From IMG/VR virus record IMGVR_UViG_3300029258_002106, positions 1 to 44,412 of that record: a stretch of DNA of 44,412 bases; one strand, given 5' to 3'. This document shows positions 1-44,412 of this stretch, one piece after another. The position numbers and the translations under genes are program-made. Source of the stretch: a virus. Within the stretch, counting starts at the first letter, position 1. Each line of letters opens with the position of its first letter. A model generated the notes under the pieces. The model saw only the letters and a program-made list of their open reading frames with translations, was not told the origin of the DNA and made no database searches.

Positions 1-147
1 TGAAGCTTTGGGAATTGATGTCGATGACCTTCGGGAACGATTTGATCGGAACAGGACTAGCTATTATCAAACTACCTCAGCAGCAAACCATCTTACTGAA
101 GCTCACCAACGAGCAGCTATTGGGATGGAAGTTACTCAGGAAGAAGT
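1..147. repeat. Left copy of imperfect 147-bp terminal redundancy
   Basis: This stretch matches 44266-44412 at 143 of 147 positions. The differences are at 61 (C/T), 77 (T/G), 83 (G/T) and 85 (A/G). Both copies stay open in the tape-measure frame; one change is silent and the other three swap the order of two Ser/Ala residues (SAA versus AAS). The simplest reading is that a circular or circularly permuted genome was linearised by assembly and that the two ends sample slightly different co-existing variants. Confidence 0.9.
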
Positions 148-913
148 AGACAAACAAATTGACCAGCTCATCAAGTACCTGCAGTGGTTACTTACTAATG
201 GTCCTACTATTCAATACTGGTTAGGGGTCATTTCCGCTGGAGCTGCTTCTAGACCTGACTGGGTTGTTGAACAGCAAATCCAAATGCTTCAAGGCGGAGA
301 TGTTGTTGGAGCGGGTAAGTTTGGAGAGGTAGCAGAGGACTTTGAGGGTTTGGTTGGTCAATCAGTAGGTGGACCTCTTGAACAAGCAGCAATGGTAGGT
401 GAGGAAGGTGAAGAGATGATTATCAATGGAATAGTCATCCCTCATGACCTCACGAAGAAGTTGGTAAGATTAGGCCTCAAACCTCGAAAAGGATTTGCTG
501 TTGGAGGCCCTGTCTTAGACCCTGGAATTGGTGGCGGTGGGGATATTGATTGGGATTACCCAGACCCCGATACTGATACGGGTTGGTTAGACCCCAATGT
601 TCCTTATGTTCCTTCTCCATCTACTGGAGGAGGTGGGACAACCTCTGAACCTGCACCAACAGGAACAGGCGGAGCACCCCCAGCTCCTACCGCTCCGGTT
701 GAAGCTCCCCCTTCAATTACGGAGGTAGTAGAAGCTTCTGCACAAGGAGCAGGGGCTGTATTCGGAGCTCAGATCAGTACCCAAATCAGATTACAGGAAC
801 AACAACAAAAAGAAATGATGAAGGGTATGAGAGAGATGGTCCAGGAGATTAGGCTGATGGCCGAGGAGATACCCAGAGCGATCAGAGATGAACTAAGAGG
901 GGAGTTAGGATAA
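2..913 (+). CDS. Tape measure protein, C-terminal part (continues from the window's right end)
   Basis: This frame has no start at the left edge. It is the continuation of the open frame beginning at 42761, since the 147-bp overlap joins them in register and gives a protein of about 805 residues. The segment contains the phrase GEEGEEMIINGIVIP, resembling the GERGPE-type motif common near tape-measure C-termini. A Gly/Pro-rich low-complexity stretch (GGGG, PDPDTDTGW, APTGTGGAPPAP) follows, then a terminal helical region rich in Gln, Met and charged residues. Tape measures set tail length and occupy the tail lumen; at roughly 0.15 nm per residue a tail near 120 nm is expected. Its stop TAA overlaps the next ATG by one base. 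Confidence 0.85.
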   Translation, partial: EALGIDVDDLRERFDRNRTSYYQTTSAANHLTEAHQRAAIGMEVTQEEVDKQIDQLIKYLQWLLTNGPTIQYWLGVISAGAASRPDWVVEQQIQMLQGGDVVGAGKFGEVAEDFEGLVGQSVGGPLEQAAMVGEEGEEMIINGIVIPHDLTKKLVRLGLKPRKGFAVGGPVLDPGIGGGGDIDWDYPDPDTDTGWLDPNVPYVPSPSTGGGGTTSEPAPTGTGGAPPAPTAPVEAPPSITEVVEASAQGAGAVFGAQISTQIRLQEQQQKEMMKGMREMVQEIRLMAEEIPRAIRDELRGELG

Positions 914-3900
914 TGGCTGTCTTCCCTAGCGACTTCGAATTACAAATGCAATTGATATCCGATGAGGATGCTTTACTGGTAGCTCATTTCAATGGAGATC
1001 TTTTGAATGATGTAGGCGACTCTGAGCCGGATAACAGCTCTGGAGGGCTGATCTTTGATAGTGATGTTCATGTTGAGAATTACAAGCTATTCGATGCAGT
1101 TCAATTAGCAGGAGCTGTGACCAATGAAATCTCTAACCCTTCCTTTGAAGTCAATGTCTCAGACTATTGGAATTGGTATGCTGGATATGATAGTCTAGGA
1201 ACTGGCACTCAGTCGGACACTTATGCTAAAGTAGGTACTTACTCAGCGAAGATTACTGGAGATACTCAGGGATGGGCAGTCTTCTATACGGATTACATCT
1301 CCGTTGCGGACGAGGAAACCGTGACTTTTTCGTGCTGGGTTTATACTCCAACGGGCACCGACCCGGCCGATTTCGTAATAAAACTTTATGAAAGTACTAC
1401 TCCCCAGTGGCTAACGGGTTCAACTGTCTATGCCTCACAAAATGATCAGTGGGAGTATCTTTGGACCACCTGGACTAACGATACTGGAGGAGCTGTCAAC
1501 TTTCGCGTTCACTTTGGTCAGGATAATCTTGGGACAGGCGGGGGTAGTACTAGTGATGTTTGGTATATTGATGCTTGCCAATGGGAAGCAACAACCTATC
1601 CTACTCCTTATTGTGATGGTTCACTTGGAAAAGGTCATACTTGGGCAGGAACTGCTCACAACAGCTTCAGCTCCAGAGCAGCCACTCAATTGGAATACAA
1701 CATTGATGCCGGCACTGCCTTTACTATTGGGTTCTGGTGGATACCACATACCTTAGATAGTGAGTTTCCTTCAGGTACTGATGGTCGTATCCTTACTTGG
1801 TATGCGGACTCGAATGATTGGGTAGTTTTCCAAATGGAAGAAAGTTCAGATGAGATGATGGCTATGGTAGATCTCTCTGGATCTTTAGTGACGTGTACTG
1901 AAAACACTCGCACTATGAGTCGATTTGAAAAAGTTCATTGGATCATTACTTGGGATGGTTCGACCGTGACTCTATACAAAGATGGTGTTGCTCAAACAGA
2001 CACAGAAAGTCTTTCAGGTTCATGGGGTACTGCTCCTGGAGTTCTCTATATCGGTAGTGATAGTTCTTATGCAAAACAACCAAATGGCTGGATGGAAGAG
2101 CTTTTCGTTTTGGACTCAGCTCTCACCCAAGCGGAGATTACCCAGCTCTACACAGATCAATGTAACGGCTATGACTTTGATGGGGTTTGGACGGATATCG
2201 CTTCGGACCTTCGCTCTACCAAAATCAACTTCAAGTATGGGATTAGGAACCCGGATATTCGGGTGAGAGTAGCTTCTACTGGATCATTATCATTTGCACT
2301 GGACAACTCAGCAAGTAATTCAGCCGGGACGGAGAGCTATTACTCTCCTGATGACAGTGCTTGCCGTTCAGGCTTTGAAATTGGAAAGAAGATAAGGGCG
2401 AAGTTTACCTATGGTGGTACTACCTATTACAAATGGACCGGGAAGATCGACTCCATTACTCCTGAACCAGGAAGATATGGACTTAGGCTTACTAGGGTAA
2501 CAGCAGTTGATTGGTTTGATACTGCCGCTAGGGAGAAGATCAACGCAGGCTCTGTTACTCTAACTTCAAAGACAGCAGACCAAGTGATTACTACTCTTTT
2601 AGGTTTACTGGACTTAGATCAGCAACCAGAATCGACTAACCTTCAAACTGGTCAGGATGTCTTCAACTATGTTTTGGACCAGGGACGAGCCGGTCAAACT
2701 ACCATTACTAGAGAGCTCCAGAAATTATGCCTCTCGGAATTAGGGAGGGCTTATGTCAAAGGTAATTCTACCGGAGGAGGAGAGTTAGTTTTTGAGGATA
2801 GGCATTATCGCATTCAAAGAACCTCTAGCCAAGCAACTCTGAATGATGCTATGTTCAAGCTAAAGCCTGAACGAAAACTGAAACAACTAGCTAATACAGT
2901 TCGGACTAAGGCTCATCCTCGAACCGTCGCTGGTTCTGCTTCAACTCTCTGGCAATTAGGATATGCTCCACTAGTTGGGGCGGGTCAGTCTACTACCTTT
3001 ATCGGACAATTCACCGATGCTAATGATAATAGATGTGGTGGGATTGATGTTGATGGAGAGGGGGAGAATGAAATTTCCAATTATGATTTTGAAAGTGGAA
3101 TAACAGGTTGGGTAGAAGGAGCATATCCTGCAGATGGAGATGAAACTTTTGAACAGCGCTCGGAATTTGCTTACTTGAATGATTATAGTGGGCTTCTTAC
3201 TACTGGGACTAATAGCGGTCCTCTTACTTATTATGTAGAAAGTCCAGCAATCACAGCTGTTCAAAATGATGTTTTCTACTGTCAAGTCTGGGTTTATGTT
3301 CCTGCCGCTTGGCCAGGCACAGTAGATTTTTGGGTTACGGAATATGACAGCGGAGATGGCTTCGAAACTAATGGTTTACTTGAGTCTACTTCGACTACTG
3401 GATCATGGGTTCGACTGGCGGGAAAGTATACCTGTTCTGATGCTGATACTGCAAAGATCAAATTAGCAGTTGGTACTATGACTGCAGCTGACTTCTCAGG
3501 TGGAGCATGTATGGTTTATGTTGATGATGTTTTTTGTATTCAAGACTCCAATATGCATTACCTGATGAATTCAGAAGAAGGGGGAGGTGGGGATGACCTT
3601 ACCTCAGATTTTGTTGTTACCCCTACTGAAGGGGGTTTTGCTTGTAAGTGGGACATTGAGAATACTGGCACTACCCCTGGATACATCACTTTGCTGAAAG
3701 CTACCGGGAAATCTGTCACGGACCTAGAGCAAGTAACTCAAGAGTCTATCGATGCAACTAGCATCAAACAACACGGTACTATGGAACTTGATTGGGATAT
3801 GCCTTATCAGGAAGACCCACTAGTCGCTAGGGATGCAGCTCAATTCCTGAGGACTAGCCTGAAGAGTCCTTGGACCGCCCTCAAAGCTGTAAGTTATTAT

Positions 3901-4155
3901 GCTAACGACTCCTCTACTTTGATGGGGTATGCTATGGCCAGGGAGCCCGGAGACCGAATTACTCTCACTGAAACCATGACAGGGATTAGTTCTGATTGGT
4001 TCATCAATGGGGTTGAGTTCGACTTCGAGCCCAGTGTTGGAGGAGAGAAGATTGAAGTCACCTGGTATATTACCCCAGCCCGAGACTCATTATTTTGGGC
4101 TATCGGGACCGTAGGCTACTCGGAGATTGGAGAAACTACTTATGTCACTTATTAG
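913..4155 (+). CDS. Tail hub/tip protein with LamG and carbohydrate-binding insertions
   Basis: This 1080-residue protein lies directly after the tape measure, where distal-tail and hub proteins sit. Residues about 70-240 form a jelly-roll carbohydrate-binding-like module (NPSFEV at its start, AKVGTYSAKIT). Residues about 240-420 are a LamG/concanavalin-type module (WIITWDGSTVTLYKDGV, then EELFVLDSALTQAEITQLY). A hub-like region with KINFKYGIRNPDIRVRV and RLTRVTAVDWFD follows to about 730. A second jelly-roll module begins at ISNYDFESGITGW. The last 200 residues look hub-like again, so binding modules appear inserted in a baseplate-hub scaffold. I infer receptor or host-glycan recognition at the tail tip. 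The assignment rests on fold-like motifs and position. Confidence 0.7.
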   Translation: MAVFPSDFELQMQLISDEDALLVAHFNGDLLNDVGDSEPDNSSGGLIFDSDVHVENYKLFDAVQLAGAVTNEISNPSFEVNVSDYWNWYAGYDSLGTGTQSDTYAKVGTYSAKITGDTQGWAVFYTDYISVADEETVTFSCWVYTPTGTDPADFVIKLYESTTPQWLTGSTVYASQNDQWEYLWTTWTNDTGGAVNFRVHFGQDNLGTGGGSTSDVWYIDACQWEATTYPTPYCDGSLGKGHTWAGTAHNSFSSRAATQLEYNIDAGTAFTIGFWWIPHTLDSEFPSGTDGRILTWYADSNDWVVFQMEESSDEMMAMVDLSGSLVTCTENTRTMSRFEKVHWIITWDGSTVTLYKDGVAQTDTESLSGSWGTAPGVLYIGSDSSYAKQPNGWMEELFVLDSALTQAEITQLYTDQCNGYDFDGVWTDIASDLRSTKINFKYGIRNPDIRVRVASTGSLSFALDNSASNSAGTESYYSPDDSACRSGFEIGKKIRAKFTYGGTTYYKWTGKIDSITPEPGRYGLRLTRVTAVDWFDTAAREKINAGSVTLTSKTADQVITTLLGLLDLDQQPESTNLQTGQDVFNYVLDQGRAGQTTITRELQKLCLSELGRAYVKGNSTGGGELVFEDRHYRIQRTSSQATLNDAMFKLKPERKLKQLANTVRTKAHPRTVAGSASTLWQLGYAPLVGAGQSTTFIGQFTDANDNRCGGIDVDGEGENEISNYDFESGITGWVEGAYPADGDETFEQRSEFAYLNDYSGLLTTGTNSGPLTYYVESPAITAVQNDVFYCQVWVYVPAAWPGTVDFWVTEYDSGDGFETNGLLESTSTTGSWVRLAGKYTCSDADTAKIKLAVGTMTAADFSGGACMVYVDDVFCIQDSNMHYLMNSEEGGGGDDLTSDFVVTPTEGGFACKWDIENTGTTPGYITLLKATGKSVTDLEQVTQESIDATSIKQHGTMELDWDMPYQEDPLVARDAAQFLRTSLKSPWTALKAVSYYANDSSTLMGYAMAREPGDRITLTETMTGISSDWFINGVEFDFEPSVGGEKIEVTWYITPARDSLFWAIGTVGYSEIGETTYVTY

Positions 4156-4672
4156 TAATGCACCCTCTGAACTATTAGATGAACTTTTAGGTCGAACACG
4201 AAATCAAGCAGCCCTTACTACGGCAAAAAGACCACAGGGTTATGTGTCTCGAGAGACTATCGCCGGAGGAGACGACAAAGCTAGGTATAAAGGTTTCCGG
4301 GATATTCGAGAGCATTGGGGGGCTGAATTAGTCCAGCGAGGTTGGGTCGATGCTATTAGAGGCCTTGATCTAAACCCCAAAGAACACTCCCGATATGGAC
4401 CTGCGATTGCTTTTATCAATCATGGTCGATGGATGGCTTTATGTCCCGATCCTGATTGTGCAGGAGCTGAGGTAGTAACTTCCAGTGATCGTGTCTTTAT
4501 GTGTCTCTCTTGTGGAAACATCGAGAATAAAGGCCGACTATATCCCGTCAAATTTCCTACTGAGTTGAAGGAGATTAGCCGTCAGTTGAGTAAGCGGCCA
4601 CGCATCTATCGGAACTGGCACCCCCATGAAACCGTAGAGGATTTAGCACGGGAGAATGAGGAGAACTTATAA
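4142..4672 (+). CDS. Zn-ribbon protein of the tail-tip operon, unknown function
   Basis: This protein of 176 residues is not recognised. The ATG at 4142 was chosen because a GGAG sequence lies upstream, and it overlaps the hub gene by 14 bases. The C-terminal half has a four-cysteine metal site (CPDPDC then CLSC, about 20 residues apart) followed by a charged helical tail. The N-terminal half is basic and polar. Proteins of this pattern often sit between hub and fibre genes in phages and may be small structural or assembly factors. It starts within the hub gene and its stop shares a base with the next ATG, so the three are co-translated. Confidence 0.75.
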   Translation: MSLISNAPSELLDELLGRTRNQAALTTAKRPQGYVSRETIAGGDDKARYKGFRDIREHWGAELVQRGWVDAIRGLDLNPKEHSRYGPAIAFINHGRWMALCPDPDCAGAEVVTSSDRVFMCLSCGNIENKGRLYPVKFPTELKEISRQLSKRPRIYRNWHPHETVEDLARENEENL

Positions 4673-5124
4673 TGGCCTGGAGTACACCATCTACGGTCAC
4701 CACTGGTGACTTGATCACGGCTGCAACTTGGAACCAGGATGTAGTCAATAACACAATCGCATTGCTTCCTGTTGGAGTTGAGTTCTTTATCGATGGAGGG
4801 GGAGGAGCTATTACTACGGGGATCAAAGGAGGGTTAGAGATACCGATGGCTTTGACCATCGATCGTTGTACTCTCCTTCCGGACCAATCGGGTTCTATCA
4901 AGATTGATATCTGGAAAGATACCTATGCCAACTATCCACCAACCGATGCAGATACAATCACTGGAGGTAATGAGCCGGAGATTTCTGCGAGTACCAAGGA
5001 TCAGGATAGCACCCTCACTAGTTGGACTACTTCAATCACTGCAGGGGACATTCTATTCTTCAATGTTGATAGCTGCACTACGATTACTTGGTGTCTATTA
5101 TCATTGAAGTGCTCAAGGAGCTGA
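4672..5124 (+). CDS. Putative tail-tip/virion structural protein
   Basis: This 150-residue protein begins AWSTPSTVTTGDLITAATWNQDVVNN, a pattern I associate with small phage appendage proteins: a short N-terminal helix, then a beta-rich domain. The second half (GDILFFNVDSCTTITWCLLSL) resembles the end of a jelly-roll fold, in which GDIL and NVDS strands alternate. No enzymatic motif is visible. The TAATG junction with the preceding gene indicates translational coupling. I infer a virion appendage component, possibly a tail-fibre tip or head-decoration type jelly roll. Confidence 0.65.
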   Translation: MAWSTPSTVTTGDLITAATWNQDVVNNTIALLPVGVEFFIDGGGGAITTGIKGGLEIPMALTIDRCTLLPDQSGSIKIDIWKDTYANYPPTDADTITGGNEPEISASTKDQDSTLTSWTTSITAGDILFFNVDSCTTITWCLLSLKCSRS

Positions 5125-5127
5125 ACC

Positions 5128-5892
5128 ATGGCTATCGCGGTAATGGGAGATAACTCTTATTATGCACAAGATGCTGGGGGTACTTCACATTCCTGGTCTC
5201 ACACGGTCCCGGTAGGCTGCAACTTCTTGTGGGTTTGGGTTCGGGAACGGGCGACGGGAGGACAAGCAACTAGTGTAACCTTCAATACTACGGAGACCCT
5301 TACTAAAGTTACTGGAACTTACCAAGCTCCTCCTTATGGACATTCGGGATGGTACTTGATGAACCCTACGGTCACCACAGCTAATATCGTCGTTGAACAT
5401 GCAGCTAGTGGTCGAAGCAAATATCAAGCGATCAATCTCCAAGGAGTTTCGAATGACCCAGCGAGTGTAATTTCCGATTCTGGTAAGACTTCATCAAGTT
5501 CTACTTTCTCGACGGTGAACCTTACCCTTAGTAGCGTTTCTGCAGGGGACATGGTCCTGGATATGTTTGCTAGTTGGGACAGTACGGGTTACGATTGGGA
5601 TATTATCCAGAGCCAAACTACCATCTATCAACTCAATCAATATTCTTGGATTGCTACTCTCTACTGTGCTTACAAAGAAGCTAGTGGATCATCAATTACA
5701 GTAGGCTATGGTGGCAGCCAACCTTCCTGGCAAAAGAACCTTGCTGCTGTAGCTCTCGCTCCATCAAAAGCCGGTAACCGGGGTTATATCATTGCTTTTC
5801 AACGATGGAAGAACTTCTTGGAGGATTTGAAACATGGAAATGTGCCGCCCGCCAATCTCCGAAGACAATATGGAGACTTGGTCACCATCTAA
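5128..5892 (+). CDS. Putative tail fibre/appendage protein
   Basis: This 254-residue protein is beta-rich and low in charge, with many Ser, Thr and Gly residues (SDSGKTSSSSTFSTVNLTLSSVSAGDMVLD). Such composition is typical of phage appendage beta-sandwich domains. The last 45 residues change character to basic and helical (RGYIIAFQRWKNFLEDLKHGNVPP). The terminal 59 bases are read in a second frame as the start of the next gene. There is no catalytic signature. Position among tail-tip genes supports a structural role. Confidence 0.6.
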   Translation: MAIAVMGDNSYYAQDAGGTSHSWSHTVPVGCNFLWVWVRERATGGQATSVTFNTTETLTKVTGTYQAPPYGHSGWYLMNPTVTTANIVVEHAASGRSKYQAINLQGVSNDPASVISDSGKTSSSSTFSTVNLTLSSVSAGDMVLDMFASWDSTGYDWDIIQSQTTIYQLNQYSWIATLYCAYKEASGSSITVGYGGSQPSWQKNLAAVALAPSKAGNRGYIIAFQRWKNFLEDLKHGNVPPANLRRQYGDLVTI

Positions 5893-6586
5893 AGACCTAG
5901 GCCCAATCTGGATTTTAGGAAATGGCCCGAGCTTGGCAAAGACACCCCTGGATGAGTTGATCGGGCAGCCAAGCTTTGCAATGAACCGAATCCACTTGCT
6001 TTATCCAAAGGTAGAGTGGCGTCCCACTTATTACTTATGTATTGATGATGTTGGTCACTCAGATGTCTACAGTGATCTGAAGTACCATGCAGACTTAGGT
6101 TACCCTTGCTTCTTCAAAGCTTCTTATGCAAATGAGCTTGAGATGAGAAGGATCAAGAGGTGGCCAACCAATATCACTTATCTATCTAATTGCAGACTTC
6201 ACCTGCATGATCTAGAGAATACACCCGAGATTCCCCAAAGCTGGCATTTGCCTCAACTTTGTGGCTTTGGTACTGGACTCTCGGTAATGTTGCAAATTGC
6301 AGTGATGATGGGCTACGATCCTCTCATCTTACTCGGATGTGATCTAGGCTTTGTCGACCAAGAAAGCCCAGACCACCCCGATCCTAATCACTTTACTCCT
6401 AATTATGGGACGACCTGTGATTGGCCTCTAAGCACCCGAGATGCTACTCTTATCCATGCCCATAAGGTAGCTCAACACTCCTGTGATCAATACGGAGTTA
6501 CAATCCTGAATGCCAGCCTCGGGGGCATACTTGAGGTACACCAACGAATTGACTTTCAGGAGGCTTTGAAATGCACGAAGCAGTGA
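5834..6586 (+). CDS. GT42/DUF115-like putative glycosyltransferase, copy 1
   Basis: This 250-residue protein starts at an ATG with GGAGG nine bases upstream, which fixes a 59-base overlap with the preceding gene. Near the N-terminus it has ILGNGPSL, then AMNRIHLLYP and WRPTYYLCIDD. In the middle, FGTGLSVMLQIAVMMGYDPLILLGCDLGF reads like the nucleotide-sugar-binding half of GT42 sialyltransferases or of DUF115/MptE-like proteins. The late part has DPNHFTPNYG and a conserved His-Ala/His-Lys segment (LIHAHKVAQHSCDQYGV). Those families transfer activated sugars or act on related nucleotide substrates. Two paralogues lie at 6875-7576 and 32073-32735. The role is inferred: glycosylation of virion proteins or a host-surface molecule late in infection. 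Confidence 0.65.
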   Translation: MEMCRPPISEDNMETWSPSKDLGPIWILGNGPSLAKTPLDELIGQPSFAMNRIHLLYPKVEWRPTYYLCIDDVGHSDVYSDLKYHADLGYPCFFKASYANELEMRRIKRWPTNITYLSNCRLHLHDLENTPEIPQSWHLPQLCGFGTGLSVMLQIAVMMGYDPLILLGCDLGFVDQESPDHPDPNHFTPNYGTTCDWPLSTRDATLIHAHKVAQHSCDQYGVTILNASLGGILEVHQRIDFQEALKCTKQ

Positions 6587-6882
6587 AGAGATACATTGGA
6601 CAGAAATATGAAACAGAGATTGTTAGTTTCCGTTTACTTGATTTCAGGTATAGTCCAGAGAAAGCTTGCGTTACTCTAATCTTCATGGTGATTGAACATA
6701 GCCACCGAGAAAGAAAAGAGAACAGCAGTCGTCAAATTGAAATGATCCTTTGGAGGGACAAGCCTTCAATGGCCGAGAACTCCTCGGCTCATTGGGGTGA
6801 CCTTGATCCTGAGATTGAGAAAGTTCTTCGAGACTATGCAGAGGGCTTTATCGACCAAGCTGAGGAGTTCTTCTATGGCTAG
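6571..6882 (+). CDS. Hypothetical protein between two glycosyltransferase-like genes
   Basis: This 103-residue protein is not recognised. It starts at an ATG preceded by AGGAGG and overlaps both neighbours (16 and 8 bases), so it is co-translated with them. It appears as a small alpha/beta domain (YETEIVSFRLLDFRYSPEKACVTLIFMVIE) followed by an acidic helical tail (DLDPEIEKVLRDYAEGFIDQ). No cysteine clusters, membrane segments or catalytic motifs are visible. Its position suggests a partner of the glycosyltransferase-like proteins, but that is only contextual. Confidence 0.6.
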   Translation: MHEAVKRYIGQKYETEIVSFRLLDFRYSPEKACVTLIFMVIEHSHRERKENSSRQIEMILWRDKPSMAENSSAHWGDLDPEIEKVLRDYAEGFIDQAEEFFYG

Positions 6883-7576
6883 GGCTTTTGTTATCGGGAA
6901 TGGTACTAGTCTAAAGGATACCCCCCTCCACCTACTAAAAGATGAAGTAACCTTCGCGATGAACCGGATACACCTGATCTATCCCGAGACTGATTGGCGG
7001 CCCACCTATTGGGTTTACACAGACATTCAGGATATGCCGGATGATCAATGGATCAGTGACTGCCTCTTCCATTTAGAGCAGGATTATCATTCATTCATCT
7101 GGTCCAACCTATGTACTATGATTGAACTGAAGCGAGGAGCTTGGGATTATTGGAAACCCAATGTTACCTGGATACCCATCTGCACCGAACATGTAAGCAT
7201 GGACATCGCTTCACCCCGGCGGCCTAATTCATGGCATCTACCTACCCTTTGTAAGTTTGGGACAGGGTCTGCCATAGCACTCCAACTGGCCGTATTGAAA
7301 GGATACAATCCAATCTATGTAGTGGGCATGGACCTAGGTTTCCAGCCCAAGGAAGAGGGAGGCGATGATCCCAACCACTTTTCCAAAGACTACCTAGTTT
7401 GGGATATGCACTGTCAGTTTCAGGTTGATGCTAACCGTAAGAATGCAACACACCACCACGCACATACAATGGCTTTGAAGGCTTGCCAGGAACGCGGGAT
7501 CAAAATCTTCAATGCAACCATCGGGGGAAATTTAGAGGTCTACCCCCGAGTCAATTTAGAGGAGGTAGTATGTTAG
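6875..7576 (+). CDS. GT42/DUF115-like putative glycosyltransferase, copy 2
   Basis: The start at 6875 is chosen because GAGGAG precedes it by seven bases and the protein then opens directly with the motif strand (MARAFVIGNGTSL). The 233-residue product parallels copy 1 along its length: GNGTSL, FAMNRIHLIYP, WRPTYWVYTD, SWHLPTLCKFGTGSAIALQLA, VVGMDLGF, DDPNHFSKDY, HHHAHTMALKACQERGIKIFNATIGG. The pair therefore arose by tandem duplication with the 103-residue gene caught between them. Similar chemistry to copy 1 is inferred, with possibly different donor or acceptor specificity. Confidence 0.65.
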   Translation: MARAFVIGNGTSLKDTPLHLLKDEVTFAMNRIHLIYPETDWRPTYWVYTDIQDMPDDQWISDCLFHLEQDYHSFIWSNLCTMIELKRGAWDYWKPNVTWIPICTEHVSMDIASPRRPNSWHLPTLCKFGTGSAIALQLAVLKGYNPIYVVGMDLGFQPKEEGGDDPNHFSKDYLVWDMHCQFQVDANRKNATHHHAHTMALKACQERGIKIFNATIGGNLEVYPRVNLEEVVC

Positions 7577-7860
7577 ACCATTTGTTCAGTGAAGACCTAG
7601 AGGCAGAGAACGGTATAGGAGAGCTCCTGTCAGAAATCAGAAAGATATCAAAACACCTTCCTCCAGAATTAGCTGATGACATTACCTTTGGAGCTATTGC
7701 TGTAGTTCGTCAGGAAGGCTGTAGACGGTCGAAAAGGATCCTTCGACTAGAGCGCTGGGCTACCATTCTCTCAGGGATTGTCAGTCTTATAGCTTTAGCT
7801 ATCGTAACTTTACATGCTGGATGGCCCTGGCTAGAGGCACTTCTCGAAGCGATCTTTTGA
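7570..7860 (+). CDS. Small single-pass membrane protein
   Basis: This protein has 96 residues. The ATG at 7570 is preceded by GGAGG and overlaps the glycosyltransferase-like gene by seven bases. A charged helical N-terminal domain (about residues 1-60, with RRSKRILRLERW just before the membrane) is followed by one strong transmembrane segment (TILSGIVSLIALAIVTLHAG), then a short amphipathic tail. It lies immediately upstream of the holin candidate. I infer a membrane lysis accessory or holin partner, but the family is not recognised. Confidence 0.65.
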   Translation: MLDHLFSEDLEAENGIGELLSEIRKISKHLPPELADDITFGAIAVVRQEGCRRSKRILRLERWATILSGIVSLIALAIVTLHAGWPWLEALLEAIF

Positions 7861-7903
7861 TCTTGCGAAATGAATTGACAATCCTATAGAGAAGGAGGAA
7901 GTA

Positions 7904-8269
7904 ATGGACATACTCAGTTTTCTAGGCGATCTGCCGAGCTACTTTGGGCCGGAGATTGCCGCCTTGATGGGACTGATCACCTTGGATATCCTTATGGGTA
8001 TCGGTAAGGCACTCCGAACCAAAAGCTTTCGCTGGAGTGAGATTGCAAACTTTTATCAATCAATGGTGATTCCCTATCTGCTTGGGTGGTTAGGCTTTGC
8101 AGCCCTAGCTCATGTAGCGATGCCTTCAGTATTAGGCTCCGAGTTTGGAGTGATTGCTGAGACTACCACAGTTACCGGTGCATGGCTTGCCGTTGTTGGC
8201 GCTCTCTTCAACAGTATCAAAGAGAATGCCAAAGTCATCTACTCGGGTAAGTTTCCCTGGCAGGACTAA
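7904..8269 (+). CDS. Holin-like protein
   Basis: This 121-residue protein has three hydrophobic segments: around residues 15-33 (IAALMGLITLDILMGIG), 50-72 (MVIPYLLGWLGFAALAHV) and 85-105 (TTTVTGAWLAVVGALFNSI). Between the first two is a polar loop, KALRTKSFRWSEI. The LDILMGIGKA pattern followed by a basic loop resembles the phage holin group typified by toxin-secretion/phage-lysis holins. It would permeabilise the membrane to release the GH25 endolysin encoded at 23733-24647. AAGGAGG lies eight bases before the ATG, and a terminator follows the stop. Confidence 0.7.
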   Translation: MDILSFLGDLPSYFGPEIAALMGLITLDILMGIGKALRTKSFRWSEIANFYQSMVIPYLLGWLGFAALAHVAMPSVLGSEFGVIAETTTVTGAWLAVVGALFNSIKENAKVIYSGKFPWQD

Positions 8270-8284
8270 TCAAGGAACATCAAA

Positions 8285-8315
8285 GGGAGGGCTTCAGCCC
8301 TCCCCCTATCTTTTT
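8285..8315 (+). terminator. Rho-independent terminator after the holin gene
   Basis: A perfect 8-bp stem (GGGAGGGC / GCCCTCCC) with a TTCA loop spans 8285-8304, followed by CCTATC and a run of five T. It separates the structural/lysis genes from the metallophosphoesterase, whose ATG is 15 bases beyond the T run. Read-through or a partial terminator would lower expression of that last gene. Confidence 0.75.
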
Positions 8316-8329
8316 GTAAAGGAGATATC

Positions 8330-9484
8330 ATGGCAAAGAAGTGGCCAGAGTCCAAATGGAACGAGGAGCTCTATAAAGCCTACCTCATTTTGAAAGAGCA
8401 TGAGAGGGGGATGATTAGAGACCCCGACTTGAAAGACCTGACCCAAGCCCAACTTGCTAAGAAGTTAGGAGTCTCTGTCTCAACTCTAACCACGGGGTTG
8501 AAGAATAGGGGTCTTCCCACTATCCCAAAGGATATGCTCTTAGACTTGGGTGAATATCTTCAAATCGAGCAACTCCAAAAAGCAAAGGAAGCGTCCTTAG
8601 TTTTTGTCGATACGAAGAAGGCTGAGAACCCTAATTGGAGGGAATTTGCAGACTTAGCTGAAACCAACCAACAGATAGAGAAAAGGACCGCCAGCACCCA
8701 ACGCATCGCGACTGTGAAGATTGAGACCCAAAGGCCGATTGCCATAATGTTCACTAGTGATTGGCACCTAGGCGATCGACACACTGATCACTTATCATGG
8801 AGAAAGGATATTGAGTTCCTTTTGGAAACTCCTCGTCTCTACATGATAGACCTAGGCGATGACCGTCAAAATGCGAGAAGGTTTAGGGTACTAGCTAATG
8901 TTCTCAATCAAGTTCTCTCCCCAAAGCAACAAGCTTTGATGATGCGGGACCTCATCGATGAAATTACTCGCGAGGATAAGCTTCTTGCTAAGATCGGCGG
9001 TAATCATGATGAGGAATGGGATGAGAGGCTGTTTGGAGAAGCTATGCAGAGGTATCTATGTGAGAAGATGAAAGCTCCACGCTTCAGAAATAGGGGTTTG
9101 ATAAAACTCACAGTAGGGGAAACCCTTTATACTCTGCTGGTCTTTCATAAGACACGCTTCAGGAGTTTCCTGAGAAGGACTCATGGAGCATGGAGAGAAT
9201 ATGAACTATCCTACCCAGCTGATATTGTAGCAGGAGGACATGATCATGAACCAGGACTTGAACACTATCACCATTATAGACTCGCAGCCGAAGCTGGAAT
9301 GGGATTCGGCGGTGAAACCTATCTTGTCAAAACCGGTACGTATCAGGATAGTGATTATGGATGGAAATACTTTCACAATGGTGGATTCCCCGCCAACTAC
9401 ACCGTCATCCTTTGGCCAGACCAAAAGAAGATGCAGTTCTTTAGTGATCCTAAAGATGCGGTCCAGTTCATGAATTCAAACTAA
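8330..9484 (+). CDS. HTH-metallophosphoesterase fusion
   Basis: The N-terminal part of this 384-residue protein includes a helix-turn-helix (LTQAQLAKKLGVSVSTLTTGLKNRG, about residues 40-65). From about residue 138 there is a calcineurin-like phosphoesterase domain showing the full metal-site series: SDWHLGD, DLGDDRQN, GGNHDEEWDE and GGHDHEPG. Such enzymes hydrolyse phosphodiesters or phosphomonoesters with two metal ions. An MRE11/SbcD-like nuclease or a cyclic-nucleotide phosphodiesterase are possibilities, and the HTH suggests DNA targeting. It is the last rightward gene, between two terminators, with AAAGGAG before the ATG. Confidence 0.8.
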   Translation: MAKKWPESKWNEELYKAYLILKEHERGMIRDPDLKDLTQAQLAKKLGVSVSTLTTGLKNRGLPTIPKDMLLDLGEYLQIEQLQKAKEASLVFVDTKKAENPNWREFADLAETNQQIEKRTASTQRIATVKIETQRPIAIMFTSDWHLGDRHTDHLSWRKDIEFLLETPRLYMIDLGDDRQNARRFRVLANVLNQVLSPKQQALMMRDLIDEITREDKLLAKIGGNHDEEWDERLFGEAMQRYLCEKMKAPRFRNRGLIKLTVGETLYTLLVFHKTRFRSFLRRTHGAWREYELSYPADIVAGGHDHEPGLEHYHHYRLAAEAGMGFGGETYLVKTGTYQDSDYGWKYFHNGGFPANYTVILWPDQKKMQFFSDPKDAVQFMNSN

Positions 9485-9524
9485 TATAATCACTTCAACG
9501 AACTATAATATACACAAAGAGAGA

Positions 9525-9554
9525 CCCAGGCCTTGATGGCCTGGGCTTCTTTTT
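9525..9554 (+). terminator. Terminator between converging transcription units
   Basis: An 8-bp perfect stem (CCCAGGCC / GGCCTGGG, loop TTGAT) is followed on the plus strand by TTCTTTTT. It ends the late rightward unit just before the 3' end of the leftward unit (9561). On the opposite strand the hairpin is followed by a weaker T-containing stretch, so it may also act bidirectionally. Confidence 0.8.
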
Positions 9555-9560
9555 GTGGGT

Positions 9561-9857
9561 CTACCAGTTGAGTAATCTTTTGAGGCGGTAATAGATAGGG
9601 ATTGCTTCGATGAACTCTTCCCTTTGAAGATGTAACCTAAGGTCTATCCAGTCCTCTATTCCTTGGTAGGACATTGGCGGCTTCCCCCCTTTGTATTTGC
9701 GGGGAGCATGGCGACGAGTAAACTGGGTCTTCTTATTCGGATCAATGGGTAGATAAGCAAAGTCCTCAGCGGTAAGCTCTGCGGCAAACACTTCCATTTT
9801 GCTTACCAGAACTGAGAAGGCTAGTCGTCTATGATAACGAGTAGCGTGTTTGGTCAT
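9561..9857 (-). CDS. Hypothetical protein, last gene of the leftward unit
   Basis: This 98-residue protein is not recognised. It is basic, with a central segment rich in Lys, Arg and Gly (KKTQFTRRHAPRKYKGGKPPM) flanked by helices, suggesting a small nucleic-acid-binding protein. GGAGG lies eight bases upstream of the ATG, and the start overlaps the preceding gene by 29 bases. There are no cysteines or membrane segments. Confidence 0.65.
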   Translation of the reverse strand: MTKHATRYHRRLAFSVLVSKMEVFAAELTAEDFAYLPIDPNKKTQFTRRHAPRKYKGGKPPMSYQGIEDWIDLRLHLQREEFIEAIPIYYRLKRLLNW

Positions 9858-10389
9858 TGACCGTAACCTCCTTGAGTAACCCTTCTTCCTTCAATCTTCG
9901 TAAGATTTGCCGGACTGCACTTTCTGGTCTTCTAGCAGTGTGTATCTTCCGGGCCAGGCTGTACAGGGTGTCAAGCGTGCAGCCTTCTGGCTGCTCTAAA
10001 TATGAAATGATGGTGTTGGTGAGAGACGGCCCTCTACGGGCTTCTAGGGGCTTTAGCTCCAGGTCTTCCATAAGAACTTTTAGGACTTCTTCAGTGGGGT
10101 TATCAAGGAAGAAAAGGATTTGCTCGGTAATCTCCTCTCCTTGTTCGATAGCCCAATTGACCAATTTCTCAATGGTGGAGGGGTCTGGTAGAACTGGTTC
10201 TTCCCACTGCATTGGTTCTGCCGAGGCTGGTACTTCATCCCAGAAGAGCAGTGCATTATGAAAACGCTGATACCTTCTGCGGATGAAAGTGCGGTTCGGC
10301 TTCTTGCCTTGCAACTTGAGGAGCTCAGCTTCCTGGTCAATGTCGGCTTTATCAATAGGACCTAGGGTGAGGGGCTCCTTATCCTTCAT
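9829..10389 (-). CDS. Winged-helix-type DNA-binding protein, unknown role
   Basis: The ATG at 10389 (MKDKEPLTLGPID) has a GGAG seven bases upstream and overlaps the preceding gene by 11 bases, giving 186 residues. The C-terminal third reads as a winged helix: ISYLEQPEGCTLDTLYSLARKI, then ESAVRQILRRLKEEGLLKEV and a short wing (TVNDQTRYSLS). The middle is acidic and helical. I infer a phage transcriptional regulator or a replication accessory factor; no specific family is recognised. Confidence 0.65.
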   Translation of the reverse strand: MKDKEPLTLGPIDKADIDQEAELLKLQGKKPNRTFIRRRYQRFHNALLFWDEVPASAEPMQWEEPVLPDPSTIEKLVNWAIEQGEEITEQILFFLDNPTEEVLKVLMEDLELKPLEARRGPSLTNTIISYLEQPEGCTLDTLYSLARKIHTARRPESAVRQILRRLKEEGLLKEVTVNDQTRYSLS

Positions 10390-10963
10390 CGATGAACTCC
10401 ACATATTCTGTGGTTTCTCCCTCGGGTACAACGAACTGGACTTTACCAGGTAGGAACCAAAGCCGAGTGTTTTTGAAATGAGCTTCAAGTTCTCGGGCCT
10501 TGGTGTTTACCTTGAAGGAGAAGGGCGCCTTGTTAGTGCTTCGAGGAAGCATTACAAATGCTCGATCAATAATCTCCTGGGTAAGTTCCTTGGTAATGGC
10601 ATAGGTACTATCAACTCGTCCTTGGTGTGTGTAAGAATGAAGCTTGCGTTGGCCTGCGTAGAGGATATAACGAAGCTGACCATCAGGGTTATTGTGGACA
10701 TGATACATAGTCCGGGTCTTATCTTTGGGAGGTTGACAGACTACAACGAGAGTACCTTTACGAATGCCTGTGATGAGGGTTTGAACCTGGGAGTAAAGGG
10801 TTTCGGTAGCATCAAAGGTAGCAGCTCCAATGTCTGGAGCAAGCTTAGTCTCTTGTTTCCTTGGTTCAGGAGGAGCTTGACCTGAGTTGCGCATCTTTTT
10901 GCGATAAGCTCTCCTCTGAGCTTTGGTGGTGCAATTTGCGGGGTAATCATACTTGGTTGCCAT
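10379..10963 (-). CDS. Hypothetical basic protein
   Basis: The start at 10963 follows AGGAGG by four bases and yields 194 residues. The N-terminus is strongly basic with a Lys/Arg run (KAQRRAYRKKMRNSG). A mixed alpha/beta domain follows with KGTLVVVCQPPKDK and DGQLRYILYAGQRKLHSY. I do not recognise the family. The basic leader resembles that of small phage DNA- or RNA-binding proteins. Only seven bases separate it from the upstream gene. Confidence 0.6.
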   Translation of the reverse strand: MATKYDYPANCTTKAQRRAYRKKMRNSGQAPPEPRKQETKLAPDIGAATFDATETLYSQVQTLITGIRKGTLVVVCQPPKDKTRTMYHVHNNPDGQLRYILYAGQRKLHSYTHQGRVDSTYAITKELTQEIIDRAFVMLPRSTNKAPFSFKVNTKARELEAHFKNTRLWFLPGKVQFVVPEGETTEYVEFIDEG

Positions 10964-10971
10964 TTTGCCTC

Positions 10972-11196
10972 CTAGTCGAATAGGCTTGGTCCACCGAGAC
11001 AACTTCTCAGATCATCAAGCCAGTTCTTTGAGTCGTCGGGGCTTTGGCTAATCTGGCGGTCGATGGTAACTTGAAGTTGAATGCGACCAGTTAGCATAAC
11101 CCAGTCGTAACCATGAAATTCGAACTCGACAATCTTGGAGCATCTAGCGATGAAATCTTCTCTCCAGTACTCTTGACGCTTTTGCTCGTAGGTCAT
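10972..11196 (-). CDS. Hypothetical small protein
   Basis: This 74-residue protein is not recognised. The ATG at 11196 shares a base with the stop of the preceding gene (TAATG), and translation therefore probably depends on coupling. The sequence opens TYEQKRQEYWREDFIARCSKIVEFEF and has a beta segment GYDWVMLTGRIQLQVTID. There are no metal-binding clusters. Confidence 0.55.
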   Translation of the reverse strand: MTYEQKRQEYWREDFIARCSKIVEFEFHGYDWVMLTGRIQLQVTIDRQISQSPDDSKNWLDDLRSCLGGPSLFD

Positions 11197-11441
11197 TAGA
11201 TTGCCCAATCTCCACAACCGGTGCGCTCTGTGTACCAACTCTCTTTGCAATTGGGGTTGGTGCACCTGAACTCAAACCAGTCGGGGTCTCCTAGTTCATC
11301 AGGTTCTCCACAGTTGAGGATTTCAAGTTCTTCTCCACAGCAAGGGCAGGTATTCTCAAAAAGCATGAAGATGGTCTGGCCTTGGTCCTCATAAGCTACT
11401 TGACGGTCGCGAGGGAAGATTACATGGGGAAAGGGTATCAT
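11196..11441 (-). CDS. Zn-ribbon miniprotein
   Basis: Two in-frame ATGs exist. The one at 11450 sits directly against GAAGGAG, while the one at 11441 has that ribosome binding site nine bases upstream, so 11441 is preferred (81 residues, MIPFPHVIFP). A four-cysteine zinc ribbon is visible: CPCCGEELEIL, then CTNPNC about 25 residues on, inside FEFRCTNPNCKESWY. It is one of several small Zn-ribbon proteins in this genome. The function is unknown. Confidence 0.65.
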   Translation of the reverse strand: MIPFPHVIFPRDRQVAYEDQGQTIFMLFENTCPCCGEELEILNCGEPDELGDPDWFEFRCTNPNCKESWYTERTGCGDWAI

Positions 11442-11442
11442 C

Positions 11443-11748
11443 TTAGGCATCTCCTTCGTGAAGTAGTTCTTCGAGTTCACTTTCAACTAAGTCATCAAAG
11501 TTGTTGACCATCTGTTCGAGCTTGTTGAGCTCTTTGCGAAGATCGGTGATGGTGAAGTAGAAATCCATTTCCTGCCAGTAGTGGGTGGTTCTAATCAATG
11601 CTCTGGCACTCTCTGCTTTCTTGATCGCTTGGAATAGATCAACAGAAGCAGCTTTGAGGATAACCTTCATCTCATCGAGCTTGATAATCTCTCCTAGAGC
11701 GATACGGAATTGAAGCTGTTCTAAGTTCTGCTTTGCTTTCTCGTTCAT
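11443..11748 (-). CDS. Hypothetical helical protein, first gene after the internal promoter
   Basis: This 101-residue protein is predicted almost entirely helical and charged (KQNLEQLQFRIALGEIIKL, DLRKELNKLEQMVNNFDDLVESELEELL), with coiled-coil-like heptads in the C-terminal half. It is not recognised. GGAGG lies eight bases before the ATG. It is the first gene downstream of the promoter at 11783-11811, so this distal group can be expressed separately from the replication genes. Confidence 0.65.
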   Translation of the reverse strand: MNEKAKQNLEQLQFRIALGEIIKLDEMKVILKAASVDLFQAIKKAESARALIRTTHYWQEMDFYFTITDLRKELNKLEQMVNNFDDLVESELEELLHEGDA

Positions 11749-11782
11749 TTTGGGGACCTCCTAGTCCGTCAGATGTACATAT

Positions 11783-11811
11783 ACTATATCAGACTTCGTC
11801 GAGTTTGTAAA
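11783..11811 (-). promoter_or_regulatory. Sigma70-type promoter for the distal leftward genes
   Basis: On the minus strand, TTTACA (11811-11806) and TATAGT (11788-11783) are separated by exactly 17 bases. The same TTTACA-17-TATRRT arrangement occurs in the late promoter at 27808. It lies directly downstream of a terminator and about 35 bases before the 11748 ATG. This is a consensus match by eye, with no transcription-start evidence. Confidence 0.7.
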
Positions 11812-11845
11812 CCCCCCTTATAATAAAGAAAGGAGATGGTTTGCA

Positions 11846-11883
11846 AAGGAAAAGACCCCTGGCCGGCCCCAAAGCCAGGGGTC
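11846..11883 (-). terminator. Terminator within the leftward unit
   Basis: A 10-bp perfect stem (GACCCCTGGC / GCCAGGGGTC, at 11854-11863 and 11874-11883) has a 10-base loop. On the minus strand it is followed by TTTTCCTTTG. It would end transcription from the replication genes. The promoter at 11783-11811 then restarts transcription, so the two together form a regulatory boundary. Confidence 0.8.
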
Positions 11884-11910
11884 AAGGAGGTTTACCCGCA
11901 GTGTGCTTGA

Positions 11911-12357
11911 CTAGGAGGTTGCTTCTTTGGTAGGGATGGGGCCTAAGACGATGATTTCTATCTCGCCTTGTTGCAGAAAGGTTACCCATTCAGGAGCTTG
12001 TTCCCATCGCTGAGTGAACTTTCCAATAAGCTGCTCAGCAGTGGCTAGGTGGTCAAAAGCTCGGAGGGTATCATACCCGTAACCAGTTTGATCCTTTACA
12101 GTTTCCGATGGAACATGGTTCAATTTCTCAATAAGCTCAGCTTTCAACTGAACTGCAAATTCCTGGAAGGATTGCTTGGTGCTTTTCTTCATTGGTTGTT
12201 TCCCAGCTGGGGCTTTACCACTCGCCCCACGCTTCAGCTTCCTGATCCTTCGCCTGATCCTTCGCATCTGCTTCTTCTTTTCCTCCGGATCGAGCTCGGT
12301 GTTGTTCCTCACTTCCTCGAGGGTTGCCTCTAGTTTCGCTAGCTTTTCTTCTGACAT
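11911..12357 (-). CDS. Hypothetical charged helical protein overlapping the exonuclease gene
   Basis: The start of this 148-residue protein has AAGGAGG upstream and lies inside the 3' end of the exonuclease gene, so 143 bases are read in two frames. The first 55 residues are very highly charged and helical (EEKKKQMRRIRRRIRKLKRG). The remainder is a compact domain ending EIEIIVLGPIPTKEATS. It is not recognised. The basic helix suggests nucleic-acid or acidic-tail binding. It is the last gene before the internal terminator. Confidence 0.6.
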   Translation of the reverse strand: MSEEKLAKLEATLEEVRNNTELDPEEKKKQMRRIRRRIRKLKRGASGKAPAGKQPMKKSTKQSFQEFAVQLKAELIEKLNHVPSETVKDQTGYGYDTLRAFDHLATAEQLIGKFTQRWEQAPEWVTFLQQGEIEIIVLGPIPTKEATS

Positions 12358-13153
12358 GGTCTGTGACCTCCTTCATTATCTTTCGCAAGTAAAGTTCGAT
12401 AGCCGGTGCTATCACATAAGTGTAGTGATCTTGCCGGAGCCAATCAAGTACCTCTGCCGGAGTGGGTTTAGCAAGGTAAGTGCCTGGCCAAGGTAGAACA
12501 GTGAGGTAGCAGTTCCTTGCTACCTCATCATATCCAAAAAGTTGTATTGCTCTCCCCCAAGGATCAGGGTGGTGGAGGACATCGATGAAGAGCTCGAGTT
12601 GCCTAGGAGGAACTAACCTAGGAATGGAGTCGGAATGATCGCCCATGATCGCTATTGACAATAACACATCATGGGGAGTGTGAATATGAGGAGCAAGGGT
12701 CTTCTGCATTCGGTTAGCAAAGGTCTTGATGGTAACCTCTTCCTGATCCGTTTTGAACAACCTGATCCTTGGCCTTAGCTGGAGTAAGTCTTTATCAATC
12801 CCCGTTACCGTTATATCCTGGAAAGGATACATGAGGGAATACAAAGCAATCAGATCATCAGCCTCTAACCCTTCTACTTCCGCTATGGCTAAAGTAGGGT
12901 CAGCTCTGATCATCTCCTTGAACCTGTCCACTCGCTCTTTCCTCTCCAATCTTTCCGGGTGATCAATGTACTGGTTCCTTCTGCGACTTTTGTAATCTGG
13001 ATAGAAGTCTTCCCGGTAAGATGAGGAGGAGTCCATTAGGAAGATTGCTCCGTTATTCTTTGAGAATGCCCATTTCGCTGTGTCCCAGGCCGAAGCCTTC
13101 CGAGCATCAACTCCATAGGTCCAACTGACATAACCTCCATCAACTAGATGCAT
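12215..13153 (-). CDS. 5'-3' exonuclease (FEN/T5 flap endonuclease family)
   Basis: The ATG at 13153 is preferred to one 18 bases earlier because GGAG lies eight bases upstream, giving 312 residues. Motifs of the Mg-dependent 5'-nuclease family appear in order: YREDFYPDYKSRR (arch/helix region), EVEGLEADDLIAL, TGIDKDLLQL and IMGDHSDSIPRL. The family removes RNA primers and flaps, usually as the N-terminal domain of DNA polymerase I. Here it is a separate gene downstream of a PolA polymerase. The last 45 residues are low-complexity and charged, ending in GEW, and lie in the region overlapping the next gene. Confidence 0.85.
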   Translation of the reverse strand: MHLVDGGYVSWTYGVDARKASAWDTAKWAFSKNNGAIFLMDSSSSYREDFYPDYKSRRRNQYIDHPERLERKERVDRFKEMIRADPTLAIAEVEGLEADDLIALYSLMYPFQDITVTGIDKDLLQLRPRIRLFKTDQEEVTIKTFANRMQKTLAPHIHTPHDVLLSIAIMGDHSDSIPRLVPPRQLELFIDVLHHPDPWGRAIQLFGYDEVARNCYLTVLPWPGTYLAKPTPAEVLDWLRQDHYTYVIAPAIELYLRKIMKEVTDHVRRKASETRGNPRGSEEQHRARSGGKEEADAKDQAKDQEAEAWGEW

Positions 13154-13340
13154 ACTTATTCTCCGCCCCATGGATTGGTGTAGGTAAGAACTTCCTCCTC
13201 ATGTAGTGGCTCACGCAGACTCCTACATCATCCCAAGGTGTTCGGTGGATGGAAGTGACAAATTCTGGAGCTTTACCTACGGGGAACTTGAACTCCTGGG
13301 TCGCCTTGCATTCTTCACACTCATAAATATAGACTGGCAT
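13140..13340 (-). CDS. FmdB-like small zinc-ribbon protein
   Basis: This 66-residue protein begins MPVYIYECEECKATQEFKF, the characteristic start of FmdB-type putative regulatory zinc ribbons (YxYxCxxC). The usual second CxxC pair is not present; a single Cys lies in VCVSHYMRRKF, so metal binding may be incomplete or use His. The gene sits three bases downstream of the polymerase and overlaps the exonuclease gene by 14 bases. Confidence 0.65.
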   Translation of the reverse strand: MPVYIYECEECKATQEFKFPVGKAPEFVTSIHRTPWDDVGVCVSHYMRRKFLPTPIHGAENKYASS

Positions 13341-13343
13341 GAT

Positions 13344-15725
13344 CTACTCCCATAAGTCATCATTTCCAAAGAGCGCTTCCATATCGGCAGCGAGTTGATC
13401 AGGTACTTCCCATTCATCATCAACCTCTTTTGGAGGAAGGGGTTGAAGGTCTCCCGATGAGCAGGGGAAGATTTCAACTGGATTGTAGTTCTCATTGGTT
13501 GTTTCCGTATGAGCCCAGGTTTTCCCTAGGATCAACTCCCCCACGATTGGTAGGGCTCCCCAAAGAGGTAAGTCTTTGAGGGGAGTTTGAGAAAGCGAGT
13601 TGAAACCATATCTCACAGCTTCAACCACCAGGTCTACTTCATCGGGGTAAACATCCAGTAAGGTAGAGTCGTGAACTCCAAAGAGGGGAAGAGTCTTTGC
13701 TTGATGCTGGTGGAGATAGTCATCAGTAGCTCGGAAGATTTGAAGAGTGATATCCGAAGCCAAGCTCTGGATCGGGGTATTGACTGCTTTCCTTCGAACC
13801 CCTCCTTCACCCTCACTAAAAGCCACTGGAGATAAGTCTCGCTGTCTCCCAAAGAGTGTAGTAGACCAAAGAGTGCGGATAGCTTCTGAGCCAGTATTAT
13901 CAAGCCAGGTGTTCAATCCTTTGAAACTTCCTAGCACTGCGGAAAGGATGTGCTCGACCTCTTGAACGGAAGCTCCGGTTCGTCGAGCTAGTCCTTCTGG
14001 TGATCCGCCGTAGAGTAATCCAAAGGTTACCCCCTTAGACTTCTTCCTTTGTAAAGCGGAGACTTGATCTTCTGGGACTTGGTAAGCCATAGCAGCAATG
14101 GCTTGGTGAGGGTCTTCTTTGAGAATGAACTCGGCAAAGAGAGGGTCATTGGAGAGGAGAGCTGCTACCCTCAGCTCTGCTTGGGATAAGTCAATCAATC
14201 CAATGAACCCTTTCTCAAAGCGGGAGATGAATAAGGTCTTCACGGGTCCGGTCCGCTTGACCTGTTGGAGATTGGGGTCAGCACAGGAAAGCCGCCCAGT
14301 ACGAGTCCCTGCTAACTTCATCCTAGGATGTAACCGCCCATCCCCAGCATCTTCCATAAAGCCTGTGTAGGATTGAAGGAACTCTAGCTCCTTGGTTTGT
14401 TCTCGGAGCCCAAGGATTTGACCTACAACTGAGTAATTAGGCTGGAGCTCAAGCAACACATCCTCAGCTACGGAGGGTCTGCCCGTCGGGGTTTTCTTTC
14501 TCAAAGGTACATCCTGTTCCTTGAGGAAATCAGCCACTTGCATTGGGCTATTCCAGTTGACCTCATACTGAGCTAGGCTATTCAACTTTGCTCTGGTGTT
14601 CTCTACTCCTTGTTCGTACCGGGGAAGTAATTCCTCCAGCTTTTCTTTATCAATCTCTACTCCTTGCCATCTCATCCTAGCAACTTTGGGCACCAAAGCA
14701 TTCAACAAAAGTTGAGCAGTACACTGCTCAGGTAAGAGCTGAAAGATTTCACTCGTACTGAAAAGGTCTTCGGCTAGGTAATCCAAAGACTGGGTTCCTC
14801 CAAAGGAGCGAGGGCCCGGGCGGTCAGTCTTCATTGTGGATAAGTGCTTCAATGATAATACTGGCTCCCCTAAGACATGCCACATCAACATGGTATCATA
14901 AGAAGCATTCTCCCAGGCTTCCCCAGTGTGCACATCCAGATGATAAAGGTCAAAAGCGAAGTTATGACCAATCAGCTGTGTCTCTTCTAGGATCGAACGA
15001 AGTTCTTTGAGCTGGCCTTGTGTTGGGTCTAAGATCACATAAGCAGTGCCATCACCTTCCCGGAGCAAACCTATTCGGGTGATACTTGAATGATAAGGAT
15101 CGAGGGCATCTTCACCAGCCGTTTCAATATCCAAGTAGACCCTTGGAGTTGGCCGGAAGTCTGAGGGAGTGTGAAGAACTACAATCGAAGGACTTTCTGG
15201 ATCGGGTAACTCAAAGAACCTTTGCAAATCCCTAGCAAGCATCGGTCCCTTGAGTGGGTCACGAGCCACTGCTGCGAAGTGAAAAGTGGGAACTACATAC
15301 GATTCAATCTCAGGATTGTAGAAGAAAGTCCCATGATCATCCCTCAGTTTTTGAAAACCAGGGCAGAGAGCTTTAGCCGGAACGGCTCCTAAAGCAAGTA
15401 CCCTAGGAATACGGTCTTGATAATCGAGCATCGCTTTTAGCTCCTGGACCATTCCAGGATAGTACTTCCTTATCAACTTCACTCCAGGGTTCTTTCCGGG
15501 CTTCACTGGTTCTTTGACTAAGTTGGTGACATAGACATTCTCGGGTGCTGCACCAAGGATGTTCTTCAGCATCCTATGAGAGCTTGCCCCAAAAGGTTCA
15601 TTAGCTCGACCTTTAGGCCGACGAGTTGATGGGGCTATTCCTACAAAAGCAAAGGGAGCTGAGAGTCCCCCCTTCCCTGGAAGTGCATTCTCATTAGTCG
15701 GTTCAGGATCAAGGTATAACTTCAT
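13344..15725 (-). CDS. DNA polymerase A with N-terminal uracil-DNA-glycosylase-like domain
   Basis: Residues about 20-165 of this 793-residue protein resemble the UDG superfamily: FVGIAPSTRRPKG, VYVTNLVKEPVKPG, RVLALGAVPAKAL and PTFHFAAVARDP. The Fe-S cysteines and classic catalytic acid are not evident, so activity is uncertain. Residues about 195-330 are a 3'-5' exonuclease (DIET at 199, GHNFAFD at 253); a clear third-motif Asp was not found. Residues about 345-735 are the family A polymerase: motif A IDLSQAELR (Asp512), motif B RKKSKGVTFGLLYG (Lys564, Phe568, Tyr572), and motif C VHDST, where the usual Glu after Asp686 is Ser687. A similar UDG-PolA arrangement is known in SPO1-type phages. 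The C-terminus is acidic, ending DDLWE. Confidence 0.92.
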   Translation of the reverse strand: MKLYLDPEPTNENALPGKGGLSAPFAFVGIAPSTRRPKGRANEPFGASSHRMLKNILGAAPENVYVTNLVKEPVKPGKNPGVKLIRKYYPGMVQELKAMLDYQDRIPRVLALGAVPAKALCPGFQKLRDDHGTFFYNPEIESYVVPTFHFAAVARDPLKGPMLARDLQRFFELPDPESPSIVVLHTPSDFRPTPRVYLDIETAGEDALDPYHSSITRIGLLREGDGTAYVILDPTQGQLKELRSILEETQLIGHNFAFDLYHLDVHTGEAWENASYDTMLMWHVLGEPVLSLKHLSTMKTDRPGPRSFGGTQSLDYLAEDLFSTSEIFQLLPEQCTAQLLLNALVPKVARMRWQGVEIDKEKLEELLPRYEQGVENTRAKLNSLAQYEVNWNSPMQVADFLKEQDVPLRKKTPTGRPSVAEDVLLELQPNYSVVGQILGLREQTKELEFLQSYTGFMEDAGDGRLHPRMKLAGTRTGRLSCADPNLQQVKRTGPVKTLFISRFEKGFIGLIDLSQAELRVAALLSNDPLFAEFILKEDPHQAIAAMAYQVPEDQVSALQRKKSKGVTFGLLYGGSPEGLARRTGASVQEVEHILSAVLGSFKGLNTWLDNTGSEAIRTLWSTTLFGRQRDLSPVAFSEGEGGVRRKAVNTPIQSLASDITLQIFRATDDYLHQHQAKTLPLFGVHDSTLLDVYPDEVDLVVEAVRYGFNSLSQTPLKDLPLWGALPIVGELILGKTWAHTETTNENYNPVEIFPCSSGDLQPLPPKEVDDEWEVPDQLAADMEALFGNDDLWE

Positions 15726-16426
15726 ACGAAACTCCTTACTTTGTCGAGTAGCTCAAGATTATCCAACTGGTAATAGTCATAAACGAAACTGTTTCCAGTG
15801 ACGAAGATATTATGGTGAATATGAGCGAAGTGCTTGAAAACACTAGAAACTAGAGCATAGCGATCCATCTCGTCAATTTGAGAGTAAGTATACTTTTGGG
15901 GATTTCTCTTTCTCAATCGAGAGAGGCAGGTCCAAGTAGGTAGAAGAAGCATGAATTGGACATCGATGCGTTTCCAAGGATTTTGCCACCCGCGAAGTTC
16001 AAGATGATGAATAAGCTCACCTATTCTCCAGACATGATTTCGAAGATAATTTTGAGGAGACCGCTCATTCCGACGAAAATCCTCATTTCTTATCCCTTCA
16101 TAAACCCATTGAGAAAGAGCCCAACGATCTAGGACACAAACGGGGTCAGGAGAAACGAGAGCATGCATCATCTGATAATCATCCTTGATAAGAGAGTAGA
16201 GATGAGACCTCCATTCATAAGCCCTGACTTCACTCCACCTGAACTGCTCATAGGGAGGGCGCGGGATCAACTGGAACTGCTTATAAAGACGGAGTTGTTT
16301 TATCAAGGAGGTCTTGCCACTGCCAGCTGGCCCTTCGAAGATGATTATCCTTTTCTGACAAGTTGCAGGTCGGTTGCGCAACTGGGACATAGTAGGCCAA
16401 AAGTCGAGTTGTTGATGGTCATCCAT
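15722..16426 (-). CDS. P-loop (deoxy)nucleotide kinase, thymidylate-kinase-like
   Basis: The start at 16426 is a compromise: no strong ribosome binding site precedes any candidate ATG, and ATG 16390 is also possible. The protein (about 234 residues) has a Walker A, FEGPAGSGKTS, followed by the DR motif VLDRWALSQWVYEG typical of thymidylate/deoxynucleoside kinases. A LID-like Arg-rich stretch (CLSRLRKRNPQKYTYSQIDEMDRY) comes next. The reaction would be phosphoryl transfer from ATP to a dNMP. Beside a dCMP-type thymidylate-synthase homologue it could serve as the dNMP kinase that lifts a modified dCMP to the diphosphate, as T4 gene 1 does. It overlaps the polymerase start (ATGA). Confidence 0.75.
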   Translation of the reverse strand: MDDHQQLDFWPTMSQLRNRPATCQKRIIIFEGPAGSGKTSLIKQLRLYKQFQLIPRPPYEQFRWSEVRAYEWRSHLYSLIKDDYQMMHALVSPDPVCVLDRWALSQWVYEGIRNEDFRRNERSPQNYLRNHVWRIGELIHHLELRGWQNPWKRIDVQFMLLLPTWTCLSRLRKRNPQKYTYSQIDEMDRYALVSSVFKHFAHIHHNIFVTGNSFVYDYYQLDNLELLDKVRSFV

Positions 16427-16563
16427 GGTTCCAACTTTCCGAAGTGCTCTTCCCAGAGCAGTTCTAGGGTTTTCTTGCTTTGATGAGCAGAGTGGACCTG
16501 TCCGCAACCATCACAGCAAAGCTCATATTTGTCGTACACTTTCCAGTCCGGTTCCTTTATCAT
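16345..16563 (-). CDS. Zn-ribbon miniprotein between primase and kinase
   Basis: This 72-residue protein has two cysteine pairs (CCDGCGQVH and LLCPSCATDL) about 45 residues apart, so a zinc ribbon with a helical insertion is likely. Its ATG overlaps the primase stop (ATGA), implying coupled translation, and its 3' end overlaps the kinase frame by 82 bases. The function is unknown. Confidence 0.6.
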   Translation of the reverse strand: MIKEPDWKVYDKYELCCDGCGQVHSAHQSKKTLELLWEEHFGKLEPWMTINNSTFGLLCPSCATDLQLVRKG

Positions 16564-17351
16564 TTTGTGTGCCTTCTTCCATAGTATTCTCGCAACAAAT
16601 GGTACACTTGCCCTCGGCTCAAAACTTCCCTTTTCATGATGGGGGTTTCATCGGGGTCTTTACCATCGGGAATATATTCCACCCCTACTAACATCAAGCC
16701 TCGGTTGAAGGCATAGTCGAGAGTTCTCATCCAAGATTTCAACAGGTCTTTCTTCTGCCAAACATCTCCATCAGGACAAAGGAGCAGGTAATGTCTTTTG
16801 ACCCTTTCTAGCACTGCTTCACTGATAAGTCCAAAGCAGCAAAGATCATAAGGGGTAAGCACATCATAAGGACCTTCAACAATTCGAATGGGTGAAGAAG
16901 GCTTGGTAGGAAAAGTCTTTGGAGCTCCAGGCCAAGCAATTCCAACTTCTCCGATGACTCGACTCTTTCCGGGTCTCCTAAGAACTACTCCGATAGGGTC
17001 TTCTTCTCCCATCTCATAAGTGTAGAAAGCATCCCAATCCTCTCCATCATGGGTAAGATGGTATCGACCCAAACCAGATCGCCTTGAGGATGCTGGGCCC
17101 GGGAAAAGCAAAGGAATTTGAACTTCTCCTTGATCAAACTCCTCTAGGTTGAACTCACCTCCGAAGATGCCAAGCTCAAGGAATTGCTTGGTGCTTAGTC
17201 TTCCTTTAGCCTTACACCGAAAGCAGTGGTAAAACCCAGTAGTGATATTGATAGAGAAGTGGGCTTTGAATAGGTTGTTGGGAGAGTCGCCACAAAAGGG
17301 GCATCGAAGCCAAAGCTCTCCTCGTTCTACTTGGCCAATTTTACCTGACAT
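16560..17351 (-). CDS. DnaG-type DNA primase (CHC2 zinc finger + Toprim)
   Basis: The ATG at 17351 has GGAG eight bases upstream and gives 263 residues, shorter than cellular DnaG. Residues 17-46 form the zinc motif (CPFCGDSP, then CFRCKAKG). The Toprim domain shows IRIVEGPYDVLTPYD and LLLCPDGDVW with a later PDGKDPDE, the acidic metal-binding residues. It synthesises RNA primers for replication and would work with the DnaB-like helicase two genes upstream. No helicase-binding domain is apparent, so it is a compact phage-type primase. Confidence 0.87.
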   Translation of the reverse strand: MSGKIGQVERGELWLRCPFCGDSPNNLFKAHFSINITTGFYHCFRCKAKGRLSTKQFLELGIFGGEFNLEEFDQGEVQIPLLFPGPASSRRSGLGRYHLTHDGEDWDAFYTYEMGEEDPIGVVLRRPGKSRVIGEVGIAWPGAPKTFPTKPSSPIRIVEGPYDVLTPYDLCCFGLISEAVLERVKRHYLLLCPDGDVWQKKDLLKSWMRTLDYAFNRGLMLVGVEYIPDGKDPDETPIMKREVLSRGQVYHLLREYYGRRHTK

Positions 17352-17353
17352 TA

Positions 17354-18028
17354 TCAAAACTCCAGTAGAGCTCTCAGGCAATCGCCTATTTCCATAGTCT
17401 GAATTGTTTTATGACGAGGGAGAGCTAAGGAAATAGTGCGACTCAGTGAAGAGTTATCAAATACAAATCTATGGGGGTAGCCTTTTGTTTGAGGTACTTC
17501 AATGAATAACCAATGCTCAATGTAAGAACTCCATTGGATAAGAAACTCCATCGGAGAGGGTACATGCTCCAGAACATGGCTCATAGTGAGGAGGTGATAC
17601 TTATTCCGCAGTTTAGTAGGGTCAGAAGTTACCCAAGGACTTTGGGCTGCGGTTAGCACATCAAGATCAAATCCTTCAGCTAAAAGCCCCCATTCGTTGA
17701 GTAGCTTTACTAATAACCCATCCTGTGCTCCGATATCAAGAGCAGTCTCTACATCTTTGAAAGCTCCTAGATTTCTCAACCAGACAGCTTGGTTGAGTGC
17801 TCTCTTTTTGATCTGAACTAGCCCATAGCCTTGGCGCTGCCAAGGATGTGGATGGACGTGTTTTCGGTAGGCTCCCGAAGAGTACCAATCCTCTGGAGTA
17901 GGTTCATTATGAAAGACTATCCCACAGGTTGTGCATCGGAAGTAGTTTAGGGCTTTTCCATATCGACGATCACGATTGTAGTTCTCTTCAAAAGTTCCTT
18001 GTCCTATATTACAGTTTGGGCATATCAT
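17354..18028 (-). CDS. SAM-dependent methyltransferase with N-terminal zinc ribbon
   Basis: The start at 18028 overlaps the helicase stop (TAATG), with GGAGG seven bases upstream; the protein has 224 residues. The N-terminus is a zinc ribbon (ICPNCNIG, then FRCTTCGIVFHN) and the body is a class I methyltransferase with motif I ALDIGAQDGLLVKLL and a post-motif SHVLEHVPSPMEFL, as in Methyltransf_23-type enzymes. These generally methylate small molecules or sugars rather than DNA bases. Its position inside the replication operon raises the possibility that it acts on a nucleotide or base modification, but nothing in the sequence proves a substrate. Confidence 0.8.
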   Translation of the reverse strand: MICPNCNIGQGTFEENYNRDRRYGKALNYFRCTTCGIVFHNEPTPEDWYSSGAYRKHVHPHPWQRQGYGLVQIKKRALNQAVWLRNLGAFKDVETALDIGAQDGLLVKLLNEWGLLAEGFDLDVLTAAQSPWVTSDPTKLRNKYHLLTMSHVLEHVPSPMEFLIQWSSYIEHWLFIEVPQTKGYPHRFVFDNSSLSRTISLALPRHKTIQTMEIGDCLRALLEF

Positions 18029-19131
18029 TACCAATCCTCCAAGTCATCGGCCCAAGGGTCCTGTTGAAGTTGAGCAGCAAACCATCTAAGCTCAGCATAA
18101 TCATAATCAAAAGAGATTTCCTGGTCTGGTATTCCAAAACGGTTCTTCGCAATATTCAAGGAGACTGGTCTCATTGAGCCCCCAGTACCAACTCTTCGTG
18201 TCATACCAATGACTACATCACTATACCAAGCTTTAGCCCAAGCTTCTGCTACGGAGGTAATACTCAAATGTCGGTCATTTCTTCTGGGTTGTGATGCAGT
18301 CAATACCAACTTACACCTGCCCTTTATCGTTACCAACTTTCGATAGATTTCCTCCAGTGCAAATCTTCTTTCATTGTCCATCCCAGCTGCAAGCACATCG
18401 GGAGAGTCATAGATAATTACCCTATCCGGGTCTGGGTCTTCTTCCATGCGCTCGAGAATGTCATCCACTGGAGTTTGACCACAGATCATTCGATCAGTAG
18501 ATAAGAACTCGGTCCTTTGAAGAATAGGCTTCATTCGATACATCATCATCTTCATTGGGATTTCTGTTTCAAAGAACCAGATTGAGGAGGCAGAATTCGA
18601 CTTCCTTATCTCCTCCATAATTGTCAAAAACATCGAGGTCTTCCCATCACCTGGCCGAGCGATGAGAGTGAATATTCCTTGGTAGCATCCACCTAGCACT
18701 TCATCCATTGGGGCAAAACCACTTCTCCATTTCACTAAAGTGGAGTCTACATCATAAGCTTCGGAAAGGTCCTGTTCGGCGAATTCAACTAGATCATCCT
18801 TACTGGTTACCCAAGCATGAAGAAGCCCTAGCTCATTCAGGTACTTTGAGAAGGGCATCGACTCTCTCTTCAATTCCAATTCATCAGTGACAATTGAGGC
18901 AGCTAAGGTTTTGAACTCCTCCAATGAACCCAGGCCATTCTCCGCTCCGGACTCTAGCATTTCCATTAGTTGCTCTTCCTCAAGACCCAACTCAACTTGA
19001 GCCCCGGCAACTCCTTTAGTAGAAAGTGCCGAGAGTAGATCGATCTGAGGTAAGTACCTGTGAAGAACTCGTGGAATGCGAGGACCGTGGCGACTAGCTA
19101 GGAATGCGAGTCTGGGTAAGTGAGATAACAT
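18028..19131 (-). CDS. DnaB-like replicative helicase
   Basis: This 367-residue protein has an N-terminal helical region of about 130 residues, followed by a RecA-type ATPase: LIARPGDGKTSMFL (Walker A, residues about 157-170), FFETEIPMKMMMYRM, DRVIIYDSPDVL (Walker B), and TASQPRRNDRHLS (sensor). A conserved end-region SLNIAKNRFGIPD matches the DnaB arginine-finger neighbourhood. It unwinds DNA at the fork and lies with primase and polymerase. The C-terminus is acidic and ends DDLEDW, like the SSB tail. GAGGAG lies eight bases before the ATG. Confidence 0.87.
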   Translation of the reverse strand: MLSHLPRLAFLASRHGPRIPRVLHRYLPQIDLLSALSTKGVAGAQVELGLEEEQLMEMLESGAENGLGSLEEFKTLAASIVTDELELKRESMPFSKYLNELGLLHAWVTSKDDLVEFAEQDLSEAYDVDSTLVKWRSGFAPMDEVLGGCYQGIFTLIARPGDGKTSMFLTIMEEIRKSNSASSIWFFETEIPMKMMMYRMKPILQRTEFLSTDRMICGQTPVDDILERMEEDPDPDRVIIYDSPDVLAAGMDNERRFALEEIYRKLVTIKGRCKLVLTASQPRRNDRHLSITSVAEAWAKAWYSDVVIGMTRRVGTGGSMRPVSLNIAKNRFGIPDQEISFDYDYAELRWFAAQLQQDPWADDLEDW

Positions 19132-19646
19132 TCGCCGGCTCCTCTAGCAACTATATAGGATAGTATCAAAGCATCTCGCAAGTCATCCCGTAACTCTCCT
19201 GCAGGCCAGTCATGATGGCACTCACTCATATTGCAGAAGCTTTCCCAAACATCCTCTTTGGTTTTGCCTCCAATCATCTTCCGGATAAGGGAAGGGTCAA
19301 TGAAAACAACTGGATGACCTTGAGTTTGAGCTCTGGCTGTAAAGTAGCCAGCGAAGAACGATTGAGTTACTACTTGAATTTTACGGGACTTGAAGTGGCC
19401 GATGTATTTTGAGTAATCGATCCCTACCGCCACTCCTTTATAAGGTTGCATACTTGCGAGGATTGAAGCTGTGAGCCGATAGATTTCCTTAGGGGCAGCT
19501 CGTTGACCAATAGCGATGGCATCCTTTTTGGTCCAGTGAAAGATTTCATCGACACTCGCAAAGTAGATATTGCCATCTATCTGTTTCCAGTAGCCTAACA
19601 CCACTGCCCCATGGCGAAGGGCGGGATCAAAGCCGAGTGTCCTCAT
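19098..19646 (-). CDS. RuvC-like Holliday-junction resolvase / RNase H-fold nuclease
   Basis: This protein of 182 residues begins RTLGFDPALRHGAVVLGYW, the first acidic strand of RuvC-like nucleases. GVAVGIDYSKYIGH and QSFFAGYFTARA follow, with a C-terminal DDLRDALILSYIVARG matching the late Asp motif (DAxxxA). It would cleave branched DNA during recombination or before packaging. The ATG overlaps the upstream stop (TGATG), and the 3' end overlaps the helicase start by 34 bases. Confidence 0.8.
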   Translation of the reverse strand: MRTLGFDPALRHGAVVLGYWKQIDGNIYFASVDEIFHWTKKDAIAIGQRAAPKEIYRLTASILASMQPYKGVAVGIDYSKYIGHFKSRKIQVVTQSFFAGYFTARAQTQGHPVVFIDPSLIRKMIGGKTKEDVWESFCNMSECHHDWPAGELRDDLRDALILSYIVARGAGECYLTYPDSHS

Positions 19647-20368
19647 CAGTATATCTCCTCATCAATGAAGGAATGAAAGGAGATAACAAAGTGAACCAAA
19701 GCTCCAGGTTGAATATCCAAACCTACAGCTACTCTCTCCTGCATCTTCCTGGCGAACCAGATATCACTCAGCCAAAAGTTCTGGAAATCACAGGAACGTT
19801 GCAAATAGAACCAGAGTAACGTTGCAACTTGGTTTACCTCTCGGATCATTCCCTGCCATCCAATTGAGCAAGGAATTCTAGTCGGCATTGAAGAACGAAG
19901 GGCATCAAGCTGACGGTACATAGGCCAATAAGCTCTACGGCTATCTCGGTTCTTTTCCAAAGTAGCAAACAAGGCATCATACCACCCAACAAGTCTTTCT
20001 CGGTAGGTATAACCAAAGTGTTCGCCTTCCATTACCGTTTTCAAAGCAGGGTTCAACTCATCTGCGGCAGGGAGAGTCAAAGCACTGTCAGGGAATAGCC
20101 GATCTTGAACCTCATAGGAAAGCCACTCCTCCATTTCATCCGGATGCTCAACATACAAAGGCAAGTCATGATCCTGACCAAAGCTGATCAGATCGGGGAT
20201 ACTCTCAGGAATGCCCCCTAAGATTGCATAAGTGTAACCAAAAGCTTCTCGGCCATCAAGGCTCAGACCTACCTTATTCTGAACCCTGGTGCTTACTACC
20301 GAAGGAGACTTGTAGAGGTCTCTTTGGATTTCACTGTAAGCTTGCTCAAGGTTTTCAAAAACTCTCAT
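19646..20368 (-). CDS. Thymidylate-synthase-fold enzyme, predicted dCMP-specific (dCMP hydroxymethylase or methylase)
   Basis: The start at 20368 has GGAGG six bases upstream (240 residues). Family features are visible: GEHFGYTYRERL, the dimer-arginine region SRRAY, catalytic-type PC at Cys167 (RIPCSIGW), the phosphate-binding QRSCD at 190-194, and FHSF near the end. Counting from QRSCD, the residue aligned with Escherichia coli Asn177 (eight residues after Asp) is Asp202, followed by Ile as in the family. Asp here is the hallmark of T4 dCMP hydroxymethylase, and mutation of Asn to Asp switches thymidylate synthase to dCMP. I therefore infer 5-substitution of dCMP using methylene-tetrahydrofolate. 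Hydroxymethylase and methylase cannot be told apart by eye. Confidence 0.75.
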   Translation of the reverse strand: MRVFENLEQAYSEIQRDLYKSPSVVSTRVQNKVGLSLDGREAFGYTYAILGGIPESIPDLISFGQDHDLPLYVEHPDEMEEWLSYEVQDRLFPDSALTLPAADELNPALKTVMEGEHFGYTYRERLVGWYDALFATLEKNRDSRRAYWPMYRQLDALRSSMPTRIPCSIGWQGMIREVNQVATLLWFYLQRSCDFQNFWLSDIWFARKMQERVAVGLDIQPGALVHFVISFHSFIDEEIY

Positions 20369-20498
20369 TAGTTCCTCCATGATGGGCAACCTAACAGCTG
20401 GCCAGCCTAGGTATAGTAACGGCTGCTGGGTCTTGGTCTATACCACCACAAGGTCACTGGTTTGTTGCCCGGGTACTCTTGACCTTTGTTCCCATTGG
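20369..20498 (-). other. 130-bp intergenic region upstream of the dCMP-enzyme gene
   Basis: This is one of the few gaps in the leftward unit. It holds a perfect 10-bp palindrome (GCTGGCCAGC, 20397-20406) and a widely spaced inverted repeat GGGCAAC / GTTGCCC (about 20384 and 20464). The ribosome binding site GGAGG of the next gene lies within it. No convincing -35/-10 pair or T-tract was seen, so mRNA folding or processing is more likely than a promoter. Confidence 0.4.
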
Positions 20499-21026
20499 TT
20501 ATCCTTGTCCGTGACCATTAGGAGTCCTCTCAGGAACATCCGTCTTGGTAGGAGTAGGAGTTGCATCTTCATCGGGTGTGTTAGTAGGAGTAGGCGTCTC
20601 GGTCACTTCTTCAGTGGGAGTATCCGTAGGCGTCGGAGTATCCGTAGGTGTAGCGGTGGCCGTGAAGGTAGGAGTCGGATCGCTGTCGCGATATCTGATG
20701 GAGACATGACTAATCTCGTGCTTGTCTCCTGAGCATACCTCGAAAGACGAAGGCCCCACCACTGGTGGTACAATTTCAAGGTATGCAACCGTCGTGGCGG
20801 CCTTGACACAGGCCTCAACGGCTGTTTGCCCTTCTGCAACCTGTACTGTGTAGCATAATCCTGACAGTCCATCATATTTTACCCAATCTCCCGTATGGGG
20901 GCAAGTCTCTTGTCCGTTCATCGGAATGAGTGACACTCCTTGGTTGCTCGCCACATTAGCAAAGAAGGCAAGAACCAGCAAAGCTGCGACCACTATCATC
21001 CCTGAAATTTCTAGGTGCTTTCTCAT
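20499..21026 (-). CDS. Secreted or membrane-anchored protein with Thr-Pro repeat tail
   Basis: This 175-residue protein has an N-terminal hydrophobic segment (GMIVVAALLVLAFFANVA) after a basic start, reading as a signal peptide or membrane anchor. A small cysteine-containing domain (about residues 35-110, with CPHTGDW, LCYTV, CVKAA and VCSGDK) may form disulfides outside the cell. The tail is a long Thr/Pro/Asp/Glu repeat (TPTDTPTPTDTPTEE and similar). Such TPT linkers are frequent in surface proteins of Chloroflexota, which is my only hint of host. It lies between the pyrophosphatase and the dCMP enzyme. Superinfection exclusion is one speculative role. Confidence 0.7.
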   Translation of the reverse strand: MRKHLEISGMIVVAALLVLAFFANVASNQGVSLIPMNGQETCPHTGDWVKYDGLSGLCYTVQVAEGQTAVEACVKAATTVAYLEIVPPVVGPSSFEVCSGDKHEISHVSIRYRDSDPTPTFTATATPTDTPTPTDTPTEEVTETPTPTNTPDEDATPTPTKTDVPERTPNGHGQG

Positions 21027-21027
21027 C

Positions 21028-21660
21028 TCAATACTTACTCCTTAGTCTAAATTGCAGTACTTCGTCCTTAGCGATAAAATACCGCCAGAACTCATCAAAG
21101 CTCTCAAAGGAATGAACCACCAGATACAAAACAGTGGCGAACTTATCCAATAAAACTTCTGCTCCAGAGAAGTAGATATCTTGAGCTTGGTTCATCCAAG
21201 CCCTATTCCGGAAGGTATCGGCAAGCTCTCCTGCTAGCATCGTGGTGACATGCCCTAAGACTGATGCAGTCCATTGGGAATTGTAGTAGAGGCCTGCGGA
21301 CCTTTGAGGGGTTTGGTCATGGCATATCTTAGCTAAGTCCTTCATGGAACAGATATCAGCATCTAGCAAGGGGATAACCATCAAGTAGTTCAATCCATCA
21401 ATCAGCTCTTCTTTCCAATGAGCTTCCTCCTTAGCTAGGATACTCTCAGCAAATTCCTCCAATACCCGGAACATTATCATCCTTACCAATTCCTGCCCTT
21501 TTGCAGTAGCAAAACGGATGGTTGGTTGGAGATAACCATTCCGACTTTCGATGGAAGCGAACTCTGAGAAAGTATTCCACCGTCGAACTATCATGTCATA
21601 CCAAACCTGTTCACTAGAGGTAACAGTTTCATGGTCAGGCCAAAAGTCATGTATGTTCAT
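21028..21660 (-). CDS. All-alpha NTP pyrophosphatase (dimeric dUTPase/dCTPase-like)
   Basis: The ATG at 21660 is preceded by GGAGAGGCGG and gives 210 residues. The metal-binding signature of the all-alpha NTP-PPase superfamily is clear: EEFAE (Glu69, Glu72), then EELID (Glu85, Asp88) after HWK. The later ELADTFRNRAWMNQ and the C-terminal SFDEFWRYFIAKDEVLQFRLRSKY match the layout of dimeric dUTPases/dCTPases. The reaction is dNTP to dNMP plus pyrophosphate. Next to a dCMP-type thymidylate-synthase homologue, dCTP removal is attractive (as with T4 gp56), giving dCMP for modification and excluding plain cytosine. dUTP hydrolysis is equally possible from sequence. Two operator-like repeats sit just upstream. 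Confidence 0.78.
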   Translation of the reverse strand: MNIHDFWPDHETVTSSEQVWYDMIVRRWNTFSEFASIESRNGYLQPTIRFATAKGQELVRMIMFRVLEEFAESILAKEEAHWKEELIDGLNYLMVIPLLDADICSMKDLAKICHDQTPQRSAGLYYNSQWTASVLGHVTTMLAGELADTFRNRAWMNQAQDIYFSGAEVLLDKFATVLYLVVHSFESFDEFWRYFIAKDEVLQFRLRSKY

Positions 21661-21680
21661 CCGCCTCTCCAACAAAATGG

Positions 21681-21722
21681 GGGTGATCACCCTAAGTGAT
21701 AGAGCGATCACCCTTAGTGATC
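21681..21722 (-). promoter_or_regulatory. Tandem operator-like palindromic repeats before the pyrophosphatase gene
   Basis: Two near-identical 16-mers, GATCACCCTAAGTGAT (21685-21700) and GATCACCCTTAGTGAT (21706-21721), repeat with a period of exactly 21 bases, about two helical turns. Each is itself a dyad (ATCAC, five bases, GTGAT), and GGGTGATCACCC (21681-21692) is a perfect palindrome. They lie between the SSB stop and the pyrophosphatase ribosome binding site. Binding of a dimeric repressor or an RNA structure controlling translation are both possible. Confidence 0.6.
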
Positions 21723-21727
21723 AACGA

Positions 21728-22291
21728 TTACCAATCTTCGCCGGAAGACTCTTCAGTCTGTTTCTCTTCCTTGGGCTCCTGGCTCTCTTCACCACTACGG
21801 CCTTGGTCTCTTTCCAAGGATGATTGGTAGAACTCCTGGCTCAACTCTTCAAGGGTGGAGTCGGGATAGGTCAGCCCATCAGGGATAGGAATAGGTTTTG
21901 GGCTGGGGAGTACATTGTAAGAAGTATCGATACCCTTACCATCTCGGATGATAGTAATCCCATTACCTTCTGGGCCAAGCAAGTCATAACCCTCAGCTAA
22001 AAGCTGGAGGATTGACTTCACCACTGTCTTCGGAACGACGATGGGAGCAACCTTAGTTTTCCATTCATCGCTGAGCTCTTGTGTTGAGACCCCTGCAACT
22101 ACACCTAAGATGATGTAGCGAGAGCGAGTCTTACCTCGAAAAACCCGAGTAGTTTCAACAAAGAAATGATCAGAAGTTTCTTTCTGGGGTACTAAGCGGA
22201 CCCGGGTCTTGCCTTCCTTGATGAAGAAGAAGGGACCACTGGTAGTCTCGCTTAGTTGGTCGAGTAAACCTTGCCACTTATTGCCGTCCAT
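21728..22291 (-). CDS. Single-stranded DNA-binding protein
   Basis: This 187-residue protein has an OB-fold-like body (PFFFIKEGKTRVRLVPQ, RYIILGVVAG) ending with ITIIRDGKGIDTSYNVLPSP, a strand pattern seen in T4 gp32-like and related phage SSBs. A Pro-rich linker (PSPKPIPIPDG) follows. The last 25 residues are strongly acidic and end in GEDW, the type of acidic aromatic tail SSBs use to contact partners. It would coat the lagging strand and recruit polymerase or helicase. AAGGAG lies nine bases before the ATG, and 14 bases overlap the upstream gene. Confidence 0.8.
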   Translation of the reverse strand: MDGNKWQGLLDQLSETTSGPFFFIKEGKTRVRLVPQKETSDHFFVETTRVFRGKTRSRYIILGVVAGVSTQELSDEWKTKVAPIVVPKTVVKSILQLLAEGYDLLGPEGNGITIIRDGKGIDTSYNVLPSPKPIPIPDGLTYPDSTLEELSQEFYQSSLERDQGRSGEESQEPKEEKQTEESSGEDW

Positions 22292-22649
22292 GTTTTATTC
22301 TCCTTTTCTTGAAATATGCTATCACTCTCATTCGCAACTTACGAATGCGGCCAAGGGGTCCTGCAAAGTAGTTTGCCCAGTAAGCTTGACTCATGCGATA
22401 GTAACGGCGATAAACTTGCATTCCATAATCTAGAGCTTGGTACCGAGCTAGAAAGCAGCGGCGGGTCAAATCTCCATCATCCGACCCAGGCCAATTAGGG
22501 GCGATAGGAACTTTCCGAACAACCCCTCGATGGAAGTGGTGGTGAGGCCACTTGAATTTTACAGTGAGACCATCTTTAGCTATCTTGAAGGTTGCCTCCC
22601 AAAATGCATTCTTTTCATCGAAAGATTTCAATCCGTAAAAGCGACTCAT
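22278..22649 (-). CDS. Hypothetical basic protein upstream of SSB
   Basis: This 123-residue protein is not recognised. It is rich in aromatic and basic residues, with a His cluster (KWPHHHFHRGVV), a tyrosine-rich helix (RYQALDYGMQVYRRYYRMSQAYW) and a Lys/Arg-rich end (RIRKLRMRVIAYFKKRRIKHGRQ). Nucleic-acid binding is plausible. The ATG overlaps the upstream stop (ATGA), with GGAGG nine bases before it, and the end overlaps the SSB start by 14 bases. Confidence 0.6.
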   Translation of the reverse strand: MSRFYGLKSFDEKNAFWEATFKIAKDGLTVKFKWPHHHFHRGVVRKVPIAPNWPGSDDGDLTRRCFLARYQALDYGMQVYRRYYRMSQAYWANYFAGPLGRIRKLRMRVIAYFKKRRIKHGRQ

Positions 22650-23584
22650 AGAGATAGACCTCCTAACAAATTGATGGCTGACTTGATCATTGAAGAGGAC
22701 TTCGACAGGGGCTTCGCTAAGGAACGATCTTCCTTCTGCATGCGCCCTTGGTTGATTGCTCCTGTTACTGCATTTGCAACATCGATAGTGTGCAGGTCAT
22801 CCCGGGAATTAGCCATCGCCTCAAATTGTGCAACTAGATTGGAGTGGTACCATTTCGGCACATTCTGAAATGCTGAGAGATTGTCTTGGACAAAAAGCGG
22901 AACCCTCTCTTGAGGGGTGGTGTCTTCTCTCATCTCTCTCAGGACATTAGCAAAACGATCAGCTCCAGAAGGAGTACCGATCATCGGACCCCGAACAGCG
23001 GCGGGGTTATCTCCAATGATTACATTACTGCCCCAGAGTTCCTCAACTAAGCGATCAGAATTCCAGGTGGCATGGTTCATCTTCACATCTCCTAAGCCGA
23101 GAAGTTCAGAGACCAGTCCATTAGAGCAGATCAATCGGTAAAGCCCTCGCTGAAAGCGAATACCCTTACCTGGACGGATAGCTGAAGTGACGATCATGGC
23201 TTCAAAAAGCCCTCGGTCACCGTCAGGCCACATATCCAAGTCCCAAGTGATTGGGTCAATCAAGGGATTAGTTTCTGGATTGCGCCAGATGGTGTATAGA
23301 TGAAGACCACCGCGGGATAGGATGATATCCTCAAGCTCGAAGCCTTTATCAAGCATGGGAGCCATCACATCATAGTGGTCAACGAATTGAAAGCGAGTTG
23401 ATGTGGGACCCAGCTTATAAACTTTCTCACCACGATGAAACTCATGGCGCTGGACATGCTCACCTTCGTAGATGCGCGAGATAACCTCGCCCAGTTCTAC
23501 TCGATTACCATCTTCGAGGACGGTGACTGGGCGGGTCTCTTCGCTAACGATAACTCGTTCTTTCTGGGGTGCTTGGTCGGACAT
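22646..23584 (-). CDS. DUF932-like phage protein
   Basis: The core of this 312-residue protein contains SAIRPGKGIRFQRGLYRLICSNGLVSE, which resembles the central motif of DUF932 proteins of phages and plasmids (a beta strand, Arg, Val/Ile, Cys-Ser/Asn-Asn/Gly). The C-terminal 100 residues are helical. The biochemical role of the family is not established; in phages it often lies near SSB and recombination genes, as it does here. AAGGAG lies eight bases before the ATG. Confidence 0.6.
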   Translation of the reverse strand: MSDQAPQKERVIVSEETRPVTVLEDGNRVELGEVISRIYEGEHVQRHEFHRGEKVYKLGPTSTRFQFVDHYDVMAPMLDKGFELEDIILSRGGLHLYTIWRNPETNPLIDPITWDLDMWPDGDRGLFEAMIVTSAIRPGKGIRFQRGLYRLICSNGLVSELLGLGDVKMNHATWNSDRLVEELWGSNVIIGDNPAAVRGPMIGTPSGADRFANVLREMREDTTPQERVPLFVQDNLSAFQNVPKWYHSNLVAQFEAMANSRDDLHTIDVANAVTGAINQGRMQKEDRSLAKPLSKSSSMIKSAINLLGGLSL

Positions 23585-23729
23585 TGTAATTCTCCTTTAG
23601 TTTGCGTGCTCTGCGGCACATACGGATTTCAGCTCCGGGGTTGCATCTGGGACATACTAATGGAGCATCCCATCTGCCTACTTGGATTTGAACTAGTGGT
23701 TCTCCGCAATGTTTGCAAGTCCGAGGCAT
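23544..23729 (-). CDS. Zn-ribbon miniprotein
   Basis: This protein has 61 residues. Two CxxC pairs (TCKHCGEPL and VCPRCNPG) are spaced for a zinc ribbon, followed by a basic tail (RMCRRARKLKENY). GGAGG lies seven bases before the ATG. The last 41 bases overlap the start of the DUF932-like gene. The size and tail suggest nucleic-acid or protein binding; the function is unknown. Confidence 0.65.
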   Translation of the reverse strand: MPRTCKHCGEPLVQIQVGRWDAPLVCPRCNPGAEIRMCRRARKLKENYNVRPSTPERTSYR

Positions 23730-23732
23730 TTC

Positions 23733-24647
23733 TCAACCTCCTAGGCTGTTCTCAATAGCTTTCGCAAGATCATTCGCAGTTGAGAGGTATACCATCAGCG
23801 AAACTAGGTCAGGTACTGGTGCTGGCTCGGGTGTGGGCTCTGGTTCTTCATCTCCATCTAGCCATTCATTGAAGGGCTCGATGGTATCATTGTAGATGCT
23901 AAGGTCAAGGTTTTCAGATGATCCTGGAGGCCAAACGATGCTATCAACCTGCCATAACCTAGGTGGCACTTGGTTGTGGTCGGGCATCAAAGGAACACCA
24001 TCATACACTCCATCCTCTAACTCCTGGTAGAGCTCATCATACCAAGTAACGAACTCCTCCTCTGAAAGCTTTACTCTGCCATCAAATCGAGACTCAATGA
24101 TGGTCCGGGATAGATTGTAATCAGCAATCCAGATTTCATCCCCTGATAGTGCTATGCCCAATCCTTGGAACATCTGGGTATACCAACGACCAGTGTAGGA
24201 GAGTACTCTCTTCTTTGGAATAGAAGAGCCATAGCGATCAAGGACATTCGACTGCACTCTAATGTAAGAACCAATCACCTTATCTGAGGTGGTTCTAGGC
24301 ACCTCTGCATTAGGCAATTGCCCTGCGATATACTTCTGCCATTTGTACCAGTTAGCCCACCACTGCTCAATATCCAAGGCAAGCACCTCTGGTTCAACGG
24401 CATCAATTTGCTGGAAGAAGAAGCCTGATTGGCGATCCCAATCCTGGATCGGGTCGACCCAATGATAAAGACCAACCTTCAGTCCTGCTGCTCTAGCCAG
24501 CTTTGCGTGTTCAAGGCATCTCTGGTCTATTCCTCCGCCCATCGATGACTTGATGATAACTAACTCGACTCCCCATTGCTTGAAGAGATGATAAGGAACA
24601 TGTGAAGGAACATCCCAATAAGATACATCAACCGTAAGGACTATCAT
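23733..24647 (-). CDS. Endolysin, glycoside hydrolase family 25 (lysozyme-type)
   Basis: This 304-residue protein shows GH25 features in order: TVDVSYWD at the N-terminus, VELVIIKSSMGG, AGLKVGLYHWV, the catalytic-type LALDIEQW (Asp-x-Glu, about residues 95-98), VLSYTGRWY, EIWIADYN, and PRLWQVDSI with NLDLSIYND near residue 245. This family cleaves the beta-1,4 bond in peptidoglycan. A Pro/Glu linker (EEPEPTPEPAPVP) leads to a short helical C-terminal segment that may bind the wall. It is in the early leftward unit, far from the holin candidate, among small membrane proteins. Confidence 0.9.
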   Translation of the reverse strand: MIVLTVDVSYWDVPSHVPYHLFKQWGVELVIIKSSMGGGIDQRCLEHAKLARAAGLKVGLYHWVDPIQDWDRQSGFFFQQIDAVEPEVLALDIEQWWANWYKWQKYIAGQLPNAEVPRTTSDKVIGSYIRVQSNVLDRYGSSIPKKRVLSYTGRWYTQMFQGLGIALSGDEIWIADYNLSRTIIESRFDGRVKLSEEEFVTWYDELYQELEDGVYDGVPLMPDHNQVPPRLWQVDSIVWPPGSSENLDLSIYNDTIEPFNEWLDGDEEPEPTPEPAPVPDLVSLMVYLSTANDLAKAIENSLGG

Positions 24648-24648
24648 C

Positions 24649-25221
24649 TCATAGCTCCGGGAAGATAAGGTATTCGACCTTCAAAGTCATATTGAAGGGA
24701 TGGGCTAGTGAGCGAGGAGCATGAAGCTTCCACTCATCACCATGACCAACATGGAAGATCATCCTAAACTCACCTGTGTGGCGGTCAGTCCATTTAGGTA
24801 CGATGCTCCATTTGTTGTCTCCACCTTCAATCCAAAGATTTCCTCCTCCACCAGTAATCACTGGATCAGAGGTAGGGGTAATCATTGCTGGGAAGGTCAT
24901 GCTGAGGCCTTCACCTGAGTCGCTGATGCGAGCCTTGGTGTCAGCCATTTCAACGAAGAGCTCAATCCGATGGCCTTCAAAGTATGCTCCATCAGTCATT
25001 ATCAATTGAGCTGGGTTCATGCGGTATTGCCCGTAGAGAAATCCTTCCTCAGAAAAGAGAAGTTCACCTTTAGCTACCTTCAACACAGGTAGAAAAGCGA
25101 ACCACTTCTCCGGGCCTCCTTCACTAGGCTCTGGAAAGTTTACCTCTGCGGGAATGTTGATTGATCGATACTGAGGGATACCTCCCTCGAGTATATGGAA
25201 GATGTATTCACTTCCTGACAT
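24649..25221 (-). CDS. Hypothetical beta-rich protein next to endolysin
   Basis: The start at 25221 has AGGAGAGG upstream (190 residues). The composition suggests a beta-sandwich: GGIPQYRSINIPAEVNFP, RIELFVEMADTKARI, GNLWIEGGDNKWSIVPKWTD, EWKLHAPRS and MTLKVEYLIFPEL. No catalytic motif or signal peptide was recognised. It sits one base upstream of the endolysin gene, so a role in lysis or in virion or host-surface binding is possible. Confidence 0.6.
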   Translation of the reverse strand: MSGSEYIFHILEGGIPQYRSINIPAEVNFPEPSEGGPEKWFAFLPVLKVAKGELLFSEEGFLYGQYRMNPAQLIMTDGAYFEGHRIELFVEMADTKARISDSGEGLSMTFPAMITPTSDPVITGGGGNLWIEGGDNKWSIVPKWTDRHTGEFRMIFHVGHGDEWKLHAPRSLAHPFNMTLKVEYLIFPEL

Positions 25222-25363
25222 TATCCTCTCCTGTTTCAAGTTTGGTCTTCAGGTATTCTCGAACTGCTTCCCTTGCCCTCCTTTCCTGTCTCAGGGTACT
25301 AATCCAGAGATAGATGATCAGAATTGCCATCAAAGCGATACCTATTCCTAATGCAATGTCCAT
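25208..25363 (-). CDS. Small membrane protein (51 aa)
   Basis: This short gene begins with ATG at 25363, overlapping the upstream stop (TGATG), with GAGG about seven bases before. The product starts MDIALGIGIALMAILIIYLW, one transmembrane segment, followed by a charged cytoplasmic tail (RQERRAREAVREYLKTKLETGE). Its 3' end overlaps the 24649-25221 gene by 14 bases. It is a candidate lysis accessory because of its neighbours. Confidence 0.6.
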   Translation of the reverse strand: MDIALGIGIALMAILIIYLWISTLRQERRAREAVREYLKTKLETGEDNVRK

Positions 25364-25596
25364 CATACCACCTCGATTGAGTTAGCTGCTCGTGGTCGAA
25401 GGGTCATAGGTAAACCAATATGCCCTTCTTCATTTCCAATCTTATTCAATCGAAGCAAGTAACCATCACGGTGGTTGTGATCCTTGATGAGGCGATACTT
25501 CTTCCCATCAGGTAATTCAATGGAAAGGATCAGGTCATGAAGGGTCTCATCAAAGACTACTTGATCGTGCTCGGTACGAACAGTGACTTTTATCAT
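25363..25596 (-). CDS. Hypothetical small protein
   Basis: This 77-residue protein is not recognised. It looks like a small beta-barrel domain (MIKVTVRTEHDQVVFDETL, ILSIELPDGKKYRLIK, YLLRLNKIG), with no cysteines or membrane segments. The start overlaps the preceding gene (ATGA), with GGAGGAG upstream. Confidence 0.6.
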   Translation of the reverse strand: MIKVTVRTEHDQVVFDETLHDLILSIELPDGKKYRLIKDHNHRDGYLLRLNKIGNEEGHIGLPMTLRPRAANSIEVV

Positions 25597-25745
25597 TGGT
25601 CTATCTCCTCCCAGCTACTGGGGATATCTTCTAAAGCATCACCGCTGTCACTTGGTTGCATGAAGCAGGACAAAATGAGAAAGACGAAGGAGAGGACCCC
25701 AAAAGCTCCCAATCCTACCCCAATTATGACTAGGATGGTGATCAT
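25593..25745 (-). CDS. Small membrane protein (50 aa)
   Basis: This protein of 50 residues starts at an ATG with GGAGG six bases upstream, which overlaps the previous stop (ATGA). The first 28 residues form a hydrophobic segment (MITILVIIGVGLGAFGVLSF onward) ending in a Cys. An acidic tail follows (DSGDALEDIPSSWEEIDQ). It could be a membrane-anchored regulator or a lysis component; the family is unknown. Confidence 0.6.
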   Translation of the reverse strand: MITILVIIGVGLGAFGVLSFVFLILSCFMQPSDSGDALEDIPSSWEEIDQ

Positions 25746-26119
25746 AATTCACCTCCGGAGGGTTCCTGGTTATCGAATAAGTCATCTTCAAAGTACCCAG
25801 GTGCATCATCGAAGTGGTCATCGATTTCATAGAACCAGTAGTCCAGGACCCAGTCCATGTCTTCTGCTGACTCACAAAATCCTGACTCATACCAGCAGGA
25901 ATAAGCATTTGCAAAGCCGGAGTAACTATCAAGCCCGAATTCCAAAAGGAAATCGATGTATTCTGATTGTTCCTCAAGCTCTACTTGCTGCTCGGAGAGT
26001 TGCACTTCCTGGGCTTCAACCACTGATCGAGCTTCGATCAAAAAGAAGCCTAGTATTCCTGAGCAGATGATTGCCACTACCAATAAGGCAGCAGCCAGTC
26101 CTAATATCAAGTTCTTCAT
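25742..26119 (-). CDS. Membrane-anchored acidic coiled-coil protein, spanin-like layout
   Basis: This 125-residue protein has an N-terminal transmembrane segment (NLILGLAAALLVVAIICSG), a Glu/Gln-rich helical stretch suggesting a coiled coil (VVEAQEVQLSEQQVELEEQS), and an acidic, aromatic and cysteine-containing C-terminal part (YSCWYESGFCESAEDMDW). An N-terminal anchor with an outward coiled coil is like an inner-membrane spanin, but the assignment is only by layout. It is four genes upstream of the endolysin. AAGGAGG precedes the ATG. Confidence 0.6.
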   Translation of the reverse strand: MKNLILGLAAALLVVAIICSGILGFFLIEARSVVEAQEVQLSEQQVELEEQSEYIDFLLEFGLDSYSGFANAYSCWYESGFCESAEDMDWVLDYWFYEIDDHFDDAPGYFEDDLFDNQEPSGGEL

Positions 26120-26140
26120 GGTAACCTCCTTGAATAAGAG

Positions 26141-26458
26141 TTATTCATCCCGTGAATAACATTCATCACATAGTGTCTTGATCCAGCCCCCATCTCTGGG
26201 CCTTCCAGGTTTTCCACAATACTCGCAAATAGTGAAGGACTGAGCCTCTACTTCATCAATGATATCAAAGACTTCCTTGGTAGCTCCGCCAATATAGAAC
26301 CTCAAGCCCCCAAACTTCTCCTTGATCTGCATGATATGGATGTTCTGTTCATCACAGAGCTTCCAAAGTCTCTCAACTAATGAAGCCCAGCCTGGCCCAA
26401 CACAAGCTTGAGCATCTTCGAGTTTACACTCTGTGTCTCGTATTCCCCATGTAGGCAT
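26141..26458 (-). CDS. Zn-binding phage protein, unknown function
   Basis: This protein of 105 residues carries a recognisable but uncharacterised phage pattern: the segment IMQIKEKFGGLRFYI, then ICEYCGKPGRPRDGGW and LCDECYSRDE near the C-terminus. The four cysteines (CEYC, CDEC) form a zinc ribbon. I know this arrangement only from hypothetical phage and bacterial proteins. The start overlaps the upstream gene by 35 bases. Confidence 0.7.
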   Translation of the reverse strand: MPTWGIRDTECKLEDAQACVGPGWASLVERLWKLCDEQNIHIMQIKEKFGGLRFYIGGATKEVFDIIDEVEAQSFTICEYCGKPGRPRDGGWIKTLCDECYSRDE

Positions 26459-26750
26459 TTGTTATTTCCTTTCGGGTGGCTTCGGGAAGCGCTAGAATTG
26501 CCGAACGAAGTTGTTCTGCTAACATTGTAGACATAAATTCATCGGTCATTTCGGTATTTTCATAAGCTATTCGTGCTTTGATATACCTCACCAACGCATC
26601 CCGCTCGGCTTGACAATCTGGAATTACAAGTAGCCAGTCATCACCATCTTGTTTCCATTCACCGTAACTAATGCTTTCCCCGTCCCTCTCAACTTCAATA
26701 AATCTGCCGCTTTCATGTGACGGAGGCCCGTCAAATCTTATATATAGCAT
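26424..26750 (-). CDS. Hypothetical small protein
   Basis: This 108-residue protein is not recognised. The N-terminal half is beta-rich (LYIRFDGPPSHESGRFIEVERDGESISYGEW, then WLLVIPD); the C-terminal half is helical with an acidic face (ERDALVRYIKARIAYENTEMTDE). The ATG is joined to the upstream stop as TAATG, so translation is coupled. Confidence 0.6.
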   Translation of the reverse strand: MLYIRFDGPPSHESGRFIEVERDGESISYGEWKQDGDDWLLVIPDCQAERDALVRYIKARIAYENTEMTDEFMSTMLAEQLRSAILALPEATRKEITNAYMGNTRHRV

Positions 26751-26920
26751 TACTCACCTATCTCCTTTTCTGAAAACCACCCAGCTCGGGCTACAGCTTC
26801 GGGTAACACCAGCAACCAGCCTATAATGAACCAGTCGATGGCCAATGGGAAAAGTAACCAAGCCAAAAGGATGATAGCTCCAATGACAGCAAATCCCATC
26901 ATAATCTTATCAATGATCAT
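26750..26920 (-). CDS. Small two-segment membrane protein (56 aa)
   Basis: This short gene encodes 56 residues with two adjacent hydrophobic stretches (IMMGFAVIGAIILLAWLLFP and LAIDWFIIGWLLVLPEAV), followed by a charged end. It begins one base after the upstream stop, with GGAG about ten bases before the ATG. Two close membrane segments in a very small protein resemble class II holins, and the gene belongs to the endolysin operon. The lysis role is inferred. Confidence 0.6.
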   Translation of the reverse strand: MIIDKIMMGFAVIGAIILLAWLLFPLAIDWFIIGWLLVLPEAVARAGWFSEKEIGE

Positions 26921-26921
26921 T

Positions 26922-27074
26922 TCACACCACTCCTACTAAGAATACTACCAGAGCAGCAAACCCCAGGGATATCAAGGTCCCATGGAAGAAACCCCTCCAG
27001 TAGAGAGCTTTAGCTTTCGCTTCAATTTCGTTGGACAGCTCTTCCAAATCCACTTCCGTTATTGTGTAAGGCAT
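26922..27074 (-). CDS. Small single-pass membrane protein (50 aa)
   Basis: There are two adjacent ATGs (27077 and 27074). The second has the better spacing from GGAGG (five bases). The product has a charged helix (VDLEELSNEIEAKAKALYWRG) followed by one transmembrane segment (TLISLGFAALVVFLVGVV) at the very C-terminus, so it is tail-anchored. The function is unknown. It is one of five small membrane genes clustered upstream of the endolysin. Confidence 0.6.
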   Translation of the reverse strand: MPYTITEVDLEELSNEIEAKAKALYWRGFFHGTLISLGFAALVVFLVGVV

Positions 27075-27104
27075 CATTACCTCCGATCAAAGATTCTCGC
27101 AAGA

Positions 27105-27515
27105 CTATTGAGCTTCCTTCCATCTTCGCCCTTTCATTATGATCCTCTTCCGTTGTCCTCTCCACCGAGCTAGATGGTTCTTCCACTCCAGTAACTCAAT
27201 AGCTGCTGTTGCAATCTCCTGCCATCTCTCATTGAAGTAAGGCATACACTGCTTCAACACAAACTTCAACTCAGCATTTCGTCCAACCCGGAAGAATACC
27301 TGTATCGTCTCCTTTCCATCTGGAGTAGTGTAAGGGTAAGGTTTTGGATCACCACTGAGATTCCAATCTTCCGCGAACTCCCCTAGTTTCTCGATAGTAT
27401 GTTTCGCAGGGTCTACCTCGGTGAACAAAAGGTAAGGACGGTAACCTCCCCTTCTCCCTCTCGTATATAACTTCATCCGGGACATTATAAACTTTGCCGT
27501 GGCCTCTGTGTCCAT
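27105..27515 (-). CDS. Hypothetical protein, possible degenerate LAGLIDADG-like fold
   Basis: This 136-residue protein is the first gene of the leftward unit, with AAGGAG before the ATG. The early segment AKFIMSRMKLYTRGRRGGYR, followed by PYLLFTEVDP, has the spacing of a LAGLIDADG half-domain (helix, basic beta-hairpin, NTDP-like turn). The later ELKFVLKQCMPYFNERWQEI resembles that fold's C-terminal helices. The catalytic acidic residue of the helix is absent (Met instead), so if related it is not a nuclease. It ends in a basic tail (RWRGQRKRIIMKGRR). A DNA-binding role is plausible. Confidence 0.45.
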   Translation of the reverse strand: MDTEATAKFIMSRMKLYTRGRRGGYRPYLLFTEVDPAKHTIEKLGEFAEDWNLSGDPKPYPYTTPDGKETIQVFFRVGRNAELKFVLKQCMPYFNERWQEIATAAIELLEWKNHLARWRGQRKRIIMKGRRWKEAQ

Positions 27516-27552
27516 TTCTCTCTCCTTTTAGGTTTTTGAACGCTTATTCTTG

Positions 27553-27605
27553 TATCTATAGGATGCCTAGCTCAAGTAGTAAGATTAAGCTAAGCTCTAT
27601 AGATA
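27553..27605. repeat. Inverted repeat in the control region
   Basis: TATCTATAG (27553-27561) and CTATAGATA (27597-27605) are perfect inverted 9-mers separated by 35 bases, with a shorter AGCT pairing inside. They could form a cruciform, or be two opposed binding sites or -10-like boxes for the leftward promoter. They lie 38-90 bases upstream of the first leftward ATG. Confidence 0.5.
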
Positions 27606-27615
27606 ACGCCCAGAG

Positions 27616-27629
27616 TTTGAAAGTTCAAA
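27616..27629. promoter_or_regulatory. Operator-like dyad
   Basis: TTTGAA-AG-TTCAAA is a perfect 6-2-6 dyad. It sits 11 bases from the inverted repeat at 27597-27605 and could be bound by a small dimeric regulator controlling the early unit. A single copy was noticed. Confidence 0.4.
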
Positions 27630-27807
27630 GCGTTTATTCAGAAACTTTCGCAAGAGAGCGTTAGGTTTACTCACTTTTCTATTTTGAATTTAGGCGATAA
27701 GATGCAAAGTACCTAGTGATCGCCGGGAAATGGGCGAATAGCCCAGCTCATCCCCCGGGATATGATCCACAGGATAAAATAGAAGTATCGCATCCTACCT
27801 AAGAGTG

Positions 27808-27836
27808 TTTACAAAATGAGAAAGCTGTCTTATGAT
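27808..27836 (+). promoter_or_regulatory. Sigma70-type late promoter
   Basis: TTTACA (27808-27813) and TATGAT (27831-27836) are separated by exactly 17 bases. The expected start, near 27843, leaves a very short leader before GAGGAG (27847-27852) and the GTG start of the small terminase at 27860. The arrangement equals that of the leftward promoter at 11783-11811, so both may be read by host RNA polymerase. Confidence 0.75.
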
Positions 27837-27859
27837 AATTCTGACAGAGGAGTTTTTGT

Positions 27860-28507
27860 GTGAGCGAAGCTAATGACCTACAAGGCTTTGAGCTCCTAAT
27901 CCCAGATGACCCACAAGCTGAAGATAACTCTCAAATGCTAATCCAAATCGGAGCAGAAATGCTCTTCAGTCGTTTGGTGGTTCTAGACCCTGAGGAAGTA
28001 GGAGCTAAAATAGGGAAGCCCCTCACCTTGGATACAGAGAAAGTCCGTCGCATCGTCCTGAATATAGCAACCGGTGCAACCGTTGAGGTAGCAGCGAGAG
28101 CAGCAGGAGTTGTTGAGCGACAGCTGTATCGATGGCGTGAGAGGGGTAGAGCCCTCATAGATGAGCTTGATGAGCATCCCAGAGATGTGACTGAAGAAGA
28201 GTGGATGCTGGTCTACTTCGAGGAAATGATCCGCATTGCTGAAGCAGGAGCAGAAATCGCTCTGCTCAATATTGTGCTTCGAGGCGGAGAGCGAGGAGCC
28301 AAATGGATCCTTGAGAGGCGATTTCCTCAGAGATGGGCTCCCAGACCTGCTCCACAAAGGATCGAACATGATCATGTTATCAGGCTGGTTTGGCCTGAGC
28401 AAGCAAGGGAAATCATTGATGTAACACCTGAAAGTGAGCAATTGGAGGCACCCCATGCCAGGGAGAAAGAGGAAGAAAACGGGCCTGAGAACGAAGTACC
28501 CTTCTAA
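27860..28507 (+). CDS. Terminase small subunit
   Basis: This 215-residue protein starts with GTG, seven bases after GAGGAG. It has an N-terminal helix-turn-helix (GATVEVAARAAGVVERQLYRWRERG, about residues 72-96) that would recognise the packaging site. A helical oligomerisation region follows (EEMIRIAEAGAEIALLNIVLRG), then the signature KWILERRFPQRWAPR often seen in small terminases of this type. It is the first gene of the late unit and overlaps the large subunit by 53 bases. Confidence 0.87.
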   Translation: MSEANDLQGFELLIPDDPQAEDNSQMLIQIGAEMLFSRLVVLDPEEVGAKIGKPLTLDTEKVRRIVLNIATGATVEVAARAAGVVERQLYRWRERGRALIDELDEHPRDVTEEEWMLVYFEEMIRIAEAGAEIALLNIVLRGGERGAKWILERRFPQRWAPRPAPQRIEHDHVIRLVWPEQAREIIDVTPESEQLEAPHAREKEEENGPENEVPF

Positions 28508-29798
28508 GCAAAATCTCGCCGTGAGGGGCGTTGGGCCCAGCCACACGCTCACACACGGAGTCGACCCTCCCCCAATCGCGACGGTGCAGATGCCAGGATT
28601 ACACCCCGGACAATGGGAAGTCAAAAGCTCTAATGCACGCTTCAAAGTTCTCGCCTGCGGAAGAAGATGGGGAAAAACTCGCTATGTAGTCAGTGAAAGT
28701 ATAGAAGTAGCAGCTGCTAAGAAAGGATTAGCTTGGTGGATTGCTCCTTCTTATAAGACTGCACATCCTGGCTGGACACTTATAGAGGCGTTATCCTCTC
28801 AAATACCAGGAGCTCGTATCAGACGAAGCGATAAGATGATAGAGTTCCCCGGTGGTGGAGAAATCTGGGTAAAGACTGGAGAAGATCCTAATGCATTGCG
28901 CGGATCTGGTTTAGACTTTGCTGCCCTGGATGAATATGCCTATATGAAGGAGGCCGTATGGCAAGAAGCTATACGACCAGCATTAGCTGATAGAAAAGGA
29001 AAAGCTATATTCATATCTACACCAGCAGGTCATAATTCCTTTTATAGATTATATCAGCTAGGCTTAGATCCTCACTATGTCGAATGGCAGAGCTGGTCCT
29101 ATCCTACTAGTACTAATCCATATATAGATCCAGCAGAGATAGAAGCAGCAAGGAATACACTACCTGATAGAATATTCAGGCAGGAGTTCTTAGCTGAGTT
29201 CATTACAGATGCAGGCATAGTCTTTAGGCGTATCCCCGAGGGCGTAGCTCGTGGCTCCGATCTTGTCACCTCCCTTGGGAGGGCCCCCTACCCCCGACGA
29301 GGATTTTCGTATGTAATCGGGATAGACTGGGGACAAAAGGACGACTTTACAGTTCTCGTAATCATCGAGGTTGAAACCCAAAACGTGGTACACCTCGAAC
29401 GCTTCAAAGAACTAAGCTTCACCTTCCAACGCGACCGCATCATGGAAACACTCACCCGCTTTGGCTGCCACCATGGCCAAGTAGAGGAGAACTCCATTGG
29501 ATTACCCAACCTAGAAGCTCTACAGGAGGAAGGCTTCCCCCTGCAAGGCTTCTCGATGCAGAACAAAACCAAGGATGAGCTCATTCGCGACCTAGCGCTA
29601 GCTTTTGAGAGAGTAGAACTAGGCATCCCCAATGACCCCATCCTCCTCGGCGAGCTCGAAGCATTCTCAATGCACCGAACTCCCTCCGGCCTATGGAGGT
29701 ACGGAGCACCCGAGGGAATGCACGACGACTGTGTTATTGCTTTAGCACTGGCTTGGAGAGCTTGTCAGGAAGGAGCTCTTCTGGCCTCATTCGTATGA
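28455..29798 (+). CDS. Terminase large subunit
   Basis: The ATG at 28455 is chosen because GGAGG lies six bases upstream, giving 447 residues. The ATPase domain shows LACGRRWGKT (Walker A, about residues 66-75), DFAALDEYAYM (Walker B with catalytic Glu) and FISTPAGHNSF (coupling motif). The RNase H-like nuclease shows VIGIDWGQKDDFTVLV, EENSIG and a final HDDCVIALALAW (metal-binding Asp pair). It powers DNA packaging and cuts the concatemer. The circular assembly and lack of exact termini fit a headful-type system, though that is inferred. Confidence 0.95.
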   Translation: MPGRKRKKTGLRTKYPSKQNLAVRGVGPSHTLTHGVDPPPIATVQMPGLHPGQWEVKSSNARFKVLACGRRWGKTRYVVSESIEVAAAKKGLAWWIAPSYKTAHPGWTLIEALSSQIPGARIRRSDKMIEFPGGGEIWVKTGEDPNALRGSGLDFAALDEYAYMKEAVWQEAIRPALADRKGKAIFISTPAGHNSFYRLYQLGLDPHYVEWQSWSYPTSTNPYIDPAEIEAARNTLPDRIFRQEFLAEFITDAGIVFRRIPEGVARGSDLVTSLGRAPYPRRGFSYVIGIDWGQKDDFTVLVIIEVETQNVVHLERFKELSFTFQRDRIMETLTRFGCHHGQVEENSIGLPNLEALQEEGFPLQGFSMQNKTKDELIRDLALAFERVELGIPNDPILLGELEAFSMHRTPSGLWRYGAPEGMHDDCVIALALAWRACQEGALLASFV

Positions 29799-29808
29799 GA
29801 GGAATGAT

Positions 29809-31488
29809 ATGAGCATCTTAGATAGAGCATTGGACCGCTTTGCCTTTGCGATGATCAAGCGCATGAACGAGCGATCCCAAGGCAGGATACTCCGGGCAAT
29901 GTCGGAGAAGTATGACATGTACCATCCTGATTGGGGGGTCATGGACAATCAGCAGAAGGCCTATGAGCAGGTCACCTGGATCCACATTGCCGTCAGTAGG
30001 ATTGCCAAGGGAGTAGCTCAGGTACCCTTCAAGGTCTACACCGACAAAGGCGGCGGTATATTCGACGAGGTAGAGAACCATCCTTTGATCTCTCTACTGA
30101 ACAAGCCCAATGAGGAAGTTACGAGGCTTGAGTTATTCGAGGCGACGGTGGGTTACCTTATGCTCACCGGCAACGCCTATTGGTTCTTATCTTCCGGGGG
30201 TCCCGGAGCACCTACACGCATTCAAGTTCTTCGGTCCGACCGCATGTCCATTGTACCTGGGCGAAAGAGGCTGGTCGATGGATATGTTTATAATGTCGGC
30301 GAACATCATATCCCCCTGGATATTGTGGAGGTGGTGCACTTCAAGCTGTTCCATCCCCGTTCCGACTATTATGGGCTCTCTCCTATTGAAGCAGCTGCTG
30401 TTGCTGCTGAGAGCGACTATGCCCAAGCGAAGTGGAATAGGAACTACTTCTCCGAGGATAAGGCTATCCCAGCAGGCATGGTTATTGTCAAAGGTACCGT
30501 GAACAAAACGGACTTCGAAAGGTTCAAGGAAGAGTGGAAGGAGTCCTATGGAGGCCGCCAGAGGAAAACAGCCATCGTCAGAGCAAATGATGTTGACTGG
30601 AAGAATGTTGGCTTTTCTCAAAAGGAGATGGAGTTCCTTGCTTCACGCAAATTCAACAAGCAGGAAATCTTTGACATCTATGACCTACCCTTAGGAGCAA
30701 CCGATCCTTCCTCAACCGAAGCCAATTCCGTTACAGGGTTGAACTATTTCAAGGAATATACTCTCTGGCCGGTGTGCACACGCCTTTCTGAGAAGTTGAC
30801 CCAAGACCTTCTCCCCTTCTGGGATGAGAAGCTTATTGGTCGCTTTGATGATATCCGGCCTATTGATCGACAGTTACAGATCAAAGAAGAAGAGGTGAAG
30901 CGTGCAATCAGAACATTCGACGAAGCTCGCGCTCTTGCTGGACTTCCTCCCCTCGAGGACCCAACAGGACTCGACATTGGAAAGCTTCCTTATGCAACAG
31001 TGGAGAGAAGCACTATTAGCGAGTTACTTCTGTCACAGGACGGAGATAACGGGGGAGCACGGGAGGCCCCCGCAGAAGGTAGCGGTAGGCAACCACGTGA
31101 TCGGTCTTCTGCAGTAGATGACAATCCAGCCAACAAACCTAAGAAGATCAGGAAGGGTAAAGCCGAAAAGCCTGAGTCTGCAAAGATGATACAGGTTTTT
31201 CTCAATGGTCTCCCGCTTACTAATGAAGAGTTGGAAGACAGCAAAGCGAAGGCCATCAAGGTGATGAGCTGGATCAAAGAACTAAAGCAATATGAGAAGT
31301 ATATCCGTCGACGCCTCGAGGGAGGAGAAAAGCCTGAGAATATCCGGCCCTTCATTCCCGATGTTCTCCCCGTCAAAGGCTTTGAGCTTTTGGAGGAGCA
31401 AGTAGAGGCTATACAAACTCTGGAGGATTTGGACGAGGTGTTTGAAAACGCCTTAGTCCTATTCCGGGAGGATTTTGGAGATGAGTAA
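29809..31488 (+). CDS. Portal protein (HK97 family)
   Basis: This 559-residue protein contains HK97-type portal features: YEQVTWIHIAVSRIAKGVAQVPFKVY, ENHPLISLLNKPNEEVTRLELFE, YLMLTGNAYWFL, EVVHFKLFHPRSDYYGLSPIEAA and IFDIYDLPLGATDPSSTEAN. The C-terminal 140 residues are an extra low-complexity and helical extension (KPKKIRKGKAEKPESAKMIQ onward). Twelve copies would form the DNA channel at the capsid vertex. The stop lies within the next gene's start (ATGAGTAA). Confidence 0.93.
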   Translation: MSILDRALDRFAFAMIKRMNERSQGRILRAMSEKYDMYHPDWGVMDNQQKAYEQVTWIHIAVSRIAKGVAQVPFKVYTDKGGGIFDEVENHPLISLLNKPNEEVTRLELFEATVGYLMLTGNAYWFLSSGGPGAPTRIQVLRSDRMSIVPGRKRLVDGYVYNVGEHHIPLDIVEVVHFKLFHPRSDYYGLSPIEAAAVAAESDYAQAKWNRNYFSEDKAIPAGMVIVKGTVNKTDFERFKEEWKESYGGRQRKTAIVRANDVDWKNVGFSQKEMEFLASRKFNKQEIFDIYDLPLGATDPSSTEANSVTGLNYFKEYTLWPVCTRLSEKLTQDLLPFWDEKLIGRFDDIRPIDRQLQIKEEEVKRAIRTFDEARALAGLPPLEDPTGLDIGKLPYATVERSTISELLLSQDGDNGGAREAPAEGSGRQPRDRSSAVDDNPANKPKKIRKGKAEKPESAKMIQVFLNGLPLTNEELEDSKAKAIKVMSWIKELKQYEKYIRRRLEGGEKPENIRPFIPDVLPVKGFELLEEQVEAIQTLEDLDEVFENALVLFREDFGDE

Positions 31489-32062
31489 GGCAAAACATGT
31501 CCCTTCCCTTGAATGGGAACTGGATGCAATGAAGGGAGGTCCGGGTTCTGGACACTTTGGGCATGCTGGTCGTCCGGGCAAGCGTGGAGGTTCCGCTCCT
31601 AGAGGCGGCGGGGCTGTGATCGGAGAAGGCCCACCTCGTTTTGGTGAGCCGGATTGGAATGAACTGGATGAAGAAGCTCGGTTGACACTCGAACGGCAGG
31701 AAGAAGAAGCAGGCTATTTTATTGGAGAAGCAGGTGATCTAGCTGATGATTACCTTGCTGAGCACCTCGAGGGCATGAGACATGGAGAAACCCTAGACAT
31801 TTCACTTGGTGATGCCATCGATGCTTCTGGAGGCCAGCCGGGGATTGATGCTTACTTTCGCTCTGAAGGAATTACTCCCACCGCTGAAGCTGCTTATGAC
31901 CGTCTTTGGCAGGTTTCGGATGAGATGGAAGCAATTGCATTTGAGTATGATGGGGCTAATATCACCGAAGTACTTCCGCCTGATCCAACTTCACTCATGG
32001 ATTGGTGCACTAATCACTGGGAGTCAGATTTCTTCGAGGATGATCTAGAACCTGTTAGCTAA
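31481..32062 (+). CDS. Tagged small acidic head-region protein (KGGPGSGHFGH motif)
   Basis: The ATG at 31481 has GGGAGG and GGAG upstream and overlaps the portal stop by eight bases; the product has 193 residues. After 17 residues comes the tag KGGPGSGHFGHAGRPGKRGG (residues 18 onward), followed by about 150 strongly acidic, helical residues (ELDEEARLTLERQEEEAGYF, DWCTNHWESDFFEDDLEPVS). No enzyme motif is recognised. The same tag precedes effector-like modules in the protein at 32739-35285. I infer an internal head protein or cargo sharing the same handling signal. Confidence 0.75.
   Translation: MSKAKHVPSLEWELDAMKGGPGSGHFGHAGRPGKRGGSAPRGGGAVIGEGPPRFGEPDWNELDEEARLTLERQEEEAGYFIGEAGDLADDYLAEHLEGMRHGETLDISLGDAIDASGGQPGIDAYFRSEGITPTAEAAYDRLWQVSDEMEAIAFEYDGANITEVLPPDPTSLMDWCTNHWESDFFEDDLEPVS
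31532..31600 (+). repeat. KGGPGSGHFGH tag, copy 1 (coding)
   Basis: This 69-bp segment encodes the 23-residue tag at residues 18-40 of the 31481 protein. Compared with the copies at 33480 and 34107, nearly every change falls on a third codon position. The only protein differences are Ala for Arg after GHFGH and Ala for Leu near the end. Confidence 0.85.
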
Positions 32063-32072
32063 AGGATTGACA

Positions 32073-32735
32073 ATGTTGCACCCCGATATCTTATTGACCG
32101 AGAACTTCCATAACTTACACGAAGGAGAGACTTGCTTGATCATAGGAAATGGTCCATCGCTCAATGATATCCCAAACCATTTCCTCAATCAGTATACTAC
32201 CTTCGGTTCAAATCTCATCAACCGACGGAAGGGCTTCACACCTACTTATTATTCGACAGTAGACAGTAGGGTGATGAGGGAATTCCGTGGTGAAATCATG
32301 GCCAAGTTGTTCCACATCCCAAAATTTCTTCCTTCTCCCAACTTGGACCAATGGACGGGGCCAAACATCTATCGGTTCCGCCATAGACCCGGCCCACTTT
32401 GGCCCCATGCACTTGCCGGGGAACTATGGCCTAGGGAATTATTGCACGACAAAGGGATTACTTACACAACCGTTACCCATGTTCTAATGCAGTTGGCTTA
32501 CTACATGGGCTTCAACACAATGTTATTTGTCGGACTGGATAACACCCCAAGACGCGGTCAGCACTTTTATTCTGGAGATGAATGGAAGGGCCAACCAGAC
32601 ATGGATGTCTGGGATCGAGGCTATGGGGCTTTGAGACATGGAATGATAATGTCCCGTCCTACGATCAAGATGTGGAACTTATCCACCTACTCTGAGGTCA
32701 CGACCATTCCAAAAGGGGATTGGCGGGATTGGTAG
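32073..32735 (+). CDS. GT42/DUF115-like putative glycosyltransferase, copy 3
   Basis: The ATG at 32073 follows AAAGGA by seven bases (220 residues). The family pattern is again visible: CLIIGNGPSLNDIPNHF, TTFGSNLINRR in place of AMNRIH, FTPTYYSTVDSRV, and THVLMQLAYYMGFNTMLFVGLDNTP with a downstream GQHFYSGDEW. It is more diverged from the two tail-region copies than they are from each other. It lies between two tag-bearing head genes. A nucleotide-sugar-dependent transfer to a virion protein is one inference; the acceptor is unknown. Confidence 0.6.
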   Translation: MLHPDILLTENFHNLHEGETCLIIGNGPSLNDIPNHFLNQYTTFGSNLINRRKGFTPTYYSTVDSRVMREFRGEIMAKLFHIPKFLPSPNLDQWTGPNIYRFRHRPGPLWPHALAGELWPRELLHDKGITYTTVTHVLMQLAYYMGFNTMLFVGLDNTPRRGQHFYSGDEWKGQPDMDVWDRGYGALRHGMIMSRPTIKMWNLSTYSEVTTIPKGDWRDW

Positions 32736-32738
32736 ACA

Positions 32739-35285
32739 ATGGCAGTCAAACCACGAGGGGATGCTCGACAGCCCTATCTTCGCTATAAGCAGGAACAGGA
32801 CCGAGCCATCTCAAAAGCATTATTGACATACTGGCAACAGCAAAAGGTCCGGATGGAAGGGGTCCTAAAGGAATTTGCTCCTGCAAAGCTCAGTCCTTGG
32901 GATGCTTTCTGGGCGAATGAACAAAGGATACTCTTGGCAATTTTGCTTCCAAGGCTAGCAGAGACAGCCTTTGGGGGTATCCATGAGAGTGAAGTCCTTT
33001 CTCATAAGATAGGTTTAGGGTTGGATTTCGCTTTAGCTCACCAGAATGCCCTCAATTATGTTCAGAGCCAAGCACTGTTGCATTCTAGTTGGCTCAATCG
33101 GACTACAATGAGGAGTTTCAACACTCGTTTGGCCGAATGGATCCAAACTCCAGGCCAGACTATCGGGGACTTGACTGACGACCTTTATCAAATCTACGGC
33201 AATCGCTCTCGAGCCATGCAAGCTGCCATCAGCATGGTAACTGATATTTATGCTGAGGGGAGTTTGATTGGCTGGAGACAGCTTGAACTCCACAATGGCG
33301 GACTAACCTTTTACAAGGTTTGGAACACCAACGCCGACGACTGGGTATGTCCGGTCTGCCGACCACTCAACGGAGAGCGCGTTCTGCTCAGTGGCCATTT
33401 CAGGGGAGGTCTCGACAGACCCAAGGCACATCACGGTTGTCGGTGTTGGCTCACCATGGAAGTCGACATCCCAGCAGTAAAAGGAGGACCTGGTTCAGGA
33501 CATTTCGGACACCGTGGTCGCCCTGGTAAACGTGGGGGTAGTTTACCTGGAACTGCTGGATCAGCCTTGATAGCCTCTCTCGGGGATGATTGGACGGGTC
33601 AAATTCATACGGTGGATGATTGGGCTCCTTCAACTCCAGGAGACCCTGCTACTATTGAAGCTCTGACAGCGGCAGGCCCCGGGGATACTTGGGCTATGGC
33701 TGAAGAACTTGGACTGGATAGTAAGCTAGACCATTTTGAAAGGATCAATAGGAAATGGGTTTTTGAAGAAGATCCTGATGCTAAATATACGATCCGAGGC
33801 TTCTTAGAAAAGAACCAAGACTTAAGGACGGTAACTCTCTATGAGTGGTATAGTGGCCAATATGGGAGTCCTGATGTTGAACATTTCCCTGCATTTGATG
33901 CATGGTTAGAAACTCCCCAACTAATCTTTAGAGGAGGAGATCCTCATGAAGAAGTTTTTAGCGGTTGGACTTGGAACCCCCGTACTGCAGAGAGATTTGG
34001 TGGTGTACAAGCTTTAGAGATTACTCCAGCTCAAACTTTAGGTTATAGTCTTTCTGGTGAAGGGGAAATTTATGTTGACTCGGAATTCATCAGTATTGCT
34101 CCTACAAAGGGCGGACCAGGCTCAGGACACTTTGGCCATCGAGGCCGACCTGGAAAGAGAGGGGGTAGTCTACCAGCAGGAGCTGGTGGAGTAATGATCG
34201 CTGCCTCTGGCTTGGATAAAGCAGGCCGAAGAAAAGCTCGGAGGATTAGGGATGATTATGAGAAGGGTATCCTAACTAGAGAGGAAGCAGAAGCTCAGAT
34301 GGAGGCACTAGGAGCTGATTCCTCCTATATTGAGAAACTTTTAGGAGAGTCTTCTAGTTCGTCTCAGACAGGACTAAAGCCCAAGGGCTCTTTGAAATCT
34401 AAAGAAGAAATCGCTCAACGGCGAAAAGCTTATCAGCAGGAGTGTAATCGGTCTCAAAGAGAGTATGATCGAGCTGCTTCTGATTATGACCATTGGGAAG
34501 CTGGAGAATTTAGAGAGAAGCAGTTAGAACTACAAGAGAAGCATAAGAACCCCGAGACAGGGAGGACCAATTGGGAGGGATACTTCAACGACCCAGATTA
34601 TATAGCGCTCAAAGAAGAAAGAAGCCGACGAAGAGAAATTATGAATACTGCTAGAGAGCAGTATGAGCAGCAGCAGAAAGATCTACTTGTAAAACACTTC
34701 GGGATCGGGGACCATTTCGAAGTAAGATGTGTTTATGGTCCCAAGGCTCAAAGGACTCATGGGGCTACCAAGGATGAGTGGGACGAGGGTTTTGACTTCG
34801 TTTCACAGTTCGTTGCTAAAGAGGGGATGTCCAACCCCAATGCAAAGGTACGAGTCTACAAGAAGAAGAAGAACCAAGTAGCTAATTATAACCCCCGGGA
34901 TTCGAGGATCTATCTCGATGCACAAAGTTCAAGGGTCTCTGCTGCTCATGAACTTGGCCATTGGCTTGATGATATTGGTTATAATCAAGGACATATCTCA
35001 AAAGAGGTAAACTTTATCCTTACTCGTAGTGGGGGATCAACATCTTGGTCAGGAGGCGGTAAAAGCAGGTATCGGTATTATCAATGGAATGATCAGTTTG
35101 ATACCTATACCGGCCGAATTCCTTACAATGAATTGGAATGTTTTGGATTTGGGGACCCTGATAAGTTTATTGCTACGGAGGTTCTTTCTACTGGTTTAGA
35201 ACATCTTGTGCGGAATCCCCACAAGTTTGCAGGGCAAGACCCTGAACACTTTGAATTAGTTATGGAGATTATTCAAGGAGAGTAA
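32739..35285 (+). CDS. Modular MuF head protein with ADP-ribosyltransferase-like and metallopeptidase modules
   Basis: This 848-residue protein has three modules joined by two copies of a tag. Residues about 1-247 are a MuF/SPP1 gp7-type minor head domain (WNTNADDWVCPVCRPLNGERV, then KAHHGCRCWLTM). The tag follows at 248-270. Residues 271-456 look like an R-S-E ADP-ribosyltransferase: IFRGG (Arg398), FSGWTWNPRTAERFGG (Ser408, Thr411) and SGEGEIYVD (Glu441, Glu443). The second tag is at 457-479. A long charged helical region comes next, then a zincin: AAHELGHWLDD (His737, Glu738, His741) with a candidate third ligand in ATEVLS (Glu814). MuF proteins are known carriers of polymorphic toxins; I infer an effector cargo delivered with DNA or released by cleavage at the tags. 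Confidence 0.82.
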   Translation: MAVKPRGDARQPYLRYKQEQDRAISKALLTYWQQQKVRMEGVLKEFAPAKLSPWDAFWANEQRILLAILLPRLAETAFGGIHESEVLSHKIGLGLDFALAHQNALNYVQSQALLHSSWLNRTTMRSFNTRLAEWIQTPGQTIGDLTDDLYQIYGNRSRAMQAAISMVTDIYAEGSLIGWRQLELHNGGLTFYKVWNTNADDWVCPVCRPLNGERVLLSGHFRGGLDRPKAHHGCRCWLTMEVDIPAVKGGPGSGHFGHRGRPGKRGGSLPGTAGSALIASLGDDWTGQIHTVDDWAPSTPGDPATIEALTAAGPGDTWAMAEELGLDSKLDHFERINRKWVFEEDPDAKYTIRGFLEKNQDLRTVTLYEWYSGQYGSPDVEHFPAFDAWLETPQLIFRGGDPHEEVFSGWTWNPRTAERFGGVQALEITPAQTLGYSLSGEGEIYVDSEFISIAPTKGGPGSGHFGHRGRPGKRGGSLPAGAGGVMIAASGLDKAGRRKARRIRDDYEKGILTREEAEAQMEALGADSSYIEKLLGESSSSSQTGLKPKGSLKSKEEIAQRRKAYQQECNRSQREYDRAASDYDHWEAGEFREKQLELQEKHKNPETGRTNWEGYFNDPDYIALKEERSRRREIMNTAREQYEQQQKDLLVKHFGIGDHFEVRCVYGPKAQRTHGATKDEWDEGFDFVSQFVAKEGMSNPNAKVRVYKKKKNQVANYNPRDSRIYLDAQSSRVSAAHELGHWLDDIGYNQGHISKEVNFILTRSGGSTSWSGGGKSRYRYYQWNDQFDTYTGRIPYNELECFGFGDPDKFIATEVLSTGLEHLVRNPHKFAGQDPEHFELVMEIIQGE
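33480..33548 (+). repeat. KGGPGSGHFGH tag, copy 2 (coding)
   Basis: This segment encodes residues 248-270 of the MuF protein, directly after the MuF domain and before the ADP-ribosyltransferase-like module. The peptide is the same as copy 3 over all 23 residues, although many codons differ, so it is kept by selection on the protein rather than by recent DNA duplication. Confidence 0.88.
34107..34175 (+). repeat. KGGPGSGHFGH tag, copy 3 (coding)
   Basis: This segment encodes residues 457-479 of the MuF protein, between the ADP-ribosyltransferase-like module and the helical-metallopeptidase region. It is the module boundary where a protease cut would release the C-terminal part. The sequence is Gly-, His- and Arg-rich and probably flexible. 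Confidence 0.88.
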
Positions 35286-35288
35286 CTT

Positions 35289-35525
35289 ATGAGAGCCGTG
35301 ATCCACTTGGACGAGCATACAGTTGAATTCGATGGAGAGGAATGGAATAGCTCTTCTCTCCCGATGCTAGCTGATGAGCTCAATCTTTTCATGCCTAAGG
35401 ACTTTCCTCCTAGGCCTGAGCACCCCATAAAACAAGCTGGTCGATGGGCTTTGGGACAGGTCCCCGGGAAACCAACACTGGAAATCATTGGGGAGGATGA
35501 AACTCCCGATGGGGTGATTATCTAA
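35289..35525 (+). CDS. Hypothetical small head-region protein
   Basis: This 78-residue protein is not recognised. It opens with a beta-hairpin (RAVIHLDEHTVEFDGEEW), a helix (LPMLADELNLFMP) and a Pro-rich segment (KDFPPRPEHPIKQAG), and ends LEIIGEDETPDGVII. There is no cysteine or membrane segment. It lies three bases after the MuF gene, and its stop shares a base with the next ATG (TAATG). Confidence 0.6.
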   Translation: MRAVIHLDEHTVEFDGEEWNSSSLPMLADELNLFMPKDFPPRPEHPIKQAGRWALGQVPGKPTLEIIGEDETPDGVII

Positions 35526-36019
35526 TGGAATTAGACATTGGAGTAGAAGGCTTGGAAGAAGCCATTCAGGCTACTAACCGAGCTCCTACAATTATTACTC
35601 ATAAATTGAAGCAAGGCATGGAAGTGGCTGTAGCCGATACTATCTCTCAGAGGGGCTTAGCAAAGTATCCTCCACGCACGGAGGCCAACCGCCCACCCGC
35701 TCCATATTACAAGCGGGGTTATGGCTATATGCGTAAGAGAGGACTAGTAGCTTCTTCGGAAAGACTGGGTACCCAATTCTATGCCAAGGGTGCAATGGTT
35801 GGCAACCAAGTGATCGGGATTGGTGGCCAGCGGGCCAGTTACGGAAAGTTTGCAGTTGGTGATTGGCAGCCAGCACACATGGCCAACAAGGGCTGGAGAA
35901 AGATGAAAGAAGTAGCAAAGGAGAGAACTCGAAAGATGGGTCAAATCCTTTCAGCCTATGTGACTGAAGCTCTTTCTCAAGTTGGCCTACTCGATCGAAT
36001 GTTCGATAACATGTTCTAA
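35525..36019 (+). CDS. HK97 gp10-like protein
   Basis: This 164-residue protein opens LDIGVEGLEEAIQATNR, followed by a helix and the segment KYPPRTEANRPPAPYYKRGYGYMRKRG, then SERLGTQFY. This layout resembles HK97 gp10-like head-tail joining proteins, although it stands before the capsid gene rather than after it. I infer a structural head or neck component. The ATG overlaps the upstream stop. Confidence 0.6.
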   Translation: MELDIGVEGLEEAIQATNRAPTIITHKLKQGMEVAVADTISQRGLAKYPPRTEANRPPAPYYKRGYGYMRKRGLVASSERLGTQFYAKGAMVGNQVIGIGGQRASYGKFAVGDWQPAHMANKGWRKMKEVAKERTRKMGQILSAYVTEALSQVGLLDRMFDNMF

Positions 36020-36028
36020 GGAGGGAGT

Positions 36029-38110
36029 ATGACGACAACCAGTGTAAAGTTCGTTGATAGCCTAAATAACATCATTGGTGGCTATGGGGTTGTCTGGGGC
36101 GATCCAGCAAATAAGGACTTAGTAGGAGATTACTTCACTCCTCAATCTGATCTAGCCTTAGACTGGTACCCAGAGCGCCCCCTGTTATACCAACATGGGC
36201 TAGACAACCGATTACAGACTGAGACCATTGGAAAAGTTATAAAGATGACTCCTGATGAAGTCGGGGTTTGGGTGGAAGCCCAACTCGACCTAAGGAAGAA
36301 ATGGTCTTCAGTAGTGAAGCGCTTAGTTGCTAACGGAGTGCTGAACTATTCTTCGGGGTCAGTTGAGCGCTGGGCCAAGAAATCCAATGATGGCAAAATA
36401 GAAAGATGGCCCATCGTAGAGATGACCCTCACCCCTATGCCAGCTGAGCCGCGGCTGACGGATGTTGCATTCGTGAAAGCGGCTTTCAAATCTATTGGGT
36501 TACACTTTGAATTGCCTAGAGACCTCCCGGGCGAAGAGGGACAGGGCGAGGAAAACAACGACCCAAAAACCTTAGGAGGCAATATGCCTGAAAGCTTTTC
36601 TCCAGAACAACTGGACACCATTGGGCAGGTCGCAGCTAAGGCCGTTGTTGCGACGCTCGATGCCCGGGACGAGGCGGCAAAAGCCGCTGCGGACCAAGAA
36701 GCGGCCATTGAAGCCGAAGTCCAAAAGAGACTAGAGGCTCACAAAAAGAAGGAAGATGAGGGAACCCCTCCAGCGAAGTCCCTTCCAGGTGATGAGGACG
36801 AGGCAGGGAAAACTCGTATTACTTCTGTCAAAAATCGCCGATATGATCATCTCACAGCAGCTGATCTTTCCACTTTAGCTATGGTTCTCAATAGCGCTTA
36901 CGACCGTGGGCACGCCAAAGCCCCGCTCAGTGATGTTGGGTTCAAGGCTCTAATGGAAAAGACGGCTCTAGCCGCAGATGGCAAGCCACACGCTCTTCCT
37001 TATGAGAACCGTGAGAACTACCAGCTTGCTGCAATCAAGGCGATTGGGGAACTGCAAGGGGATGGTTTACCCATCAAATCAGATGAGTTGAACTACTCCA
37101 CTCAATCAAGTTACGGTGATGAATGGGTCGCCGTTGCCTATGGCTCTAACCTTTGGGAATCTATCAGAATAGGAACTTTCCTACTTCCGAAGATGCCCTC
37201 CATCGAGGTACCGGCCGGGCACGAGTCCATCATCATACCGCTTGAGGGCGCAGACCCCACTTGGTATGTTGTTGCACAAACAACTGACCTGAACGCAACT
37301 ACCGGCGCCCCAGATGCTACCATCACTGCTTCAAAGATGGGGACAGGCCAAGTTCAGTTGACTCTCGCTAAGATGGGAGCACGAACGGTTTGGTCCGGTG
37401 AGATGAGCGAGGACTCACTTATTCCTTGGGTTCCTCAACTCCGTTCACAGTTCGAAGTTAGTGGTCAGGAAATCCTAGAGGCCGTTATTATCAATGGCGA
37501 CACGGAATCCTCAGCTAACAAGAACATCAATGATATTGCAGGCACTCCCGCTGCATCCGATTACTTCATGGCTTTCAACGGCTTTCGGAAGAGCCCCTTG
37601 ATCACCACGACTGCTAATAGTCGAGATGGTGGGGTCTTGGCAGCCAATGACTACCTTGAAACCGTCAAGCTGATGGGTAATGCTGGAAAGAACGCACTCA
37701 ACCGCTCTAAGGTTGAGTTCATCATCGATCCACTCACCCACTACAAAAGCTTGGAACTTCCCGAAGTGAAGACGAAAGATGTCCGCTCCCAGGCAACAAT
37801 CGAGGGCGGCCAACTCACTGGCCTTTGGGGATACAAAATCAATGTTTCCGGCCAGATTGCCTACCGGGCAGGTAACTGCTTGTCCAACAGCGCTGGCAAG
37901 GTTGATGTCGACACCACGACAAACAACGCCTACGGACAAATCCTTGCTGTTCGCTATGATCAGTGGAGATTTGCCTTCCGCCGACGGATGACTATGGAAA
38001 CAACCCGTTATGCACGGGCAGACGCAACCGAGCTGGTGGCGATGGTAAGGATCGGCCTGATCCAGAGAGATACAGAAGCCGCAGCCATCTCCTACAACTT
38101 GACCGTCTAA
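36029..38110 (+). CDS. Prohead protease-major capsid protein fusion (HK97 fold)
   Basis: This protein of 693 residues starts after AAGGAGGGAG. Residues about 1-150 are a U35-type prohead protease: GGYGVVWGDPANKDLVGDYF, LLYQHGLD (His56) and LNYSSGSVERW (Ser108 or Ser109). A charged helical linker of about 100 residues (AAKAAADQEAAIEAEVQKRL) has the character of a scaffolding delta domain. The remainder is a major capsid protein, with IPLEGADPTWYVVAQTTDLN, YDQWRFAFRRRMTMETTRYA and ATELVAMVRIG. Fused protease, scaffold and capsid imply self-processing during assembly. A hairpin follows the stop. Confidence 0.88.
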   Translation: MTTTSVKFVDSLNNIIGGYGVVWGDPANKDLVGDYFTPQSDLALDWYPERPLLYQHGLDNRLQTETIGKVIKMTPDEVGVWVEAQLDLRKKWSSVVKRLVANGVLNYSSGSVERWAKKSNDGKIERWPIVEMTLTPMPAEPRLTDVAFVKAAFKSIGLHFELPRDLPGEEGQGEENNDPKTLGGNMPESFSPEQLDTIGQVAAKAVVATLDARDEAAKAAADQEAAIEAEVQKRLEAHKKKEDEGTPPAKSLPGDEDEAGKTRITSVKNRRYDHLTAADLSTLAMVLNSAYDRGHAKAPLSDVGFKALMEKTALAADGKPHALPYENRENYQLAAIKAIGELQGDGLPIKSDELNYSTQSSYGDEWVAVAYGSNLWESIRIGTFLLPKMPSIEVPAGHESIIIPLEGADPTWYVVAQTTDLNATTGAPDATITASKMGTGQVQLTLAKMGARTVWSGEMSEDSLIPWVPQLRSQFEVSGQEILEAVIINGDTESSANKNINDIAGTPAASDYFMAFNGFRKSPLITTTANSRDGGVLAANDYLETVKLMGNAGKNALNRSKVEFIIDPLTHYKSLELPEVKTKDVRSQATIEGGQLTGLWGYKINVSGQIAYRAGNCLSNSAGKVDVDTTTNNAYGQILAVRYDQWRFAFRRRMTMETTRYARADATELVAMVRIGLIQRDTEAAAISYNLTV

Positions 38111-38126
38111 AATTCGTAACCCTTGG

Positions 38127-38158
38127 AATGATAGTCCCCTTCATCGGGGATTATCATT
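38127..38158 (+). other. Hairpin after the capsid gene
   Basis: AATGATAGTCCCC (38127-38139) pairs with GGGGATTATCATT (38146-38158), 13 pairs with one G-T wobble and a six-base loop. No T-tract follows, so it is more likely an mRNA-stabilising or attenuating structure than a strong terminator. It would help keep capsid message abundant relative to the downstream connector genes. Confidence 0.6.
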
Positions 38159-38182
38159 TCATTAGTTATAAGGAGAAGTGAA

Positions 38183-38584
38183 ATGGGACAAGGTTCCTAC
38201 ATTCTACGGAAGTTGCATGACCCAGTCATCCAGCTTCGCTCGAAAACCTTCAACATTGACAATGGTTCGGGTACCACAGATGATGATGTTCTGGGCTACT
38301 TTGATCAGCCAGTTCGGATCGTCTCAGCTAGGTTAGTCTATGTTGAAGCTACCGACACATCAGGTGCAGCTAGCGCTACTCTTTCCCTCGGGACAACCGC
38401 AGGGGGGGTTGACTTGGTTGCAGCCACTGCCTGTGAGGTTCTCAAGGCTGTCGGTTCAGTTACCGAACTAACCATCGCTAAGGATTATGTTCCTGCTAAC
38501 ACAGCAATCTTCGCTCGCCACACTGGTATTGCCGCTACAGAAGGTGGCCAGTATTGGGTTGAAGTAGAAGTCGCGTTAGCGTAG
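38183..38584 (+). CDS. Putative head decoration/structural protein
   Basis: This 133-residue protein follows the capsid gene. It is beta-rich, with RSKTFNIDNGSGTTDD, VRIVSARLVYVEATDTSGAASATLSLG and GGQYWVEVEVALA. That pattern is typical of small beta-sandwich proteins that decorate heads. The position supports that; no specific family is claimed. AAGGAG lies before the ATG. Confidence 0.6.
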   Translation: MGQGSYILRKLHDPVIQLRSKTFNIDNGSGTTDDDVLGYFDQPVRIVSARLVYVEATDTSGAASATLSLGTTAGGVDLVAATACEVLKAVGSVTELTIAKDYVPANTAIFARHTGIAATEGGQYWVEVEVALA

Positions 38585-38592
38585 GAGGCCCA

Positions 38593-38925
38593 ATGGCGAA
38601 GAGAATTCAATTCCTACAGGACTACAGGGGTGTCCTCACAGGGGAACTGTTTTACCCAGAGGGTGCCATTGTAGACCCTGCTAATGCCCTCAGACACGTC
38701 AATGCCGTTCTACTCGTGGAACACGGGCGAGCAGTTTATATCGATGATCCGGAGTCTGAACCCCAGGAACATATCGATGGTCAGGTTCTTCCTGAGGAAG
38801 TAGGGGAAGAGCTATTGGACTTTGATGTGGATTGGGAAGAAGATGCGGTCATTGACCACGACGAAGGCTGGGATGAAGGTCCCGAGATTGTGTTAGAGGA
38901 AGAGGAGGTTGAAGATGCTTCATGA
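38593..38925 (+). CDS. Hypothetical acidic head-region protein
   Basis: This 110-residue protein has a short globular N-terminal domain (KRIQFLQDYRGVLTGELFYPEGAIV, LRHVNAVLLVEHGRAVYID) followed by a very acidic tail (VDWEEDAVIDHDEGWDEGPE and EEEEVEDAS). It resembles a small domain seen in several phages after the capsid. GGAGG lies four bases before the ATG, and the next gene starts inside its 3' end. Confidence 0.6.
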   Translation: MAKRIQFLQDYRGVLTGELFYPEGAIVDPANALRHVNAVLLVEHGRAVYIDDPESEPQEHIDGQVLPEEVGEELLDFDVDWEEDAVIDHDEGWDEGPEIVLEEEEVEDAS

Positions 38926-39292
38926 GATGAGACTGGAGTTTACCACCGACTCGGATGGTGATGCAGTTGCTACTGGGGAGCGAGGTGTTTTTGGCCGGCT
39001 GATTGCTGTAATCTATGATCGAGGAGACATGGACACAGGGGCAGACTTGACTCTGACCTTTGACCAATATGGGGTTACTTGGACTTTGTATGCTGACACT
39101 AATGTTGGCACGAGTGATTTCATCATCTATCCTCGAGTACCCGTACAGGATGCAGCTGGAGACGACCTAACCGTTACTGAGGACTCTCCAACACATGAAC
39201 CTCCTTTGATAATGGGCCGTCCATCGTTGACCGTTGCCCAAGGTGGTGACACAAAATCAGGAGCAATGATCCTAGTCTACGAACAGGGGTAA
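38915..39292 (+). CDS. Hypothetical beta-rich head-tail protein
   Basis: The ATG at 38915 is favoured by GAGGAGG about seven bases upstream and overlaps the previous gene by 11 bases. The 125-residue protein is beta-rich: EMRLEFTTDSDGDAVATGERG, VTWTLYADTNVGTSDFIIYPRV and RPSLTVAQGGDTKSGAMILVYE. I associate this pattern with small virion proteins near head-tail connectors. No catalytic motif is seen. Confidence 0.6.
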   Translation: MLHEMRLEFTTDSDGDAVATGERGVFGRLIAVIYDRGDMDTGADLTLTFDQYGVTWTLYADTNVGTSDFIIYPRVPVQDAAGDDLTVTEDSPTHEPPLIMGRPSLTVAQGGDTKSGAMILVYEQG

Positions 39293-39296
39293 GCCA

Positions 39297-40166
39297 ATGA
39301 ACCTTTACATAACCCTTGAAGAGATAAGGAATGCAATCAAGGCTGGTGCTAGCGAGGCTGCCAATGATGATTTGCTTCTTCTATATGCAGAAGTTGCCAG
39401 CCGGCTCCTTGATAATGAAGCCAACCGAAAGTTCTATCCTCGGTTGGAAACTCGCTATTACGACCATCCAGTCAATGCTTCGAATAAAAGGCGCATTATG
39501 CTGGATGATGACTTGGTATCGCTTAGTTCCTTTACCAATGGTGATGGTTCTGATCTTCCAACCACAGAATTTCTCCAACACCCAATCAATGAAGATGTGA
39601 AATATGCTTTGGAATTAGAGCCAGGTTCTACCTATAGTTGGGAACTAGACCTTACCAATGGGAAATACCAAAAAGCCTGTTTAGCCGTCGCCGGCTATTG
39701 GGGCTTTCACATGGATTGGTCCAATGCTTGGGACTCTGTTGACACAGTAGGAGATACCGGAGGGATTGACGCCTCCAGTACCTCTCTCACTGTCTCAGAC
39801 ATTGATGGAGACAATTCCTATGGCTACGGCCCTAGGATTTCGAGAGGCGACCTCATTCAGATTGAAAGCGAGATGTGTTATGTTACCGCTGCTGCTACCG
39901 ATACCAATATTGCCACTCTGGTTCGGGCAGTCAATGGTACTACAGCCGCTGCACATGCTAATGGAAAAGTCGTAGAAGTCTTCCGAGTTTGGCCAATGGC
40001 AAAGCATATCGTTCGTCGCTTGGCGGTCTGGCTCTACAAACAAAACTTCGCACCACTCGATGTCGACCGTCCAGCCATCACTCCGGACGGAGTAACCATC
40101 CTTCCGATGGCACTCCCTAAGGATATTCAATACATGATTTCACTGATCAGGAGGCCAGAGGCATGA
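39297..40166 (+). CDS. Head-tail connector (gp6-like adaptor)
   Basis: The start of this 289-residue protein is a helical adaptor domain: LEEIRNAIKAGASEAANDDLLLLYAEVASRLLD. A beta-rich insertion follows (TSLTVSDIDGDNSYGYGPRI, LIQIESEMCYVTAAATDTNI). Near the end is the helix MAKHIVRRLAVWLYKQNF, and finally PKDIQYMISLIRRPEA. This layout matches gp6-type head-tail adaptors. It would form the ring beneath the portal. The next ATG overlaps its stop (ATGA). Confidence 0.7.
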   Translation: MNLYITLEEIRNAIKAGASEAANDDLLLLYAEVASRLLDNEANRKFYPRLETRYYDHPVNASNKRRIMLDDDLVSLSSFTNGDGSDLPTTEFLQHPINEDVKYALELEPGSTYSWELDLTNGKYQKACLAVAGYWGFHMDWSNAWDSVDTVGDTGGIDASSTSLTVSDIDGDNSYGYGPRISRGDLIQIESEMCYVTAAATDTNIATLVRAVNGTTAAAHANGKVVEVFRVWPMAKHIVRRLAVWLYKQNFAPLDVDRPAITPDGVTILPMALPKDIQYMISLIRRPEA

Positions 40167-40648
40167 GTAGTATACGGACACTCTACGCTACCTTGGCTGA
40201 TACCGCCATAGCCTATACCAACGAGGCGGGTGCATCAATATCGGTAACGGCTAGGGACTTACATGAAGTGAAGGTGGAGGAAATGGAACCTCCGGTCCGC
40301 ATTCTAATGCCCTACCGGGAAAGAAGCGCAGGGGGTTCGGATTTGCGTTTACTCACCGTTGGTACCTCTTCTGTTTTCGGTGAAGTTGAATGGGCAATCT
40401 CAGACCTATTCCTACTTGCTAGGTCTGGGTCCGGCTATGGAGTTCATGATTACCTACCAGACTTGGTTAGATATGCAGGAGCTTATGCTGAGAAGATTGC
40501 TGATGCCGGGGCTGACCTTGGCATTGGAGTGATGACTTTCCAAGGCCTAACTTTAGACTGTTCCCAAATCGAATGGCCCCTACAATCAGGCAACTGGTTC
40601 TATGGGGTTGAGGCGGTACTGGTCTATACAGAGCTTATCAACCCATAA
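40163..40648 (+). CDS. Putative tail terminator/neck protein
   Basis: This 161-residue protein lies in the position of the tail terminator or head closure gene. Features are an N-terminal strand (IRTLYATLADTAIAYTNEAG), VRILMPYRE, and a C-terminal WPLQSGNWFYGVEAVLVYTELINP resembling the last strand of terminator folds, which adopt a mixed alpha-beta fold. GGAGG precedes the ATG. The call is positional. Confidence 0.6.
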   Translation: MSSIRTLYATLADTAIAYTNEAGASISVTARDLHEVKVEEMEPPVRILMPYRERSAGGSDLRLLTVGTSSVFGEVEWAISDLFLLARSGSGYGVHDYLPDLVRYAGAYAEKIADAGADLGIGVMTFQGLTLDCSQIEWPLQSGNWFYGVEAVLVYTELINP

Positions 40649-40659
40649 GGAGAAGACCA

Positions 40660-40857
40660 ATGAGTAAACGATACCGGGTACTTCGCCCGAAGATCGAGAA
40701 GACTGATGGCTCCGCTGCTTATTATCAAGGCGAAGAAGGAGAGCTCCCAGAATATTCGAAGAGCACTCTTCGCCGATGGGTAGCACAAGGGGTCATCGAA
40801 ATCATCGAAGAAGATGATGAAGAGGAGGTAGAGAGTGACGACTGGACGAACGACTAA
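40660..40857 (+). CDS. Small acidic protein upstream of the tail tube genes
   Basis: The start of this 65-residue protein follows AAGGAG by seven bases. The basic N-terminal half has a segment ELPEYSKSTLRRWVAQGVIE, which could be a small helical fold, and the tail is almost wholly acidic (EEDDEEEVESDDW). It is unknown, with possibilities including assembly or chaperone functions. It overlaps the next gene by 23 bases. Confidence 0.6.
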   Translation: MSKRYRVLRPKIEKTDGSAAYYQGEEGELPEYSKSTLRRWVAQGVIEIIEEDDEEEVESDDWTND

Positions 40858-41593
40858 GAAGTATCTCCGAGTGTATGTGGATGAGTTCGGTGGCTTCAAC
40901 GACGATTTCTTCAACATAGGGGGTTTGGCTTGTGAGTTTGGCGAGCCTATGGGGGCTGCATTCGCAGATGAAATCAAAAACCTCAAAGGTGGACCAGGCC
41001 AAGGCCGTATATCCATGGGCACCCTCTCCGGATACCTTCATGCTGGGGGAAGCGACTTTCACGAGTCTCTCAAAACTCCAGCAACGGAAAGGATCGTTTC
41101 GGTCCTTTTTGGTATTCGAGGGGTACCAGCCCAAGGAGACCCTGCATTCTGTGGTCAGATGCTTCAAGGAGCATACCGTTCACAGGATTTGAGTGATGGA
41201 GCAATTGTTGCAGTTGATCTACCTCTCAATGAATGGGCTGGTGATGCAACCAGCTTAGCTATCTGTAAAGGAATGGGATTTGTACTCGACCCAGGCTCAG
41301 CCGCTCGTACGGCTGTCAATAGCTCAGGTGGAGTAAACTATGGAGCTCAAACTACAGATGGAGCCTTAGGGTTCCTTCACATTCTATCAACCAACGGAAC
41401 TTGCACATTCTCAATCCAGGATAGCGCGAACGACTCCGACTGGGCTACACTTCTAACTTTTGCTGCTGGAGGCGACTCCGTAGCAGCTGAAGTGAAGGCA
41501 GCGACCGGGACCGTCGATCAATACACTCGATGGCAGATATCACTAGGTACTGCCACATCGGTAACATTCGTAATGAGCCTCGTAAGAGGATAA
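40835..41593 (+). CDS. Tail tube-like protein, paralogue 1 (long)
   Basis: This 252-residue protein starts with GTG after GAGGAGG. The N-terminus TTGRTTKKYLRVYVDEFGGF is closely matched by the next gene (TGRTTFKYAEFHVDDSAG), indicating tandem duplication. The remainder is beta-rich (YGAQTTDGALGFLHILSTNG, CTFSIQDSANDSDW, TRWQISLGTATSVTFVMSLVRG), consistent with a tube domain plus an additional C-terminal beta domain. The tail tube forms the channel around the tape measure. Which of the two paralogues is the major tube protein cannot be told. Confidence 0.65.
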   Translation: MTTGRTTKKYLRVYVDEFGGFNDDFFNIGGLACEFGEPMGAAFADEIKNLKGGPGQGRISMGTLSGYLHAGGSDFHESLKTPATERIVSVLFGIRGVPAQGDPAFCGQMLQGAYRSQDLSDGAIVAVDLPLNEWAGDATSLAICKGMGFVLDPGSAARTAVNSSGGVNYGAQTTDGALGFLHILSTNGTCTFSIQDSANDSDWATLLTFAAGGDSVAAEVKAATGTVDQYTRWQISLGTATSVTFVMSLVRG

Positions 41594-41605
41594 AGGAGTT
41601 TAGAA

Positions 41606-42061
41606 ATGGCAGCACAGACGGGAAGAACTACCTTCAAGTATGCTGAGTTCCATGTTGACGACAGCGCAGGAACCCTTACTCAGCTCACTGACCTAATGGG
41701 TCTGAGCGTGGTAGGACTCGAGTATGATGAAGTTGATGTGACAGCTTGGGCAGATGCAGTAAAGAACGCCCTACCTGGCCATCCTGATGCTCCCATCGTA
41801 GCACGATTCCGCTTCAGTACAACGGTGTTCTCACACCTTTCCGGGATCGTCGGTGGGCTAACTCCCTTGAGCTTGGATATCCAGTTTGGTATCCGGCATG
41901 CTTGGGAGGCAGGAGAGCCACAGTTTGGCATCACTTCTACAACCACTTCGGGTTATATCTGCACCGCCGTCAGGATCAATCCTGATGACATGACTGTTGA
42001 AGCACGCTTCGTAGTCATGGGTTCCACGGCACCCGCTTTTGGCACCGCGGCAGAAACATAA
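41606..42061 (+). CDS. Tail tube-like protein, paralogue 2 (short)
   Basis: This 151-residue protein shares its N-terminal 60 residues' pattern with the preceding gene, then continues DAPIVARFRFSTTVFSHLSG, QFGIRHAWEAGEPQFGI and MTVEARFVVMGSTAP. This reads as a major-tail-protein beta fold. AAAGGAG precedes the ATG. A strong hairpin lies between it and the chaperone gene, as if to limit expression of downstream genes relative to tube protein. Confidence 0.65.
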   Translation: MAAQTGRTTFKYAEFHVDDSAGTLTQLTDLMGLSVVGLEYDEVDVTAWADAVKNALPGHPDAPIVARFRFSTTVFSHLSGIVGGLTPLSLDIQFGIRHAWEAGEPQFGITSTTTSGYICTAVRINPDDMTVEARFVVMGSTAPAFGTAAET

Positions 42062-42082
42062 TCTTGACAATTTCCACTTGGG

Positions 42083-42114
42083 CGCTGGCCAGGTCGGGGT
42101 GCACCTGGCCGGCG
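42083..42114 (+). other. Hairpin between tail tube and chaperone genes
   Basis: CGCTGGCCAGGT (42083-42094) pairs with ACCTGGCCGGCG (42103-42114), 12 pairs with one G-T wobble and an eight-base loop. No T-run follows. It could be a weak attenuator or an RNase-protective end reducing chaperone relative to tube protein expression. Confidence 0.6.
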
Positions 42115-42139
42115 TTCCAAGCAGCACCTAGGAGATAAG

Positions 42140-42625
42140 ATGAAATTGAATAATTTAGACCTTACACAATTGATGGGACTGGGCTTTGGGAAGATGTTCC
42201 GTAAAGGAGATGGTCCCAGGAAAGTTGTATGTGAGCATCCTGACTACGAGGATGTCTGGGTTATTGTTCCCCCAGAGTATACCTTGCGCCATCAGGCTCG
42301 GTATGCAGAAGCATACGAAGGAGTAAAAGCTGCGAACGGTTCTGAGTTTATGGCTGAACTCGCCGGAGCTTTGGCTTTGGTGGATGAATTCCACTTTCCT
42401 GGATTGAAAGAGGACCTCAGTAACTTAGAAGAGGTACCTATCACCTTACTGGCATGGTTGAGAGTCGAAGTCATTAGTGATTATATGTCAGCTTGGAATA
42501 TACCCCCAAAAGAGCAAGAGGAGTCCTTAGACATGTCGACGATAGGGAGCCAGCTCCTTTCTGGCTCCAACGAGGACTCCAATGGCGAGCCCATGGAACC
42601 CTCTTATGTAATGGAGGACAACTAG
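42140..42625 (+). CDS. Tail assembly chaperone, short form (gpG-like)
   Basis: This 161-residue protein lies just before the tape measure, where lambda G-like chaperones sit. Its body is helical (TLRHQARYAEAYEGVKAANGSEF, LAGALALVDEFHFPGLKEDL, PITLLAWLRVEVISDYMSAW). The end is polar (LLSGSNEDSNGEPMEPSYVM). A slippery heptamer at 42505-42511 can divert ribosomes to a -1 frame, giving a longer form. It would act on the tape measure during tail assembly and be absent from the virion. Confidence 0.72.
   Translation: MKLNNLDLTQLMGLGFGKMFRKGDGPRKVVCEHPDYEDVWVIVPPEYTLRHQARYAEAYEGVKAANGSEFMAELAGALALVDEFHFPGLKEDLSNLEEVPITLLAWLRVEVISDYMSAWNIPPKEQEESLDMSTIGSQLLSGSNEDSNGEPMEPSYVMEDN
42505..42568 (+). promoter_or_regulatory. 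Candidate -1 programmed ribosomal frameshift site
   Basis: The zero-frame codons CCA AAA preceded by C form C_CCA_AAA (42505-42511), a canonical X_XXY_YYZ heptamer. It lies 27 bases into the open part of the -1 frame, which opens after a TAG at 42475-42477. It is the only such heptamer in the overlap. An 8-bp perfect hairpin (GGAGCCAG / CTGGCTCC, 42546-42568) lies downstream, but 34 bases away, farther than usual stimulators. Confidence 0.65.
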
Positions 42626-42768
42626 ATCAACCCCTCCATGAATGGTCATTGATGCAACTTTGCCTGCGAGTATATGACACCGCTGTACGACGAAGTCAGG
42701 CAGAGAACATCACAAGTCTAGATCCCGAAGACCACTTATTATTACAAAGGGTGACAGGAAATGCCTGA
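42511..42768 (+). CDS. Frameshift extension of tail assembly chaperone (gpGT-like T part)
   Basis: Reading in the -1 frame from the slip site adds 85 codons to 124 zero-frame codons, giving a product of about 209 residues. The distinctive part of this frame is the end: QPLHEWSLMQLCLRVYDTAVRR, followed by LDPEDHLLLQRVTGNA, helical and proteinlike. This portion has no good start of its own, which supports expression by frameshifting. The stop overlaps the tape measure ATG by eight bases. In lambda the equivalent T domain links the chaperone to tail tube subunits. Confidence 0.68.
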   Translation, partial: RARGVLRHVDDREPAPFWLQRGLQWRAHGTLLCNGGQLDQPLHEWSLMQLCLRVYDTAVRRSQAENITSLDPEDHLLLQRVTGNA

Positions 42769-44412
42769 TATTAGGTTTATTGTCAATGCAGTCAATAAAA
42801 CAAAAGGCCCTTTTGAAGAGACTGAGCGCCAGCTAAAAGAGCTGCGTGAAGAAACCAAGTTGCAAGAAAAGCAATTTGAGGAATTGCGAAAACAGGGCCA
42901 ACTAGTTGGGATGGCTCTTCTGGGAGTTTCTGCGGCCGGAGGGGCTCTCATCCTCAGGTCTACTCAGTTATCTGCACGGGTTCAAACTTTAGGAGTAATC
43001 TTAGAACGAGCAGGAGTCCAAGCTGGATATTCTCAAAGAGAACTAGAACAGTATGAAGCTGGAGTAATGGCTTTGGGGATCACTACTCAAGCTGCTCGTC
43101 AATCATTACTTCAGATGATCCAAGCACAAATGGATCTGGATGATGCTAGTAGACTAGCTCGAGTAGCACAGAATGCGGCAGTCGTTGCCAACATCAATTC
43201 CTCGGAAGCATTTATGAGGTTGGTCACTGCTATCCAACGAGGCGAGACAGAGATGCTTCGTACCATGGGTATCGTAGTGAACTTTGGTGATGCTTACAAA
43301 CAAGCTGCCGAAGCTTCTGATAGAACTACTACTTCCCTAACCGAACAGGAGAAGATGCAAATTAGGGTCAACACAGTTGTTCAATCTGCAGCCCCCATCT
43401 CTGATGCTTACTCTTCAGCTATGGAAACTGCCGGTAAACAAACTCTATCTATGGACCGGTTGCTAGAAGAGATGAGCCTTACTTTAGGAGATGAGGTTCT
43501 CCCGGCATATACCGGTGTAGTTACTGGGGTTTATGATGCTTTGAAGTCCTTTGCAGCATTAGACCCCGTTACCAAATCAACGGCAGCAAATCTGGTGGTT
43601 TACGGTACAGGGATTACTGGGGTAGCTGGGGGTTTGACGATGGTCATTTCCAAACTTCCAGCACTACAAGCGGGCTTTCAAGCCCTGGGGATTACTTTGT
43701 CTGCTGGAAGTGGAGGTATTCTGGCAGTTTTGGGAGCACTTGCTGCTTTGGTTACGGCACTTCTCGCTCATAAGAACGCAGTGAATAGTAATACTTCAGA
43801 AATGCAGAATTGGTTTGAGACTCAAGGATATGTAATTGATGGAGTAGATCGGCTGTTGGTAGCGAACATGGACTTCAAGAATGCTCTTAGGGATTCTAAG
43901 GGTGAACTGATCAGTATGACCGATGCAACCAAGCTCAATCTACAAGCATTGATGGATGCAGGCTATACTTTCAAGATTGTAGGAAACACCCTCAAAATCT
44001 ATGATAAAGACATGCACTTGGTCACTGGGAGTATCAAAGAGGAAGCTGATGCCGTAGAAGCTGCTACTCTCGCTGAGTTAGAACATATCCGACAACTGGA
44101 GAACTTCGAAACCCAAGCTAAGATTACAGCAGCGGAGATAGTTGCTATGGGAGATGCCGCCGCTGACTTAGGTCCAAGGCTTGAGGAAGGCGCCGGTCAA
44201 GTTGCTGGTTCCATAGAAGTTATTGAACAGCAGACGGATGCTCTTGAAGCTAACAGGGAGGCCTATGAAGCTTTGGGAATTGATGTCGATGACCTTCGGG
44301 AACGATTTGATCGGAACAGGACTAGTTATTATCAAACTACCGCAGCATCGAACCATCTTACTGAAGCTCACCAACGAGCAGCTATTGGGATGGAAGTTAC
44401 TCAGGAAGAAGT
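42761..44412 (+). CDS. Tape measure protein, N-terminal part (continues at the window's left end)
   Basis: The ATG at 42761 starts a frame that stays open to the end of the window (550 codons, no stop) and joins base 2 in register through the 147-bp redundancy. It opens PDIRFIVNAVNKTKGPFEETE with a long coiled-coil-like helix (RQLKELREETKLQEKQFEEL). A first hydrophobic stretch follows (LVGMALLGVSAAGGALIL). A second lies at about residues 278-337 (YGTGITGVAGGLTMVI, GSGGILAVLGALAALVTALL), as expected for tape measures that insert in the host membrane. The whole protein is about 805 residues. Confidence 0.87.
   Translation, partial: MPDIRFIVNAVNKTKGPFEETERQLKELREETKLQEKQFEELRKQGQLVGMALLGVSAAGGALILRSTQLSARVQTLGVILERAGVQAGYSQRELEQYEAGVMALGITTQAARQSLLQMIQAQMDLDDASRLARVAQNAAVVANINSSEAFMRLVTAIQRGETEMLRTMGIVVNFGDAYKQAAEASDRTTTSLTEQEKMQIRVNTVVQSAAPISDAYSSAMETAGKQTLSMDRLLEEMSLTLGDEVLPAYTGVVTGVYDALKSFAALDPVTKSTAANLVVYGTGITGVAGGLTMVISKLPALQAGFQALGITLSAGSGGILAVLGALAALVTALLAHKNAVNSNTSEMQNWFETQGYVIDGVDRLLVANMDFKNALRDSKGELISMTDATKLNLQALMDAGYTFKIVGNTLKIYDKDMHLVTGSIKEEADAVEAATLAELEHIRQLENFETQAKITAAEIVAMGDAAADLGPRLEEGAGQVAGSIEVIEQQTDALEANREAYEALGIDVDDLRERFDRNRTSYYQTTAASNHLTEAHQRAAIGMEVTQEE
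44266..44412. repeat. Right copy of imperfect 147-bp terminal redundancy
   Basis: This matches bases 1-147 with four substitutions. It lies wholly inside the tape measure gene, so it is not a packaging-site repeat or a transposon footprint. An artefact of joining circular reads, from a mixed population, is the likeliest source. Confidence 0.9.

Follow-up and report, generated by a model that had tools for sequence, protein, structure and literature searches.

A conserved three-enzyme set in an uncultivated phage probably directs modification of dCMP before replication

INTRODUCTION

Does the replication operon of an uncultivated phage encode a route for altering cytosine before the base enters DNA? 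The window, which is the whole 44,412-nt stretch of phage DNA analyzed here (IMG/VR record IMGVR_UViG_3300029258_002106), had been proposed in a first-pass annotation to carry, within one replication operon, exactly the T4 set of dCTPase, dCMP hydroxymethylase, and dNMP kinase, with a polymerase and a methyltransferase as further candidates. We examined these assignments through profiles, predicted structures, a tree, and the gene content of relatives.

RESULTS

Layout of the Operon

The genes considered are as follows.

13344..15725, minus strand: family A DNA polymerase (PolA) with a UDG-like N-terminal domain (PF00476, E=5e-62; PF03167, E=2e-8, residues 17-159)
15722..16426, minus strand: thymidylate-kinase-like P-loop dNMP kinase, predicted kinase for modified dCMP (phrog_761, E=1.3e-18)
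16560..17381, minus strand: primase-like protein with CHC2 Zn finger, same operon (phrog_19847, E=1e-10; syntenic in L054 and L055)
17354..18034, minus strand: SAM-dependent methyltransferase with Zn-ribbon N-terminus (PF13489, E=1e-10)
18028..19131, minus strand: DnaB-like helicase, same operon (PF03796, E=3e-7; syntenic in L054 and L055)
19098..19646, minus strand: RuvC-like resolvase, fixed neighbor of the TS gene (phrog_159, E=0.0019; syntenic in L054 and L055)
19646..20368, minus strand: dCMP-type TS-superfamily enzyme, predicted to modify dCMP at C5 (catalytic residues, AF2/Foldseek)
21028..21660, minus strand: all-alpha NTP pyrophosphatase, predicted dCTP/dUTP pyrophosphatase, T4 gp56-like (profiles, ExxE/ExxD motifs)
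21728..22291, minus strand: single-strand DNA-binding protein (SSB), first gene of the syntenic block (phrog_1192, E=1e-12; 43% identity to L054)

The three proposed pathway genes do share one operon but are not adjacent: a distance of 3.1 kb separates the TS gene from the kinase, which lies toward PolA. In the ORF list, all on the minus strand, the kinase ORF (15722-16507) has an ATG at 16426, the TS homologue ORF (19646-20389) has ATGs at 20380 and 20368, and the pyrophosphatase ORF (21028-21711) has one at 21660. The previously chosen starts at 20368 and 21660 were sensible, as they agree with the N termini of relatives: the former (MRVFEN) is the start point in relatives (MRIYSN/MRLF), and the latter (MNIHDFWP) corresponds to MNIRDYWP of L054. 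For the TS homologue, the alternative ATG at 20380 is also possible.

The TS Homologue Has the Features of a dCMP-directed Enzyme

The TS homologue matched phrog_160 (E=2.5e-8) and TIGR03283 (E=1.7e-8), its match to Pfam PF00303 (E=3e-4) fell below the family cut-off, and a profile from 41 relatives, with the window left out, recovered it at E=3e-34. Its AF2 model (pLDDT 82) was matched by Foldseek to the TS superfamily with E values down to 6e-13. In the 244-residue numbering used here, Asp206 of the window enzyme occupies the position of EcTS Asn177 and T4 Asp179, and every aligned relative likewise has Asp there. Position 177 sets dUMP versus dCMP, and Asp at this position marks cytosine-modified contigs (PMC8670742); in T4, Asp179 and Cys148 are essential (PMC6400193). 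The catalytic set of Glu45 (EcTS Glu58), Cys171, Arg195-Ser196, and His236 is kept in the window and all clade relatives, Arg148 is present, and the folate-contact Asp is retained as Asp198 (EcTS Asp169, T4 Asp171), within RSCD in the window. With these residues kept and Asp at the Asn177 position, the assignment to a dCMP-type TS homologue was upheld.

The same alignment showed departures from T4. T4 Asp145 (Glu in some), three residues before the catalytic Cys, is the proposed water activator and a proposed signature of hydroxymethylation; the equivalent residue here is Arg168, and it is Arg in 26 of 26 clade rows. At the position of T4 Ser94, which lies two residues ahead of the catalytic Tyr96 and is Thr in some enzymes, the window has Tyr124, preceding the conserved Tyr126, and the Serbin group has His. 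The C-terminal tail of TS, which is required for the hydride-transfer step, is absent: five residues follow HSFI, compared with 54 past the equivalent point in E. coli ThyA. The window clade as a whole has 5-34 residues past the His motif and the Achromobacter 83-24 enzyme has 60; the homologues of L054 and L055, the two nearest relatives, terminate alike (EIY).

The Pyrophosphatase and Kinase Assignments

By itself, the protein encoded at 21028-21660 had no relevant family match in Pfam, PHROG, or NCBIfam, and a scan using the pyrophosphatase alignment gave no matches. A profile built without the window protein recovered it among 1,971 ORFs at E=9e-16 and also matched T4 gp56 (8e-6) and Serbin dUTPase_2 (5e-28), and the PDB profile matches were all-alpha NTP-PPases (SSO3215, 1.6e-5; HisE). 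The metal motifs ExxE (69-72) and ExxD (85-88) are invariant, identity is 42% to L054 and 38% to L055, and in all three proteins the third motif is changed, to KDEVLQFR for KxxxNxxR. The predicted model is all-helical (pLDDT 82); a fold search gave only generic helical bundles, with no PDB match at E<=0.001, and the assignment, which we consider real, thus relies on sequence profiles.

The third protein is indeed a thymidylate-kinase-like P-loop protein, as its match to phrog_761 ("thymidylate kinase") indicated, but it is not homologous to T4 gp1, which matched none of three kinase profiles. It carries the P-loop GPAGSGKTS and the motif DRxxxSxxVY. A profile of kinases neighboring dCMP-type TS genes matched it at E=3.6e-11, and a profile from the window, L054, and L055 kinases recovered the RB69 kinase at E=3.8e-9.

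Which Cytosine Base Would Be Made?

In the tree, the window enzyme lies on a long branch (1.91) within a 26-row clade (96/94) that has the signature R-x-P-C-[ST] and includes the cultured phages Serbin and Muddy and Gordonia phages. We found no measured product for any member of this clade, and a literature search found no DNA data on Serbin-like phages.

Foldseek and profile searches ranked the FAD-linked dCMP hydroxylase entries 9iqu and 9iqc slightly above MilA and TS, with T4 dCH lower. These best Foldseek matches, described as AfhB, a phage dCMP hydroxylase, together with dCMP and FAD, suggest a reading in which a flavin-dependent enzyme of the RB69 type yields 5-hydroxy-dCMP, an RB69-like kinase phosphorylates it, and the DNA contains 5-hydroxycytosine, perhaps glycosylated. 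The 5-hodCMP synthase belongs to the TS superfamily (PMC13390438), and the window kinase is closest to kinases beside RB69-type genes. The top PDB profile match reached 1.8e-17, and RB69ORF048c has the same aligned sequence; however, that score ties with MilA, and the enzymes of RB69, PTm1, ORM_20, and phiM9 form a separate clade (99/98). Members of that clade have Glu at position -3 from the catalytic Cys and RSQN/RSNN, with Asn replacing the folate-contact Asp, whereas the window has Arg and RSCD, and the retained pterin-contact Asp would argue against an FAD cofactor. We saw no genes for arabinose or sugar nucleotides in the replication operon. We therefore regard 5-hydroxycytosine as an unlikely product.

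An enzyme like that of Xp12, a dCMP methylase giving 5-methyl-dCMP and 5-methylcytosine DNA, is similarly improbable. A single Asn-to-Asp change at 177/229 converts TS to a dCMP methylase (Liu and Santi 1992, as cited in PMC8670742), the non-acidic -3 residue matches the condition in TS (Leu), and the folate-contact Asp is present, but the short C termini of the window clade and the absence of a phage DHFR from the replication-region ORFs that were read speak against methylation. The combination of a kept folate-contact Asp and a missing TS tail favors folate-dependent formation of 5-hydroxymethyl-dCMP.

The Three Genes Are Conserved Together

Relatives were gathered by tblastn in phages and by alignment-based scans; a search of phages for near DNA to the window found no match, nor did single-protein scans with the TS homologue and the pyrophosphatase. 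The order SSB-PPase-TS-RuvC-DnaB-primase-kinase-PolA is retained in the diverged L054 and L055, whose three enzymes are 24-49% identical to those of the window. The pyrophosphatase accompanies the TS gene in 33 of 42 loci, in 32 of them no more than about 4.1 kb away, T4 gene 56 being at 8.7 kb. The kinase was found in 19 of the 42 loci; among the rest are short fragments, and other loci without a detected kinase may use host kinases.

A separate trimeric dUTPase is present in 19 of the 33 loci with the pyrophosphatase (PF00692 was confirmed for two), indicating that the latter is not simply a dUTPase. The dCMP-type enzyme coexists with ThyX in L006 and MW202455, and in Huwbert it adjoins a true ThyA (gene 68, placed with E. 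coli ThyA at 100/99), so it is not the dTMP source of those relatives. Ordinary thymidylate supply by a dUTPase, a thymidylate synthase, and a dTMP kinase, with no modified base, agrees with the public annotations of relatives under these three names and with our finding no other TS or dUTPase gene in the window, but it is the most doubtful reading given Asp at position 177 in every clade row and the missing TS tail; plain dTTP supply is an unlikely purpose because relatives own separate dUTPase, ThyX, or ThyA genes.

The UDG-like domain of PolA, as previously described, is real; UDG-PolA also occurs in L013, L009, and Serbin, and not in L006, Muddy, or L034. The methyltransferase is likewise real, but it lies outside the conserved core, since L054 and L055 have no methyltransferase between DnaB and primase. 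It had no phage match at E<=1e-3, and on these two grounds we dropped it as a core part of the pathway and retain it as an optional tailoring candidate only.

DISCUSSION

We conclude that a conserved three-enzyme set probably depletes the normal dCTP and produces a modified dCMP for altered-cytosine DNA. The three families, the Asp switch, the catalytic residues, the co-occurrence, and the synteny, all read from sequence, argue for this conclusion, and modification of dCMP at C5 before replication, whatever the base, is very likely. The complete pathway, including a 5-hydroxymethyl product, stands at about even chances. Weighing against it are Arg168 and Tyr124 in the TS homologue, the ranking of T4 dCH below the FAD-linked hydroxylases, the RB69-like kinase, the long TS branch, and the altered third motif of the pyrophosphatase. 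The proposal of a T4-like pathway thus survives in that very diverged phages keep a dCMP-directed enzyme together with a pyrophosphatase like gp56 and a protein resembling dNMP kinases; the set is not "exactly" that of T4, with a kinase not homologous to gp1 and with Arg for Asp145 and Tyr for Ser94 in the dCMP enzyme. Because the published signature of the T4 hydroxymethylase is absent, 5-hydroxymethylcytosine can only be inferred as the product.

For the route as a whole, we infer every substrate, folate as the cofactor, a hydroxymethyl product, and virion DNA in which cytosine is replaced. The all-alpha pyrophosphatase would convert dCTP, and probably dUTP, to the monophosphate, a step that would both exclude plain dCTP from phage DNA and yield dCMP. 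The TS-superfamily enzyme would bind dCMP through Asp206 and add to C5 a one-carbon unit taken from methylene-tetrahydrofolate; because no C-terminal lid keeps water out, 5-hydroxymethyl-dCMP is the most likely product to be released. The thymidylate-kinase-like protein would then phosphorylate the modified dCMP, a host kinase would carry it on to the triphosphate, and the family A polymerase of the phage would have to accept and incorporate the modified dCTP.

This three-step logic is shared with the T4 HMdCTP pathway (gp56 dCTPase-dUTPase, gp42 dCMP hydroxymethylase, and gp1 dNMP kinase). The pyrophosphatase family profile matches gp56, and gp42 and the window enzyme both have the dCMP-selecting Asp, the catalytic Cys, the Glu, and the folate-contact Asp and lack the TS tail. 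Beyond the substitutions and the kinase noted above, the window differs from T4 in its ∼19% identity to gp42, its family A polymerase, and the lack of a recognized beta-glucosyltransferase-like gene. The RB69/ORM_20/phiM9 module (5-hydroxy-dCMP synthase and thymidylate kinase; PDB 9iqc/9iqu) likewise has a kinase, the one closest to that of the window, in the neighborhood of a dCMP enzyme with the TS fold, but the latter is of the separate clade described above. MilA CMP hydroxymethylase, nearly the top profile match, is also a TS-superfamily enzyme acting on a cytidine nucleotide, but it uses CMP, has Asp three before the Cys, and serves an antibiotic pathway.

Cassettes in Serbin, Muddy, Gordonia phages, Zuko, and MW202455 contain tmk, dUTPase_2 or NTP-PPase, a TS-like paralogue, a "thymidylate synthase," often dCMP deaminase, and PolA. 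Like the window, they combine an enzyme of the R-x-P-C-[ST] dCMP-type clade with the pyrophosphatase superfamily, a kinase, and PolA (UDG-PolA in Serbin); they differ in the TS-like paralogue and dCMP deaminase, neither of which was detected in the window or the L054 stretch. Stenotrophomonas phage AXL3 encodes a D177-type TS, a tmk-like protein, an NTP-PPase, and a deaminase, and its DNA resists all 35 of the tested enzymes whose sites contain G/C (PMC7504290). The first three of these, together with a methyltransferase, form one cluster as in the window, but the AXL3 TS has Asp at -3 and its pyrophosphatase is of the PRA-PH type.

A more speculative idea, to which we give little weight, is that the R-x-P-C-[ST] clade represents a third type among the TS-fold enzymes that modify dCMP, distinct from both the hydroxymethylases of T4 type and the hydroxylases of RB69 type. 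Because Arg takes the place of the Asp/Glu that activates water, the exocyclic methylene may be trapped by another nucleophile, or the reaction may end differently, giving an undescribed cytosine base in many cultured phages whose enzyme is annotated as plain thymidylate synthase.

In one phage collection, 103 records encode TS homologues similar to that of the clade member Serbin (E<=1e-20); they include Gordonia, Mycobacterium, Serratia, and Pseudomonas phages and are mostly annotated as thymidylate synthase. The presence of cultured phages in the clade makes the idea testable now, and through the Arg-for-Asp change one can probe what directs chemistry on the TS fold to hydroxymethyl, hydroxyl, or methyl products. 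If the pathway is as proposed, modified cytosine would alter restriction, CRISPR targeting, sequencing, and cloning of such phages, and cytosine replacement at the nucleotide level would be far commoner than the T-even phages suggest.

Three Diverged Enzymes in One Replication Operon

At the coordinates given in the first-pass annotation, three genes lie on the minus strand of the window within one replication operon:

21028–21660, minus strand, all-alpha NTP pyrophosphatase
19646–20368, minus strand, thymidylate synthase (TS) homologue
15722–16426, minus strand, thymidylate-kinase-like protein

Owing to the strong divergence of these proteins, domain libraries detected the TS homologue and the kinase weakly and gave no match for the pyrophosphatase. 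Profiles of relatives, built without the window sequence, clearly recovered the TS homologue (E=3e-34), the pyrophosphatase (E=9e-16), and the kinase (E=3.6e-11). Between the pyrophosphatase and TS genes lies a predicted membrane-anchored protein (20499–21026) with a TPTPTDTPTPT-type repeat tail. Such tails are frequent in Chloroflexota, a weak hint of the host.

The record (44,412 bases, IMG/VR) belongs to a tailed phage, as it encodes terminase, portal, tail, and endolysin proteins. Its ends (1–147 and 44266–44412) overlap by 147 bases, 143 of them identical, and the overlap codes for one protein, within a probable tape-measure gene; for these reasons the assembly is likely to be circular and close to complete, with strain variation, and gene absences are therefore fairly informative. 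The late-gene region holds two neighboring MptE-like/DUF115 paralogues (5834–6586 and 6797–7576; PF01973, E ∼1e-5), possible glycosyltransferases; the second also matched phrog_4603 sialyltransferase (E=2e-7).

Among annotated phages, 15 records matched the TS homologue by tblastn, and alignment-based scans of IMG/VR gave 31 and then 21 loci, in partly overlapping sets. The nearest relatives, L054 (TS identity 48%) and L055 (41%), share with the window the order SSB, pyrophosphatase, TS, RuvC, DnaB, primase, kinase, and a PolA with a UDG-like start; L054 also keeps the exonuclease gene. The three enzymes are only 24–49% identical between these phages, yet are retained together. A DUF932-like protein (22646–23584; PF06067, E=2e-4) is kept upstream of the SSB gene in both relatives. 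Across 42 loci, which are mutually related rather than independent trials but span a wide range of phages, the pyrophosphatase family occurred in 33 and a recognised kinase in 19.

Predicted Substrates of the Three Enzymes

The TS homologue keeps the catalytic Cys, Glu, Arg-Ser, and His, and its Asp206 occupies the position of E. coli TS Asn177 and T4 gp42 Asp179. The residue at position 177 sets the choice between dUMP and dCMP, Asp179 and Cys148 are essential in the T4 enzyme, and Asp at 177 marks metagenome contigs enriched in cytosine modification (PMC8670742, PMC6400193). The dCMP-type TS co-occurs with ThyX in L006 and MW202455 and with genuine ThyA in Huwbert; it therefore represents a separate activity.

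The pyrophosphatase family profile matched T4 gp56 (E=8e-6), and the solved structures that it matched belong to the all-alpha NTP pyrophosphatase superfamily. A separate trimeric dUTPase was found in 19 of the 42 loci, all 19 of which also carry the pyrophosphatase. Since phages that already encode a trimeric dUTPase have no need of a second dUTP-only enzyme, this points to dCTP as the predicted substrate.

The kinase is nearest to RB69-type kinases. It is not a homologue of T4 gp1, which matched none of the kinase profiles; only from its neighboring genes do we infer that the window kinase acts like gp1.

Proposed Identity of the Modified Base

With respect to the product, the parallel with T4 is weaker. 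The signature proposed for hydroxymethylation, Asp/Glu at −3 from the Cys together with Ser94, was absent from the window protein and all 26 rows of its clade, which have Arg at −3 and Tyr or His at the Ser94 position. Elsewhere, −3 is Asp in MilA, Glu in RB69-type proteins, and Asp in AXL3 (read from its sequence).

A serious rival, overlooked in the first-pass annotation, is RB69-like hydroxylation to 5-hydroxy-dCMP, the product reported for the RB69 enzyme in a 2026 paper (PMC13390438). An AlphaFold2 model of the TS homologue (pLDDT 82) matched the TS superfamily; the highest-ranking matches were two 2025 entries for a phage dCMP hydroxylase whose descriptions include FAD, followed by MilA. 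The two hydroxylase entries have the same aligned sequence as RB69 gene 048c, and the kinase affinity points the same way. However, the RB69 group forms a clade distinct from that of the window (support 99/98) and has lost the pterin-contact Asp (RSQN) that the window clade keeps (RSxD). Plain methylase activity is argued against by the missing C-terminal tail (5 residues versus 54 in E. coli ThyA). Because of the retained pterin Asp and the missing tail, we favor, with modest confidence, folate-dependent formation of 5-hydroxymethyl-dCMP as the predicted reaction.

Optional and Neighboring Genes

Of the three nearest phages, the window alone carries the methyltransferase (17354–18034), which had no match in phages; UDG-PolA also occurs in L013, L009, and Serbin and is missing in L006, Muddy, and L034. 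The pathway is without need of either. In the window PolA (13344–15725), the GE[AG]PG motif of the N-terminal UDG-superfamily domain reads GIAPS by eye, so this domain may be an inactive glycosylase.

In many relatives, a second, very diverged TS-like protein, annotated as hypothetical or "pyrimidine hmase synthase," adjoins the dCMP-type TS; the TS profile matched some of these (E ∼1e-2 to 3e-4):

L055, 3482–4357
L047, 5177–5986
L002, 6260–7318
L008, 4487–5548
L044, 15372–16142

Not found in the window or the L054 stretch, this protein may serve as a partner subunit or carry out a second modification step. In one group of relatives, the dCMP-type TS is flanked by two candidates for further cytosine tailoring, a protein resembling C5-cytosine methyltransferases (PF00145, E=2e-24) and one resembling asparagine synthases (PF00733, E=6e-37); the flanking genes lie at L018:8800–10026, L035:8478–9689, and L018:10970–12361.

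Discussion

Whatever the base, dCMP is very probably modified at C5 before replication. The three genes would together act in the manner of the T4 pathway; two signature residues tested differ from those of T4-type hydroxymethylases, and for that reason we do not claim a full member of that family here. Cultured members of the window clade make the question of the base testable now.
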